A stretch of DNA of 64,000 bases from Iningainema tapete BLCC-T55 (GTDB lineage: Bacteria > Cyanobacteriota > Cyanobacteriia > Cyanobacteriales > Nostocaceae). Below the pieces are notes generated by a model, which worked only from the letters and a program-made list of their open reading frames with translations, made no database searches and was not told the DNA's origin. Numbering within the stretch: the first letter of the stretch is position 1; each line of letters starts with the position of its first letter. Location of the stretch: positions 1 to 64,000 of the forward strand of contig NZ_JACXAE010000040.1 in the NCBI RefSeq assembly GCF_014698965.1, read 5' to 3'. The position numbers were made by a program, and so were the translations under genes. This document shows, one piece after another, positions 1-64,000 of this stretch.

Positions 1-184
1 AAGGTCTAACCCTTAACCGCTATACCACTCCTCACTCAGTCCACAATTCTGTTTTATACCGTTTAATAGCGATTTATCCTATTTTACGAGTCTCCCAATA
101 TAGGAAAGGCTAGAGATGTATCAATGGGAAATAATACTACTACCAAAGATGCAAACAAAGAGGGGGCATAAGCTGAGTTGAGGT

Positions 185-1438
185 ATGACTACTGCCCCCG
201 ATGACTTGAAGGCTATCTTAGACCGTATTGCAATCGGTATCCACACCGAAACCGATCTCGCCACTCTAAGGACGCTAATCGTCAGTGGCGATCGCAATGT
301 GGTGCAGTTAGGGAAGTACAACCTCAATATTACCGAGGGACGGGATATTCAGGTTGGCGATCGCATTTATCAAGGACCGGATGCTGAAGCAATCAAGGCT
401 ATCTTTTGTCAGGTACTAGACGAGTACAACAGCAGAAAAAATATAGAAGTAGAGGATAAAAAGTCTTGCTATCTTTACCAAACCGTATACAGCACATTAC
501 TTCCAGTCTCGGAAATGCCTCGCTACATCTACGGAGTCAAATGTCAATACAATGATTTACAAACACAAGAAGCAGCTCAAGAAATTATTTATCCTACAAT
601 TAGCCAAGGTGAAATGTATCCTTTCCTCTTACGAGGAGGAATGCTTTTCTGCTTTCAGAATCTTAAAAACCCAAAAAGTCCTTTTCGACAGCTTGTAGAC
701 AATCAGAAAGTTAAGCGTTATGAAGTAAGCGAGTGGTGCGAAGAGCCAGAATTACGGCAGTGGTTTATAACTTTGCTCAACCGCTCTCTAAATAAACTTA
801 CTGGTCGCAAGGGTCTCTATTTAGATAAAATACACCACCGCTACTACTTTCAGTCTAAGGAATTGGGGCAAACTTTAGAGGTTAGCTATTGTCCTCTCAA
901 TAAATCAACTACAAGTAGAAAAGTAGTATGGCAACCCATCATTAAGAAAACAGGTCAACCCAGACCCTATTGGTTTCACCTAGCAGTTGCTTTGAAATTT
1001 CATGAAGTGGGATCTCAACAATGGTGTTTAAGCATTCGTCCCGAGATGCGTGTGACAAAAGATGGTGTAAATCTCATTGACTCCGATAAAATTGGCAGGC
1101 AAGTTACACGCAAAAAATCCAGAATATTTAACTATGACCTCCTAGAGGATGTTAACTTTTGGAGGTATTTTCTCAGTGACGGACAACCACGTATCATTTT
1201 TCCATTTGAAAAAGGACAAAGGATTATAGTTTCAAGCACAATGATGCAAGGAGAAATTGAATGGCCTGGTATTCCTGAAGAGTATGCCAAGCCCTTCAAG
1301 AACGTAGAGTATCCAGAAGACCTCTTCAGTTTGGCTGCTTTAGCAAACCTTAAAAATGATGATTTATCAGAGGTCGATAATTGGGAAGATTGGGATAGCG
1401 ATGAGGACGAGGAGCAGGAGGAGGAAGATGAGTTTTGA
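185..1438 (+). CDS. Short-pAgo partner protein: N-terminal effector-associated (EAD-like) adaptor segment plus APAZ-like region
   Basis: N-term GDRNVVQLGKYNLNITEGRDIQVGDRIYQGPDAEAIKAIF resembles effector-associated adaptor segments of cyanobacterial STAND/TIR/caspase-like proteins; C-terminal ~350 aa (WCLSIRPEMRVTKDG, VNFWRYFLSDGQPRIIFPF, EIEWPGIPEE) looks APAZ-like; overlaps the start of the downstream PIWI gene. Confidence 0.7.
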   Translation: MTTAPDDLKAILDRIAIGIHTETDLATLRTLIVSGDRNVVQLGKYNLNITEGRDIQVGDRIYQGPDAEAIKAIFCQVLDEYNSRKNIEVEDKKSCYLYQTVYSTLLPVSEMPRYIYGVKCQYNDLQTQEAAQEIIYPTISQGEMYPFLLRGGMLFCFQNLKNPKSPFRQLVDNQKVKRYEVSEWCEEPELRQWFITLLNRSLNKLTGRKGLYLDKIHHRYYFQSKELGQTLEVSYCPLNKSTTSRKVVWQPIIKKTGQPRPYWFHLAVALKFHEVGSQQWCLSIRPEMRVTKDGVNLIDSDKIGRQVTRKKSRIFNYDLLEDVNFWRYFLSDGQPRIIFPFEKGQRIIVSSTMMQGEIEWPGIPEEYAKPFKNVEYPEDLFSLAALANLKNDDLSEVDNWEDWDSDEDEEQEEEDEF

Positions 1439-2855
1439 CCGAAATATTGATATTCCCAAAATTAGTTGTCAGTATCTAGAAGAGCCTTTGATCTGCTTTG
1501 CTAATGGTCAACAACATATCGACCCAAAGTTTGGGATCTCACAATTTGGTCCTAAATCGTATAGCCCGATTAAGCGCCACCCCTCTCAAGTGCGTGTTGG
1601 ATTCATCGGGTCTGCGGAAACAATTGAAGTTGCAAAGCAATGGATGGAAAAGAGCGCCCAAGGAGTTTTAGGCGACCAAAAGCACCCTGATTTTCCTGGG
1701 TTTAAAAAAGAGCAGGGCTTTTTTTCTGAATTAGTGTTTGATAATGATTGGATTAGTCAGCTAAATCGCTTAGAAATTGAAAATGTATTGAAAATTAAAC
1801 AGTCACGTAACCGTTTTGAAGCTGTTGTTCAACTTTTGGAAAGTAAGTTAAATCTGTTATCAAGAAAAGACCAACCGCCTGAATATATCGTTGTTGTTCT
1901 CCCTGACCAACTTATTAAAAAATGTCGGGTAGCTAACTATCAAGATTCAGATTTAGGAGAAATTCACAGGGATTTGCGCCGAGCGTTTAAATCTGTCGCA
2001 ATGAAATATCGCATACCTACTCAGCTTTTGGATCTGGAAACAGTGGATGGACGTGATAAGGATCATCTCTCAAAAAAAGCTTGGAATTTTTTCACAGGTC
2101 TGTATTTTAAAGCTGGTGGTTTACCTTGGGGACCTATAGGGTTAGTGCCTGGAACTTGTTATGTTGGTGTGAGTTTCTACCGTCCATTAGGCTCTGCTAA
2201 TTCTACTATGCAGACAAGCCTTGTGCAAGCTTTTGATGAACATGGTAATAATCTTATATTGAGAGGGCATGATTTTACCTGGGACTCAAATAAAGAGGGT
2301 ACTAATTCGCCCCATCTTACTGAAGAGCAAGCGGCAAAGCTTGTGGAACTCGTTTTGAATCGATATTTAGAAGAAATGGGACAGATGCCGAGACGTGTAG
2401 TTATCCACAAGACATCACGTTATTGGTCGGCGGAAAAAAGTGGATTTGAACAAGCATTACGAGCAAAATTTGTGCATCAATATGACTTGGTTGCATTGAC
2501 TTCTCAAAATACAGTGAGGTTGCTTATAGCCAATCAATATCCTCCCTTACGAGGAACTCGTTTCACCGTAGGAGAAATTGATTATCTGTACACAACTGGT
2601 TTCATTGCTGGTTTAAACCAATTTCATGGAATGCATGTTCCTTCGCCACTTCAAATTGCCGACCATGTAGGTTATGATACACCACGGGAAACATTGCTCA
2701 AAGAAATTCTCATTCTTACCAAAATGAATTGGAATTCATCACGCTTAGGCGGGTTGTTGCCAATAACAATCAGATTTTCAAGACTGGTCGGAGATATTAT
2801 GCGAGAGATTCCGGTTGATAGAGAGCCGCTGACTAATTTCAAGTTTTATACGTAA
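1428..2855 (+). CDS. Short prokaryotic Argonaute (MID-PIWI), predicted catalytically inactive
   Basis: The 1356 ORF most likely starts at ATG 1428 (preceded by GGAGGAAG), overlapping the upstream stop. PIWI-like KAGGLPWGP, YVGVSFYR, VVIHKTSRYWSAEKSGFEQAL, C-term LPITIRFSRLVGDIMREIP. DEDX catalytic Asp positions look substituted. Confidence 0.88.
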   Translation: MSFDRNIDIPKISCQYLEEPLICFANGQQHIDPKFGISQFGPKSYSPIKRHPSQVRVGFIGSAETIEVAKQWMEKSAQGVLGDQKHPDFPGFKKEQGFFSELVFDNDWISQLNRLEIENVLKIKQSRNRFEAVVQLLESKLNLLSRKDQPPEYIVVVLPDQLIKKCRVANYQDSDLGEIHRDLRRAFKSVAMKYRIPTQLLDLETVDGRDKDHLSKKAWNFFTGLYFKAGGLPWGPIGLVPGTCYVGVSFYRPLGSANSTMQTSLVQAFDEHGNNLILRGHDFTWDSNKEGTNSPHLTEEQAAKLVELVLNRYLEEMGQMPRRVVIHKTSRYWSAEKSGFEQALRAKFVHQYDLVALTSQNTVRLLIANQYPPLRGTRFTVGEIDYLYTTGFIAGLNQFHGMHVPSPLQIADHVGYDTPRETLLKEILILTKMNWNSSRLGGLLPITIRFSRLVGDIMREIPVDREPLTNFKFYT

Positions 2856-3333
2856 GAGAGCCTTATTGCCAATAGAAGAGTGCTTTTAAACAACTTGGCG
2901 TGATAAATAGCGATCGCACACTCCGAGCCTCGCCATTCTTTTCCCTTAGCTTAAAGCTAGAGAAGTTACCACTTTGTGCCAAATGCTACTCTAAAGTTAA
3001 GAGTTAATTTTTGGATATGGAACTTCACCATTAGTGATCAACTTGGGCATCTGCTCTTCAGTATAAGATTATTTATTTTAAAACTCTTAATTATCCTGAA
3101 TAAAGCGATTATTGATAAAAAAGATACTAGTTTTACTAAGAAAAATGAGGATGTGAAGCCGATAGAGGTACTTAAAAATGCGATGCTAAGTACTAATGTC
3201 ATAACTCTTTTAATGAAAGGCATTATGAGCGGGGCCATAACAATTAGGGGCAAGGGGCAAATTAAAGCTTCGCTAATTTTGCCCCGTCATACAGCAATCT
3301 GAGATAGAAATATCTTATGAGGGCTAATGCTAA

Positions 3334-3374
3334 TGTGTAACCAGACCCATAATTTGTCTTGGTCTGGTTACACA
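3334..3374. terminator. Large hairpin between convergent genes, possible terminator
   Basis: 14-bp perfect inverted repeat TGTGTAACCAGACC / GGTCTGGTTACACA with 13-nt loop; no strong T-run. Confidence 0.4.
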
Positions 3375-3443
3375 AAATCAAACTTAGTGAATTATGATTT
3401 AGTTATGGATTCAAATCTAGCGGATGTTGAAATTCTCACATAA

Positions 3444-6400
3444 TCAAATTCTTCTCATGTTGTAAATCGTTTCTTTAGTGACAATCATATACCAATTATG
3501 ACTTTTGTGTTGCAGGCAAGCGTAAGCTTTTAACTGGTTTTTAAATGACTTGCTTTGTAAGACTTCTTTTAAAAACCATTCAGACATATTAACTGCTAAA
3601 TCATTTAAATTATTTAATGGTATTAAATCACGTTTCGTACACAAGAAAATTTTACTAAAACTCCCAAAGTAACGCTGAAATTTACTCGTTAATGTTACCA
3701 TTTGTGTTTCTAATGACTTTTGCACTTTTTGGCTAGGACAAATAATCAGCAGGTCATAATTACCATCAAGGGACTTGAAAAACTCCACTTTGCATATTTT
3801 GATAAAGGAACGAGTCGGGTAGCGAAGTGTACGAATGAAATCGGTTATTATGGTATCTAAGTTTTGACCAGTTTGTTCTAAGCTAAGAATAGTCGGCGGT
3901 TCTGAGGACTCAGTCTGATTACTTATAGTGCCATCGGGCATAATTGTAGCAATCAAGTTGGCTTCCTGAAGGTTAGCTCCATCCAAGTTTGCACCAGTCA
4001 AGTTGGCTTCCCGAAGGTTAGCTCCTCTCAAGTCAGCATCTTGGAAACTAGCTCTCATTAAATTGGCTTTCGACAGGTTAGCTTTTTGTAAGTTTGCACC
4101 AGTCAAGTTGGCTTCCCGAAGGTTGGCTTTACTAAGATCAGATTCCCTCAATTCTGCTTTTTCTAAACTGGCTTGATACAAGCTAGCCAACTTCAAATTT
4201 GCTCTACTGAGATTGGCTCCATTTAAGTTTGCCTTCCACAGTGTGGCTTTACTTAGATTCGTCTCACTCAGATTGGTTCCACTTAGGTTAACACCATGAA
4301 AAATTCGTTCTCCAGCGGCGTACCGTGTCAAAAGCTCTTTAGCTATCATCCTATTTTGAATTTCATCCAGCCTAGCTTCTTTACTTTTTTCTCCAGCCTT
4401 TGAACTTACGACTAAATCAATAGCGTCTACATCCTCATTTTGATTGTCATTAGTAACAAAACTAATTGTTTCACCTGTGCCTGTGTTAGCTTCTTGAACG
4501 TTAACTCGGTTGAATGTAACGCTGTTTGAGTTGTCTTCATCTAATTTGTTAGCGCTTGGTTTAGCTACTCTCTGAACTTGGTTAAACTCTAGCTCTACTG
4601 GTGTATTATGTCCAAAAATAGATAGTATAGCCTTAAGCTTACTATGCTCAATACTAACTTCCATCACCTCTCCTTCAAAATCTTTAAACGGACCTGAAAT
4701 TACTACAATTTTGTTTTCTACGGCTATTTTCAAAATCCATTCAGTCTGTGCAGATCTTAGTGGTTTTGTACGAACCCCTTCTATTTGCCGTCCATAGTGA
4801 TTCTTCCTTTCTACTGAGACATGATCTACACAGATCATTTCTGGTGGAACATACCTGACTGATTCTAGTACCGTCTGAATTTTCTGCATCAGCATTTCTA
4901 GATATGGTTTTATCAAATCCGCGTCAGTACCAGTATCAAGGTGAATCACCCAAGACGTATGCCGCCCAGAACCCAACACTTTAAAAGACTGCACAATATC
5001 ACAGCCGTAAAAGAGCTTAATACTTTCACAAACAAAATCTTTCCACTGCTCTAAACTCCCAATTTGTTTTGGTATTGATAAATCAGAAAATGACTTATCT
5101 TTTTTCATTTCAGGGACTATCTCTTTTGGTTTCTGTTCTTCGTTGTTGATTTCTACACGCTGATAATTAGCTGGCTGGTTAGAATTTTCGGAAGGTAAAA
5201 AGTACCCATTATAACTAATATTATACTGCTCTTTAACTAACAACTTATCAACACAAGCATTATAATGTTGCTTAAACAGTTCATAGCTATAGTAAATAGT
5301 TTTCCAATAACGGTCTTTTCGAGTAAACTCAACTTGTAATGCCTGCTCCAAGGCACGAGGACCAAGGTCATCATTAACAAACTTTTGAGCCAGTTCATCT
5401 AAATCGTGATTCTTTCGCTCCTCAAAGAAAAAGAAAGGTGGTTTTTCACCTTCATTTTGAGAAACATGGCGGGCAATATGAAATAAATTTCTTAAAAGAT
5501 TTTCATTTGTCCATTCGCCTATTACCTCTGCCGTGATATCTTGATCATAAAAAGTTTCAATACACAATTCCCTAATTATTTGATATTTGTCATCAAACTG
5601 GATGTCGATTTCAACAAAATCTTGACTATGATTAGAAGCAATTTTTTCAATAAATCTTTCATAAGCTTCTTTTTCACCTTCAAATACCATCACTAACTCT
5701 GCCATTATCCTGTCATCTTCACTTCCTTCAATAACAGTCTCAAACTCAACTTTATACCAACCAAGAGGAAGTAAAGTCAAAAACGGACCAGTAATTGTAT
5801 CGATACTTCTATCCATTTGCTGGGCTAATCGCCGGACTAAATCTGCCAATATTATGCAGGGTGATGTTGGGTTGTTTTCAGAAGCATCATCATAAGCAAG
5901 ACCAGGCAAAATTTGAGCATATCCTGCCCATTTAATTTCATATTGCCAAATATCAATAAAGGCGACTATATAAGCTTTTTCCGTTCCTCCCATACGGGGT
6001 CCACGCAGTGCCCTTCCTACCATCTGAGTCAGCAGAATCTCACTTTTAGTTTCCCTTGTTATAAAGACAGTCTGAACATCAGGAACATCAGTTCCTTCAG
6101 TTAACATTTTGATGTTAATTAATACATCCAACTCATTACGACGAAAAGCATCTAAAACACGGGCATTTTCGTTTCTATTTCGTATTCTCTCTTTTTCAGA
6201 ACTTTTGACGCCAGAATAAACGACACCAGCACGTATACCTCGATTTTCTAAAAACTCACGCAGTTGCTCACACTGAAACCAGCGGTCAGCAAACATAATC
6301 GTTTTACCATACCGCTCTTTGTTAGTTGCATAAGTTTCTGCAATAAAAGCATTGCGATCTCGATTCTCTGCAAGTTGGCTAATTATATCTTCTGGTAAAT

Positions 6401-7178
6401 CTTGGTAACTTTTAATCCATTTTTTATACTCGTCTTCCTCAAATTCAGGAACCTCAAAGTTAGTTTGATGTTGTTCAATCTCTGGCTTAGAAAGGATACC
6501 GTCAGCCATGAGTCGCTGGGCAGTTACCTGGTAAATAATTCGCTGAGGAAAAAGCTTTTCAAGCCAACCAAACCTACATTTGTATGTGTAGGTTGGAGTT
6601 GCAGTTAGCCCTAATAAGTACATCTTAGGAAAACGCTGCTGCATGGCGAGGATTAACTGGCGATAAGTCGGAGATGGGGAGTGGTGCGCTTCGTCAAAAA
6701 CAACGAAAAGTTTATCGTTTGCTGATTTGAGAAATGCTTCTAGCTTAGGTTGTTTACGTTTGTAAGCGCGAGTAAGTGTTTGAAGTGTAGCAATCAGAAC
6801 GTCATCCCTGAGTTCAATTTCCTCAACGGAGCAGTGTCCGGGTGTACCAGAAACCACTCGCACATCAAGCCTAGTTTTGGGTAAAGATATGTGCTTGACT
6901 TCTGATTCAAAAGTGTGAAATGCTTGCTCTAGCAAATGGTGAGTATGAGCCAACCACAAAACTTTGTAGCCTCTGGAAAGCGGACTGGTGCAAAGAAAAC
7001 GTATAGTAGTGAAAGTCTTACCCCCTCCGGTTGGTAAAACAAGAATGCTACCAGAATGCACATCGCGTTGCTCGTTGAACCACTCATGCAACGTTTCCAA
7101 CGCTTCTAGCTGGTGGGCTGTGGGTATTTTGTCTGATATTTGCTTACGATAGAGTCGTATATTATAAAGCTTATACAT
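3444..7178 (-). CDS. DEAD/DEAH (SF2) helicase fused to a NusG-type KOW domain and pentapeptide repeats
   Basis: LPTGGGKTF, DEAHHSPSPTYR, TATPTYTYK, QMVGRALRGPR helicase motifs; KIVVISGPFKDFEGEVMEVSIEHSKLKAILSIFGHNTPVELEFNQVQRV matches the NusG KOW pattern; A(N/D)LxxANL pentapeptide array. Confidence 0.88.
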   Translation of the reverse strand: MYKLYNIRLYRKQISDKIPTAHQLEALETLHEWFNEQRDVHSGSILVLPTGGGKTFTTIRFLCTSPLSRGYKVLWLAHTHHLLEQAFHTFESEVKHISLPKTRLDVRVVSGTPGHCSVEEIELRDDVLIATLQTLTRAYKRKQPKLEAFLKSANDKLFVVFDEAHHSPSPTYRQLILAMQQRFPKMYLLGLTATPTYTYKCRFGWLEKLFPQRIIYQVTAQRLMADGILSKPEIEQHQTNFEVPEFEEDEYKKWIKSYQDLPEDIISQLAENRDRNAFIAETYATNKERYGKTIMFADRWFQCEQLREFLENRGIRAGVVYSGVKSSEKERIRNRNENARVLDAFRRNELDVLINIKMLTEGTDVPDVQTVFITRETKSEILLTQMVGRALRGPRMGGTEKAYIVAFIDIWQYEIKWAGYAQILPGLAYDDASENNPTSPCIILADLVRRLAQQMDRSIDTITGPFLTLLPLGWYKVEFETVIEGSEDDRIMAELVMVFEGEKEAYERFIEKIASNHSQDFVEIDIQFDDKYQIIRELCIETFYDQDITAEVIGEWTNENLLRNLFHIARHVSQNEGEKPPFFFFEERKNHDLDELAQKFVNDDLGPRALEQALQVEFTRKDRYWKTIYYSYELFKQHYNACVDKLLVKEQYNISYNGYFLPSENSNQPANYQRVEINNEEQKPKEIVPEMKKDKSFSDLSIPKQIGSLEQWKDFVCESIKLFYGCDIVQSFKVLGSGRHTSWVIHLDTGTDADLIKPYLEMLMQKIQTVLESVRYVPPEMICVDHVSVERKNHYGRQIEGVRTKPLRSAQTEWILKIAVENKIVVISGPFKDFEGEVMEVSIEHSKLKAILSIFGHNTPVELEFNQVQRVAKPSANKLDEDNSNSVTFNRVNVQEANTGTGETISFVTNDNQNEDVDAIDLVVSSKAGEKSKEARLDEIQNRMIAKELLTRYAAGERIFHGVNLSGTNLSETNLSKATLWKANLNGANLSRANLKLASLYQASLEKAELRESDLSKANLREANLTGANLQKANLSKANLMRASFQDADLRGANLREANLTGANLDGANLQEANLIATIMPDGTISNQTESSEPPTILSLEQTGQNLDTIITDFIRTLRYPTRSFIKICKVEFFKSLDGNYDLLIICPSQKVQKSLETQMVTLTSKFQRYFGSFSKIFLCTKRDLIPLNNLNDLAVNMSEWFLKEVLQSKSFKNQLKAYACLQHKSHNWYMIVTKETIYNMRRI

Positions 7179-7765
7179 GATAATACCGAGAAAAGTATAT
7201 AGCCGTATTTATAGATGTTTTAGCTAGCTGCGACGGAGCATTGTCCTTGCTCAGTTAGCCAAAGTCTTTACAGCATTTGAATAGTTTTTACACTTCTATC
7301 ACTTTTTATACTTTCATCTCGTAATCGACATCGTGATATCTACGACTTTGTAGCATCGCGTTTCAAAGTTTCGCTAATTTTCCCCGATAGAACGATTCAC
7401 TGCATCAGCGCTAAACAAGCGTACATTACGGCTTTGGCTTCATAAATTCATACTTTCTTGAATTCGCCAACAAAGCCATATCATTCGCGAACTGCTTTGA
7501 CTTTTCCATATCCCGTCAAAAGTCAGATTATCTGACTGACGACCTTACTTAGCAATGGTTTTACAATACGAGTGGGGATGCAAACGCTCAAATGTCTCAC
7601 CAGGGCAGTTGTCACTTTGGTAAGCATTTGAACAAAAACCGTCTTTGATCCCACCCGACTACGCTTTTTTGGCTTACATCATAAAATGAACCCCTTTCGA
7701 TCTGCACTCATTGGATGGAAAGGGGCTGTTTATGCTCATTGTGAGAGCGATCGCCATTACATGGA

Positions 7766-8722
7766 TTAGACTGGTTTAAATAATCGTGCAATAGCAAGTA
7801 TTGAAGACAGCATAAAATCTGCTCCTGCTCCCCGTTTGAGAGACACTTCCAACTCAAACAGCAATGTTACAGCTTGAGCGAGAGCCAATTCAGATGTCGC
7901 TGCCACTTCTTTCTTAAGAAAATAAACTCGCTTTGGATTGGCAATTTGACAAACTTTGGCTATTTCATTGTCAAGCTTAACTCCGTTCGCTATTGCTGCT
8001 TTCACCCAAAGCCACGTTCGGAACTGGGTGGAGAGCGTTACACAAATCACCAGTGGGAATTCAGCACGAGCAAGAAGTTCATTGAGCAGAGTTATCACCT
8101 TTGTGCAATCGTTTTCTCGAATGGCTTCGGCTAGCTGGAGACTATTTTGTGTCTGTGACGGAACCAGCGCCTGTACTTCCGCATTGGTAAGGCGACACCC
8201 TTCCCCATAAATAGCGAGTTTTTGCAATTCTGATTCTGCACGGGCTGAATCATTACCAATAGCTTGAGCCAAATAGTCAACTATATTGTTGTCAAGCAGC
8301 AGCTTCTGTTCCTTAGCTTGTGTCGAGATTGATTGGACAATTAGATCAGTCCGCCACGGTGGGATCAGCATGAATTCCAAGAGCTTGCCCTGTGAAATCA
8401 AGAATTTAGAAACCTTCAGCCGCTTGTCTATCGATGGTGCAACAAACACCAAGTGGGAGTTGACGGGTATTTGTGGGAGAAGGCTTAAAGTTTTCAGCAT
8501 CTTGTCGTCAAATTGCTTGAAGTTGCAATCCTCCACGACAATTAGCTTCGCTTTTGAGGTGCCGAATGCGATCGTTAAAGCACAGTCAATAGCATTGTTG
8601 AGGGACGATTGAGAAAATCGGTGATAGTTAAAGCTTGTCCAAGCCGGATCGAGAGCGCTTTTGAAAGACATAAGTTTTTTCTGAATGGCGTATAGATCGT
8701 CGCCAATTAGCAATGTGATCAT
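7766..8722 (-). CDS. holA: DNA polymerase III delta subunit-like protein
   Basis: N-term MITLLIGDDLYAIQKKL and AIGNDSARAESELQKLAIY pattern of HolA; start overlaps the dnaX stop (TAATG). Confidence 0.8.
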   Translation of the reverse strand: MITLLIGDDLYAIQKKLMSFKSALDPAWTSFNYHRFSQSSLNNAIDCALTIAFGTSKAKLIVVEDCNFKQFDDKMLKTLSLLPQIPVNSHLVFVAPSIDKRLKVSKFLISQGKLLEFMLIPPWRTDLIVQSISTQAKEQKLLLDNNIVDYLAQAIGNDSARAESELQKLAIYGEGCRLTNAEVQALVPSQTQNSLQLAEAIRENDCTKVITLLNELLARAEFPLVICVTLSTQFRTWLWVKAAIANGVKLDNEIAKVCQIANPKRVYFLKKEVAATSELALAQAVTLLFELEVSLKRGAGADFMLSSILAIARLFKPV

Positions 8723-10116
8723 TAGTTGCGCTCCTTAATGGATACAATCACTCTTGCTCCAGTGGCTTTTTGAAACATTCTCTCCACCTTCTCGGCATTG
8801 GAATTAAATTTGTTGAAGTATTTTGCTTCGACTGTTATGACAGCTTTCCCACTAGCAAATTCAACAAGTTCAGCGTGCGTTAGCAAGGAATGACTGTTAG
8901 GTGTTGCCAACTCCAATACTTTGTTCCAAATGGCACTAAGGTTACTCTTTTGAGCTTTCGGTTGAGATTTTCCCTTGGAATTCAATGGAGTCTTTGAGCC
9001 GTTGCCGTTGTTTGAGTTGTTACTATGCTCAGATCGCGTTGTTACCAATCCCAGCAAACAGACTTCCAGCCAAAGGTGAGGTTGGGCTGCATTGCGGAGT
9101 TGGTTTTCTGATTTTTGCAACTGAGTCAGCCCTGTACTAACTGCCTCGTAATCCCAATCCATCGCCAGCTGTTTCAGTTGGGAGTAGCTGATTGCCCCAG
9201 TAATCAGGTTATGGCTTTTTGGGGAAGCCATAACTACAAGCAAGTCGCGGTAAATGGTGAGCAAATTACTCAAAATCAGTTTGGGTGTTTTGCCGTTGTC
9301 CAAGAGTGAGCGGGACATTTGCAACAGCCCAAATATATTGCCAATGTTTATCGCCCGCAGGATTGTTACCAGGTCGGATTCTGCTACATTTCCTAAAAGT
9401 TCGAGAACATGGCTTTTGGTAATTTCAACTCCCAAGAGACTCAGCTGATCCAATAGCTGTAAAGCATCTCTCAATCCACCGTCTGCCGTGCGTGCGATCG
9501 CCACTAGAGCTTCATCAGTGATGGCAATACATTCTTTTTGGGCTACGAACCGAAGTTGCTCCACGATAGCGGTAATCGACAAAGCACGGAAGTTGAACAC
9601 TTGGCATCGGCTTGTAATCGTCGGCAGGACTTTGTGAGATTCCGTCGTGCAGAGAATGAATACTACGTGGGCGGGTGGTTCCTCAATGCACTTCAAAAGA
9701 GCATTGAATGCCTGTGGAGTAAGACAATGACATTCATCAAGGGTAAAAATTCGATAGCGCCCTACCGCTGGGGCAAAGCTACTGCGCTCAATCAAACTGC
9801 GGGCATCATCAACTCCGTTATTGCTTGCCGCGTCAATTTCAGCAACATCTAAGCTGGTGCTTTTATCGATGGAACGGCAGGACTGACACTCCCCACAGGG
9901 ATTGGCGGTAGGTTTAGGGCTTCGAGTACAGTTCAGTGACTTCGCAAACATCCTGGCTGTTGAGGTTTTACCCGTTCCTCTCGGACCAGTGAATAGGTAA
10001 GCCGGGGCAATTTTCCCTGACTCAACTGCGTTGATGAGAGTTTTCTGAACGTACTCCTGACCTGCCAACTCGTCTAAGGTACGTGGACGGTACTTGAGGT
10101 GTAAAGCTGTGTGCAT
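8722..10116 (-). CDS. dnaX: DNA polymerase III gamma/tau subunit
   Basis: LKYRPRTLDELAGQEYVQKTL, GPRGTGKTSTARMFAKSLNC, zinc-binding Cys cluster, DECHCLTPQAFNALLKCIEEPP. Confidence 0.95.
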   Translation of the reverse strand: MHTALHLKYRPRTLDELAGQEYVQKTLINAVESGKIAPAYLFTGPRGTGKTSTARMFAKSLNCTRSPKPTANPCGECQSCRSIDKSTSLDVAEIDAASNNGVDDARSLIERSSFAPAVGRYRIFTLDECHCLTPQAFNALLKCIEEPPAHVVFILCTTESHKVLPTITSRCQVFNFRALSITAIVEQLRFVAQKECIAITDEALVAIARTADGGLRDALQLLDQLSLLGVEITKSHVLELLGNVAESDLVTILRAINIGNIFGLLQMSRSLLDNGKTPKLILSNLLTIYRDLLVVMASPKSHNLITGAISYSQLKQLAMDWDYEAVSTGLTQLQKSENQLRNAAQPHLWLEVCLLGLVTTRSEHSNNSNNGNGSKTPLNSKGKSQPKAQKSNLSAIWNKVLELATPNSHSLLTHAELVEFASGKAVITVEAKYFNKFNSNAEKVERMFQKATGARVIVSIKERN

Positions 10117-10228
10117 TTTTGTGATGGTTGAAATTTTCAGGTTCTCCCCCCAGATAGGGGGGCAAGTAAATATGCGCTCTTAAGTTGTTAGAACTCATTG
10201 GCGCTAAGGCTTTTGGAAGTAAGGGAAT

Positions 10229-11563
10229 TTATCTCGTTTCTTTTACTACTGGCATTAGTAAATACTTCACGTCCATCAGTACATGAGGCTTGTCGCGATT
10301 GCCAAAGGGAACCACAATCGTCGCACCGTCGGATGAAGTCAGCTGCATTTGTACTTCAGAACTTCTGATTGCCTTCACTGCATCCAGCAGATATTTGATA
10401 TTGAAGCAGATGTGTAAACTTTCTCCTGAAATGCAAGCTGGTATTAATTCCTCCCCTTCGCCAAAATCTCGCGCCATTGACAGGGAAAGTTGTTGATCTT
10501 CACTGTTGAAGTAGAGCTTAACTGTCTTTTCCTTCTTGTCAGCCAGTACTGCAATCCGTTCTAAGGCTTTTACTAGGGGTGCTTTTTCAAGTGTTATTTG
10601 GTGCTTAAAGTCGTGTTTTAACAGTTCGGGGTAAGCTGGGTACTGCCCTTCTAGACAACGGCTGACTAGGCGTTGTTTTCCCCAATGAAAAGCGACGATT
10701 TCTTCTTCTTTCTTGTAGTACAAAGCCACAGGATCAGCAGAAGTACGCATTTCTAAAATGCGCTCTAATTCCCGTAAGGCTTTGGCGGGTACAGTGAATG
10801 ATAGTGAGAGCGCTGCATCATCAGTCTTGTCCGACTGTTTCTTTTTAGCAGCGATGCCTTGAGTTGATGCTTGTAGGACTGCTAGCCGATGACCATCCGT
10901 GGCAGCCAACTCTAAAGTATCCTGCTCTAGTTTTAAATGGACACCAGTCAAAATTAGTTTGGTTTCGTCACTGGTGGTGGCAAATAAGGAACCTCGCAAT
11001 CCTTCTTTTAAAGTCTCTGCTGGTAGGTGGATCGCTTGTTGTGCTGTTACCTCAGGAATACGCGGAAATTCCTCTGCACTCAGACCCCGCACCTGATAAC
11101 GTCCCGAATCAGCAGTCAGTGTGGCAATTAACGATTCGACCATTTCCTCTGATTCCCCTGGTTTGCCTGCTACCGCTTGGTTTTTCAAGGTGATATCGCC
11201 CTGAGGGAAGCGTTCGACAATATCACTCAAAATTTCGACTGGGATAGTGATTTCTCCTCCTGAACGGACTTGGGCATCAAAGCTGGTTTGAATTCCCAGG
11301 CTAAGGTCAAATACGGTTAGATGCACTTGCTGGGACTTTTTCTCAGCAACCAGAAGAACATTAGCCAGTACCGGATGTGTTGGGCGTTGTGGAACGGCGT
11401 GACTAACCAGAGACAGATTTGTACTTAAATCATTCTGACTGCAAATTATTTGTATCCTTGGTGTTTTTACTAACGGTTGCTCATTAGTTTCAGTTTGTGG
11501 CTGAATTGGTGTTTCAACTTGCTTCGAGGTTTTTGAACGTTGCGTCTTCAGTGTTTTAGACAT
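10229..11563 (-). CDS. dnaN: DNA polymerase III beta sliding clamp
   Basis: SHAVPQRPTHPVLANVLL, TDGHRLAVLQ, three clamp-like domains; C-term LMPVVKETR. Confidence 0.9.
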   Translation of the reverse strand: MSKTLKTQRSKTSKQVETPIQPQTETNEQPLVKTPRIQIICSQNDLSTNLSLVSHAVPQRPTHPVLANVLLVAEKKSQQVHLTVFDLSLGIQTSFDAQVRSGGEITIPVEILSDIVERFPQGDITLKNQAVAGKPGESEEMVESLIATLTADSGRYQVRGLSAEEFPRIPEVTAQQAIHLPAETLKEGLRGSLFATTSDETKLILTGVHLKLEQDTLELAATDGHRLAVLQASTQGIAAKKKQSDKTDDAALSLSFTVPAKALRELERILEMRTSADPVALYYKKEEEIVAFHWGKQRLVSRCLEGQYPAYPELLKHDFKHQITLEKAPLVKALERIAVLADKKEKTVKLYFNSEDQQLSLSMARDFGEGEELIPACISGESLHICFNIKYLLDAVKAIRSSEVQMQLTSSDGATIVVPFGNRDKPHVLMDVKYLLMPVVKETR

Positions 11564-11749
11564 TTTCTTTCATGTCAGAATAGCTGACATAAAGCTGCGT
11601 AAGCAGCTTGCAAAAAAAAGAAGTAGCGATCGCACAGAGCGCAGTGCCCCGAATCGCGCTCGCACAGCCGATTGTTCTATACCCAAAAGCTGATTATGCC
11701 CTGGTTAGCACGCAAGCGATCGCCACTTCAAAAATTGAATTAATTGGTG

Positions 11750-13054
11750 TTAATAAATAACGAAAACTCGACGGCGTGCGCGAGAAGAAGCAACATACCA
11801 CAATTGATTGCACTCTCGAACTTTGTTGTTTTTATTCAAGTCGCGTCCATCGATTCCCACTTCATCAAAAGTGCTGCCTTGACTGTTATGCACAGTAAGC
11901 GCATAACAATTACGTATATCAGCAAATACTTCAAGATGATTGTAGTAGGCTTTCCAGAGTGAAGGATTATTCTTAGCATTCCGCAACAACCTAGCATTAT
12001 CTTTCTTATACCTTTTGGTATCATCTTCATGCAAAACGTAGATTTGACGAATTGTTCCTTCATCCGTCACCACCTTCAATTGCCAAGCTTTGTAGCCAGC
12101 ATATCTATCTTCACAAAAGTCTAAAACTTCTATTTCTGTTGAAGTTGGTAGAATGATAGTTTTTCCATCAGGACCCGTAACTGGACTTTTGGTGATTAGC
12201 CTTTCACCTACAATAAATCTGGGCGCGTTTTCTCCGTAAATTTTTGCTCGTATCTTTGCATTATAGTAATCCACTTTCTTGTTAGTCCAGCACAGAATCC
12301 GAAAGCAGTCTGGGTTTTGAACAAAATTTTTAGACACTTTCTTAAACGCATACCTCAACAAGGTATTCTCTTTAACCATGAATGCTCCATTAGTCTTATC
12401 CGGCAAATACCTTGAGAAAGGTTTGAAAGCGTTTTGGCTTTTAACTACTTTTCTACAAGCTGTGACAAATTCCAATAATGGGCTATCAGTACCTTGTCGA
12501 ACAACTTCAGTTAAAATTGCTTTATCGGGTACATTGAATGAAAGTGATTTAACTTCGTTAACTGGAGGCAATTGGGCTGGATCGCCCATGAGAATTAGTT
12601 GCTTATTTGTGATTAAAGACCGACTGATACTTTCAGTAATCCAATGCCAAAGCTCTTTGTTGACCATACTGCATTCATCAAGGAAAACGAGGTCAAATAA
12701 ACTGAGCATGGAAGGAGCAGTCTGTTCTAAAACCTTGTTGCTTCCCCTTCTTACCATTCCTAGTCCCAAGAGTTGATGAATGGTGAAGAAATCTACTCCA
12801 TAGATATCATTTTTTGATGCCATACGTTGCAAAACCCTGACTGCTTTATTGGTTGGTGCAGTCAGGGCAATTCGCTTTCCTTCACCAACAAGTGTCTTTA
12901 TTAATTGAAAGATAATTGTCGATTTTCCTGTACCAGCATATCCAAGGAGAAGGAAAAGGTTTTTATTGCTTTTGAGAAATTTGTGCATCAACTCAAGAGC
13001 TTCGAGTTGTTGAGTTGTGAGAGTAAACGAAGCAGTTTGTAGTGTGTGGATCAT
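11750..13054 (-). CDS. Dda/RecD-like SF1 helicase
   Basis: LLLGYAGTGKST, LTAPTNKAVRVL, FLDECSMVN, LMGDPAQLPPV, ALTVHNSQGSTFDEV, YVASSRARRRV. Confidence 0.9.
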   Translation of the reverse strand: MIHTLQTASFTLTTQQLEALELMHKFLKSNKNLFLLLGYAGTGKSTIIFQLIKTLVGEGKRIALTAPTNKAVRVLQRMASKNDIYGVDFFTIHQLLGLGMVRRGSNKVLEQTAPSMLSLFDLVFLDECSMVNKELWHWITESISRSLITNKQLILMGDPAQLPPVNEVKSLSFNVPDKAILTEVVRQGTDSPLLEFVTACRKVVKSQNAFKPFSRYLPDKTNGAFMVKENTLLRYAFKKVSKNFVQNPDCFRILCWTNKKVDYYNAKIRAKIYGENAPRFIVGERLITKSPVTGPDGKTIILPTSTEIEVLDFCEDRYAGYKAWQLKVVTDEGTIRQIYVLHEDDTKRYKKDNARLLRNAKNNPSLWKAYYNHLEVFADIRNCYALTVHNSQGSTFDEVGIDGRDLNKNNKVRECNQLWYVASSRARRRVFVIY

Positions 13055-13237
13055 TTTGGCTTTTCCGCTATGTTTTAAATCACAAACACAGCGTTAGCTG
13101 TCATAATCTTCTCCACGATAATTTGAATTTTCAATTCATTACTCTCAACCTAATTTTTCAAACATTCATACTTTAATTAAAATTTGAGAACAGTTTTTTG
13201 GTATCTCCTGGCGTTCAACAACACCAGGAGATTTATC

Positions 13238-13711
13238 TTACGCACTCAGCTTTTGTTGCAGTGCTGCTACTATCTCAGACTTACGTAAATGCCGCTTTCT
13301 ACCTGTTTTTATATCCGTCACTGCATCTCTCCATTTAATTCCCATTTGACTACATTCTTTTCGTAACTGCTCTAGAGTCATCCTGGTAAAATCCATTTGG
13401 GGTTTAGCAAACTTTATTGGCTTTAGTAGATTTCTAAATTCAGTTAAATCAATAGGTTTATCTTCATTTACTGGTGGTAGCAATATTGGTTCTTGGTCAA
13501 TCTCTTTGTATGTATTCTTGTTAGGAGATACTACTGGATGATCCACCAATGCTATGTTATTCGATAAATTTAATTGCAACTGATATGATTCTGATACTTG
13601 CAATGCTTTCTTTAAAGACAGAATCTTAGTGATTTCGCAGTAAGCAATGACCAAAGTAAAACAGATAGTTACTGCATGGAATGCAGTGGTCAAAATCTCT
13701 TGTACGTTCAT
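13238..13711 (-). CDS. Membrane-anchored small protein with SAP-like C-terminal helix-extension-helix
   Basis: N-terminal hydrophobic helix; MTLEQLRKECSQMGIKWRD...LRKSEIVAALQQKLSA. Confidence 0.5.
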   Translation of the reverse strand: MNVQEILTTAFHAVTICFTLVIAYCEITKILSLKKALQVSESYQLQLNLSNNIALVDHPVVSPNKNTYKEIDQEPILLPPVNEDKPIDLTEFRNLLKPIKFAKPQMDFTRMTLEQLRKECSQMGIKWRDAVTDIKTGRKRHLRKSEIVAALQQKLSA

Positions 13712-13849
13712 TTGAAAAACTCCTAATTCTTTTTAACTGGCTTATGTGTAGCGATTGCCAGCTTCAAATCCTTTCAAGCGATAGCTTGCTATTATATATT
13801 CACTAGGGCAAACCTGGAATTTTCAAGTAATGTATTGACGACATTACTA

Positions 13850-14421
13850 CAGAACGGGTGCTCTCGGATCGCAAAGTTTACAAATTAGACGACACTGCCA
13901 AAGAATTTAGTCAGCGTCATTGGATACTTTTTATCCTGCTTTATTACTTAGGTTGTTGTATCGGGGAAATTGGCAGAATTACCACCAAAAACCTTTGGAC
14001 GGGAAAAACCGAAATTCTCAACCCAGGTTTGTATTAGCGTCAGTTGCGGGAGCAGGCTAGCTGATGTCAAGCAAATCTTGTACTAGGAGTCAACTCCTAC
14101 AGCATTAGTGTAGACAGTGAAGCCGTCAAACAATTTGCTTTAAAGGTGGAAGAGTTGGAATCCCAGTGTAAACGTTATGATACAGATAAGAGTACTGTTA
14201 TAATGGGAACCTTATGCCGATTTAGTTAAAGAACTTTGGGTAGCAGTACTTCGCCTCACTAATGTCTCCACCCCCACATTGACTACTTGCGCCACTGCCT
14301 CAGAAGGAAGCGATCGCAGTGTATTTAATATCTGCTCAAGCTCCAAAGCTGCCAAAGTAGTGGAGGTTATAGATCGGCAAACAAGTTTAGGAGACTTGGA
14401 ATGCGTGACTTATCAGGTGTA
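13850..14421 (+). pseudogene. Degenerate ORF of unknown family, several stops/frameshifts
   Basis: Protein-like segments in shifting frames, e.g. KVYKLDDTAKEFSQRHWILFILLYYLGCCIGEIGRITTKNLWTGKTEILNPGLY* then NSYSISVDSEAVKQFALKVEELESQCKRYDTDKSTVIMG. Confidence 0.4.
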
Positions 14422-14723
14422 GTAGTTCTTCCTTTGTGCGACTACCGATATGGTAAACCTGGCATTTCTTTTGTATTGTATCTTCTTTAGTCAGTCGATT
14501 CATGCACTCTCAAGTATCTGTCTTGTCTCACTTGATGATATGCAGAGCAACTTTATTTACTTACCTACACACTATATGTATTTTTGGAGTGCAACAAGAA
14601 ATACTAAATCCGAATTTCATTCCTTAAATAAATTTATTAATATGTATTTTGAGTCCTGCCAACTGAGACATTTCTAAGTATTTAAAAACAATTTTTATCT
14701 AATTAGTTACAACTATAATTATT

Positions 14724-15251
14724 TTACTCCTGTCTTGCTAGAAACGCTACACTTGAAGAAATTACTTCTACAATATCTACTGGATCTAGTGAATAAATTT
14801 TTGCTAAAACTTCTTTCTTAATTCGCTCAGAAGCCGAGCTTTTACTGTTTTTTACTTCCTCAGATAATTTCTTATCTAAACCTTGACGGTAGGCTGATAG
14901 AGACATTTCACCATCTAAATAAAGTTGTAGCGATCTACTGTTACCACCACTCAGCTTCGCCAATTGCCGAAAGTTTTTGGAATCAGGTTCGGGAATAGTT
15001 TTACTCTTCAACCAGCGATGTACGGTTGAGAAATCTACACCAATCGCCTCGGCTAAAGTAGTTTGAGTCCAGCCCTCTTGTAGTAGCTGTTCAATCAACT
15101 TAGCTAGTCGATTTTGGCGTTCCTGCATATTAGAAGCCCCAGACTCAACTGTCAAAAAAGTTACTTTAGCGGTCATACTTATATAAACTACCTTAGCCTT
15201 TATTCCGCCGTTTCCTAACCTGAGCAAAAGGGCGCGGCTAGGATCAGGCAT
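14724..15251 (-). CDS. HTH (XRE-like) transcriptional regulator
   Basis: LLQEGWTQTTLAEAIGVDFSTVHRWLKSKTIP helix-turn-helix; true start may be an internal Met (MTAKV or MQERQ). Confidence 0.65.
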   Translation of the reverse strand: MPDPSRALLLRLGNGGIKAKVVYISMTAKVTFLTVESGASNMQERQNRLAKLIEQLLQEGWTQTTLAEAIGVDFSTVHRWLKSKTIPEPDSKNFRQLAKLSGGNSRSLQLYLDGEMSLSAYRQGLDKKLSEEVKNSKSSASERIKKEVLAKIYSLDPVDIVEVISSSVAFLARQE

Positions 15252-15587
15252 CTTCGAGTTTAATCATTTACCCTATTTAACTAATTTAAGACAAAAACTC
15301 TTACATTTACAAGGATTTTAACTACCCCAGCAGACCCATCAGGTGTTCAGTCACAGGAAGAACTTATCACAGGAAGTTTACTTACCATAATTACAAGATT
15401 ATTTATGTATTGCTCTATACGAAATCTAATTAATAAGAAAGATTAAGCGATGATGTAATTATTTTTGCATTGTGCAAGGCTAAATATTGCACGGTGCAAA
15501 CCTAGTTTGGTATGTACAGCCATCAAAAATGACGTAGTTAACCTCAGGTCATGAAACTTCAACGTTGTCGGAGGAAAAAACATATCA

Positions 15588-16562
15588 ATGTCATCCTCTA
15601 ACTCTACTGTAGATTTAAATACACTTGACGACACTCTCACCCACAATAGTGGACCTAGTGAACAAGTGGCGTCAGAGACTAATGTTCAAAACCCGTTGAG
15701 TAGAGAAGATCTACTCAGTGAGGCTGAAGTATCAGAACTGAGGAGGTTAGAAATTAAAGTAGAACTTGGCTTAAAAGCGTTTTGGGAAATAGGGCAAGCC
15801 TTAAGTCAGATTCGAGATCAACGTCTTTATCGGGAAAACTACAAAACATTTGAAGAATATTGCATCACTCGCTGGGAGATATCTCGGCGTTCAGCTTACC
15901 AGTTGATCGGCGCTGCTATGGTGGTTGAGAATGTGCGCAATTGCGCACAAATTCTTCCCCTTAATGAAGCTCAAGCCCGTCCTTTGACAGCGCTCCCTCC
16001 TGAACAACAACGAGAAGCTTGGAAGAAAGCGGTTTCTACGGCTCCAAGTGGCAAAGTTACAGCTGTTCACGTTGCCCAAGTTGCGAGAGAATACCACAAA
16101 TCTTCTGCGCCTCCCACGCCCAGGAACAAGAACACTGTTGATCAACAAGTGCAATTAACTAAAAATTCTACAGAATCAGTAAAGTGCTGCTGGAATTGCG
16201 CTCATTGCAGCCACGAGTTTATAGACAACCCCCACAACTTTTATTGCTACCAGTTGGGGAAATTGAACTTCGTCGAGAAAGATGGTTATCAAAGGGGAGC
16301 CGAATGTGAGCTGTGGACTTATCGAGGAGCAGAGTCAGATGAAATCAAAAAGACCAGGCTACCATTACGAGAAACCTTTTCCCTAACTCTACAGCTTCCC
16401 GCTTACTTGCAATCCTTAATGCAAGACGCAGCTAAAGAGTCCGGCTTGGTTGTTGTGGACTGGGCAGCGAAAGTTTTAGAAGAGGCAATTTTTGCAAGTC
16501 ATGCTGCACCTCGTGCGCTTCATCAGGATTTTATCGATGTTTCTGTATCGGAAGTTGCCTAG
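15588..16562 (+). CDS. ParB/DUF3102-like plasmid DNA-binding protein
   Basis: LGLKAFWEIGQALSQIRDQRLYRENYKTFEEYCITRWEISRRSAYQLIGAA pattern seen in plasmid/phage DNA-binding proteins. Confidence 0.55.
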   Translation: MSSSNSTVDLNTLDDTLTHNSGPSEQVASETNVQNPLSREDLLSEAEVSELRRLEIKVELGLKAFWEIGQALSQIRDQRLYRENYKTFEEYCITRWEISRRSAYQLIGAAMVVENVRNCAQILPLNEAQARPLTALPPEQQREAWKKAVSTAPSGKVTAVHVAQVAREYHKSSAPPTPRNKNTVDQQVQLTKNSTESVKCCWNCAHCSHEFIDNPHNFYCYQLGKLNFVEKDGYQRGAECELWTYRGAESDEIKKTRLPLRETFSLTLQLPAYLQSLMQDAAKESGLVVVDWAAKVLEEAIFASHAAPRALHQDFIDVSVSEVA

Positions 16563-16931
16563 TTTGGAGTGACTGCTGAATAGGGAGTTGAAAAAGAGCG
16601 ATCGCGATCGCTTCTTTATAGACGCCCAGTTTTTGCTGCGCACTCGTCTTCGTTGGAGATTCGCTCCCAACTTCAATTAGTTGAACACAACGGTTAACGC
16701 ATAGTGAGGCAATTACCACCTGGGTGCGTCACAAATTTTACTGTCTGCTTTTTATATGACAAAGTGTATTATTCGGACTACAATTCGCAAACAACCATTA
16801 ATCCCTGAATTCAACCCAAACAAATTACGACTGCTGTTACTTCCAGTCGTCTACATTCTTAGAATTCTCCAGCCCAACGCCAGTCACAACACCCTGTTTA
16901 ATGTTCCGTATTCGGGGGGAGGGCAAAACTG

Positions 16932-18512
16932 ATGCTGGTAGAAGACAATAGGAAAGAGTATGCCAACTTTCAATCACCAAGCCGCCAAATGGTAATTCCT
17001 GGGTTAGAAGTACCGCAGGCAGCAAAAACTAACAAGCATCTTAGGAAAACCAAGAAACTACCATTAACAGAATCACCGCTATTTACAAACAAAAACGACG
17101 AGATGACGGCAACAAGTGCACCAATTATCAGTGCTACTCAAGCGTACCTTAAGCATCCTGACTGGAGTGAGTACGATAATGGCAGCCTTTACTTCCAAAA
17201 ACCATTCGGGAAGGGTCGTTATATAGAGTTTTACATACTTCACAAACAGGAGCATCAACCGCAATACATCTGTAACAGTGCCGAACATAAAATTCTTGAG
17301 CAATACGGCGTGATGGCGGCAAGACTTCATGCAGTGTTTGCTACGTATGCTGCCCTTCAAGCACAACCTTGGAAGCAGCCGTTTGTTCTACAAGGTTCGG
17401 AACTAATTAAAATACTAAAGGTATACAAAAGCAAAAAGCTGACAAAATCACAAAAACTGAAAGCTATAGCGGATTTGGCTGTGGTTGTTGGAACTCTTGG
17501 TGCAGTCATCCACTGGTATGAAGGAGAGTTAAACCTGTGCATCAAAGAGCGCTGCCTACTTTGGATAGTGAGCGTGCAGGAATATAGTCAGCCAAATCTA
17601 TTCGCCGACTCAGATGAACTTTACGAAGTTATAATCCGTGTACAACCAGGTCTTTGGACTTACAACTTCCTCAATTATCAAGGTGAGCAATCAAGAACCG
17701 CACTGTATCAGTACGGGTTTATCCCAAAGCAAGTCTTCGATATAGATCCGCATCGCCATAAGCTAGCCAGTAGCTTAGCGTTATACATTATACAAAATAG
17801 TCGCGCTCATAAAAGTGGTATTTACACAATTAATAGCTTATTAAGTAACGTTATGCCATCATCTGACATTGAACAGGCACTCAGTGATTATAGGTATGGC
17901 GCGAGACTTAAAGAAACCCTAGAAGAGGCATTACTGATTTTAAAAGATAAAGTTGGGATCAAAATTGAGTTTGACGATCGCACCTACCCCATCTGGCTGC
18001 GCCCTTCATGGGCAATGCCAGATGAACTTAGCAACCTGCCTACTAAACAGAGAAATCAGCAGCTACTTGGAACTAAAAGGCTGCCAGATAACTATATACA
18101 AAACTCTTTATTTCCAGCAAAGTTAATCTTTAAACTGCCACCGGAAATCCAAAGGAATCTAAATAAATTTAAAACCTCAAAAACTAACCCACCTAAAAAA
18201 AATTCTCAATGCCAAACAAAAAATCACCCTAGTTCCACTTCAGCCAGCACGAACGAACTAGTAGAAACACCTCCCCAAGCAAGCACTACTCCACAAATCA
18301 TTGAGTTACCCCAAACAAGCAAGCTTACGGGGGATATTGTACGGCAAGCTAGAACAGCTATGCATATGAATCAGAGACAACTTGCTCAAGCCATAGGTAT
18401 GAGTCAAAGTTGGGTACGAGACATCGAAACCGAAGGTAGAGATAAGCCAGTTCCGGAAAAATATGCTGTCAAACTCACGGAAGTGTTAAATATGGCTAGC
18501 TGCAAGATATAG
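16932..18512 (+). CDS. Plasmid protein with C-terminal XRE-type HTH
   Basis: C-term LTGDIVRQARTAMHMNQRQLAQAIGMSQSWVRDIETEGRDKPVPEKYAVKLTEVL. Confidence 0.65.
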   Translation: MLVEDNRKEYANFQSPSRQMVIPGLEVPQAAKTNKHLRKTKKLPLTESPLFTNKNDEMTATSAPIISATQAYLKHPDWSEYDNGSLYFQKPFGKGRYIEFYILHKQEHQPQYICNSAEHKILEQYGVMAARLHAVFATYAALQAQPWKQPFVLQGSELIKILKVYKSKKLTKSQKLKAIADLAVVVGTLGAVIHWYEGELNLCIKERCLLWIVSVQEYSQPNLFADSDELYEVIIRVQPGLWTYNFLNYQGEQSRTALYQYGFIPKQVFDIDPHRHKLASSLALYIIQNSRAHKSGIYTINSLLSNVMPSSDIEQALSDYRYGARLKETLEEALLILKDKVGIKIEFDDRTYPIWLRPSWAMPDELSNLPTKQRNQQLLGTKRLPDNYIQNSLFPAKLIFKLPPEIQRNLNKFKTSKTNPPKKNSQCQTKNHPSSTSASTNELVETPPQASTTPQIIELPQTSKLTGDIVRQARTAMHMNQRQLAQAIGMSQSWVRDIETEGRDKPVPEKYAVKLTEVLNMASCKI

Positions 18513-18742
18513 CCGTCCTAAATGATTCGTAAACACAAGTGTTTCTTTTCTTGGCGTTCTTGGCGTCTTGGCGGTTCATAAAAAAGTAATGTTCATAACT
18601 CAGTTAAGATTGCCATAGCAGATCAGAAGACGTTTACCACAGACATTTGTTAGGGTGGAATGGCAAAGCTAAATTAGGACGCTTATATTGGAATCATTCC
18701 AAAATTGGGGAAGTTTCTGTGAGTTAAACCGATGTATATCCA

Positions 18743-19807
18743 ATGAACCCAGCTATTACAGTCACTCAAAAACAACTCTCAGAATTTCTGCTTAATGTGG
18801 CGGTAGTGCGCCCTGTTTTTATTTGGGGAGCGCCAGGAATCGGCAAATCATCGTTGGTAGAAGGATTTGCTAAGGAGGTAGGAATACCTTGCGTTTCACT
18901 ACTTGGTAGTCAACTAGCACCAGAAGACTTAATTGGCGTGCCGCAGATTATAGATGGAACGAGTCGCTTCTGCCCACCAAGAATGATTGCACGGGATGAA
19001 CCCTATTGTTTGTTTTTAGATGAACTTAACGCTTGTTCTCACGAAGTTCAAAAGGCATTCTACAGCCTAATTCATGAACGGAGAATTGGTGAGTATTATC
19101 TTCCCAAAGCTTCAATCGTAATTGGTGCAGGCAATCGCGCTCAAGATAGCGCCATCGTTAAGCCCATGTCTTCACCTTTGCTCAACCGCATGGTTCATGT
19201 CCATTTGAAAGTGTCCCACCGAGACTGGCTGGATTGGGCAAAAAATCATAATATTCATCCCTGGGTGATTGAATATATCCAAACTCGCCCCGATCATCTA
19301 TGGAGTCAACCTCCTAAACATGAAGAACCTTTTTCGACTCCACGCTCTTGGCATATGTTGAGTGATATTCTTCATGAGTATGGCTCGCGCCTCACAGATC
19401 ATTGGCTAGAAGTTCTCGCTACGGGGTGTCTTTCCCCCCATCATGCTACCCAGTTCAAAGGCTTCATTAAACAAATTAAAAGTAAGTACCAGCTAACAGC
19501 TATCCTCAAAGGCGAGATTGGATGGCCGCATCTGCCAGAAGATAGGGATGTCCTCTATTTTCTGGCTCAGTCATTCCGCGCTCAACTCATCAAGGAATTG
19601 CCCCAAGAACGTCAAGCGATGATAGGCAATCACAAAGACCTAGCTTATCGTGCCAAAGGACTGCTGAAGGATCTAGCTGCTATCAGCTTCGAGATTGCAC
19701 AAATGGTTGTTTCCGAAACCGAAAAAGGAGAAGCCTTACCCAGTTGGCTGATGGTAGAAATTGTCAGAGATTTACCACGTTTGGTTAAAAAAGAAAATGG
19801 CACGTAA
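18743..19807 (+). CDS. MoxR-family AAA+ ATPase
   Basis: IWGAPGIGKSSLVEGFAKE Walker A, CLFLDELNACSHEVQKAFYSLIHERRIG Walker B region, GNRAQD sensor. Confidence 0.88.
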   Translation: MNPAITVTQKQLSEFLLNVAVVRPVFIWGAPGIGKSSLVEGFAKEVGIPCVSLLGSQLAPEDLIGVPQIIDGTSRFCPPRMIARDEPYCLFLDELNACSHEVQKAFYSLIHERRIGEYYLPKASIVIGAGNRAQDSAIVKPMSSPLLNRMVHVHLKVSHRDWLDWAKNHNIHPWVIEYIQTRPDHLWSQPPKHEEPFSTPRSWHMLSDILHEYGSRLTDHWLEVLATGCLSPHHATQFKGFIKQIKSKYQLTAILKGEIGWPHLPEDRDVLYFLAQSFRAQLIKELPQERQAMIGNHKDLAYRAKGLLKDLAAISFEIAQMVVSETEKGEALPSWLMVEIVRDLPRLVKKENGT

Positions 19808-21572
19808 AAAAAACCAAGCAACAACACGGGATATTGCCAAAATACAATTTGAGCAGGGGTATCACCTCCTCGCACAACATCCCATTTTCGCAACGCTTTG
19901 CCGCGCTCACATCATTCGTCAGCAAGGAAATCAATGTCCCCCACAAGGCTGGGCTGTAGTGACTAGTAATGGTACAATTCACGTACATCCTACACGACGT
20001 GGCTCACAAGAAGAATGGATGTATGTACTCGCTCATTGTCTGTTGCATTTGGGGTTTGGTCATTTCCAACAACGCGCACACTTTCGGGAATGGAACGCCG
20101 CCTGCAATTACTTTAATGCGAAGTTTCTTGCCGATCTAAAATTGGGATCTAGTCCAGAGGAATACCTCTTTCCCCTCAACTTCTCTAACCGTAATGAAGA
20201 AAGCTTATACCAGGAGTTTTGCGAACGGGGCATTCCTGGATATAACTTCATTGACATGATTATAGAATCTCCTAAAACTAACTCTTGGGGTCATAGCTTT
20301 GACTGGCAAGCTGGCTTTGGAGAAGGATTAACAAGAGCCGTTACCAGTGCAGTAAGTATAGCCGCAGGACGCGAACCATTGCTAGGACAGAGCCAAAAAG
20401 ATACCCCTGCACAAAGAGCTAAGTCTTGGTTCATTAACAGCTATCCGCTGCTGGGAGCCTTAGCAGCTAATTTTGAGATTATTGAAGATCCATTAGTTTG
20501 TCAGCGTCTGGAGATTTCCGTGGCAGCTGTTGATGTAGAAAGCAAACAAATTTTTATCAATCCTGCCGCCAGACTAGCTAATGAAGAATGCCGATTTGTG
20601 ATGGCTCATGAATTGTTACATGTAGGACTCAGACATGACGCTCGTCGTCAAGGAAGAGATCCCTATCTGTGGAACGTTGCCTGTGATTATGTTATTAATT
20701 CTTGGCTGGTAGAAATGGGTGTGGGGGAACTACCCCAAGTAGGTGTATTGTACGATGTTGATTTGAAGGGTTTATCAGCCGAGGCAATTTATGACCAAAT
20801 AGTCAGAGATTTGCGCCTCTATCGTAAACTAGCTACCTTGCGGGGTATAGGGCAATGTGACATTTTGGAACCAAGAGTACCAGATTGGTGGACGAATGAT
20901 GATGGCATGGGATTGGATGAGTTTTATCGGCGTTGTCTGAGTCAGGGACTCGTCTATCACCATGAACAGAACCGAGGTTATCTGCCAGCAGGTTTAATTG
21001 AAGAGATTAACGCTTTGAGTCACCCTCCTATTCCTTGGGATGTGGAATTGGCTAAGTGGTTTGATAATTACTTTTCTCCTCTAATCAAAGTTAGGTCTTA
21101 TGCTCGTCCTAGTCGCCGTCAGTCAGCGACTCCTGATATTCCCCGTCCTCGTTATGTACCGGATAGCAATGCAGAAGAAGGTCGGACATTTGGGGTAATA
21201 TTAGATACTTCTGGTTCAATGGAACGGGAGTTGTTGGGAAAGGCGTTGGGAGCGATCGCTTCTTATAGTATTTCTCATGATGTTCCTTTTGTGCGGGTCG
21301 TTTTCTGCGATGCAGTTGCTTACGACCAAGGTTATTTAGCACCAGAAGCCTTGGCAGAGAGAGTCAAAGTCAGGGGTAGAGGCGGTACTGTCTTACAGCC
21401 AGGAATTGATTTATTGGAAAGAACAGAGGATTTTCCCAAAAATGGACCATTACTAATTATTACTGACGGATATTGCGATAATTTACACATCCGTCTGGAA
21501 CATGCTTTTTTAATTCCTGTAAGTCGGCAATTACCCTTTATCCCTAAAGGGAAGGTTTTTAGAATCAAATAA
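19797..21572 (+). CDS. VWA-like/DUF2201-type protein with two metallopeptidase-like segments
   Basis: Likely start ATG 19797 (MARKKNQ), overlapping the MoxR gene. VMAHELLHVGLRHDARRQGRDPYLWNVACDYVINSWL; GVILDTSGSMERELLGKALGAIASY MIDAS-like. Confidence 0.82.
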   Translation: MARKKNQATTRDIAKIQFEQGYHLLAQHPIFATLCRAHIIRQQGNQCPPQGWAVVTSNGTIHVHPTRRGSQEEWMYVLAHCLLHLGFGHFQQRAHFREWNAACNYFNAKFLADLKLGSSPEEYLFPLNFSNRNEESLYQEFCERGIPGYNFIDMIIESPKTNSWGHSFDWQAGFGEGLTRAVTSAVSIAAGREPLLGQSQKDTPAQRAKSWFINSYPLLGALAANFEIIEDPLVCQRLEISVAAVDVESKQIFINPAARLANEECRFVMAHELLHVGLRHDARRQGRDPYLWNVACDYVINSWLVEMGVGELPQVGVLYDVDLKGLSAEAIYDQIVRDLRLYRKLATLRGIGQCDILEPRVPDWWTNDDGMGLDEFYRRCLSQGLVYHHEQNRGYLPAGLIEEINALSHPPIPWDVELAKWFDNYFSPLIKVRSYARPSRRQSATPDIPRPRYVPDSNAEEGRTFGVILDTSGSMERELLGKALGAIASYSISHDVPFVRVVFCDAVAYDQGYLAPEALAERVKVRGRGGTVLQPGIDLLERTEDFPKNGPLLIITDGYCDNLHIRLEHAFLIPVSRQLPFIPKGKVFRIK

Positions 21573-21655
21573 GCTGTTATAGCGGTTTTCGACGGGAGCA
21601 TATCAGTTTTGTAATACGCCCACAGGCGCGAGATTCCTGGGGATTTTTGTTTGTT

Positions 21656-21667
21656 TTGAGTACTCAA
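21656..21667. repeat. 12-bp palindrome TTGAGTACTCAA, copy 1
   Basis: Exact palindrome upstream of rep. Confidence 0.85.
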
Positions 21668-21669
21668 TT

Positions 21670-21732
21670 ACGCCCCCTCGTGTGATAGTAACGCCCCCTC
21701 GTGTGATAGTAACGCCCCCTCGTGTGATAGTG
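21670..21732. repeat. Three tandem 21-bp iteron-like repeats ACGCCCCCTCGTGTGATAGTA
   Basis: Copies 21670-21690, 21691-21711, 21712-21732 (last base differs). Confidence 0.95.
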
Positions 21733-21768
21733 ATTTTTTGAAATGCTTACAGTATAAGCTTTTCAGCT

Positions 21769-21780
21769 TTGAGTACTCAA
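21769..21780. repeat. 12-bp palindrome TTGAGTACTCAA, copy 2
   Basis: Exact palindrome between iterons and rep start. Confidence 0.85.
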
Positions 21781-21805
21781 CTGATCATCTTGATCATTTT
21801 GATCC

Positions 21806-24800
21806 GTGAGTACTTTTTTAGCCGAAAAAAGCAGGACGGTATTCTTAAAAGGCACAAAAATTTTGCCTCTTTGCGAGTTTAAAGCTCTGCTTTTGAATGC
21901 CCCTATGAAACGTCAGTACACAAGCAAACGTAATCTCTGTCCTGTCTGCGGCAACCACCACGGCTGCGCCATACGAGAAGATGGTTTAATTGAGTGTTTG
22001 CGAAGTTTTAGTCAACAGGACGCTCCCGTTGGATACCGCTTCCTGACGCTGCTACGTAACGACATGGGCGGTTTGTTTGTATTAGACGACGGCAGTAACC
22101 AAAAAGAAACGCCAGCATACTCCCAACAGCAGCGTTATTCCATTGATGTTAAAGTCAAGGAACGATTGAGTATAGAGGAACGCGATCGCCAATTCCAATT
22201 GCTGCGACAAGCAACTGTAACAACTTTGAGTACTCAACACTCCACCCACCTCCAGCAAAGAAGGCAGTTGAGTACTCAAGAAATTAACTGGGTTTCTGAA
22301 CTAGGTTGGCTTCTGACTTGGGAACCCGGACTTTACGCTCCTAATGGTGTAACCACCCAGCTTCCAGGCATTTCCCCTGATGGTAAACTTTTAGGAAGGT
22401 CGGGGATAGCGATCGCTGCCCTAGATCCCGACTTTCACATCACCGGGTTCCAAATTGCCACACTGCAAAATGACCCCAAATATATCTGGCTGAGTGGTAT
22501 CAACTACGGAGGAAACGGACCACAATTACCGAACGGAGAACTGCCCCTATTTTGTTGGAAACACCCTGACACCAAAAATGTGAAAGTGGTGATTCTTTGT
22601 GAAGGGGCGCTCAAATCTCTACTTACAGCCCTGTTCTTATGGCGAACTGGGCAAACTGATATAGCCGTCATTGGCACCGCGAGTGCTGCTAGATACGGAG
22701 AGAAAACCTTAAAAGATTACCTCAAGCGATTGCGTCCTAAAGAAATTAGGTTAATGCCCGATGCTGGAGCTATACTAAATACTCATATTGCCAAAGCCAA
22801 CGAAGAAACTCTCCAACGCTGCCATCAATGGGGATATCGGATTAGTGTGGGTGATTGGGGGCAACTGGACACCAAAGAATATTTGGATATTGACGAATTA
22901 CTTGCGGCAGGTCGTCAAAATGAAGTTAAACTAATTACAAGTGCTGCTTATCTTTCTCAATCCCATACTCATCGCCAAATTAACCAACTACTCAAACAAG
23001 GTTCGTTCCACCTATTAAGCGATCGCCAGATCGAGTTACGCCCACGAGAAGACTCCATAAAAAACCTGGATTTAATTCGCCACTATGCAAAAGGTATTTC
23101 ACAGTGTCGCAAAGGTGGATATCAAGTAATTGTAGTTTGGAATGACCAAACCATTACGCCATCCGATTTCTTTGCTCTATGTCCCGAATCAATCCAGAAG
23201 CAGTTAGCTTTTGATGATCGCGAGTGGGGAATGCTCTACAACCTCAAGCTGTGGTTCCGGCGGATGGTGGAGCGATATCGTCCCAAGAATGGTTTTGGCA
23301 AGAAAAATCCTGCTCACCAAACCGCTGACAAAACTTTAGATGAGAATCAAAAGGACAATACGATTGAGTACAAACCAGGGAAGTTACCCAGAATCGGTGA
23401 TTGTGCTATTCCACCCAAAATTGTATTTAAGAAAGGTCAGCGGTTGCAAGTTTATACTGAGGCGATCGCACTGGGATGGAAACACATTTTAGACAATAGC
23501 CCCACCGGGACATTCAAAAGCCATGATGCAGGCATTGCCACTCCAAAAGCTTTTGGAGTGGATAAGCTGTGGTACTTTACATCTCATGCCAGAAATGTTA
23601 CCACAGAAACTGTTGAGCGCAATTACAGTTATCTAGAAGTTCGTAATTCAGGGATGGTGTGGGATTATACACCAAATGGTAAACCATATTTGAGATGGCC
23701 CAAAAATGGGGAAGTTCCTGACACAAAAGGTAACTGCCATCGTAGTTCGGTCTTTACAGCGCTACGGAACAAAAATATCTTAGTTGATGAAGGACCTGAA
23801 AATCCCGTTTGCAGCACTTGTCATTTACTAGAAGCGTGTCGTTCTGTTTCAGGAACTGGGTTTGGACACAAATCGCAGCGACGAGAGACTTTGGAGAGCT
23901 TACGCATTGTCACACATCCCGACAGCGCCCCAGATACAAACGACTATGATTGGTCAAATTGTGGTAACTTCTGGGATGAAGCGATGCGCACGGTACAACC
24001 AATTGGTTCCATTGCCGCAAGCCTACTAGACTTGAATCAGGTGATAGCAGAATTGGCTATTCATTATCCCGAAATTAACATCCAGTTACAGCCACTTTGG
24101 ATGGTACTGCGCTACTGCTTAACAGGAGAAATAAAGCAACCCCTCCACGGGTGGAATGATGCGGCAGTTAGAGAGATGCTTGGCTACCCACCAGAAAATT
24201 TGGATGAAATTATTACTCAAGCGATGTCCATTCTCAACCCCAATTTAAATTCCCTATTCAACACCACTTGTGAGTATGGGGTTGACTTGAATGATTTACC
24301 TGGGAAATTGCGAAAACGCTTTGGCGACAAGAACTTTGAACTAACACAGAAAATTCAGTTTGATGTTATTCTTAATTGGTTTGTGCCATTTCTACAAGTC
24401 TGGGGAAGACGAATTAAAGGTGCTTTGCGGATAAACCAAAGCCAACTTCTGATTTCCACTCGTAATGAAAGACACGCCCAGATAGCTCAAGCTGCGGGAT
24501 GGAACATTTACTTGGATGCTACAGCCACCCCTGACTATTTGTGTTGGTGGATGGGTGTTGATGCAGATGATATTTTAACGGTAGAGCAAGAGGTATCTGC
24601 TAGTAAGAATTTGAAAATCATTCAAGTTACAGGGTTGGGACAAGTTTCCAAACAGAGGAGTGATTTTTGTCAAAGTAGGGTACATGCACTCAGGCAGGAG
24701 TTTTTGGTACGTCACCCCGACATTAAATTCATAGATTTTGTGAAGTTTTGTAATGAAGGTGATGGAGGTTGGTTTAGAGACAGTCGAGGATCGAATGATT

Positions 24801-25525
24801 TCAAAGATATTACTGCCTTAGCCACTTTTGGCATTCCCTACCAAAATATCGGTTCTTTAGAGGCGCTATATCTAACCATAGGCAGATGCGATTTTAGCCC
24901 AGAGTCTGTAGGAGAAAAATTCCAGCGGTTCGTAGATTGGGCAACACAGGCAGAGATTAAACAGGCGATTGGAAGATTGCGATCACATAATCGCCCAATG
25001 CAGCAAGTTTACTTCTATTTCTGTGCTGATTATGACCTGAGCTTTTTATCACCCCAAGTAGAATGTGTTAAAGCATCCGACATCACTATTGAAGCTGGTT
25101 CACTAGATGAGAAATCTTGGTGGAAGGTGAAGAATGCGGTAAAAGAACTTTGGGAAATAGGACAGAAAATTACGCAGTCGGCTGTTGAAGCAGTTTCTGG
25201 TATCAGCCAGGGTTACATCTCTAAGTTAGCAACTGAGTTTGGTGGTAGTTGGAAGGAGTGGTTAAAAATATTCCTTTCGTTATTAAATACTTCTTATACG
25301 ACTAGGAATAATTCTGAGTATGAGTCATGTAGGATACCAGAAGAAGCTCATTCTATAGTCTGCACTGTAATGGAGTTACTAACACAGTATGATGATCCGG
25401 ACGTATTGTTAAAAGAAATATTTTCTTGGCAGAAGTATCTAGACAACCAGTATTGGGAGTGGATTTTAGAAACAACTCCCTTGAAACTGCAAGCGAAAAT
25501 TATTGCGGCCTTAGAGGAAGTTTGA
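21806..25525 (+). CDS. Large plasmid replication protein, DUF3854/CyRepA-like, with helicase-like region
   Basis: CPVCGNHHGCAI Cys cluster; Toprim-like VVILCEGALKSLLTALFLWRTGQTDIAVIGTASAARYG...MPDAGA; degenerate P-loop SPTGTFKSHDAG; LDATATPDYLC; repeat-rich upstream region. Confidence 0.75.
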   Translation: MSTFLAEKSRTVFLKGTKILPLCEFKALLLNAPMKRQYTSKRNLCPVCGNHHGCAIREDGLIECLRSFSQQDAPVGYRFLTLLRNDMGGLFVLDDGSNQKETPAYSQQQRYSIDVKVKERLSIEERDRQFQLLRQATVTTLSTQHSTHLQQRRQLSTQEINWVSELGWLLTWEPGLYAPNGVTTQLPGISPDGKLLGRSGIAIAALDPDFHITGFQIATLQNDPKYIWLSGINYGGNGPQLPNGELPLFCWKHPDTKNVKVVILCEGALKSLLTALFLWRTGQTDIAVIGTASAARYGEKTLKDYLKRLRPKEIRLMPDAGAILNTHIAKANEETLQRCHQWGYRISVGDWGQLDTKEYLDIDELLAAGRQNEVKLITSAAYLSQSHTHRQINQLLKQGSFHLLSDRQIELRPREDSIKNLDLIRHYAKGISQCRKGGYQVIVVWNDQTITPSDFFALCPESIQKQLAFDDREWGMLYNLKLWFRRMVERYRPKNGFGKKNPAHQTADKTLDENQKDNTIEYKPGKLPRIGDCAIPPKIVFKKGQRLQVYTEAIALGWKHILDNSPTGTFKSHDAGIATPKAFGVDKLWYFTSHARNVTTETVERNYSYLEVRNSGMVWDYTPNGKPYLRWPKNGEVPDTKGNCHRSSVFTALRNKNILVDEGPENPVCSTCHLLEACRSVSGTGFGHKSQRRETLESLRIVTHPDSAPDTNDYDWSNCGNFWDEAMRTVQPIGSIAASLLDLNQVIAELAIHYPEINIQLQPLWMVLRYCLTGEIKQPLHGWNDAAVREMLGYPPENLDEIITQAMSILNPNLNSLFNTTCEYGVDLNDLPGKLRKRFGDKNFELTQKIQFDVILNWFVPFLQVWGRRIKGALRINQSQLLISTRNERHAQIAQAAGWNIYLDATATPDYLCWWMGVDADDILTVEQEVSASKNLKIIQVTGLGQVSKQRSDFCQSRVHALRQEFLVRHPDIKFIDFVKFCNEGDGGWFRDSRGSNDFKDITALATFGIPYQNIGSLEALYLTIGRCDFSPESVGEKFQRFVDWATQAEIKQAIGRLRSHNRPMQQVYFYFCADYDLSFLSPQVECVKASDITIEAGSLDEKSWWKVKNAVKELWEIGQKITQSAVEAVSGISQGYISKLATEFGGSWKEWLKIFLSLLNTSYTTRNNSEYESCRIPEEAHSIVCTVMELLTQYDDPDVLLKEIFSWQKYLDNQYWEWILETTPLKLQAKIIAALEEV
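22226..22279. repeat. 12-bp palindromes TTGAGTACTCAA, copies 3 and 4, inside rep
   Basis: Exact copies at 22226-22237 and 22268-22279, 42 bp apart. Confidence 0.85.
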
Positions 25526-25816
25526 AAAGTTGGTAATTGAGTAAAAAAAGCTCTTAGGGCATAAGCTGTATGAACGTCAAACAGCTCCATTGAGAGCCAT
25601 GAATATGATATTATATGCCATCTGAACTCCTAGCCCTGTAGAAACCATACACGAACCTAGAACAAGAGGACGAACTACGTCCTCTACCAAACCAAGAGTC
25701 CGAAAATTTAGGTCGGCAGCACCGACAACAACTGGTGGGTCAAGACCAATCTCGACTCCGCATGCCCAGGCGGAACCCATCTCTGACAAGCAGGGGTGCA
25801 AGGGATTGGGGAAGCA

Positions 25817-25842
25817 AAAGAGTTAACCTCCATTAACTCTTT
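25817..25842. terminator. Hairpin downstream of rep, possible terminator
   Basis: AAAGAGTTAA-CCTCCA-TTAACTCTTT perfect 10-bp stem. Confidence 0.35.
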
Positions 25843-25987
25843 CTCCCCCTGCACCCCCTGCTCTTTTCACTGAGCATTGGTATCGATTTCTCAAGCAACG
25901 CCTGCATTGAACACTGCTTAGAATTGCGACACTAAAACAGTGCGAGCGTTGGAGCGATCTCATGCCGATAATTCTTGAGAGTTGTGG

Positions 25988-28900
25988 TTAGCCTATAATA
26001 TCGTAATCGCAAAGGTGCTTGTCGCTCTCACTAACCTCAGAGTTTGTCTTTAGATAGTCGCTCACTTGATTACAACCGCGCCGCACTAAATCGTCTAAAT
26101 CAAAATTCAATAGTAATAACCCTTGTCGATTAACTAAAGCAAGCGTCTTCTCATTAAGGTTAAAGGCATAAGAAAAAGAATAATCCTTGCTATCATAAGT
26201 TCCAACTTCTGCTTTGTCCATGAAAATATCCCAGAATTTCAAACTGTCATAACCTTGAGAAATAATAGTTTTACCATCAGGGCTGAAATAAACCTTGTAA
26301 ACGTTATCTTTATGTCCTCTAAGGGTAAGAATTTTTTTGCCCGTCGCGATATCCCATAGTCTCACCGTACTGTCACGATTAGCAAAAGCGATCGTCTTAC
26401 TGTCGGGACTAAAGCTGATGTCATTAACCAAATTGAAATTTTCTTTAATAGTTTTAATTTCTTCACCAGTCTTGATATTCCACAATTGCACTGTTCTGTC
26501 TGTGGCTTTATCATCAGAACTGAAAGCAGCAATCAGCTTACTGTTAGGACTGAAAATAACGTTCTTTGACCAATCCGAATGCCCTTTGAAGGATTTGAGT
26601 TGTTTACCAGTTGTAATATCCCACAATACAATACCTTGAGGTGTTGCAGCAGCAATCATCTTGCCGTCTTTACTAAAGCTGGCGCTATGTGCAACGGGGA
26701 AACTTACCTTGAGAGTTTTGGTTTCTCTGCTCGTTGAAATATCCCGCCATCTCACGATACCGTCCCAGTTTACAGTAACAATCGTCTTGCCATCATCGCT
26801 GAAACTGAAATCACCAGTCTTCAAGATTTCCCCGTTGTAGAAGTCTGATTCTCTACCTGTTGAGGCTTCCCAAAGTTCCGTTGTACCATCAAGATTTTTA
26901 GCAAAAATCTTTTTACCGCCTTTGTCGGCAAACCCTACCCTAATAATTTTGTGAGAATATCCTGACAGGAGCTTGAGTTCCTTACCACTAGAGACATTCC
27001 ACAGTCTCACCTTATCGTCAGCACCAGCAGTAACAATTGTCTTGCCGTCAGGGCTGAAGTTGACGCTAGTCATCTCGCCTGAGTGACTTTCAAGAGTTTT
27101 GATTTCCCTACCACTGGCGAGATCCCATAATCTTACTGTACCGTCAGCACTAGCGGTAGCAATTGTCTTGGCATCAGGGCTGAGATTGACATCATTTACC
27201 CAATTTGAATGCCCTTTGAGTGTTCTGATGTCTCTGCCATTCATGCTATCTTGCAGAGTTACTGTACCGTCAGCACTGGCAGAAGCAATCATTTGGCTGT
27301 TAAGACTGAACATGATGTTATTAACATCTTTTCGGAAATCATGCTCTCTAGGGAGATTGAGTACTCTACCCGTCGAAACATCCCACAGTTTTGTCGTGCC
27401 ATCACGATACGTAGCAGCAAGTATCTTGCTGTCAGGGCTAAAGTGGATGCTATTAACTTTAGTTAACAGATCCCCTTGGATAAGAGTCTTGATTTCTCTG
27501 CCTGTCGAAACATCCCATAAATTCACCGAATTTTTAATAAGAAAGTTGTAAGGCACAGCTGTACGAGTGTCTGCATTACTAGCAGCAAGCGTCTTGCCGT
27601 CAGGGCTAAAGCTAACATCTAACGCCTCTAAATGTCCTTGGAGGATTTTGAGTGTTTTACCAGTCGCAATATCCCATATTCTTACTGTATTATCAGAACT
27701 GGCAGACGCAAGTGTTTTGCGGTCGGGGCTGAAGGTAATATTATTAACTACACTTAAGTGTCCTTGGAGAGTTTGAAGTTCCCTTCCTGTTGAAACATCC
27801 CACAGTTTCACATAGCCTTTACCGATAAATTTGTCCTTGCTGTTAGAGTTTGGATTCAATTTTCTTTCAGAGTTATCAGTGGTAGCAATTGTCTTACTAT
27901 CAGGGCTGAAAGTAGGATTACCACTAGAGAGCGTTTTAACTTCTCTACCAGCAGTGATATCCCACAGTTTTGTTTTGTCATTGTCAGCAAAAGCGATCAC
28001 CTTACTATTTGGACTGAATTGGAAGCCATAATTACGAAATTTAAAGGTAAAAGTTTTAAGTTCTGTACCAGTTAAAATATCCCAAAGTGTTAGCGTATTT
28101 ATAGAACTTTCAGCAATAGTCTTGCCATCGGGGCTGAAGCTGACACTTTCAACTTCACCGGAATGACTTTTAAGGGTCTTGAGTTCTCTGCCAGTCATAA
28201 CATCCCATACTATTACTGTACCGTCGAGATTCCCAGCAACAATTGTCTTACCGTCAGGGCTAAAGTTGATGGAACTTACTTCACTTAAATGCCCTTTGAA
28301 AGTCTTGATTTCTTCGCCAGTAGTGCGGTCCCACAGTTTGACATCACTCATACTACCAGAAGCAATGGTCTTGCCATCGGGGCTGAATCGGACATCACCC
28401 ACCCAGTCTAAATCACCTTTTAGGTTTTTGAGTTTTCTGCTAGTAGTGCGTTCCCATAGTCTTACCGTGCCGTCATAAGTGGTACAAACGATTTTCTTAC
28501 CGTCAGGGCTTGAGCCCACAACACCCTTCAGAGAAGAGGAGAAACATTCAGGAATTTTAATTTCTTCTATCTGTTTATATCCTCCATACACTGCCCTTTG
28601 CAACGTATTTAAAACCTGAATGCGCGTACCTGCTTCTACCCACCCTGCTCGTTGCACTTCCCTTCCTGCTTTGATAGCGTTTATCAGGGCATTGTTCTGT
28701 TGATTTAATAAAGCATCTTTCTCTTCCTTTGACGGAAGCTTTTCACTGTATTTAAGCGCGTACTCCAAAGTACTTGCTCTCTCTTTATACAAAGCCGAAA
28801 GTGCTTTTGATGACGAAGCAAGAGCGCGGATTCGAGCATTAGTCTCAGCTACATTTGCACGCCACCAACCTACACCAGCGATCCCAGCTAACAACAATGC

Positions 28901-30586
28901 TCCTACTAAACCGCTAGTAAGCCCTGCAATTACTCTTTGTCTTTGACGCTCTTGCTGTTCGCGCTCTTTTTTCTGTAATGCCAAGCTAGTTTGAATGTAT
29001 TCCTGCTCTGCTGTCAACTCTTCTGGACGCTTTTGTAACCATTCTTGAGCATCAGCCAAGGGCTTACCACGCAACAATGCTGCCTCATCCCTACTAGTAG
29101 CATCCCACTGCTGCATTGCTGCCCGTAGTCTTTCTTGCCAAGCACGAAAGCTGCGGTCTGTTTCCATCCATTGCCGCAGCTTACCCCAATTACGAATCAG
29201 TGCTTCATGGACAACTTCTACTGTCTCTTGATCAGCAGAATTGCGGCTTGTAACTACTAATCGTGCATTAGCTATTTCTGTGACCAATGCCCAGCTTGTT
29301 TCACCCAATTCCGCTTTTGTTGCCAACCTGAGCGTATCTTCTGTTCCCTCTCCCGGACGCACCAATTGAATAAAAATCCGCCGCACCTGTTCTTGCTCAG
29401 TCGCACTCAGCTTATCATAAATCTCATCTGCATAGCGGGCTAGAGCGCCTTGCACATTATCAATTGCATCATAAACTGTATGAGTTATTTGTTTACCCGT
29501 TCGCTGTTGCCACAATAGCGTCAAGGCAAACTCCAGCAGAGGTAAATTTCCCGGCTTATCCTCTACATCATCTAAGATGCGTTCCACTAGTCCCGCTTCA
29601 AAGGTGATCCCTAATATTTCAGCAGGCTTTACAATCACCTGTGAAAGTTCGGAGTGGTTCATCGACCTGATTTTGATATCAGTATTCTGCAACACATCTC
29701 CAAAAGGAGGATAAGATAAAGCATTTCCCAAAAAATCTGCCCGCATTGTTGCAATTAACACAGGAGGAGATTGGAAACCGGAAGAAGATTGAAAGGCATC
29801 TAATAAAGTGTCTAAGAAACTAGTGCGGGTTTTTTCATCGTTGCACAGAGTGTAAAGTTCTTCAAATTGGTCAGCAATTAACAGCACTCGATGATTGGGA
29901 TGCTGACGTCGAATATGGGAAAATATACCAGAAAGTGTCACCTTATCATCGTGAAAATATTTAGCTAATACTCGTGCTTGGGCTATCTGCACGGTAGCAT
30001 CACCAGATGTGTACAAAGGAACTAGGGACTCAGCCAAAGCTTGAAAGGGGTCTGAACCAGGGCGAAAGTGAGTAAACAGCCAGCAACCTTGTTGTTGTAA
30101 CTTTGGTATCAATCCTGCCAACACCACTGAAGATTTCCCGCTTCCCGATGCACCTAGTACAGGAATAAAGTTACGCTTTACAGTCGCTTGAATCAGTTCT
30201 TCGATAAAGACATCGCGTCCGAAGAAGAATTCGGCATCATTGGGACCAAAATGAAATAAACCTCGATAAGGACATGGAAGATTATCATCAGTATTGGTGT
30301 CAGCTGACGTAACTGGTGCTACCTTAATATCTTCACGATAATAATAGTTTGTAATATTAATTACAGCATTTCCTTCCCCCGTGTTAGCGACGTATTGTGC
30401 TTTTTTAATAGTTTGCTCAACAATTCTTTTATTGTCTTGAATCTGAGTATTGTTATTACCTTGATTACTCTGCATACCTCCTTTTATTGTTGATTGTTCA
30501 ACATTTTGTTGAATACCTTGATGAGGAGGTAGTAAAGAATTTTCTTCTGATGAAGGTACTTTATTCATGGCTTTTTTTCCGCACAT
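25988..30586 (-). CDS. nSTAND1-type NTPase with C-terminal WD40 repeats and N-terminal amyloid-like motif
   Basis: CPYRGLFHFGPNDAEFFFGRDVFIEELI, GASGSGKSSVVLAGLIPKL; many FSPDGKTIA...VRLWD repeats; N-term GIQQNVEQSTIKGGMQSNQGNNNTQIQDN. Confidence 0.92.
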   Translation of the reverse strand: MCGKKAMNKVPSSEENSLLPPHQGIQQNVEQSTIKGGMQSNQGNNNTQIQDNKRIVEQTIKKAQYVANTGEGNAVINITNYYYREDIKVAPVTSADTNTDDNLPCPYRGLFHFGPNDAEFFFGRDVFIEELIQATVKRNFIPVLGASGSGKSSVVLAGLIPKLQQQGCWLFTHFRPGSDPFQALAESLVPLYTSGDATVQIAQARVLAKYFHDDKVTLSGIFSHIRRQHPNHRVLLIADQFEELYTLCNDEKTRTSFLDTLLDAFQSSSGFQSPPVLIATMRADFLGNALSYPPFGDVLQNTDIKIRSMNHSELSQVIVKPAEILGITFEAGLVERILDDVEDKPGNLPLLEFALTLLWQQRTGKQITHTVYDAIDNVQGALARYADEIYDKLSATEQEQVRRIFIQLVRPGEGTEDTLRLATKAELGETSWALVTEIANARLVVTSRNSADQETVEVVHEALIRNWGKLRQWMETDRSFRAWQERLRAAMQQWDATSRDEAALLRGKPLADAQEWLQKRPEELTAEQEYIQTSLALQKKEREQQERQRQRVIAGLTSGLVGALLLAGIAGVGWWRANVAETNARIRALASSSKALSALYKERASTLEYALKYSEKLPSKEEKDALLNQQNNALINAIKAGREVQRAGWVEAGTRIQVLNTLQRAVYGGYKQIEEIKIPECFSSSLKGVVGSSPDGKKIVCTTYDGTVRLWERTTSRKLKNLKGDLDWVGDVRFSPDGKTIASGSMSDVKLWDRTTGEEIKTFKGHLSEVSSINFSPDGKTIVAGNLDGTVIVWDVMTGRELKTLKSHSGEVESVSFSPDGKTIAESSINTLTLWDILTGTELKTFTFKFRNYGFQFSPNSKVIAFADNDKTKLWDITAGREVKTLSSGNPTFSPDSKTIATTDNSERKLNPNSNSKDKFIGKGYVKLWDVSTGRELQTLQGHLSVVNNITFSPDRKTLASASSDNTVRIWDIATGKTLKILQGHLEALDVSFSPDGKTLAASNADTRTAVPYNFLIKNSVNLWDVSTGREIKTLIQGDLLTKVNSIHFSPDSKILAATYRDGTTKLWDVSTGRVLNLPREHDFRKDVNNIMFSLNSQMIASASADGTVTLQDSMNGRDIRTLKGHSNWVNDVNLSPDAKTIATASADGTVRLWDLASGREIKTLESHSGEMTSVNFSPDGKTIVTAGADDKVRLWNVSSGKELKLLSGYSHKIIRVGFADKGGKKIFAKNLDGTTELWEASTGRESDFYNGEILKTGDFSFSDDGKTIVTVNWDGIVRWRDISTSRETKTLKVSFPVAHSASFSKDGKMIAAATPQGIVLWDITTGKQLKSFKGHSDWSKNVIFSPNSKLIAAFSSDDKATDRTVQLWNIKTGEEIKTIKENFNLVNDISFSPDSKTIAFANRDSTVRLWDIATGKKILTLRGHKDNVYKVYFSPDGKTIISQGYDSLKFWDIFMDKAEVGTYDSKDYSFSYAFNLNEKTLALVNRQGLLLLNFDLDDLVRRGCNQVSDYLKTNSEVSESDKHLCDYDIIG

Positions 30587-30662
30587 CCATTAAAAAAATT
30601 AGCAATGCGACTCAAAAGTATAATTATGACAAAATTAGTTAATACTTTTTTAAGTAAAATTG

Positions 30663-31673
30663 TTACTTTCGCAAATTATTTTTGTGCCAATCCTCTAAAG
30701 CAGTGATAGTAAAATCTGCTGCTGGATGATTGAGCAACTGTTTGAAAGTGAAAATACTTCCGTCTTTTAATGCACTAGTTATTTTTTGCATCAAAATCGG
30801 GTTATTTTCAAAACATTTAATAGCTTCTGTAGCTATGGTCATTTTCCCAAGAGTTGTGTCAGTGGGATAAGTTTGGCTTAGCTGTTCTAGCAATTGCTGA
30901 ATTTCTGCTACAGCTTCGGCGAGAGTTTGTTTTTGTTCTTGTGAAGCATAAGTGTTTGAAATTTGCTGATTATTATTACCTTGGGCTGCCTGCATCCCAC
31001 CATGCACATAACCACCGCTAACATTTTGAGAAATTCCCCCCATATGTTTGGGCTGCGAGTTTTGTTCTTCTGGAGTAGTTATTTTGGGGTCTGTCTCTTT
31101 TACAGGGACAGAGGGACGCTTTCTAGCTTTGAGTATAGGGGTTTGTGATTCTGGAATTCCTTGTAAGTCAATCAATGCACAGCCGAATTCAAAACAATCT
31201 TCGTAGGATTTGTTAACACCAAGTGCATTGTAGAATCCAATAGCAAACTTAATTGCCGCTTTATCACCTATCGTCTGATTCATACCAATTACATAATCTA
31301 TGTGTTGGTGAATCGCTTGAGCTTGAGCCTCACTATAGCAGGCATTGAGGAAAACACATTCAATTTGTTTTTGAAACAATCCAAATAATCTTGCTAGTGA
31401 TTCTGTACTCACTAACTGCATTTGCCCAGAATTGTTCTCTAAAACTAAGCCATGACTTCCAGCGCCATGTCCAGAAAAGTGAACAATCGTCGGTTGGTGG
31501 TCTAACAGTGCCCGGTGTAAGTCGTCAACTCTTAGTGCTAACTCAGTCACTATTTCAAACTCAGAGCGATTTTTGGCTTGTCTGAGTGCTGTCTGAATTT
31601 CCCGTACCTCTTCGTCCAAACGCAGCTTGTCTGTGTTTTTAGGGTTTGCTGATAAAATTAAAATTTTTTTCAC
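30663..31673 (-). CDS. CHAT-domain caspase-like protease with C-terminal amyloid-like motif
   Basis: IVHFSGHGAGSHGLVLE (His) and CVFLNACYSEAQAQAI (Cys); followed by GGISQNVSGGYVHGGMQAAQGNNNQQISNT. Confidence 0.9.
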   Translation of the reverse strand: MKKILILSANPKNTDKLRLDEEVREIQTALRQAKNRSEFEIVTELALRVDDLHRALLDHQPTIVHFSGHGAGSHGLVLENNSGQMQLVSTESLARLFGLFQKQIECVFLNACYSEAQAQAIHQHIDYVIGMNQTIGDKAAIKFAIGFYNALGVNKSYEDCFEFGCALIDLQGIPESQTPILKARKRPSVPVKETDPKITTPEEQNSQPKHMGGISQNVSGGYVHGGMQAAQGNNNQQISNTYASQEQKQTLAEAVAEIQQLLEQLSQTYPTDTTLGKMTIATEAIKCFENNPILMQKITSALKDGSIFTFKQLLNHPAADFTITALEDWHKNNLRK

Positions 31674-31832
31674 AAAGTTTGAGCAACAAATTTTTGTAGT
31701 ATCTGCTGTATGACTACATTACTCTCAAAATTTTCTCCTGTCTTCAACAACTTTTTGTGACAAAATTTAATAATTTACATGAATTATTAAATTAATTAAC
31801 AATTTTGAGTGGCATTTTCCGCTTGCTCCCTT

Positions 31833-32105
31833 TCAATCTGATGTCTCAACTTGAGCATCAGTAGGAATAATCAGCTTTCTTTGATTTTGCTTTTCCTCCA
31901 CCATTTTTTGAGCAATAGCAGCCTTGATTAAATCCTCCGATAAGGGTCTGTCTTGCACGGTTGGATCGCGAGAATCATCAGAAGAATCTTCAACAGTCAT
32001 TTTATTTAGTACAGGTGGCTTTCTGACGACCTCAGTTTCCGCAACGAACTTGTCTGTACTTTTCGCCTCAGCAGATTGTTGGGATTTTAAATTGTTTTCA
32101 TCCAT
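31833..32105 (-). CDS. Small hydrophilic, probably disordered protein
   Basis: ORF between two STAND-system genes on the same strand; charged, low-complexity composition. Confidence 0.45.
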   Translation of the reverse strand: MDENNLKSQQSAEAKSTDKFVAETEVVRKPPVLNKMTVEDSSDDSRDPTVQDRPLSEDLIKAAIAQKMVEEKQNQRKLIIPTDAQVETSD

Positions 32106-32215
32106 AATTGCATCTAGTAATAGTCTAGTTGCTTGATATGTTTTGATTGTAGAGCTTCCATTTTTGCTAGGAGCTAACTTAAAGAAGTAACTTTACAAAA
32201 AGTAATTTAAATTAG

Positions 32216-35200
32216 TTACTGAGATGAATCGAATTCCACTGCCCCCAACGCTTTGAGGGTTGCTCTTTGGGCTGCGGTCAAACCAATCGCACCAGTAATA
32301 TTCATCCCTTCATAAGGTCTATTTGCTCTTAGGGTTTTGAGACATTGTCCAGTATCCATATTCCAAAGCTTTATAGTCTCATCTTTGCTACCTGAAGCTA
32401 ACATTTGTCCATTTGGACTAAAAGCAACTGACCATACTACCTTTTGATGTCCCTCAAATGTTCTCAAATTTACCCCTGTACTGCTATCCCAAAGCTTGAG
32501 TGTTTGGTCGTCGCTACAGCTAACTAATTTTTGACCATCTGGACTAAACACAACTGACCTGACTCGATTGCTATGTCCAGTCAAAGTTTGCAGGCATTCC
32601 CCTGTAGAGATATCCCACAATTTGATTGTGCGATCGCCGCTACCACTGACAAGCAATCTACTACAAGGGCTAAAAGCTACCCACAGTACCCAATCTTCAT
32701 GTCCTTTCAAAGTTTCCAGACAAGCGCCTTCTGCAACATTCCAAAGTTTGATGGTTTGGTCATCACTGCCACTTGCTAGGATACTTTTTTGGGGACTAAA
32801 AGCCACTGACTTAACTCTATGGGTATGTCCATACAACGTGTGTAAACACTCCCCAGTACGCCAATCCCAAAGCTTTACTGTTTGGTCGCGACTACCACTT
32901 GCCAAAATTTGACCATCTGGGCTAAAATTTACAGATTGTACCCAATCACCGTGTCCCCACAAAGTTCCTACACATTCACCAGTAAAGGTGTCCCAAAGCT
33001 TAATGGTTTTGTCGTCGCTACCACTTGCCAAAATCGAATGTAATGGTTCACTAGCAGCCATATTTGGAGCAAATACAACTGATGAAACAATGTTTGTATG
33101 CCCTTGCAATGTTCTTAGGCAGTAACCTGTAGATACATTCCACAATCTAATTTGGTAGTCTTCACTGCCACTTGCCAAGATTTGACCATCCGAACTAAAG
33201 GCAACAGAGGATACCCAATTGCTATAAGCTTTTAGCGTTTTCAAGCATTGCCCAGTATGAAAATCCCATAATTTTACTGTTTTGTCATTACTTGCACTTA
33301 TCAATGTTTGCCCATCTGGACTTAAAACGACTAACCAAACCCTTTCGGTATGTTCCTGTAAGGTTTGTAGACATTCTCCTGTTGAGACATTCCAGATTTT
33401 TACTGTTTTATCTTCACCTGCTGTTGCCAATACCTGACCATCCGCATTAAAGGCAACTGCCCACACAAAATTGCTGTAATTAAGTAGTGTTTTGACACGT
33501 TCTCCCGTCTGTATATTCCATAGCTTAACTGTGTTACCCTCGCTAGCAACTGCTAGTGTCTGTCCATCCGGACTTAAGGCTACAGACAGTATCCAATTGA
33601 TCCCAATCGCCAAAAGCCGCAAGCACTTTCCATCACTAATATTCCACAGCCTAACGGTTTGGTCTTCGCCACTACTAACTAAAGTTTGTTCATTTAATGA
33701 ACTAAATGCAACAAAAAGTACCCGTCCTGTATGTCCTTTAAGAGTTTTGAGACATTGCCCAGTATGAATATCCCATAATTTTATTGTTTGGTCGTTACTG
33801 CCACTTGCCAGAATTTGACCATCTGGGCTAAAAGCAACTGATTGCACCCAACTGGTGTGACCCCGCAGTGTTTTTAAACACTGCCCTGTATGGGCATTCC
33901 ATAACCTAATCGTTTGGTCATTACTGCCACTTGCCAGAATTTGACCATCTGGGCTAAAAGCAACGGATACCACCCACGCTATGTGTCCTTTGTAATAAAT
34001 AAGTTGTTGGCTATCTGCAATTTGCCACAAACAAATTTCGTTATCAGTTCCTGTTGCTAACAGCTTTCCATCTGGACTAAAGGCAGCTGATAAAATACCT
34101 GCATTAGTTTGAGTAAAAACTGATTTAGTTAAATCTGAGTTTGTAAAGTTGACTTGATGTAAGTTCATGCCTTGTAAGTAGGCTTGCCAGATGGTTAAGT
34201 TAGAAAAATCATAACCGCTGACATTGACTTGAAGCTGCCAAAGTAGATTGAGAATATTTCCGCCTGCATATCCAGGTTTTCGAGATGTCAAAACTTGCAG
34301 GTTCGACAACAACTGATTTAGGTGGTTTTCGACATTTGTAAATTGAGCCAGCAATCTATCAGCAATAGGCTTGAGAATCAGGCGAATTTGAGCATTTCTC
34401 AGGTAATCTTTACTGGTAGCCTTTATCAAGGCATGGGTATGAAACAGCGCAATTTCTCCGGTGGTTAATTCTTGATTCACTTCGTCGATAAATCTATCAA
34501 TCACATACTCCATTACCACCGACTGTTGAGTAAATTTTGCTCTCGTATTTTCAATCAGGGAACGATGTTGTAAAGATTCTAAAGCTTCCAATAAAGTCTT
34601 TTGATGAAGAGGTGGAACAATATCTTCTCGTAATTGGGAGAGCGAAACCCACTCTCGATTAATCGCCAACCAATGCATAATTTGCCGTTCTAAAATCGAC
34701 AGGCGATTAAACTGCTGCTCTAGTAAGTCGGAAATGTCACCAAAAATAACGATACCTTGTTCTAGAAATTGAGAAATATCACCCTGAAATAATTCTTGAA
34801 TAGTCGTCGCTACAATCTTTAACGCTAGAGGATTTCCTGCATAATGTTCTATTAATGCTCGACTTTTGTTTTCTGATATAGCAAAACCTTTTTCTTTGAG
34901 AATGAAATAACCTTCTTCCTGCTGTAATCCGCTTAATTTCAATGAACGAACAGGCAGATGTCTTCCTTCTTTGGAACTAAGTCCTTTGGGTTTTTCTCTG
35001 CTAGTCAACAATAAACAGCTCTGATGGCTGCTCTGACCTACACATCTAAGCAGTTGCCCGTATTCCTCATATCCTGGACAATAGGCTCCGGAGGTTTTGT
35101 CAGTACATAAAATTGATTCCGCATTATCCAGTATGAGAAAGCAGCGTTTTTCACCTAGATGCTTAAGCAACTCGGCTATTTTACCATCTACAGTCTCTGG

Positions 35201-35755
35201 CAAATTCGTTTCTTGCTGTTGAGACACAAAGCAAATTAATTCTACCAAAAGCTCCTGAACTGGTGGAGCGTTACGCAGGCTTCGCCAAATCAAATAATCA
35301 AAATTGTCCTGCACTAGCTGTGCCACTTTCACAGATAAAGCCGTCTTGCCAATGCCACCCATCCCAATTACAGTGACGAGTCGGCATTGCTCATTCACAA
35401 TCCATTGTTCTAAAGTCGCAAGTTCTTCAGTACGCCCGTAAAACACCGAGACATCAATCGCCTCTCCCCAGTCCTGGTGAATACTTTTAGTTTTTCTCTC
35501 GCCATTTTGATCTATAGCTACTGATGGAGCCTCAAAATCCAAATCAGCGATGTCTCTCCAACAGAGCGCTAATTTCTGACAAAGTTCTTCAAAAGTCGCA
35601 TGATCCACGGGTTTCCCTGTCAGGAAGTTGCTAACTGTGGCTAAAGCCAGTCCTGCCTCCTCAGACAAAGTTCTTTGGCTGGGAAAGCCATTACGCTTAA
35701 CTGCCAATTTAACTTTCTCAATGCAATCACGACGAACTTTGAGCGATCTAGGCAT
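32216..35755 (-). CDS. HTH-NB-ARC (STAND) protein with C-terminal WD40 propeller(s)
   Basis: N-term HTH-like [42 protein letters not shown]-loop; [33 protein letters not shown]; long [30 protein letters not shown] array. Confidence 0.92.
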
Positions 35756-35897
35756 AGCGACATTGCAGGCAACTATATAAATTTTACACGTTCAAGTCAG
35801 TCATAAGTCAGAACAACTGAGTCATTTTCAGGCTGGAACTCAGTAACCACAAGATTTTGATGAATACATACCTTCAATAAATGAAAGGACACAGAAA

Positions 35898-36686
35898 ATG
35901 CATTTTAAATCGCTTTCCGCTACTGTAGTCGGGCTAGCTTTACTCGTAACTCCGGCTGTCGTTCCTGCCGTTGCTCAAGAAGTATCCCAACCTACAAGCT
36001 CTCAAAAGGAAGCTACACCTTCTACGCCAGAGTCAACACCATCGGCAGAGGAAGCCAATCCTACAACTTCCCAAGAAGAAGTTACACCTTCTACGCCAGA
36101 GTCAACACCATCGGCAGAGGAAGCCAATCCTACAACTTCCCAAGAAGAAGTTACACCTTCTACACTAGAGTCAATGGAAACTACATCGGCGGCGGCTGCC
36201 AAGCCGAGGTTGCAATTGCCGTTTTATTGCAAACAGAAGTGGCGGCTGGATACTTGGGCGCACGCTCCTGCGCTAGACATGGTAAAAGAGCCCGACCAGA
36301 AGGGAACCGAGGGTGCCACTCTTCTGGCTCCTGCGTCCGGAACTGTCAACCAGTCCTTTTACCACGAAAACGCCGGCAACGTCATCCAGATTAATCACGG
36401 TGGTGGCTGGTTCACTACCTATCTTCATCTCCAGTCCCGATCTGTCAAGGTTGGAAACAAAGTCCAGTTGGGAACTGTGATCGGAAAGGTTGGCAAGACC
36501 GGTCCCACATCCAACGGTCATCCCCATCTCCACTTCGAGTTCGGTTACGACTCGAACAAAGACGGAAAAGCCTCATGGGGGTACAAGGGATCTGAGAGAG
36601 TTAAGCCCGTTTTCAACGGGATCACTTACGGAAGCAAGAACGGTCAAACATGGCGGAACGTCACTAGCCACAATAAGTGTCCGTGA
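35898..36686 (+). CDS. Secreted M23 (LytM-like) peptidase with tandem-repeat linker
   Basis: Signal peptide MHFKSLSATVVGLALLVTPAVVPAVAQ; LLAPASGTVNQSFY...VIQINHGGGWFTTYLHLQS...GHPHLHFEF. Confidence 0.85.
   Translation: MHFKSLSATVVGLALLVTPAVVPAVAQEVSQPTSSQKEATPSTPESTPSAEEANPTTSQEEVTPSTPESTPSAEEANPTTSQEEVTPSTLESMETTSAAAAKPRLQLPFYCKQKWRLDTWAHAPALDMVKEPDQKGTEGATLLAPASGTVNQSFYHENAGNVIQINHGGGWFTTYLHLQSRSVKVGNKVQLGTVIGKVGKTGPTSNGHPHLHFEFGYDSNKDGKASWGYKGSERVKPVFNGITYGSKNGQTWRNVTSHNKCP
36015..36152 (+). repeat. 69-bp direct tandem repeat encoding TPSTPESTPSAEEANPTTSQEEV
   Basis: Copies 36015-36083 and 36084-36152, with a partial third copy. Confidence 0.9.
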
Positions 36687-36778
36687 GCAACCCTAACCTC
36701 GGTAAGTACTAGGTTAATACCGATACCTTTGCCGACGCGCATCCTGAGCTTCTAGCCCAGCAGAAACCATATAGGAAC

Positions 36779-37300
36779 CTAGATGTAGCGACCTGTAATA
36801 CGTACCCTTTCAGTTTCTGGCAGCTGTTCCTGAATCGCCAAAGCTATCTCATTAAGAGCATCATCACTATCATAAGCCGCTATCACTTTTGGGATGGTTC
36901 TCAAGTATTTCACAGGTAAGCTCTTGGCACTATCAGCTGCTAGATACATGGTCTTTTGTTGTGGGATTCCTTCTATTGTTGCTAGTGACAGGGCATCAAT
37001 GGGGGATTTTGTTAGCACAACTCGCTGGATTTCATCATCAGGCAAGCCACCCAATCTGAGATAGAACCAACCATCTGCACGTTTGATGCTACGAGGTATC
37101 CCATGAAGGTGTTGTCTTTCCCCCTGGTTCCTCGCAAGAATGTTCCGTAGTTTCTCCCGCGAGTGATCGCATTCCGAATACGGCATTTTGGTTGGAGTCA
37201 GCATAAACCAAACCCTGGTTATGGAGGGCTTGCACCATTTCTTTTGGCAATCGGCGTTGTTGGCTGAGGTATTGCTGTACTGCAAGCCACTGACCAATAC
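36779..37300 (-). pseudogene. Frame-disrupted DUF3991/Toprim plasmid protein
   Basis: GWFYLRLGGLPDDEIQRVVLTKSPIDALSLATIEG...VIAAYDSDDALNEIALAIQEQLP is Toprim-like; upstream LAVQQYLSQQRRLPKEMVQALHNQGLVYADSNQNAVF lies in another frame. Confidence 0.6.
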
Positions 37301-37422
37301 GGTTCGGTTAAGCTCAAAACCAGGTAAACTGAAGTATGTCCCCAACGTGTACTGAGAACAAATGCAACTCAAAGAATTCTCACCGCAACTACCTGTGGTC
37401 GAATCAGGTACAGTACTCAAAG

Positions 37423-37545
37423 ATGCGCGAAACTGCTATTCCTTCAGTTACTATTGAACAAGCAATTAGTGACACACATAGTCATCAAGAGCGAAAACGA
37501 GCTTTACCATCACATCTAGTCATCTGTCTCATCATCGCTGTGAAG
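37423..37545 (+). mobile_element. 5' remnant of an IS4-family transposase gene
   Basis: MRETAIPSVTIEQAISDTHSHQERKRALPSHLVICLIIA resembles the IS4 transposase N-terminus, then homology stops. Confidence 0.55.
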
Positions 37546-37967
37546 TTGTTAGTGAAGTCAGTCGAAACCTTAGTCTTATGCTCAGGGAAATTGATGAATT
37601 CATGGATAGCAATGATTATGATGTGCAGCCTGAAGTTAGTAGAATGAATGTGATTAAATACCTTTGCAAGTTAAGTGAAAAACTTCAAGAAACAGGTTTT
37701 GCATCTGAGAAATCACCTATTATTCAAGAGCTTGAAAAGTTAACTCAAATAGACTAATGATAGCAACGCTTTTAAAGCAAGTGCAATTTACGGTATTGGA
37801 AATTTCTTTTTATACATAAAGGCGTGCCTACCTCTACAGTGTAACCGCCAATATTAATCTTTTAAGCTACTAACACTCGTAAAATTGAAGTGCGTGAATT
37901 AGGCTATTCATTCAACGTACCCAGTTGGGCGCGTGTAGTGATAAGTGGAAATAACGGTTAAGAATTT

Positions 37968-38810
37968 TTAGCGGTTAAGTTGTTTTTTGTTGCTGTAACT
38001 AGGAAAGACTATAGTTTGAGATGGAGTAAGTTGAATGTAATAATTTGGGTTAGCTGGATTCGGGTTCAATATAGTTCGGTGTGACGGTGCTTCACGAACT
38101 TCAATTGGGGATTTTTCAAGTCCCAGTTGTCCTAAAGATGAAACCACGGATAACGGCAGGTTGACACTCTGGGCAGCTTTGGGAATTGGCGTTGTGTTCC
38201 GTGCCAATGCCAAAAATTCACGCACTTTAAAGACAACCGGGTCGTTGTTAGCAGTATAGCCTGAGGCGATCGCAACTTGTAAACCCCGTTCAATGTCGCT
38301 AAGCGTTGCAACTTGGTTACTTCCTACCAGCCAAGTTTGTTCGACTCCAGGAGTTATCGGGGATATAGAAATGCCACTGTAAGTGGGTGTGCCAGAGCTT
38401 TGAACAATATTGAAAGTATACAGGTGTTGTTGTCCATCTGGAGTGCGGGTTTTGATAGACAAATTAGTTATCAATGTTGAAGTAGCGCCTGGGAAGCGCA
38501 ACGGCTTAATCACCTTTAAAAACACGGTTTTTGCCTGATTACTGCTAAGTTCAGCATCAGTGTTGTAAACAGTGCGTGAAGGATCTGCTATTAAAATGTA
38601 AGTAATGACTTCGTTGGTTTGGGAAAAATCAATAGCCGTGGAACGACCAGACCAAACTGGTACGTCTGTAGTATTTGCTACTGCTGCCTCTTGCCCAATG
38701 ATGCGCAAAGCTGGTGTTTTTGCCAGTGTGCGCAACGGGGAAAGTACTGTAGCAGTTGTTGTTAACGAAGAAAAAGCGCACGCAAGTAAGATAGTTTTTA
38801 ATTTTTTCAT
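37968..38810 (-). CDS. T4SS periplasmic protein, VirB9/TraK-like
   Basis: Signal peptide; VITYILIADPSRTVYNTDAELSSNQAKTVFLKVIKPLRFPGATSTLITNLSIKTRTPDGQQHLYTFNI; gene position in T4SS block. Confidence 0.55.
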   Translation of the reverse strand: MKKLKTILLACAFSSLTTTATVLSPLRTLAKTPALRIIGQEAAVANTTDVPVWSGRSTAIDFSQTNEVITYILIADPSRTVYNTDAELSSNQAKTVFLKVIKPLRFPGATSTLITNLSIKTRTPDGQQHLYTFNIVQSSGTPTYSGISISPITPGVEQTWLVGSNQVATLSDIERGLQVAIASGYTANNDPVVFKVREFLALARNTTPIPKAAQSVNLPLSVVSSLGQLGLEKSPIEVREAPSHRTILNPNPANPNYYIQLTPSQTIVFPSYSNKKQLNR

Positions 38811-38842
38811 CTGTCCTTCCCTTCAGGTAACTTCCGTTATGA

Positions 38843-40633
38843 CTACCGACGCACACGTAGAAAGCTGTTGACAAAAACGGAAACCTTAGTTCCTTCTGGT
38901 ACAACAGCTACATTCTGTCTACTGAGCATTTCCTTTACTGCTTGATCTGAGCGTCGCGCTAGGCGTGAGCCTGTCACTTTAAAGAACCCTTCCAACGCCG
39001 CTGCCAAAACATTGGGGTTACTTGTAGTAGTAACTGTGGTTTGGCTCAAGCCAAAAGAAGATGACGAACTGGATGATTGAGTACGAGGTTGATTGATGAT
39101 TTCTCCAACTCTTCCCAAACTACTAAGCACTCCGACTAACAAATCTTGTTTGGCGATTTCAGAACCTTGATCAAATAGTCCTTGAGCAATTAACGGCTGA
39201 TTATTGTTCCCGCGAATCAACAGGTTGCCTGGAGGTATTGCTTCTTGCCGGATACGCCCTTGTGAATCTGGGTAAACCAGTGCCACAACCAAAACGTTTA
39301 CCAATTTATTACCTCGGTTTACAGACTCTACCTGAGTAACTAAGATAGTGCCAGTTGGTAGAGCTACACTACCATCAGTTGCCAGCATATCTTCAGTCAA
39401 CTGAATAGCAAACCTTCCATTTGTAGGGCTTTTATCGCTTTCATCCCAAAGCATCGGTACAACGACTTGTGCGTTAACAGAAGTGGCGATCGCCACTTCT
39501 AAGTCAGAGGAAGATGTTTCATCACTATTACTGTTTTGATCAACCTGGGATCGACTGAGAATTCCCATTTCTCCATCTGTCATTCCAGTAGTATCGGTTG
39601 CTGTTGGATTGTTATTAGCTGAGGTGTAACCAATGGAAACAGTTGGAATGCCTTGCTGTGTACTTTGTTGTTGCGTTCTTGTAGGGGTAGGGCTTGCATT
39701 GTTTTGAGTAGAAACTGCTGTTGGCGAAGCTGGAAGATTTGCTATGGTTGGTGCAGTGGTTGAAAATGTAGCAGAAGAATTAGCACTCCTCTGTGTAGTT
39801 GGTTGTCCTTCGCTATTCGATGCCGTTTCTCGCATGGTTAACCCGCGAGTTTGCCCCAAAGAAGCCAACTGGCTCCACCGTTCAAAAGGATCTACAGTCG
39901 GACTCGGCTTTGGTGTAGGTGTCGGGGGTGCAGGTGCAGGCTGTGTAGGCTGTATAGGTCGTGTAGCTTGTAATACTGGTTGCGGTGGTGGAGAGAATGG
40001 TTGACGAACGAAAACTGTCCTGGGTGGAGGAGAAACTGTAGGAGTTTGACGGACTGGGCGTGGAGGCGGAGGAGTTTTAGCGACTGGAGATGGAGAAGCT
40101 TGGGGCTTGGTGGGCGTAGAACGTTGTTTCTGTACCTCTGGTTTAGTTTCCAGTTGTCGTCGTTGATCTTGAAAAGCTAACTTGCCTTTAAGTTCAGCAG
40201 ATTCGTCTTCTAATGGTGTGGGAGTTGGTGAAGGAGAAGATTTAGATGCTTGTTGACGTGCAGGCTTAGGAGCAAGGAATCCAAACCAAACGAATCCCAC
40301 TACTCCCATGATGGCAGCTGTTCCTGCCAGAACTAATCCCATGCGAACACTTGGTTTTTCTGAAGTTGAACGCTCTTCTGGTTCTTCTTCGTCTTGTTTA
40401 ATGCGGTATTCCTTTGTAAGTAACTCAGTCAGGTCATCGTTATATCCAGCTAGTTCTTTTTCGTCTTCCAAAGTGATTTCGTCTTTATTAATACCCGAAT
40501 TTCCTGCTTCTTCTAATTTTTTTTCAGACTCATTAGCAGAGCCATTAAAACTGTTAGATGGAGTTAGTGGACTGCTAATTTCATCAGGTTCGTTGTCTAA
40601 TTCGTACTTTTCTTGTGATGCTTTAGTGTTCAT
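38843..40633 (-). CDS. T4SS VirB10/TraB/TrbI-like protein
   Basis: Single N-terminal TM, Pro-rich linker, FAIQLTEDMLATDGSVALPTGTILVTQVESVN...IPPGNLLIRG C-domain. Confidence 0.75.
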   Translation of the reverse strand: MNTKASQEKYELDNEPDEISSPLTPSNSFNGSANESEKKLEEAGNSGINKDEITLEDEKELAGYNDDLTELLTKEYRIKQDEEEPEERSTSEKPSVRMGLVLAGTAAIMGVVGFVWFGFLAPKPARQQASKSSPSPTPTPLEDESAELKGKLAFQDQRRQLETKPEVQKQRSTPTKPQASPSPVAKTPPPPRPVRQTPTVSPPPRTVFVRQPFSPPPQPVLQATRPIQPTQPAPAPPTPTPKPSPTVDPFERWSQLASLGQTRGLTMRETASNSEGQPTTQRSANSSATFSTTAPTIANLPASPTAVSTQNNASPTPTRTQQQSTQQGIPTVSIGYTSANNNPTATDTTGMTDGEMGILSRSQVDQNSNSDETSSSDLEVAIATSVNAQVVVPMLWDESDKSPTNGRFAIQLTEDMLATDGSVALPTGTILVTQVESVNRGNKLVNVLVVALVYPDSQGRIRQEAIPPGNLLIRGNNNQPLIAQGLFDQGSEIAKQDLLVGVLSSLGRVGEIINQPRTQSSSSSSSFGLSQTTVTTTSNPNVLAAALEGFFKVTGSRLARRSDQAVKEMLSRQNVAVVPEGTKVSVFVNSFLRVRR

Positions 40634-40646
40634 ATCATTATGTGTA

Positions 40647-41363
40647 TTATTTGGGAATAAATTCAGTTATTCTGGTGATTTCTAGCCCTGCTGAGCGAAT
40701 TTCATAAACTTTCTGCTCAAAGGCTGAAGCTTTTTGTCCTAAAGGAGATTTTTGAATTTCAACTGCTTTCAGCCGGAACGTTCTATTAAAGGGAATTCTT
40801 TCATCTGTTCCTGAAGTGCGGTCAACAAGAAGTCGTGTTGCTATCATGTCAACTTCCCATTCCCCTTGCCGAATTTCTCGCGGCTCAGAGAGGTAAGAAA
40901 TGATTACTGTGGAGCGCAGCTTACCAGAGAAAACAATAGAAGGAACTAATTCAGCAATTTCTGAAAGTGCTGCTTTGGCAAACTTTGGTTCAAGTAGTAA
41001 GGAGGCAAAATAGGCACTGGTAGGGATTTTTTTTCTACTTCCTACACGCACACCATTATCTGTTTCGTTAGTACCGGGGATTTTATTATCCCAATTAAAT
41101 GTTAGTTCAGTCCATGTTCTAACTGTATTTTGGATAACAGATGGATAACGCCAGTAGCGCTCTCTTTCAGAAACAACTAAGGTTTCACCGTTTACTAACT
41201 GCACGAAGGTTGTTTTCTTCGCAGCCAGCGTGTTTATCCGGAAAGAAACGAACAAAATAAAGATGAAAATTAAAGCATTAAATCCTGTCAAAGCTACAAA
41301 ACATAATGGCAATAAATTTTTTGAATCAGGTAAAAGTGGAGTTTTAAATCGTTGAATTTTCAT
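40647..41363 (-). CDS. T4SS VirB8/TraE-like inner-membrane protein
   Basis: N-terminal TM and soluble domain; adjacent to VirB10-like gene. Confidence 0.5.
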   Translation of the reverse strand: MKIQRFKTPLLPDSKNLLPLCFVALTGFNALIFIFILFVSFRINTLAAKKTTFVQLVNGETLVVSERERYWRYPSVIQNTVRTWTELTFNWDNKIPGTNETDNGVRVGSRKKIPTSAYFASLLLEPKFAKAALSEIAELVPSIVFSGKLRSTVIISYLSEPREIRQGEWEVDMIATRLLVDRTSGTDERIPFNRTFRLKAVEIQKSPLGQKASAFEQKVYEIRSAGLEITRITEFIPK

Positions 41364-41377
41364 GCCATTAATTATTG

Positions 41378-42496
41378 TTAACTCTTAATAACTAGGTTTG
41401 TAACTGAGCCGATGGCGTTGCTGAAAACATCGATTAACTGCTTAACATTTGACGAGATTCCGTTGTAGAGAGCAATTCCACCACCGCCAGCAACTAGGAC
41501 AGCTAGAATGGGTGCGAAAATGCTAAGGAAGAATAAAAAGGCTACATCAGAAGCGAGTTCTGCGCCAGATTTTACAAGGACAACAGCTGCTAAACCAACG
41601 ATGATGTTGTACCCTAACTGAATACCAAATAAACTTAAAAAGCCAGTTGCCCAAGCCCAAATTGGACGACCTTGAAGGGGAAGTATTGACATACCCATTG
41701 CAATTGGCGAAAACAATGCTGTTAGCAGTAGTGCTGCTTCGAGTATGTTGACAAAAGCCTACTGTAAACTGTAGAGAATAAAGCGGATGATTGGTATAGC
41801 TGATTCTCTAAAAACTCCTCCGGGATCTGTTGTCAGTCTCACTGCATCTCTAGCAGCACCTATTACTGACCTATCTATTAAAAAATCCGCAAACTGTCGT
41901 AGAGGTTCGAGTGGTCCTTTGCTTTGTTCTTCAGCCCGTTTAACAATCTCTTGAACTTGTGACTGTTTTGACTCCCAACATTCAATTAATTCTTGTCCAA
42001 CTTTTCCTCTGCATTCGCTGTAGACGTTTTCTATCTGCTGTTTGGCGATGTTGCTAATTGTGACCTTGGCGATCGCATTCTTAAACGTGAGTTCCCCTAA
42101 TTGTGCTTGAAGAACTTTCTGTACTTGCTGGTATCCAAAGCTTCTGGCAAAGGTAACAGTTTGTGATAATAAATTACCGTTACCGCCCAGAAATAAAGTA
42201 ATCACAACTGGCCAAACAAACATTGCCATTAGTTCTGACCAAGATTGCTTTTCAACAATTTCCCGACCTGAAGTTAAAGTTAAGAAGACAATGCTGCCCC
42301 CTGCTAAAGTTAAACCAAGCCGGACTAGACCAATCCACAAGCCGGAATCTAACGGTTGAAGTATAGTTATCCAAAGACCATTCCAGGCTTCAGAAGTACT
42401 CCGAGCTAAATCAATTGAGCTAGAAACTATCTCAAATGCATCCCCTTCTCCACCCGTCTGAGGATAGGTAAATGTTTGTGCTAAGAAGTGCAACAT
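41378..42496 (-). pseudogene. VirB6/TrbL-like polytopic membrane protein interrupted by one in-frame TAG (41759-41761)
   Basis: ORFs 41759-42496 and 41378-41716 are in the same frame (381 nt between stops); the reading continues AFVNILEAALLLTA after the TAG; hydrophobic segments on both sides. Confidence 0.7.
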
Positions 42497-42591
42497 TGCT
42501 TTAAAACTTGCGTTCGGGATTTCAAGAATAGGGGAAGTCTATTGCTTCCCCCTAGATTTTTTAATCAACAGAAAAAAAACCCAATGTTGGA

Positions 42592-43479
42592 TTATTGCTC
42601 GGCTTCGTCAGCACCAATCGTGCCACCGCCGGGAAGCATTAACATTCCTGCCTGTTGGCTTGCAGCATTCCCAGAGGCGGCATCTGCGCGTCTAGAGCTA
42701 GTGTTGATTGCCGCGATTTCCTTAGCTGCCTGTGCAGTTAGTACGTTACTGACTGCTCGGTCAGTTCGGGCTTGTTGAGCTTCTTTGATCAGCATTTCAT
42801 TAGTTTGAGTGTTGAGGGCGGTTTGCTGGCTGATATTCTGCATGATCCGCTGAGTAACGTCTTGATTTTTTGAGTCCTCACTCAACTGTTTGCTCTTATA
42901 AGTTGCTGTTTGCGCTGCCAATAGTTGTTGGGCGCTTCGTTCCTGGGCTTGGGTGCTAAGAGTTGCACCATTGGCGACACCAATAGCAACTGCTCGTTCA
43001 GCTTGCTTGTTGAAGTCATCTTTAATGGCATATGAACCTTCGCCACCAATTTTGTTTTCTAGTGTCTCTGAAAGTTTTGTGCCTTTGTTGTTAGCAGTTG
43101 AGGATTTCATAATGTTATCGCTCACCTGATTTAGGATTGGCACTTTAACAGCACCCAAAGTTGAAGAAAGGAGGTTATTGAGAGATCCAAACACATCGTT
43201 CTGAACAAATCCAGTTACATCGCCAATGAAATCATTGACTGACTGGATAACATTTTCAATCGGGGTAAAGTAACTGTTTCCTGTCGTTTGGTAGGCGGTT
43301 TGTGATACCATTTGTGCAATTTGCGTACTCGTTGGTGTGTTTGTTGATTGTCCAGCTTGGGTAGTCGCATCCGTCGGTTCTTGGGTCAAAGCAGCAGCGC
43401 GATCGGCATTTGTTATCACACCACTTAGGGCAAGAACAAGAGCTAAAAAAAGCACTTTTGAGGTTTTGATAAATTTCAT
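42592..43479 (-). CDS. Secreted T4SS protein, VirB5/TrbJ-like
   Basis: Signal peptide, coiled-coil Gln/Ala-rich body, position between VirB6-like and VirB4-like genes. Confidence 0.5.
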   Translation of the reverse strand: MKFIKTSKVLFLALVLALSGVITNADRAAALTQEPTDATTQAGQSTNTPTSTQIAQMVSQTAYQTTGNSYFTPIENVIQSVNDFIGDVTGFVQNDVFGSLNNLLSSTLGAVKVPILNQVSDNIMKSSTANNKGTKLSETLENKIGGEGSYAIKDDFNKQAERAVAIGVANGATLSTQAQERSAQQLLAAQTATYKSKQLSEDSKNQDVTQRIMQNISQQTALNTQTNEMLIKEAQQARTDRAVSNVLTAQAAKEIAAINTSSRRADAASGNAASQQAGMLMLPGGGTIGADEAEQ

Positions 43480-43491
43480 GGTTGTAATTTC

Positions 43492-46400
43492 TTAACGTGT
43501 AATAAGTTGGTCGTTTGTCTTCGTTTTTAAAGGTTCGGGTTCATTTGAATTTGACTCTCGACCAATATGTGAGAACCCTTTACCCTCTTTCACCGCTGGG
43601 ATATATTCTTGGGTGAAATGTTTTAATCCTTGAAGTTTGCCTTTGAGAGTAGGCGGGTATTTTGCCATGATGCGATCGCGGGCTTCGCGTTCGTTTTGGT
43701 TATTGGCAATGGAAGCTAACATCATCTCGCCAGGGTAAAATCTGGTTCGCCAGAAGCGTCCGCCTCTTTCAATCAGCCAGCAGGAGTAGAGGTCAGCAGC
43801 TCTGGGCAGGAAAGCTTCAGTGGCATTTCGACTGATAATATTAGGGTCGTAACCCAGGTGACGTTGGAAAGATGCTACGCCGTTTGCTGTGATGCGCCCG
43901 GTGATTCTGTAGACCATGTTTTGCATGATCTGCGAACCTGTAGCACACTGGCAGATAGTGTCGGGGTCTTGACTTAACAACAAGACAGAAATTCCATCTT
44001 TTCTCCCAGTTGCACAGAGTTCTCCTACGATTTGGGCGAAACCGTCACGACGCAGCAAAACTGAAAGTTCATCTCCAATGAACAAACTTCTTGGATGTGA
44101 AAGTGCATTTCGGATGCAAGCAGTGTGAGCGTTAATTGCCATCAAGTAAGCATCTTGTTCATTTGACAGTCCACTGAGGGCAAAGAATTTAACTGCTGGC
44201 TCAGGTGAGAAGGTGCTTGGTCTACCGATAGCTTTCCCCAAGCGGGAAGCTAATAGAGCATTTCCTTGGCTGAGAATTTGGTTGATGGCTTGTTTGTCCA
44301 ATTCTTCAAAGGACTTGAGGTCGAGTCTTTCTTTACTGCAAAAACGCAGTAGATCCTTGAGTGTAGGGATTTGCTGCCATTCAGGAGACTGCCAACCTTT
44401 CTCGAACGCTTGGTTATAGCGGGCAATGATCTCCGGATCTCTAAGGAACATATCTAGCATTTTGAGTACGATCGCATCAACCCGTTGAGCTAAGTGCGGG
44501 TTGTGGACTTTTCCAAGTGCGATCGCCACCATTGCTTTGCGAATAAACTCTTTCCAAGATTCCATTCGCCGTTCTCTTTCCGGCTTATCAAACTTTCGCA
44601 AGTCGGGGGGTTCTACCAGATTGCTTGAACCCGCCGAAATGTCATAGTATGCGCCTTGCTCACCCAAAAGTTCAATAGCTGTTTTGAACGTACTATTGCC
44701 ACCACTGCTGATATCCATTCCAACGACCGGGATATTGTTAGCGAGTGCTTCTACTGCAAAACGCCATCCCAAAACACTCTTACCTGAACCAGATTCTCCA
44801 GTAATCAAAGCGCGACTGATTTGGTCGTGAAATAAGTCGATAAAAATTGGCTTGCCTCCCCGGTCTGTGACAAATTCAACTCCTCTTTTATCTATGTCCT
44901 TTGGAACAGTTAAAGGCAGAATTCCAGTAACAGTTTCTGTGTCTAAAGTTAGTCGTCGTTCGCTGAAAAGTGAACCACTATGTAGCAGCCATTTCCAAGT
45001 TATCGGCAGACACTGCAACCAAATATCCCAAGCGATATTTCGCTCTCGGATAACTTTAGCTGTTCCAAAGCTATTACTAAGGACATTACAGGCATTGTTT
45101 AATTCAAGAGAGTCATTGCGGTAAACTAGGAAAGCCACAGCACAATGCAGTGCTTTTGCACCTTTATAAAGTCTTCGTTGTGCATCGAAGGATTCTTCTT
45201 GTTTGATTTCAGCTCCAATGTCGCGCCCTTGTCCCTTGGTTATCGCCCTAGTACTTGCTGCTTTAGATTGTTTGGCTTGACGAGCCAAGTTATCGTTAAT
45301 GATAAAGTTGTTTCCGGCGCTGATTTCAATCCATGCTTCGGTGTCGTGGACGTAGCTAGAACTCATCACTTCCCAAATCCATTTTAGTTGCTGCCTTGTA
45401 TTGATCCAACCTGTTGGTGACTCATACATAGTCAACACACCACATTCTTTGCCTTTGCCATTGAGATAGACACGGTTGTGGCTTAAGCGATGTTCTGGAC
45501 ATGAAGACCTACCTTCTTCTCCCTCAATCAAGACAGTACAAGTATGCTTTTGCGTGGTTTTGGTTTCAGTCAGTTTGAAGCCGGATGACGTTTCTTCTAG
45601 TGTTAGTATTTGTGGAATTGGTGGAGCGTCACCGCTGTTAAATCGTTTCCAAAGCCATTGCCAAAGCTCTGCTGTATTGCAAGGAGTAATTTCCAGCCCC
45701 ATTTTGGTGTTTAGCAGTAATTCCCAGCGGATGAAACCTTCATCAAATCCTTTGAGAAACAGCTTTGTATAAAACTGTTCTTTATAGAGCCGTGTGTTAC
45801 CACTAATGGAACCAAGTAACGAGTCCCCAAGATTTTTTACACCGTCAATTACCTTACCAAGAAAGTCTCTAGATTGCTGTTCGGCTTGGGCATCCGCTGT
45901 CCAAGTACAGAAGGCAATTTGTTCCCAGATTTGGCGTGTACCTTTCTGGGTTAACTGTTGAAGTCGGCGCTGCTCATTCCTAATTAGGATGGAAATCGGC
46001 TTCAGATGGGTATTGTCTGCTAATTGAGTGAGTTCTTTTTGGCGATCGCCGTCATCGCTGTAGCAACCTGTACAAAAAGTAATCTTTTCGCCGTTTGGAA
46101 TGTCTTTCATCCCTTCTTCAATAGAGGAAGCAAATTCCGAAACCTCACTTTGGAAAAGTAAATTGTGAAGTCCTTTGGTGTTAAAACCAAATACCAATTG
46201 GTATTGTGAACCATTATTGAGAAGCATTCCAGCGGCTTCTCGACCTTCTTTTTTGATTTCAACTAGGCAACAGATATGTGTTTCATCTTGAAAGGGCATA
46301 AACTTGCTCTTGCCTCCTTGTTGATTCGGTACAATTTTTGGCTTGAGCTTTGCTCGAAAAAGTTGCGAGTTCTTGTGCTGCTTTAAAGCCTGTTGGCGAT

Positions 46401-46710
46401 TATAGTGTGAAAGTGGAGAAATATAGAGAGAGTTGCCGTTATACCATTCGTCTCCTGGGGGTTTTCGGAACTTATCTGTAAAATGGTGTGGCTGACTACC
46501 AGTTAAGAGCCACCAGCTGACGATTAGCCAAAACGAAACAGCAAAGAACCACCCCAAACCTAAACTAAAAAGTCCATTTGTGAAAATATAGGAAACGACG
46601 AGAATTGCACACCAAGGTCCTATTTGGTTGGCAGGGATTGGACCGACACTTGCCTGTTTACCTAAAATTTTATTAACACGAATAAAATCTTTTTCTGGAT
46701 CTCGTAGCAT
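43492..46710 (-). CDS. T4SS ATPase VirB4/TraC-like
   Basis: ISRALITGESGSGKSVLGWRFAVEAL Walker A, SLFIGDELSVLLRRDG Walker B, LLLSQDPDTICQCATG. Confidence 0.85.
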   Translation of the reverse strand: MLRDPEKDFIRVNKILGKQASVGPIPANQIGPWCAILVVSYIFTNGLFSLGLGWFFAVSFWLIVSWWLLTGSQPHHFTDKFRKPPGDEWYNGNSLYISPLSHYNRQQALKQHKNSQLFRAKLKPKIVPNQQGGKSKFMPFQDETHICCLVEIKKEGREAAGMLLNNGSQYQLVFGFNTKGLHNLLFQSEVSEFASSIEEGMKDIPNGEKITFCTGCYSDDGDRQKELTQLADNTHLKPISILIRNEQRRLQQLTQKGTRQIWEQIAFCTWTADAQAEQQSRDFLGKVIDGVKNLGDSLLGSISGNTRLYKEQFYTKLFLKGFDEGFIRWELLLNTKMGLEITPCNTAELWQWLWKRFNSGDAPPIPQILTLEETSSGFKLTETKTTQKHTCTVLIEGEEGRSSCPEHRLSHNRVYLNGKGKECGVLTMYESPTGWINTRQQLKWIWEVMSSSYVHDTEAWIEISAGNNFIINDNLARQAKQSKAASTRAITKGQGRDIGAEIKQEESFDAQRRLYKGAKALHCAVAFLVYRNDSLELNNACNVLSNSFGTAKVIRERNIAWDIWLQCLPITWKWLLHSGSLFSERRLTLDTETVTGILPLTVPKDIDKRGVEFVTDRGGKPIFIDLFHDQISRALITGESGSGKSVLGWRFAVEALANNIPVVGMDISSGGNSTFKTAIELLGEQGAYYDISAGSSNLVEPPDLRKFDKPERERRMESWKEFIRKAMVAIALGKVHNPHLAQRVDAIVLKMLDMFLRDPEIIARYNQAFEKGWQSPEWQQIPTLKDLLRFCSKERLDLKSFEELDKQAINQILSQGNALLASRLGKAIGRPSTFSPEPAVKFFALSGLSNEQDAYLMAINAHTACIRNALSHPRSLFIGDELSVLLRRDGFAQIVGELCATGRKDGISVLLLSQDPDTICQCATGSQIMQNMVYRITGRITANGVASFQRHLGYDPNIISRNATEAFLPRAADLYSCWLIERGGRFWRTRFYPGEMMLASIANNQNEREARDRIMAKYPPTLKGKLQGLKHFTQEYIPAVKEGKGFSHIGRESNSNEPEPLKTKTNDQLITR

Positions 46711-46779
46711 GGTGACTTTAACTGTTTAGCTTGAAAAAAACGTGGCAATGTTACGTATGAAGAGGAAGTTGATGACAAT

Positions 46780-47397
46780 TTAAGCTACTGTTCCAGTGCC
46801 ATTGCCAATGAACAAGAACGTAATCACATCAATGGCAATGACTATACCAAAAGCCAAGCCAATTTGAGTGACAATGGGTCGCCAGTCATTACCCTGTTGC
46901 GCCTGGTTGTAAGCGAAAAGTGAAGCTGCAGCAACCAGTAAGAGAAAGACACCTCGAATGACGTTAAATATCAATGCGATAGTGTTTTCGTCAATTGCCG
47001 TACCTCCTCCTGCAGTAGAGCTTTGTGTTGCTAACTGTTTAAAAAAGGCTTCTAAACCGCTGAGGAAAATGGCGTGAGCAGGCATTTCAAAAGTGTTGAG
47101 CAATGCTGTGACAGCGATAATTGCTGTAACAACGTGCCAAAACCGAATTTTGACTCCGATTAGTTTTTCCAGAATGGGTACTGTTCGTGTAATCTGCCAA
47201 AGCCCAAAGAACACAACACTGGAACACCCTAAAACAGTTATTAACAGGGGTTCTTTGAGGATCATGTACACACTGACAACAGCACAGAGCGCAATAAAGA
47301 GCAGGTCAGTCTGATTGATTTTAAGTTTTCGCAAAAATTGGCTGGCTGAATTGCGATGGTTGTATTTTGTTAGTTTGGTTTGGTAATTGCTACGCAT
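46780..47397 (-). CDS. T4SS-associated multi-TM protein
   Basis: Several hydrophobic helices; adjacent and co-directional to VirB4-like gene. Confidence 0.5.
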   Translation of the reverse strand: MRSNYQTKLTKYNHRNSASQFLRKLKINQTDLLFIALCAVVSVYMILKEPLLITVLGCSSVVFFGLWQITRTVPILEKLIGVKIRFWHVVTAIIAVTALLNTFEMPAHAIFLSGLEAFFKQLATQSSTAGGGTAIDENTIALIFNVIRGVFLLLVAAASLFAYNQAQQGNDWRPIVTQIGLAFGIVIAIDVITFLFIGNGTGTVA

Positions 47398-47416
47398 TTT
47401 TACTCCTTAAGGGTTG

Positions 47417-49714
47417 TTAAGCTTGCAGTTCGTCTTTTTTTTGCTGTTCTTGGCGTTCTAGCTTCGTGACATCTTTGCTGTTCTTAGATGGTTGCGATTT
47501 GACCGCCTGTGGTTCACCGAGCAAACTCTCCATCTCTTTAATGGGGATACGACACTTTCGGATGTCCGGCGGTTGATCGTCCACTAGAACAGCCTCGAAC
47601 ACTTGTTCATCACCTTTGCGCGGGTCAAATCCTTGTAGTATTTTTGACCCCTTTAAAGAGAGAATTTCAAATTCATACTTGGGCTGTTTGTTCTCTTTCC
47701 AGGTGAAGGTAGGCTCCTTCTCTCCGCTGAAGCGTTTGGGGAAGGTTTCAAGAAACTTTTCGACTAAAGCTTGAGCGCTGGCTTTAATCGCATAGTCTTC
47801 TGACGACTGAGGCAGATTGAGTATGTGATTCTTTTCGTCAGGGTTGAGGTTGTCAGAATTAACGACCCATTGTCCATCCTTTTTGGTACCAGCGAACAGT
47901 TCTTGCCCGTTATTACTTTTAAGGGTGAAAGAAAGCTGGTCGTTCTGGCTATCAACGAATAGAGTGCTGCCGCCAGTGAGAGGAATCCCCTCTTGAGGAG
48001 ACTGCTGTGTTACTTGCGCTGTAGCCGCAGCAAAATTTACCAAGGATTCAGCGCAGGCTGCCCTTTGCTGTTGCACTTTCCTTTGCACCACAATTTGTTC
48101 GAGAATGTCTTCTGGATCTTCGGCTTCCCGACTTCCGTTAGAGCCAAATTTATCCTGTGTGCTGGAGAGTTCTTCATCAAAATCTTCATCATCAGGTTCC
48201 AAAACATCGGCGCTGTTATTTACAACAATTGGCTTCTGTTTTGACACCTTAAGTTTTGTAGGTGGCGATGATGCTCGTTCAACTTCCAATTTGGGGACAG
48301 GCACAGCATCTTCTGTTGTGCGAGACTGTGTTTGGGCTGTTGAAACGAGCTTTTCTTCAAGGTCACTCACGATCGCTTCCAGTCGGTCGAGTCGTTGCGA
48401 AAGTTTGTTTAGGTATTTTTCAATCTGGTCAAGTTGTTCGCTGATTGGCGCGTTTTTATCCAGTTGCAGAGGTTGAGACTTGTATTCTGAGTCAAGTTGG
48501 CTCCCTAGCTTGTCGATTTTCTCTCCTACTTGAGCAGCAGCGCTGGCGATGGGGTTGTCTGCTATGGTTTCTGACTGGCGGTTCTCTGGTTTAAGCATAT
48601 CAGCAAAGGGAGCCAATTCTTCTGGCAGTTCCTCAGCTGGCGTACTTTCCACTACTTTGGCAATACGTTTGAAAAGTTTGCCAATCCGGGCATCCTTCTC
48701 TTCTAGGTCTTTAAGAATGTCCTCAAGCCGTTTCTCTTCTTTTTGTTGCTTGATCTGCTCTATAAGGTCATCAAGCATGGCAATGCCTTTTGTTCCTAGT
48801 ACAATCCCCAAGCCTGTCAGCTGACCAGCTAACCCGACTTCATTGATCCCGTTGAGTTCGCCACCAATAGTTGCAGCGTTAGCGCTGAGACGGGAAACTT
48901 CTTCACCCAAATTGTCTGCCAAGTATGAAGCAGAGCTAGATTTTTGGTCGTTTGAGTCTGCTTCAGTTTCCCGGTTTCTACGTTGGGGTTTAGTTACGGT
49001 GCGTGCTGCTGTTTTGTTCTGGTTTTTTGGTTTTGTAGAACGCACCTCGTCATCTTCAAGCAACTCCTCAGGGTCTACATCGTCCTCTGCTTCATCTACT
49101 TGAGGTTGAGCAGTGCGCTTTGCTGCTTTGGAAGCAGGTTTTTGTTGGGAGCGTTTGTTAGATTGTTTGCTGGTTGACCGACGGGGAGTCGCTTCTTCCT
49201 CGTCATCTAATAAGTCTTCTTCTAAGTCATCTAGGTCATTATCTAGATCGAGGTCTTCATCTTCTTCGTCTAAGTCAAGCTCATCTGAATCTTCGGCTTC
49301 TATCCCAAGCATTTCCATCACATTAGATGGAGTGAAGTAGTCTTCATCCTTAGTGGTGGCATCTCCCAGGTTCTTAATTAGGTATTTACCGCTGGTTCTT
49401 TGGTTTGGGTCTTTGGTAAGGTAGAAGCGAAATCCTTTGATTTCGTCGCTACCTGGTTCTGTGCATAATTCTACAGCGATCGCCGCTTTACCCGACTGTT
49501 CGCTATACTCCTCCACAAAATTTTTGAAGTCTTCTAGAGACTCAATGCCTCCTTCTTCTTGCATTGCTGCAATTGCTTTGTCAAGGGTGTTTTCGATGTG
49601 GCGCAGCTTCCTGGTGTCAGTCAGGTTCTGCCATTGTCTTTTCTTAGGAGTAGCTGTCTTAGCCATTTTTTCAATTCCCTTTTGTTTTTGAGACTTTTTG
49701 GGATGGAAGGGCAT
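47417..49714 (-). CDS. Large acidic/coiled-coil plasmid protein
   Basis: Long ORF in the conjugation block; DEEDEDLDLDNDLDDLEEDLLDDEEEA and predicted coiled coils. Confidence 0.65.
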   Translation of the reverse strand: MPFHPKKSQKQKGIEKMAKTATPKKRQWQNLTDTRKLRHIENTLDKAIAAMQEEGGIESLEDFKNFVEEYSEQSGKAAIAVELCTEPGSDEIKGFRFYLTKDPNQRTSGKYLIKNLGDATTKDEDYFTPSNVMEMLGIEAEDSDELDLDEEDEDLDLDNDLDDLEEDLLDDEEEATPRRSTSKQSNKRSQQKPASKAAKRTAQPQVDEAEDDVDPEELLEDDEVRSTKPKNQNKTAARTVTKPQRRNRETEADSNDQKSSSASYLADNLGEEVSRLSANAATIGGELNGINEVGLAGQLTGLGIVLGTKGIAMLDDLIEQIKQQKEEKRLEDILKDLEEKDARIGKLFKRIAKVVESTPAEELPEELAPFADMLKPENRQSETIADNPIASAAAQVGEKIDKLGSQLDSEYKSQPLQLDKNAPISEQLDQIEKYLNKLSQRLDRLEAIVSDLEEKLVSTAQTQSRTTEDAVPVPKLEVERASSPPTKLKVSKQKPIVVNNSADVLEPDDEDFDEELSSTQDKFGSNGSREAEDPEDILEQIVVQRKVQQQRAACAESLVNFAAATAQVTQQSPQEGIPLTGGSTLFVDSQNDQLSFTLKSNNGQELFAGTKKDGQWVVNSDNLNPDEKNHILNLPQSSEDYAIKASAQALVEKFLETFPKRFSGEKEPTFTWKENKQPKYEFEILSLKGSKILQGFDPRKGDEQVFEAVLVDDQPPDIRKCRIPIKEMESLLGEPQAVKSQPSKNSKDVTKLERQEQQKKDELQA

Positions 49715-49737
49715 TCCAGGTTTAATCCCGGAGAGCG

Positions 49738-50151
49738 CTATCCCATACCTCCGCAGCTATCCTGCTGTTCAATTCTTTGTTGAAGAACCTTGCCTTTCAA
49801 CTCCAAGTGGTACTCGGCTAACTGCCTGCCGAACTCCCGCAATATTTCATAGTTTTGTTTGGGCATTTGTCCAGCTGCTAACGCTCTTTGGGCGAACAGG
49901 GCGAGGGAGTGCAGATGTGCGCTCATGCGCCGTAGTTCACGCGCTACCTCTTGATTAATTTCTGGCATCTCAGGACGAGGAGCAAACTCGAAAGCACGTT
50001 TGCGCAGATAATCAGATAAAGTTTTCTCGCCTGACTGCGCTGTTCGCTTTGCCAAATCCTCCTTTTCAACTTGGGTAACCCGCATTCGGACGACTTGTGT
50101 CCGATAGCAAGAATTTTGCGATTGCTCTTGTCTCTGTGTATTTTTTTGCAT
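49738..50151 (-). CDS. MobC-like relaxosome accessory protein
   Basis: MRVTQVEKEDLAKRTAQSGEKTLSDYLRKRAFE and REFGRQLAEYHLELKGKVLQQR resemble MobC-type RHH proteins. Confidence 0.65.
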   Translation of the reverse strand: MQKNTQRQEQSQNSCYRTQVVRMRVTQVEKEDLAKRTAQSGEKTLSDYLRKRAFEFAPRPEMPEINQEVARELRRMSAHLHSLALFAQRALAAGQMPKQNYEILREFGRQLAEYHLELKGKVLQQRIEQQDSCGGMG

Positions 50152-50444
50152 TGTGTTTGAAAAACTACTTTTATTTAAAGTATTTGTACACTGTTAACAA
50201 CAAATCAATTGAGTAAAAATACTAGATAAAAATCAGGGGGGTTTGTTAAAAACTTCATAAATATCTTGAAATTATAAAGTTATTTTAAATCTAGATTTTT
50301 ACATCAATTTTGTTGTCTTTTTAGCTGCTTTTGCTATTACTAATTTCTCAAATGAAGTAGAAAAATTGGGTATTTCTCTGGCTGGATATTCTGTATACCT
50401 AAAGCTAGATGATCAGGCAAATAAGGTTTATAAAGGTTTCTGTC

Positions 50445-50489
50445 CGATTAAATTACGACTGGGATGCGATTAAATTACGACTTGCATCC
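50445..50489. repeat. Direct repeat CGATTAAATTACGACT x2 with nested inverted repeat GGATGC...GCATCC (oriT/regulatory candidate)
   Basis: Copies 50445-50460 and 50467-50482; GGATGC 50462-50467 and GCATCC 50484-50489. Confidence 0.6.
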
Positions 50490-50818
50490 GCCTCGGTGTT
50501 TTTCCAGAAAAATTTTTATTTAAAAGTTGAATTAGTTCCGAATTAATTACGCCTTAAATACGTCTTTTTGCTGAAGGAGTTTCTGTAATGAGATGTTTAT
50601 AGTGGATTTATTAATTAGGAATTCTCTGGTTTTCTATGCAAAAGATAAAATTAAAAGTAGTAAATAGCACTGAACATGGCGGAAGAAGGCGATAGTGTTC
50701 GCGTCCCTTGCGCGTGGGCGTGCGATTGAGAAGAGAAGAAAAGCGCTACAGCATAGTGGCAGATTGCTGTAGCTTCCATGCAGATAAGAAAGAAATACAG
50801 TAAAACGGTAGGAGTATA

Positions 50819-51196
50819 ATGATGAGCGAGGAAATTACACTTCATCTTAAAATACGAGTTCCTGTCGATTCCCCAGACAGTAAGCTGCTCAGTTTCTTGA
50901 AAGATAGCCGTACCTCAGCAACTCGGATGGTGTTAGAAGCAGTTCGTGCTTACTGGCTGCCCGTAGCTTGTGTTGGCAATAAACATCCTGAACGAACCAA
51001 GGCGATCGCTCACGAGTGTTTACGAACTTTGCAAATTCAGGAACGATATATTAGCACAGTATGCGAACTGGAAAGTTCCCAGGCATCTGTACCTGTTCAT
51101 TCCGATGTATCGCGTTCCAACCAGGAGTACCAAACCGAGAAGGGCGCTTGTAGTGAGCAACAGACTTTTTCCTCTCAGGAACCTCATTCATCTTGA
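50819..51196 (+). CDS. Small plasmid protein of unknown function
   Basis: ORF divergent from MobC; N-term LHLKIRVPVDSPDSKLLSFLKDSRTSATRMVLEAVRAYWLPVA. Confidence 0.55.
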   Translation: MMSEEITLHLKIRVPVDSPDSKLLSFLKDSRTSATRMVLEAVRAYWLPVACVGNKHPERTKAIAHECLRTLQIQERYISTVCELESSQASVPVHSDVSRSNQEYQTEKGACSEQQTFSSQEPHSS

Positions 51197-51513
51197 ATGG
51201 TCTAAGGATGCCTGAGCGGAATCGAATTAAGTAGGTGTGAGGATTATAACATAATTGTGTTCCTGTCAAATAGTGGGCAGGAACGCTTTCTCTAATTTCT
51301 TAATTTACATAAATATAAAGATATTGTTATAAAAGCTCTTTATGACTTGACATAAAAAGATAAATAGTAATAATAAGAGCTACTTATTAGAGTAGGCGTG
51401 ATTGTCATAGGGTGTTGATTCTTTGAAGGATGGAGAAGTTAGCGATCGCCCCTGTGCAGTTCACACACCTACAAAATGGTATTATTTGAAATGAACTAGC
51501 TTTTATTAAATTT

Positions 51514-51852
51514 ATGGATATAGATAAAGCCAAAGGGCGAATAATTTGGTGGCTTAAAAACGAATATATCGAATTTGATGAATCTGATTGTCAAGTCGAA
51601 TTGATGGAAAAGGTTAACAGTAAATATAAAGTTAAGATGATTGTGAACCATAGTGGTTCTGAATGGGTAGAAGCAACTTTAGCTGAAGATGGGTATTTTG
51701 ACAAGTATCAACTTTTTAGAAGAAATGAAGACGGCACACCTGTAGGATTAATATATTGCCCCCGACAAGTTAGCCAAAAAGAAGAATTGTTGTACTCAGG
51801 CTATTACAACTGGGAAACCCGGACTTGGAGTAGAAACAGCTATGACGCATAA
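51514..51852 (+). CDS. Small protein, first gene of TA-like pair
   Basis: 112-aa ORF overlapping the downstream HTH gene. Confidence 0.55.
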   Translation: MDIDKAKGRIIWWLKNEYIEFDESDCQVELMEKVNSKYKVKMIVNHSGSEWVEATLAEDGYFDKYQLFRRNEDGTPVGLIYCPRQVSQKEELLYSGYYNWETRTWSRNSYDA

Positions 51853-52192
51853 TCCCCACAGAGGCAGCGATGCTTTAGAATTCCTCAAATCAATTATCCC
51901 CGATACGCCCGAAAATCGTATAATCCAACAACAAGAGGCGATGCGAATTGAGCTAACTCAAGTTTTAAGAGATGCGCGTAAGATAAGTGGAAAAACTCAT
52001 GTCGAGATTGCATCTATTCTAGGGAAAGATCCTGAGTGGGTGAGACAGGCAGAAAATTGCAATTATCATCACACTTGGGATGAATTTATTGCCTATTTAT
52101 ATGCTGTAGGCGCAAACTTTGAACTGACTGTTACTGTGGGCAAACAGCAAATCAAACTTGATACAGACACTTTAAAAAAAATATCGGATTGA
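51842..52192 (+). CDS. XRE-like HTH antitoxin candidate
   Basis: VLRDARKISGKTHVEIASILGKDPEWVRQAENCNYHHTWDEFIAYLYAVGANFELTVTV. Confidence 0.6.
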   Translation: MTHNPHRGSDALEFLKSIIPDTPENRIIQQQEAMRIELTQVLRDARKISGKTHVEIASILGKDPEWVRQAENCNYHHTWDEFIAYLYAVGANFELTVTVGKQQIKLDTDTLKKISD

Positions 52193-52346
52193 TATTCTCC
52201 CAAGACTTTTGCAATCCCCTTTGTACGACAAGCGCGCATGTTATCGCCAACCTTGCTCCCGAACATACTTGAACGTAGACGGTAAATCCTTGGTTACTGA
52301 TAATATTGTAACGGTTTTTGATTTGCGGCATTACGGGAGAAAAGTT

Positions 52347-52802
52347 ATGAGCGTAACTTACATGGGGGGCTGTCAATGTGGACAAATCCGTTATGAAATC
52401 CGTGCTGAACCATTAACCCTCTACCTGTGCCATTGCAAGGAGTGCCAAAAACAATCGTCCAGCGCGTTTGGCATGTCTCTTACTGTACCACGAGATGCTG
52501 TTGTCATTGTTGAAGGACAGCCCAAAACTTGGACTCGTGGAGCCGATAGTGGACGTGAGGTAACTTGCTTGTTCTGCGATAACTGCGGAACGCGATTGTT
52601 TCATGAGCGGAGCTACAATCAACAAACCATTAACGTCAAAGCCGGAACGTTGGATGATACAAGTTGGTTGCGCCCTGTGGGCAACCTTTGGACACGCAGC
52701 GCTCAACCTTGGGTGATGATTTCCGACTCTATGCTTAATTATGAGGGACAGCCAGATGATGTGCGTCCTTTGTGGGAAAGATGGACACAACAGCATTCGT
52801 GA
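52347..52802 (+). CDS. GFA/CENP-V family zinc-binding protein
   Basis: GGCQCGQIRYEI, YLCHCKECQKQSSSAFG, CDNCGTRLF; likely start ATG 52347. Confidence 0.88.
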   Translation: MSVTYMGGCQCGQIRYEIRAEPLTLYLCHCKECQKQSSSAFGMSLTVPRDAVVIVEGQPKTWTRGADSGREVTCLFCDNCGTRLFHERSYNQQTINVKAGTLDDTSWLRPVGNLWTRSAQPWVMISDSMLNYEGQPDDVRPLWERWTQQHS

Positions 52803-52901
52803 ACTGCTGTTCGGGTGACAATTTTGTCAGTAGTCGAGCTTAAAATGAGCATGGTGGACTGAATTTGACAATTAATGGTTGTCATCTGAGGTTGATTTCT
52901 C

Positions 52902-53429
52902 ATGCAAAAGTTAAGATTTGTGACTCAACGACTGGAATTAGTCGCCCTCTACCCAGAATTGGCAAGGGCTGCAGTAGATAATAGGATTCAGCTTGCCCAA
53001 TTGCTAAATGCCAAAGTACCAGAAGAATTTCCCCCGGAAATTATGGCGGATGTTATGGAAATATTTGCTCAGAAACTTGAAGCCGATCCAGGATTGGTGG
53101 GATGGTGGGGATGGTATCTGGTGTTGAACGAACTCGATCTTGAGCGGGTACTGATTGGTTGTGCAGGTTTTAATGGCTACCCGGATGCGGAGGGCAATCT
53201 TTTACTGGGCTATAGCGTGCTGGATGTCTACCAGGGTAAAGGTTATGCCAGCGAAGCTGTTGGAGGATTACTACATTGGGCGTTTGAGCAACCGCAGGTG
53301 ATGGGTGTGATGGCAGAAACTTTCCCCAACCATATTGCATCAATTCGGGTAATGGAGAAAAATAGTATGGTGTTGCTGGGTGAAGGTAGTGATTCGGGAA
53401 CGGTGAGGTATGGGATTGGACGTTCTTAG
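52902..53429 (+). CDS. GNAT-family N-acetyltransferase
   Basis: LLLGYSVLDVYQGKGYASEAVGGLLHWAFEQ...IRVMEKNSM. Confidence 0.88.
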   Translation: MQKLRFVTQRLELVALYPELARAAVDNRIQLAQLLNAKVPEEFPPEIMADVMEIFAQKLEADPGLVGWWGWYLVLNELDLERVLIGCAGFNGYPDAEGNLLLGYSVLDVYQGKGYASEAVGGLLHWAFEQPQVMGVMAETFPNHIASIRVMEKNSMVLLGEGSDSGTVRYGIGRS

Positions 53430-53572
53430 GATGAGCGATCGCTCCTGCTTAGTTCACAATTAGCGATTAACTCTGTTTGGCAAAAATGGGTGTTGATTTT
53501 AGAGCCTGTACCGAAAGTGACAGGGTAATATTGCATTCATTGGGTAGGTAGCGCTACCTAAAAAACCTGAGC

Positions 53573-53704
53573 TTATTTGCCTGCCTCAATAATTTCAATG
53601 ATTTGTAAACAAACCTGAGAACCAAGCAGTATAAGCATTATTGACACTGCATAAGTAATTGTTAGGAATTGGAGTGCTGTCTCAAAAGAAATAAAGTGGT
53701 TCAT
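53573..53704 (-). CDS. 43-aa single-TM small protein
   Basis: MNHFISFETALQFLTITYAVSIMLILLGSQVCLQIIEIIEAGK; AGGAG Shine-Dalgarno just upstream of ATG. Confidence 0.5.
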   Translation of the reverse strand: MNHFISFETALQFLTITYAVSIMLILLGSQVCLQIIEIIEAGK

Positions 53705-53937
53705 TTTCTACTCCTAAAAATCAAGTTAATGTAAAACTTGTCTACTTTTTCAATAGGGATTGCTAACATCAACTTATGCAGATGCCTTAATTGACTGTAG
53801 CTTGTCAGGATAACGGATTCGGTGGTATGGATAGAACAAGCGTCATGTGAGCAACTAAGCAGTGAAACTTGGAAGTTTGACGCTGTGGGTGGATAGCAGT
53901 ACTCAGTTGGATTATAAAAGATGTTAAAGGAGAAAGT

Positions 53938-54357
53938 ATGAGCAACGACCCAAAACATCTTCATAATCTTTCTGAATGGGTGTTATTTACAGATGCGTCA
54001 ACACAACCACTCACTGTAAAAAGTTTTCTTAGTAAAGTCAGGACTGCTGATCGACCTTTTATTAGAATCTATGTTTATCCTCGTAAAAAATATCGATATT
54101 GCGTAGAATGTGATTTACTAGAAGGGCTTAAAGTAGGTAATAACATTGGCTTTACCGAGTTAGGAATTACTAAAGTTGAGCAAATTATGACTTGTTTTCC
54201 CCATAAAACCCAAGTCCTTTTTCGTGCTGGCAATTGTTATGTATATGCCCGTTACCTAAACTTGGAAGATGCAATCTGTGTGGCTAACTCGCTTGCCGCG
54301 CTAGCTGAGGTAGGAGGTATGTGGGACAGTCGGGATAATATACCCGGCTATCGGTAG
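53938..54357 (+). CDS. Hypothetical protein
   Basis: 139-aa ORF with GGAGAAAG upstream of the ATG. Confidence 0.6.
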   Translation: MSNDPKHLHNLSEWVLFTDASTQPLTVKSFLSKVRTADRPFIRIYVYPRKKYRYCVECDLLEGLKVGNNIGFTELGITKVEQIMTCFPHKTQVLFRAGNCYVYARYLNLEDAICVANSLAALAEVGGMWDSRDNIPGYR

Positions 54358-54554
54358 GTATGTAAGCGTTCGGGGTGCGTTCTCACTTTTATGTTGTCAG
54401 GTGGAAGGAAATTGGGTAGCCATTGAGATACTCGCATTTGCGGGTGTAAAGTTATGTTACGCAGATGTTTGAAAATCCTTGATTTTACGTTGTTTCAATA
54501 CTGAATCGAGCGTGTCCCTTCCTGTAAAAACATCCCCTAAAAAGATCAAAGTAC

Positions 54555-54705
54555 TTAGATTTCACTCCGCACTTCCTCAATGGGTTCAAGATCAACACCC
54601 TCTAATTCTGCCAATTTCTTCTTCGCAAACTCCCGCACTGGCTCATCTGGGTCATTCTCTGCTCTGTCGCGCAAAAGTGGTAAAATCAAGGGATAGACCG
54701 CTTTC
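54555..54705 (-). pseudogene. C-terminal fragment of a HEAT-repeat protein
   Basis: Minus-strand reading LLRDRAENDPDEPVREFAKKKLAELEGVDLEPIEEVRSEI* without a full ORF. Confidence 0.35.
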
Positions 54706-55347
54706 TCCCCTAAACGCAAGTGCGTTCGTTATTGCTGCGTCGAGTGTGAGGTGACTGGGATAGAATCCGTGCGCTCGCTGCTCCTGCTCACAAATCCTAG
54801 ATAGCCCAAGAACAGCATCAACCCGACTAGAGTGGCAATCTGAATAGATTTTTCAATTGTGTTCAAGCTACGCAGAAACTTGTCCATTGGAATCCTCTCT
54901 ATCAAGTTATAATCTCGTTTCGTGGGTAACTACAACACCGATATCTACATTTTCGTAAAACTTGCGCTTGCTTTTAGTTGTCTTCTGGCATAAGTATATG
55001 AATGGAAGTAGACAAGCCTTTATTCTAGATAATGAATTGTTGGGCAAGCATCCACAGTCGAGCAACAAGCTGCCATGCCTTGAGATGTACACGCTTCATA
55101 TTGCACGCTCACTTAACTGCGCTCGCCCGACGCACAGTCTCACTCTCGCCCTTATCACGCGACTACGTACAAAGTGTTGTTAGCGCTTTATCAACACATC
55201 GCTATACGGTTGTGCATCGTTAATCAAAAAAATTAATGTTCTAAATATCCCATTTTTTCAGAATTTTGACTTGAAAAGAGTCAAGTCATACTTTTATACC
55301 TAGTTTTTTAATTCAAGACTCATTGAAGCTCATTACCACAAAACTTT

Positions 55348-55833
55348 ATGAGGCAATGGCATTTAAGCTGGCAAGAAATGTTTGCGGTTTCGCACCGTGA
55401 AGTTGTTATACATGATGGTAAGCACAAGCATAGAGCAGATTTATGCTTACCTCAACCAGATGGTAGCCTGCTCATAGTTGAGTTTCAACACAGTAGCATT
55501 AGCGTTGATCATACCCGCGCTCGTGAGCAGTTCTACACTCAAGTTGGTCATTTGCTTTGGGTTTTTGATGCCAGGGCGTTCCACATTCGGCTAGAACCAA
55601 TATCCTCAAATAGGGATATTTATAAATTCATTTGGTCCCCACCACGCAAATCACTATGGACAATTAACAGCTGCTTAGCTTTTGACTTTGGTCACGTAGT
55701 ATTGTTAATTGCCGAAGCTAATCAACGCAATGGTAAGCGTAACCCTTGTGGGGGTTGGGGTTGGCTTTATCGTAGACAAGAATTTGCGACTATGTTGCAT
55801 AAGTTTATAGAGCAGTTCACATGCTTACAGTAG
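55348..55833 (+). CDS. CoiA-like nuclease-domain protein, possibly N-terminally truncated
   Basis: VVIHDGKHKHRADLCLPQPDGSLLIVEFQHSSISVDHTRAREQFY. Confidence 0.6.
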   Translation: MRQWHLSWQEMFAVSHREVVIHDGKHKHRADLCLPQPDGSLLIVEFQHSSISVDHTRAREQFYTQVGHLLWVFDARAFHIRLEPISSNRDIYKFIWSPPRKSLWTINSCLAFDFGHVVLLIAEANQRNGKRNPCGGWGWLYRRQEFATMLHKFIEQFTCLQ

Positions 55834-56830
55834 CAAACCCTTGTGGGAGATAAAAACAAGGAGATTACCCCAAAGGGGAAGTCAAAGGTCTAAGGTAACA
55901 ACTCAAAATTAAGATGTTTTGAATGCGTGATTTTTGATTTTTGAATTCTCGCGCAGCGAGTGGAGTGCGCTTGTCTCTGTATGCCTTGAAGCTGGTTACG
56001 AAAGCATAAATTGCTCACGCGACTGTTTAAAATTTATACCTTAATAGTCACTGTCAGCCACACACATTCCTCTACATTTAATACCGTTCGTAGCTGTACG
56101 CTGACAATGAGAACATAAAACTTTTTCGTTTTCTGTTTCTTGATTGAGCTTTTTATTAGTGCAAGGCTGTAAGTCGTCTTTTTCGGTTTGGAGTTTTACA
56201 GTCATAAGGGTGGAGGAAATGAATGCGGTTTACATGTTTACTAATTATTGCGATTAGTCGCGCTCATCTAAACTAAATCCGCGCTAATTATCATTTGATG
56301 AGTGCAGCATAGCACTGATTATTATCATATTTCATCACCACGCGCGTTCGCGATTGAGTCCGGCTAAACCATTACCAATCGCATTCCCCTACTCCAAATC
56401 CCAAACGGTAAATACAACCTGAGTCGTATCGGTTGGTCAAGCGTGCAAATACATAGACGTTTACGCCACGGACGCAGTAGTCCCAATGTATGAATGCAAC
56501 AAGTGTTAGAGTCGCACGAGCGCAAAGAGCGCTTTGTCCAAGCATCGGTTGTGTTGAGTGCCAGTAGGGTACATTCGCGCTTCTATTTCATGAACGGTCA
56601 ACTACGAGTTATCACGTAAACATTCCGTCAATCCTTACACGTTTTTCATGCCAGAATTGGTAGTTGAGCGCAATTTAAGGAGCGTTCTGGTGAGTGAAAG
56701 TTATCAGCCGGGGGTGGTTTAATGGTTCAGAATATAGTGCGACAATGACGATTTTCACACCACTTAGAATGTAAAATACATATATTATCAGATCCGCCCC
56801 CACTCGTAAACCAGCCCTCCTGCTTTCTAT

Positions 56831-57823
56831 ATGACGAATATCCATCCAGAAAATATAAGCGTTCTAGAAAACTCGTTCGCCTTAGCCATAGGGGAAGACT
56901 TCACTCTAGAAAATGACCCAGATGTGGTGGAGCAGCTGATTGGGGATAAGCGATCGCCTAATACTAAGCGTGAGTACCAAAAAGACTTGCGAGACTTTTT
57001 TCTGTACAGTGCCAAAAAAGAACCCAGCAGGGATTTGGTTTTAGAGTTTCTTCACTTAGAGCAGCGTCACGCTGTTGCTCTGGTTTTCAAGTACAAAGCG
57101 CACCTAATTAAGAAAAAACTAGCAGAAGCGACAGTGAACCGCCGTCTTAGTGCTATCAAGTCAATGGTGGAGATGGGGCGACGGTTGGGGGTGTGCAATT
57201 TCTCCTTAGATGATGTGAAGGGGGAGAAAGTTGAAGTTTACCGCGATACTAAAGGCATTCCACCAACTGAATATGCCAAAGTCATCGCTCTAGTTGACCG
57301 CAACACTCTTAAAGGTAAGCGAGACTATGCAATTCTAAGGTTACTTTGGGATCTGGCATTGAGACGCAATGAAATAGTTAATTTAAATGTAGGTGACTTT
57401 AATGCCAAGGAGAAAACTCTAGCCATTCTGGGTAAGGGCAAAGGGACTCAAAAACAAGTCATTGATTTGTCGGAGAGAACTGTAGACGCTCTAGCCACTT
57501 GGTTGAAAGCTTGTAAGAAAAAACGTAACGATGATCCCATGTTTACGGTGCTTGCCTATCACAAAAACGGTGAACGAATAACTGGGGAGGCAATTAGGCG
57601 ATTGGTAGATGGACTTTGTAAGCAAGCTGGAATTACTAAAAAAATGTCACCGCATCGCATCCGCCACAGTGCGATTACAACTGTATTGGATCAGAACAAT
57701 GGTAACTACCGTGCTACCCAAAGATTTAGCCGACACGCTCAGGTGCAGACGGTGTTGAAATATGATGACAATCGTCAAAACTTACAGAAACAGATGAGTG
57801 ACAAGATATCGGATCTAATTTAG
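56831..57823 (+). CDS. Tyrosine recombinase (XerC/D-like integrase)
   Basis: LWDLALRRNEIVNL (Arg I), SPHRIRHSAITTVLD (HxxR), FSRHAQVQTVLKYDDNR (His, Tyr). Confidence 0.9.
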   Translation: MTNIHPENISVLENSFALAIGEDFTLENDPDVVEQLIGDKRSPNTKREYQKDLRDFFLYSAKKEPSRDLVLEFLHLEQRHAVALVFKYKAHLIKKKLAEATVNRRLSAIKSMVEMGRRLGVCNFSLDDVKGEKVEVYRDTKGIPPTEYAKVIALVDRNTLKGKRDYAILRLLWDLALRRNEIVNLNVGDFNAKEKTLAILGKGKGTQKQVIDLSERTVDALATWLKACKKKRNDDPMFTVLAYHKNGERITGEAIRRLVDGLCKQAGITKKMSPHRIRHSAITTVLDQNNGNYRATQRFSRHAQVQTVLKYDDNRQNLQKQMSDKISDLI

Positions 57824-57899
57824 TTTGGATGCTATTGCCATTCCATCAAACGTTTTGGATACTATAGTAGCAATACGCATGACGAAAATTCCCGTGATA

Positions 57900-58160
57900 T
57901 TTCTTTGACAAGAGCGATTACTTTAATCCTAAAGCAGTAGATGAAGCTTACTTTGAACTAGCGTTGTCTGTGCAAAATGCCGGATTTGAAACTGCTGTCA
58001 TTTCTAATGAATCGCTCTCGACCAGTTCACCTTATATTAGTCCTATTCTTTGTAATAACTTAGATGTAGTTTACAGAGGTTGGATGCTTTCGTCGTATGA
58101 TTACAATTTACTACTAAATGAAATTGGCTTCGGGGCAAGTTTCAGACCTTGTAGGATGGT
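57900..58160 (+). pseudogene. Fragment of an ATP-grasp-type protein (tentative)
   Basis: FNPKAVDEAYFELALSVQNAGFETAVISNESLSTSSPYISPILCNNLDVVYRGWMLSSYDYNLLLNEI; no full-length ORF. Confidence 0.3.
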
Positions 58161-58337
58161 CTGCTGAACGTTTTGCACGCTGCTTGGTTGGGCAACAGTT
58201 AAAATAAAGAAGCGCCAACTTGGTCGCAATAATGGTGACTTTAGCACACTACTGCTCTTTATGTGCGATCGGCTTTGCCGCTGCGCTCCCTTGCATCGTC
58301 ACTTTAATTCGTGCAGCCATTCGAGCGAACGCGCTTA

Positions 58338-58751
58338 TTAATCTGTAACCTGCCTTCTAGTGGACTTAATCTGTCCCCGCTTGCTTTTGCTGTCAAGACG
58401 CTTTTTTTGAGAACTGCGAGTTGGTTTGGTAGGTTTGCGTTTTATCTTTACTACAGCGACGCTTTTAATAAGTTCTTGAAGTCGTCTCAATGCCTCTTCT
58501 TTGTTCTGCTCCTGGGTTCGGTGTTCTTGGGACTTGAGGACAATAACTCCGTCTTGGGTAATACGTCGATCATTTAACTTCAAAAGCTGTTCTTTATAAT
58601 GGTCGGGTAATGATGAAGCCCCAATGTCAAAGCGCAAATGGATAGCGGTGGAAACCTTGTTGACGTTTTGACCTCCAGCCCCAGATGAGCGAATTGCGTT
58701 AATTTCAATCTCGCTATCGGGGATGATAACTTTGGTAGAAATTTGCAGCAT
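58338..58751 (-). CDS. arfB: ArfB-like peptidyl-tRNA hydrolase/ribosome rescue factor
   Basis: RSSGAGGQNVNKVSTAIHLRFDI GGQ motif, ITQDGVIVLKSQEHRTQEQNKEEALRRL, basic C-terminal tail. Confidence 0.9.
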   Translation of the reverse strand: MLQISTKVIIPDSEIEINAIRSSGAGGQNVNKVSTAIHLRFDIGASSLPDHYKEQLLKLNDRRITQDGVIVLKSQEHRTQEQNKEEALRRLQELIKSVAVVKIKRKPTKPTRSSQKKRLDSKSKRGQIKSTRRQVTD

Positions 58752-58832
58752 ATAGCTTATTCTACATCAAAGGTTGTGCGAACGGCTCCTAGATGACTTG
58801 CTACAATGGTATTAGAAATATAAGCGCGTAGT

Positions 58833-59117
58833 ATGGCAAAGAAGGATGCTCCACTTACTGGGGAAGCGCTAATTAAAGAAGTTTGTCGAAGGATTCGAGT
58901 AGCACGTAGCTACTGGGATGCTCATAATAACGCTGCTTGTCGGGGGGAACGTGAACGTGCGCTAGCCCTTTACAATAAGCTCTCTGAGGAACAAAAAGAG
59001 CAGATTCCACAAGTGTTACGGGTGTGGCTACGCTATCGTAGCGAGAAATACTTTGGCGCACACCGAACGCCACCCAAGTCAGCACGAAAATCAAGCCGAG
59101 CGAACCCAGGGAAATAG
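58833..59117 (+). CDS. Small basic hypothetical protein
   Basis: 94-aa ORF, MAKKDAPLTGEALIKEVCRRIRVARSYWDAHNNAACRGERERALALYNKLSEEQKEQIPQVLRVWLRYRSEKYFG. Confidence 0.6.
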   Translation: MAKKDAPLTGEALIKEVCRRIRVARSYWDAHNNAACRGERERALALYNKLSEEQKEQIPQVLRVWLRYRSEKYFGAHRTPPKSARKSSRANPGK

Positions 59118-59128
59118 CGAACTGTTGA

Positions 59129-59716
59129 TTATTTTACGGGGTGATACAGTTTATCCTTCTCCTCATAGCGCCACCCCATGCCACTGGGATCTCGATCCTT
59201 GCACCACCGGATAAACTCCTCTGGACTCAAGTTTTCACGCTTATTACGTAGAGTCGCAGGATCGCTAACTAACCGCAACGCTAAATTTTTCTCCTCAAAA
59301 GGTTGAAGTTGGGGAGCTTCCCTTTGATAGTACTGATTGGGGTATCGGGATGAAGAGCGTCTAGGTCCTGAGTTGTTACGCAGAACCATGATTGCTCCTT
59401 CGAGTTGTGCAAGCTTCGTTGTCACTACTTCTAGCTTCTGTTCCAAGTTAGTCAAGCGATTGCCAGTGTTTTCTGCACTACTTTCTACACGCCCTTCTAT
59501 ACTATTTACCCTTTGCTCCAATTCGGCTTCAATTTTGTGTAGACGAGTTTCTACACGGTTTTCTGTATCATCAGCTAAATCGCCCAGAACATGATGTAAT
59601 CCCTTGATGACTAAATCTGTGGCGGTGGTATTACGAGTTCGTGCAGCAGTACGGAGTGCATCAGCTAGTTTTTTGGGCAGTTTGAAGTTAATTGATTCTC
59701 GTTCAACTTTTGCCAT
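59129..59716 (-). CDS. RHH DNA-binding protein with coiled coil
   Basis: MAKVERESINFKLPKKLADALRTAARTRNTTATDLVIKGL followed by heptad-like region. Confidence 0.65.
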   Translation of the reverse strand: MAKVERESINFKLPKKLADALRTAARTRNTTATDLVIKGLHHVLGDLADDTENRVETRLHKIEAELEQRVNSIEGRVESSAENTGNRLTNLEQKLEVVTTKLAQLEGAIMVLRNNSGPRRSSSRYPNQYYQREAPQLQPFEEKNLALRLVSDPATLRNKRENLSPEEFIRWCKDRDPSGMGWRYEEKDKLYHPVK

Positions 59717-59959
59717 GTCTACACCACTTTATACACTTTGGTGTAGATTGTAAGCTTGATCGCCACGCTACTAACGAGTAGAAATGTGCTTTTTCTCAAA
59801 AATTTCGTTTGTGTACCTCTTTTAGGGCGTTCAATCTCACGAGGGGGCATTAATTGATTTCGGAGTAAATTTTGGATGCTGCTTTGCTTGGTGTGGCGGT
59901 TTTTGGGTAAGGTGTGTTACTGAAGAAGAAATTAGTAGTGCAAACTATACTAGGAAAAA

Positions 59960-60280
59960 ATGATGATTGTAACCACAGGTAATGATATTGCGGGACGCAC
60001 AATTACAAATTATCTCGGAGTTGTGCGCGGAATCGTTGTGCGTTCCCCAACAATCGGGCAAGGAATTATGGGTAGTTTAAAACAGGTCGTTGGTGGTAAT
60101 AATGAAACTTACGCTGACGTTTGTGAAGCAGCTCGTCTAGAAGCTTATGAGCGGATGGTACAACAGGCACAATTAAAGAGTGCTGACGCAATAATTTGTA
60201 TGCGCTATGATGCAACGGAATTTGCTCAGGGAGTAACTGAGGTACTGGCTTATGGCACTGCGGTCAAGCTTAATTCATAA
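59960..60280 (+). CDS. YbjQ/UPF0145 family protein
   Basis: GRTITNYLGVVRGIVVRSPTIGQGI...EAYERMVQQAQLKSADAIICMRYDA. Confidence 0.88.
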   Translation: MMIVTTGNDIAGRTITNYLGVVRGIVVRSPTIGQGIMGSLKQVVGGNNETYADVCEAARLEAYERMVQQAQLKSADAIICMRYDATEFAQGVTEVLAYGTAVKLNS

Positions 60281-60334
60281 AATTATACTTTAAAACTTTG
60301 AACTTGAGAAAGCTTGAGTCATTTAAGGTTGGGT

Positions 60335-63300
60335 TCAAGTTATTTCCATCTCCTTTCTTTTAGGTTCTTTGGAATTTGCTTCTAAGACAGGGGATTGTAG
60401 TTGGGTTTCTGTTTGCTTTTGGATAATCATCTCCTGCAATTGCAGTGCGCCTGCTTCTGTTAGGGGTAAGACTTCTTCTCCGGTATGAATATTGCCTTTG
60501 CAGATGGTTCGTTTGGACTCTGTGCGCACGAAGAAGTCACCATTGGGTTGGACGTAAGCATTCCAACTGTTGCCGATTTTGAACTGTTTTGTTTCAGTAT
60601 TATCTGGTTTTATTTCTTGCTTCCGTTTGTACGTATTGCTGACGGCTTCAAAGAGCAAGTCTTGCATTTCTTTGCGCCAATCTGAGCTAATATTAAGGTG
60701 GGTGGTTGTATCTGTTTGGGTTTCGCTCATGTCTGTGTTCAAGCGAATAGAATTAGGGTCAATATTGAGTACAACGGCAGCACCCAAAGGTGACAATGAA
60801 GCTTGGAATGTAGTGCCGATAGGTAGTTTAGGTGTGTCGGGGGCGAAGGTTCCCAGATTTTTCCCATCAATTTGAATAATGGGGATGCCATTGTAGCGGT
60901 AAAATTCTGGGTGTGATTCAGGAAGCTCGAAAGTGCCGACTTCTAGGGTGAGTTTCTGCTTTTTCCATTTTTTAGTAGCAAAGTCTTCATTGGCATAATC
61001 GTTGTACTTTATACCAAGTACTTTAATTTCCTCAAGTTGAAACTGTTGTAGTTGCTCTACAATTTCGTCCATAAATAAGTGGTAGGCGATCGCAGCTTTT
61101 CCCGGTTCAGTTCTCGATTCCACCCAAGCGCAGTCAGCAGGTGGTACAATCATTACATTGTCGGGCATTTTGATTTTGTCAATGTCGTTGTAATTGTTGC
61201 CGTATCTAGCTTCTAGCTTTTCGATTTGTAGTGGTGACAAGTCTTTTAAGGCAAATTCAACTAGCGGTAATGCTGGGTGAACTGTTGCTTCATATTCGAT
61301 GCCTTTTTGATCGAGAGATTCTTTCCATTCATTCACTTTCTTTCCAAATGGAACTTGCAGGACATAGACATCTCGCGGGAGTGCCTCATGGAGTAATTCG
61401 TAGTCTGGTTCAAGCGAAAATGTAATTTTTAGGGTTTTGGCAATCTTTAGACATTCCTCTCTGTGGCTATCGATGTCGAGTTTGGTATGTTGAGTATGCC
61501 AGGTAGCAGCGGCGGCGCGGAAGCGTTCTTCTGGTGTGGGGAACAACTCATCGATTTCGGCACGGTAGCTGTCGTAGAGTTTGCCTAACTCTTCATTGAA
61601 AGCGTCTTTGTCATCTCCAATGCGTTGGGCGATCGCAGCAATGTCTTGTTTAGATCGTTTTTTAAGTTCTTCTGCCCATTCTAGTTCATCTATGCCGAGT
61701 GTTTCTTTGGGGAACAGATACCGAAATTCGTGACGTTCTCGGTGTCGAATACGTGTAGCTTCCCAGCAAGGATTTACCGCTTCTCTTGGGATGACATTAA
61801 TGGGGTTTGCTCCTTCGGCTGGCATAGGGAAGGTTTTGTAAAGTCGGTTGTCTTTTTTGAAGTCGAAGAAGTAACTTGGATGAGCTTCCGACCATTTTTT
61901 CGAGTCAGGTAGTAAGTTTTCCCCGTCGATTTCTTTAACATCCTCCAAGCGTTCTGCACTTTTTTGGTAATCAACTTCAGGTTGTAGTGCTATGAACAGG
62001 CGGTTGAGCAATTTTGTTTTCTTCCGCTCAAACAGTCGGGGGTTTTCATCTTCATTTGGGACTGATGATTGGACTCTTCCAATTGTTGTGGCGACTAGAC
62101 CAATTTTATTCTGGGAACTAGCTGCGGCTATGCTCGACAAAGTTTTATATTTTTGTTCCCCATTTTTATCTTTGACTGCGGTGTAGGGAACTTTAGGGCG
62201 CTGTTTAACTTCAGCATAGCGCCTGGGTTCTCCGGCGCGGAGAGTTTCAGCAGCAATATGTGGTAGCATTTTAGATGGAGCTACCACCATTTGGTCGCCG
62301 TCGAAGTCAGCTTGGTGGTATTCTTCAGCATCTTTTGGCTGCATGAAGACAACACCTTTGTATTTCATTAGTTCTGGTTTGTGAACGTTTGTATAACGTC
62401 GGATGTTGTCGCTGGAGACAATTGGAAAGCGAGTGGTGATAATATCGCCTTCTGGTAGATGGGGTACGCAGATTGTTCCTCTTTCCAAGTCTGTACTTGG
62501 CATAGCCATTCCAGAACTAAATTTGAAAGCTCCCTTGATTGCTAAGTCGCACCAGCGATTGGCGACGTATTGTCGCATAGCATCAGCAACAAAGGGGCTG
62601 TCGATCAAAAGACCGAATTTGTCGTTGCGTAGTAGAGTAACGAGCCGTAATTCTTGTTGCTCTTGGTTTTTATCAGTATTTTCCTCGGAAGATGAGCCAT
62701 CAACTGAGAGTGCAGCATGTTCCCTGGCACGCTGCTGTTTCTTGTCGTACTCTTCAACGATGTGTTTAGCTAGGGCGAGGGGGTTGCGTTGAAGCTGGGC
62801 TAATTTTTCGGCTTCTTTTCGGGTTGGTTCTACAAGGTCTTTCTTGAGAGCCTCTTCGCTGTACCAGATGCTAAATTGCCAGCTGTTGTCATAGTCAATT
62901 ACTTTAGCATTACCCCGGTTGCCCAATGCACTTCTGGGAAACTCATATTCGCCGCAAGGGATTAAATCAGGTAGCAGTGTTTTTTTAATACCTTTAATTG
63001 AGGAGCGATCCATGACAATATCAAACCCCTCTGCCTCTAATGTGGCATTGGGTAGTAGAGTGCCTTTAGCCAAGAAACTAGTTAGGGATTGCTCCGGGTT
63101 ATCTGCCCAATTTTCTAGCCAAGCAAAGCGAAATTGGAAGGGTCGGTTAGCTAAACCTCCCATGAGTTTAACAAGGCTGGGTGATATTTGTCCATGACAG
63201 TCTCCGGTTTTATATTTTTCGGCTTCTGCTTTCTCTTTGGGGTCTTTGCTGTTATAATCTACAATCTTGATCCTTAGACCTTCAATTTGCTCTGCTCCCT

Positions 63301-63667
63301 TAAAGCAGTTACTAACTAACAGAGAACCGTAGCGACAGGCGGTATCTTTTTCAGTTCGGAAGAGTTTGCCTATTTTAGCGCGTAGTTCATCATCTGCAAA
63401 GTAGTAGTTATTGCCAGAACTAAAGGCGAGTTGTCGTTTTACCTCATCGAAGGTTCTGGGTTTTAGATGTTTGGGGTCGGGGTTTTTCGAGTCAATTTTG
63501 ACCAGTACGAGAGATTCGAGTTCTTCTGGCTCAAACATGAGTTCCAGAAGAGAATTTTTGATAATTTCTGGTTCAGAAAGGAACTTTCCTTTACCGTTGT
63601 TATAAGAGCCGTCGAAAACTGGAATTTTGATGCCGATGTCTTGAATGACTTCTGTTGTTGGTATCAT
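60335..63667 (-). CDS. Single-chain two-barrel RNA polymerase-like protein (cellular RdRP/QDE-1, YonO, RNAP beta' superfamily)
   Basis: HQADFDGDQMVVAPS (62288-62308 encodes DFDGDQM) matches the RNAP catalytic loop; preceded by GDIITTRFPIVSSDNIRRYTNV...GVVFM; upstream TGDCHGQISPSLVKLMG, PFQFRFAWLENW, AKGTLLPN; downstream NKIGLVATTIG...LQPEVDYQKS. Confidence 0.82.
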   Translation of the reverse strand: MIPTTEVIQDIGIKIPVFDGSYNNGKGKFLSEPEIIKNSLLELMFEPEELESLVLVKIDSKNPDPKHLKPRTFDEVKRQLAFSSGNNYYFADDELRAKIGKLFRTEKDTACRYGSLLVSNCFKGAEQIEGLRIKIVDYNSKDPKEKAEAEKYKTGDCHGQISPSLVKLMGGLANRPFQFRFAWLENWADNPEQSLTSFLAKGTLLPNATLEAEGFDIVMDRSSIKGIKKTLLPDLIPCGEYEFPRSALGNRGNAKVIDYDNSWQFSIWYSEEALKKDLVEPTRKEAEKLAQLQRNPLALAKHIVEEYDKKQQRAREHAALSVDGSSSEENTDKNQEQQELRLVTLLRNDKFGLLIDSPFVADAMRQYVANRWCDLAIKGAFKFSSGMAMPSTDLERGTICVPHLPEGDIITTRFPIVSSDNIRRYTNVHKPELMKYKGVVFMQPKDAEEYHQADFDGDQMVVAPSKMLPHIAAETLRAGEPRRYAEVKQRPKVPYTAVKDKNGEQKYKTLSSIAAASSQNKIGLVATTIGRVQSSVPNEDENPRLFERKKTKLLNRLFIALQPEVDYQKSAERLEDVKEIDGENLLPDSKKWSEAHPSYFFDFKKDNRLYKTFPMPAEGANPINVIPREAVNPCWEATRIRHRERHEFRYLFPKETLGIDELEWAEELKKRSKQDIAAIAQRIGDDKDAFNEELGKLYDSYRAEIDELFPTPEERFRAAAATWHTQHTKLDIDSHREECLKIAKTLKITFSLEPDYELLHEALPRDVYVLQVPFGKKVNEWKESLDQKGIEYEATVHPALPLVEFALKDLSPLQIEKLEARYGNNYNDIDKIKMPDNVMIVPPADCAWVESRTEPGKAAIAYHLFMDEIVEQLQQFQLEEIKVLGIKYNDYANEDFATKKWKKQKLTLEVGTFELPESHPEFYRYNGIPIIQIDGKNLGTFAPDTPKLPIGTTFQASLSPLGAAVVLNIDPNSIRLNTDMSETQTDTTTHLNISSDWRKEMQDLLFEAVSNTYKRKQEIKPDNTETKQFKIGNSWNAYVQPNGDFFVRTESKRTICKGNIHTGEEVLPLTEAGALQLQEMIIQKQTETQLQSPVLEANSKEPKRKEMEIT

Positions 63668-63826
63668 TGTTAAATTGTTATTGATTGCTGTTGTTAACTA
63701 TAAAAATATGTATTTTCTAGCCTTCTTAACACAAGACAAGTCTATTAGTGATTAGTCGTTAGGAGGATTTTGAAGGTAAGTAAGGCAAGCAGTATTTTGA
63801 AGAAGTGATTTTAAGGGAATGCGATT

Positions 63827-64000
63827 ATGTACATCGGTAACGGGCGGGATGGAAAACCACATTTGAAAGTTTCGGACTTGGAACTGGAGGACGATGGGCT
63901 GTTGGAGGATGAAGGTGCGGGTGAAGTTGTAGAAATTTCTCCGGGCGAGCTGGAGAAGATAAAAGCAAGGAAAGGTAAAGTTAGGTTTGAGCGGGATAAT
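63827..64000 (+). CDS. Hypothetical protein, truncated by window end
   Basis: MYIGNGRDGKPHLKVSDLELEDDGLLEDEGAGEVVEISPGELEKIKARKGKVRFERDN..., open to the window edge. Confidence 0.5.
   Translation, partial: MYIGNGRDGKPHLKVSDLELEDDGLLEDEGAGEVVEISPGELEKIKARKGKVRFERDN

Follow-up and report, generated by a model that had tools for sequence, protein, structure and literature searches.

A motif shared by a CHAT-family protein and an nSTAND1-WD40 receptor of Iningainema tapete is replaced as a matched pair in relatives

Results

A CHAT-family gene and an nSTAND1-WD40 receptor gene lie side by side

The stretch of DNA analysed here (64,000 nucleotides of contig NZ_JACXAE010000040.1 of I. tapete BLCC-T55; hereafter the window) carries on its minus strand two co-directional ORFs separated by a 76 bp gap (30587..30662). 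The first, at 30663..31673, encodes the presumed effector, a caspase-like protease of the CHAT family (336 aa, GTG start; Pfam CHAT, 2.6e-11; PADLOC chat, 6.9e-20). Its catalytic domain (aa 1-185; 31119..31673) is modelled as an alpha/beta fold, mostly at 70-90 pLDDT, and His69 and Cys112 (full-length numbering) are invariant across 18 homologs. The protein thus combines the profile match with the catalytic His and Cys expected of a CHAT protease, and proteolysis may be predicted from its sequence. Mean pairwise identity of the catalytic domain is 68% among the CHAT homologs that bear the motif described below, and the nearest solved structure to the protein is the SAVED-CHAT filament 8tl0 (E 7.7e-11). 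Five helices are predicted with moderate confidence in the C-terminal domain (aa 245-336; 30666..30941), for which a Pfam search matched no family; pentapeptide proteins and short proteins likewise have a helical domain of this type after the motif. We dropped the naming of this domain from fold matches, because the best matches fall on the CHAT part and overall confidence in the AlphaFold models of the two proteins is low (mean pLDDT 65 and 70).

The second ORF (25988..30586) encodes a protein of 1532 aa with an nSTAND1 NTPase domain (Pfam, 7e-119; aa 106-501, 29084..30271) and a C-terminal WD40 propeller region (Pfam; 25991..28519), which is the presumed sensor and has diverged to about 41% identity to relatives. 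This combination of a STAND NTPase with a C-terminal repeat sensor is that of a STAND/NLR receptor. A second WD40 receptor-like gene lies upstream on the minus strand (32216-35755; 1179 aa); the N-terminal half of its product is P-loop NTPase-like, and the motif is absent.

The contig is plasmid-like, with a backbone of this kind spanning positions 36779-63667 of the window and including a VirB4/TraC-like ATPase (43492-46710; 70-79% identical to Nostocales and Oscillatoria plasmid proteins), a NikA-like mobilisation protein (49738-50151) and a tyrosine integrase (56831-57823). A megablast search of the receptor-protease operon against plasmids gave no match. Elsewhere in the window we noted a short prokaryotic Argonaute (185-2855, plus strand; PADLOC pAgo_I, 7e-145; PDB 9om4, 2.4e-156). 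The APAZ-like partner adjoining it has an N-terminal EAD10 (Pfam, 3.3e-27) in the place normally taken by SIR2, TIR or nuclease domains, suggesting that an effector is recruited in trans; the sole other EAD10 match in the genome is in a 1212-aa frame on contig C14. The minus strand also encodes an SF2 helicase that carries fused pentapeptide repeats and has PbeA-like matches in PADLOC (3444-7178), and a 1110-aa protein (60335-63667) whose weak Pfam match to PF05183 (cellular RNA-dependent RNA polymerase; 1.1e-4) falls under the curated cut-off.

The two proteins share a conserved, asymmetric motif

According to a first-pass annotation of the window, the adjacent CHAT and STAND-WD40 genes carry matching N/Q/G segments. 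Translation, the ORF list and Pfam bear this out, and exact minus-strand translation reproduced the peptides it had quoted at 30951-31040 and 30431-30517. The common N/Q/G motif comprises 30 residues. In the CHAT protein it is internal rather than terminal, flanked by the catalytic domain and the helical C-terminal domain (HMGGISQNVSGGYVHGGMQAAQGNNNQQISNT, aa 210-241 of 336; 30951..31046; profile match 3.6e-15), and in the receptor it lies near the N-terminus, ahead of the NTPase (HQGIQQNVEQSTIKGGMQSNQGNNNTQIQDNK, aa 22-53; 30428..30523; profile match 2.0e-13). Alignment of the CHAT tail with the receptor N-terminus scored 108, the highest score among 20,000 shuffles being 70. The motif segments alone scored 82 against a maximum of 61 for shuffles that preserved segment composition (p ≤ 5e-5), so the similarity is not a matter of shared low complexity. 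A motif profile built from 12 copies matched the 9.5-Mb genome only at these two places, which lie 0.4 kb apart, even at E ≤ 1.

The two copies are not symmetric: the effector form reads ISQxxSGG...GGMQAAQGNNNQQ and the receptor form xIQQxVENST..GGMQAAIGDDNIQIQ, and this difference holds in other genomes too. Among motif-bearing CHAT proteins the effector motif is 60% conserved, compared with 20% for the linker before it and 30% for the C-terminal domain after it; likewise, in 17 paired receptors the motif is 51% conserved and the preceding tail 30%. Individual Q, N and G positions are strongly conserved. No fold is predicted for the effector motif (pLDDT about 30), and residues 187-250 are unstructured in the AlphaFold model. 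A Pfam search of the motif returned no family, RHIM and EAD included, and the motif profile matched nothing among solved structures.

The motif recurs in linked gene pairs across the family

Within the family, the motif profile matched 48 of 218 genomes; among those sampled from the phylum it matched only 4 of 386. The regions examined held 123 motif-bearing ORFs, 91 of which have a second motif ORF within 3 kb, a count in which each pair enters twice and some contigs are incomplete. Eighty-six of these 91 lie on the same strand as their neighbour, with a median gap of 60 bp and the effector mostly upstream of the receptor. Carriers on the effector side are CHAT proteins, pentapeptide proteins and roughly 140-aa proteins made up of the motif plus helices; on the receptor side they are nSTAND1-WD40, NB-ARC-TPR and NACHT proteins, an iSTAND-like protein and a DctP-type solute-binding protein. 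The motif also pairs CHAT-free proteins, for example pentapeptide with NACHT and short-helical with DctP.

The DctP-like case was seen at locus L138 (3977-5284), where Pfam identifies a DctP-like solute-binding protein with the receptor-type motif at its N-terminus; six further proteins (L139, L149, L151, L153, L156 and L125) resemble it by sequence. These carriers always adjoin a roughly 141-aa protein with the effector motif and so form a recurrent pair without a STAND receptor, and the presence of the motif on such a protein is at odds with a simple immune role. Some carriers stand alone. No receptor adjoins the CHATs of a 12-row class-2 clade, and four NB-ARC-TPR-type proteins (L099, L114, L121 and L122) bear the receptor motif but lack a nearby partner in the regions examined; these partnerless carriers may act in trans.

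One position in CHAT proteins accommodates many matched adaptors

At least ten adaptor types occur in CHAT relatives at the position that follows the catalytic domain, namely seven motif classes (e.g. GGMQ, RSVSIGGNVTGSAIQTGD, TITQTAGDNAIMLGNFGQVGNINLQ, SGGIYFGDSATVQGDLVG and SGNYNERIQGDYVQGN) and three folded domains: TIR (L221), EAD9-like (L038) and, weakly, EAD7-like (L023). Each folded domain is matched downstream, which points to the same job as that of the motif. Across 26 non-redundant CHAT/downstream pairs, cognate partners scored 62.3 on average and non-cognate partners 28.7 (p ≤ 5e-5, class-free permutation). The adaptor of the downstream receptor matched in all 42 pairs that could be classed on both sides; as the class prototypes were drawn from the same data, this count is not blind and the permutation is the safer number.

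The catalytic-domain tree requires 17 changes of adaptor class, and the window protein and that of locus L008 are sisters with 99% support and have different adaptors. Other CHAT paralogs in the genome of the window bear a class-2 adaptor (L214), a class-4 adaptor (L236) and an unnamed helical one (L269), all of them matched downstream. This genome (G000) also encodes a single-chain CHAT-nSTAND1 fusion on contig C69 (82300-86500; L277); the reading frame appears to be broken 3′ of the fusion.

Both halves of the tag are replaced together in relatives

Comparison with L008, from a Nostoc indistinguendum MAG (L201 is the same region), located the replacement. The DNA is 86% identical over the CHAT domain (31675-31123) and over the NTPase (30355-28830), whereas the 767 bp between these blocks show 30-45% identity and encode another matched pair in L008. 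In two further loci, L216 and L208, identity is lost at these same boundaries (31115-31138 and 30355-30367). The NTPase of L216 is 91% identical to that of the window, and altogether the NTPase DNA is 86-91% identical to that of receptors with another motif. Because the flanks are kept while the block between them is replaced by a matched pair, both halves of the tag have been exchanged together. The exchanged adaptor cassette (30356..31122, minus strand) thus consists of the CHAT tail with motif and helical domain, the intergenic gap and the receptor N-terminus with its motif.

Judged from these alignments, a single recombination block would be the simplest account of the replacement. With the effector gene first and its tag near the 3′ end, and the receptor gene second and its tag near the 5′ end, both tag halves fall in one short block, so that a single recombination event can rewire the pair and preserve the match. 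Among the papers searched for exchange of motifs or cassettes in amyloid NLR systems, we found no report of block-wise exchange of matched tags, nor of motif-type and folded adaptors interchanging in one CHAT socket. The novel part is the concerted cassette exchange, CHAT-linked pairs with bacterial amyloid signalling sequences (BASS) having been reported already.

Discussion

A probable homotypic adaptor between receptor and protease

Family-wide linkage, cognate matching and concerted swapping make a role of the motif as a homotypic receptor-effector adaptor well supported at the sequence level. The joint replacement of both tags in relatives is a strong indication that the sensor switches the protease on through the tag. 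We therefore consider it very likely that receptor and CHAT protease form a switch wired by the motif, in which the receptor would cluster, the tags stack and CHAT become activated. Specifically, the WD40 part of the nSTAND1 protein may sense an invader or stress signal, upon which the NTPase would oligomerise. Clustering would expose the receptor copies of the motif, which could then recruit and order those of the CHAT protein. The motifs would stack, most likely in cross-beta (amyloid-type) form, and CHAT domains activated by proximity would cleave their targets, the probable outcome being a killed or disabled cell. The abortive-infection death switch predicted in the first-pass annotation may thus be the role of the pair.

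Relation to known signalling motifs

The first-pass annotation had taken the motif for a bacterial amyloid signalling motif of RHIM-like kind. The former part is supported in that a receptor-effector pair with a shared motif, an arrangement reported for bacterial amyloid signalling, occurs in a multicellular bacterium. The RHIM-like part is not supported: Pfam gave no RHIM match, and neither window copy was significantly similar to the verified RHIM-like BASS3 peptide (p = 0.16 and 0.27), so that we dropped a kinship of the window motif with RHIM/BASS3. The receptor copy of one relative gave p = 0.007 against that peptide, uncorrected for 18 tests. The window copies had no significant similarity to the Methanothrix and sigma peptides. 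In many receptor-side copies the motif resembles the amyloid-forming receptor-effector motifs RHIM, fungal PP and BASS3 in a Q..G.xN core (GMIAAIGDDNVQI compared with GVQVGDGNVQI). Unlike these, it has no uninterrupted [IV]QxG tetrad in the window, where the [IV]Q[IVLC]G core of RHIM is broken up (MQAAQG).

As far as Dyrka et al. (2020) is summarised in later papers (PMC7889193, PMC8086366), BASS have been reported for Bell-NLR pairs and less often for CHAT- or TIR-NLR pairs; their less frequent occurrence with CHAT domains is noted in PMC7889193. In the same accounts they resemble the present case in being N/Q/G-rich motifs of about 30 residues, located at the NLR N-terminus and in an adjacent effector gene of filamentous bacteria, and in forming several mutually exclusive families. 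We found the same placement here, on the receptor N-terminus and in the neighbouring effector gene, and pairing recurs across genomes of multicellular bacteria (48/218 genomes; 91/123 motif ORFs). The effector architecture differs. In Bell-type BASS effectors the motif is at the C-terminus of the helical domain, whereas in the window it is inside the CHAT protein with a helical domain after it. Apart from CHAT, the effector-side carriers are pentapeptide proteins or short proteins in which the motif comes first, and none of the carriers examined was a small Bell-type domain with a C-terminal motif. Concerted cassette exchange was not found described for BASS in these accounts.

The arrangement also follows the coupling principle of EADs, in which matched small non-enzymatic adaptors of interchangeable types sit on a core component and in an adjacent effector gene (Kaur et al., 2020; PMC7159879). 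Here, too, core component and neighbouring effector gene each hold an adaptor copy. EADs are folded domains, whereas the window motif has no predicted fold (pLDDT about 30) and matches no EAD profile in Pfam, and EAD-type domains do occupy the same CHAT slot elsewhere. Fungal HET-S/NWD2 and related pairs likewise consist of an adjacent NLR and effector with a common short motif, and templating there runs from receptor to effector; the fungal effector, however, is a membrane-targeting HeLo-type domain rather than a protease, and comparison with the sigma peptide showed no sequence relation. Assembly of SAVED-CHAT uses the SAVED domain of the same protein, not a receptor-borne motif. The window CHAT is of the same protease fold family as SAVED-CHAT, whose solved active form is a filament (PDB 8tl0).

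Amyloid templating and its alternatives

Verified bacterial signalling amyloids have the same layout (PMC7889193, PMC8086366), and an amyloid form is therefore the likeliest chemistry; by this analogy, templating between the receptor and CHAT motifs is somewhat probable. Generic amyloid predictors cannot settle the matter, as they score most non-amyloid NLR N-termini positive and do not separate such motifs (PMC8086366). The motif could instead be a homotypic adaptor that works without amyloid or prion-like templating, through soluble beta-arch pairing, a disordered N/Q/G condensate or finite oligomers. Folded non-amyloid adaptors (TIR, EAD-type) do pair in the same slot, and the motif itself is predicted to be disordered. 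We nevertheless regard this as a possibility of clearly lower probability, since the verified bacterial amyloid signalling peptides are alike in size, N/Q/G make-up and gene layout, and since position-specific conservation of Q, N and G would exceed what a condensate-forming segment usually needs.

Because the CHAT family consists of proteases and disorder is predicted for the stretch containing the motif, the motif might alternatively be a substrate or docking site, cut by CHAT in the receptor and in CHAT itself, so that sharing would reflect protease specificity rather than self-assembly. This is very unlikely: the close catalytic domains of the window and L008 (86%) bear unrelated motifs, CHAT-free proteins are paired by the motif as well, and TIR and EAD-type domains substitute for it. 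Least plausible is that the similarity arose without function when a low-complexity linker was duplicated locally or underwent gene conversion, for although the copies are low-complexity in composition and adjacent, this is largely refuted by a conservation far above that of the linker and by the joint replacement of both copies, and identical residues share the same codon at just 11 of 16 positions while effector and receptor forms remain distinct in many genomes.

Implications

With the homotypic adaptor as the preferred reading, it appears likely that cyanobacterial CHAT-STAND operons keep both adaptor halves in a sub-kilobase block and exchange them as matched sets, that amyloid-like motifs and TIR/EAD-type domains are interchangeable in this role, and that one genome may thereby run several insulated CHAT death switches. 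The conserved order of effector, then receptor, would have a simple evolutionary reason, namely that lock and key lie on one exchangeable block. Loci whose protease and NTPase modules are nearly identical but whose matched tags differ amount to natural swap experiments on receptor-effector fidelity. With them one can ask directly if specificity is set by the tag alone, and if an amyloid motif and a folded domain are functionally equivalent within one protein.
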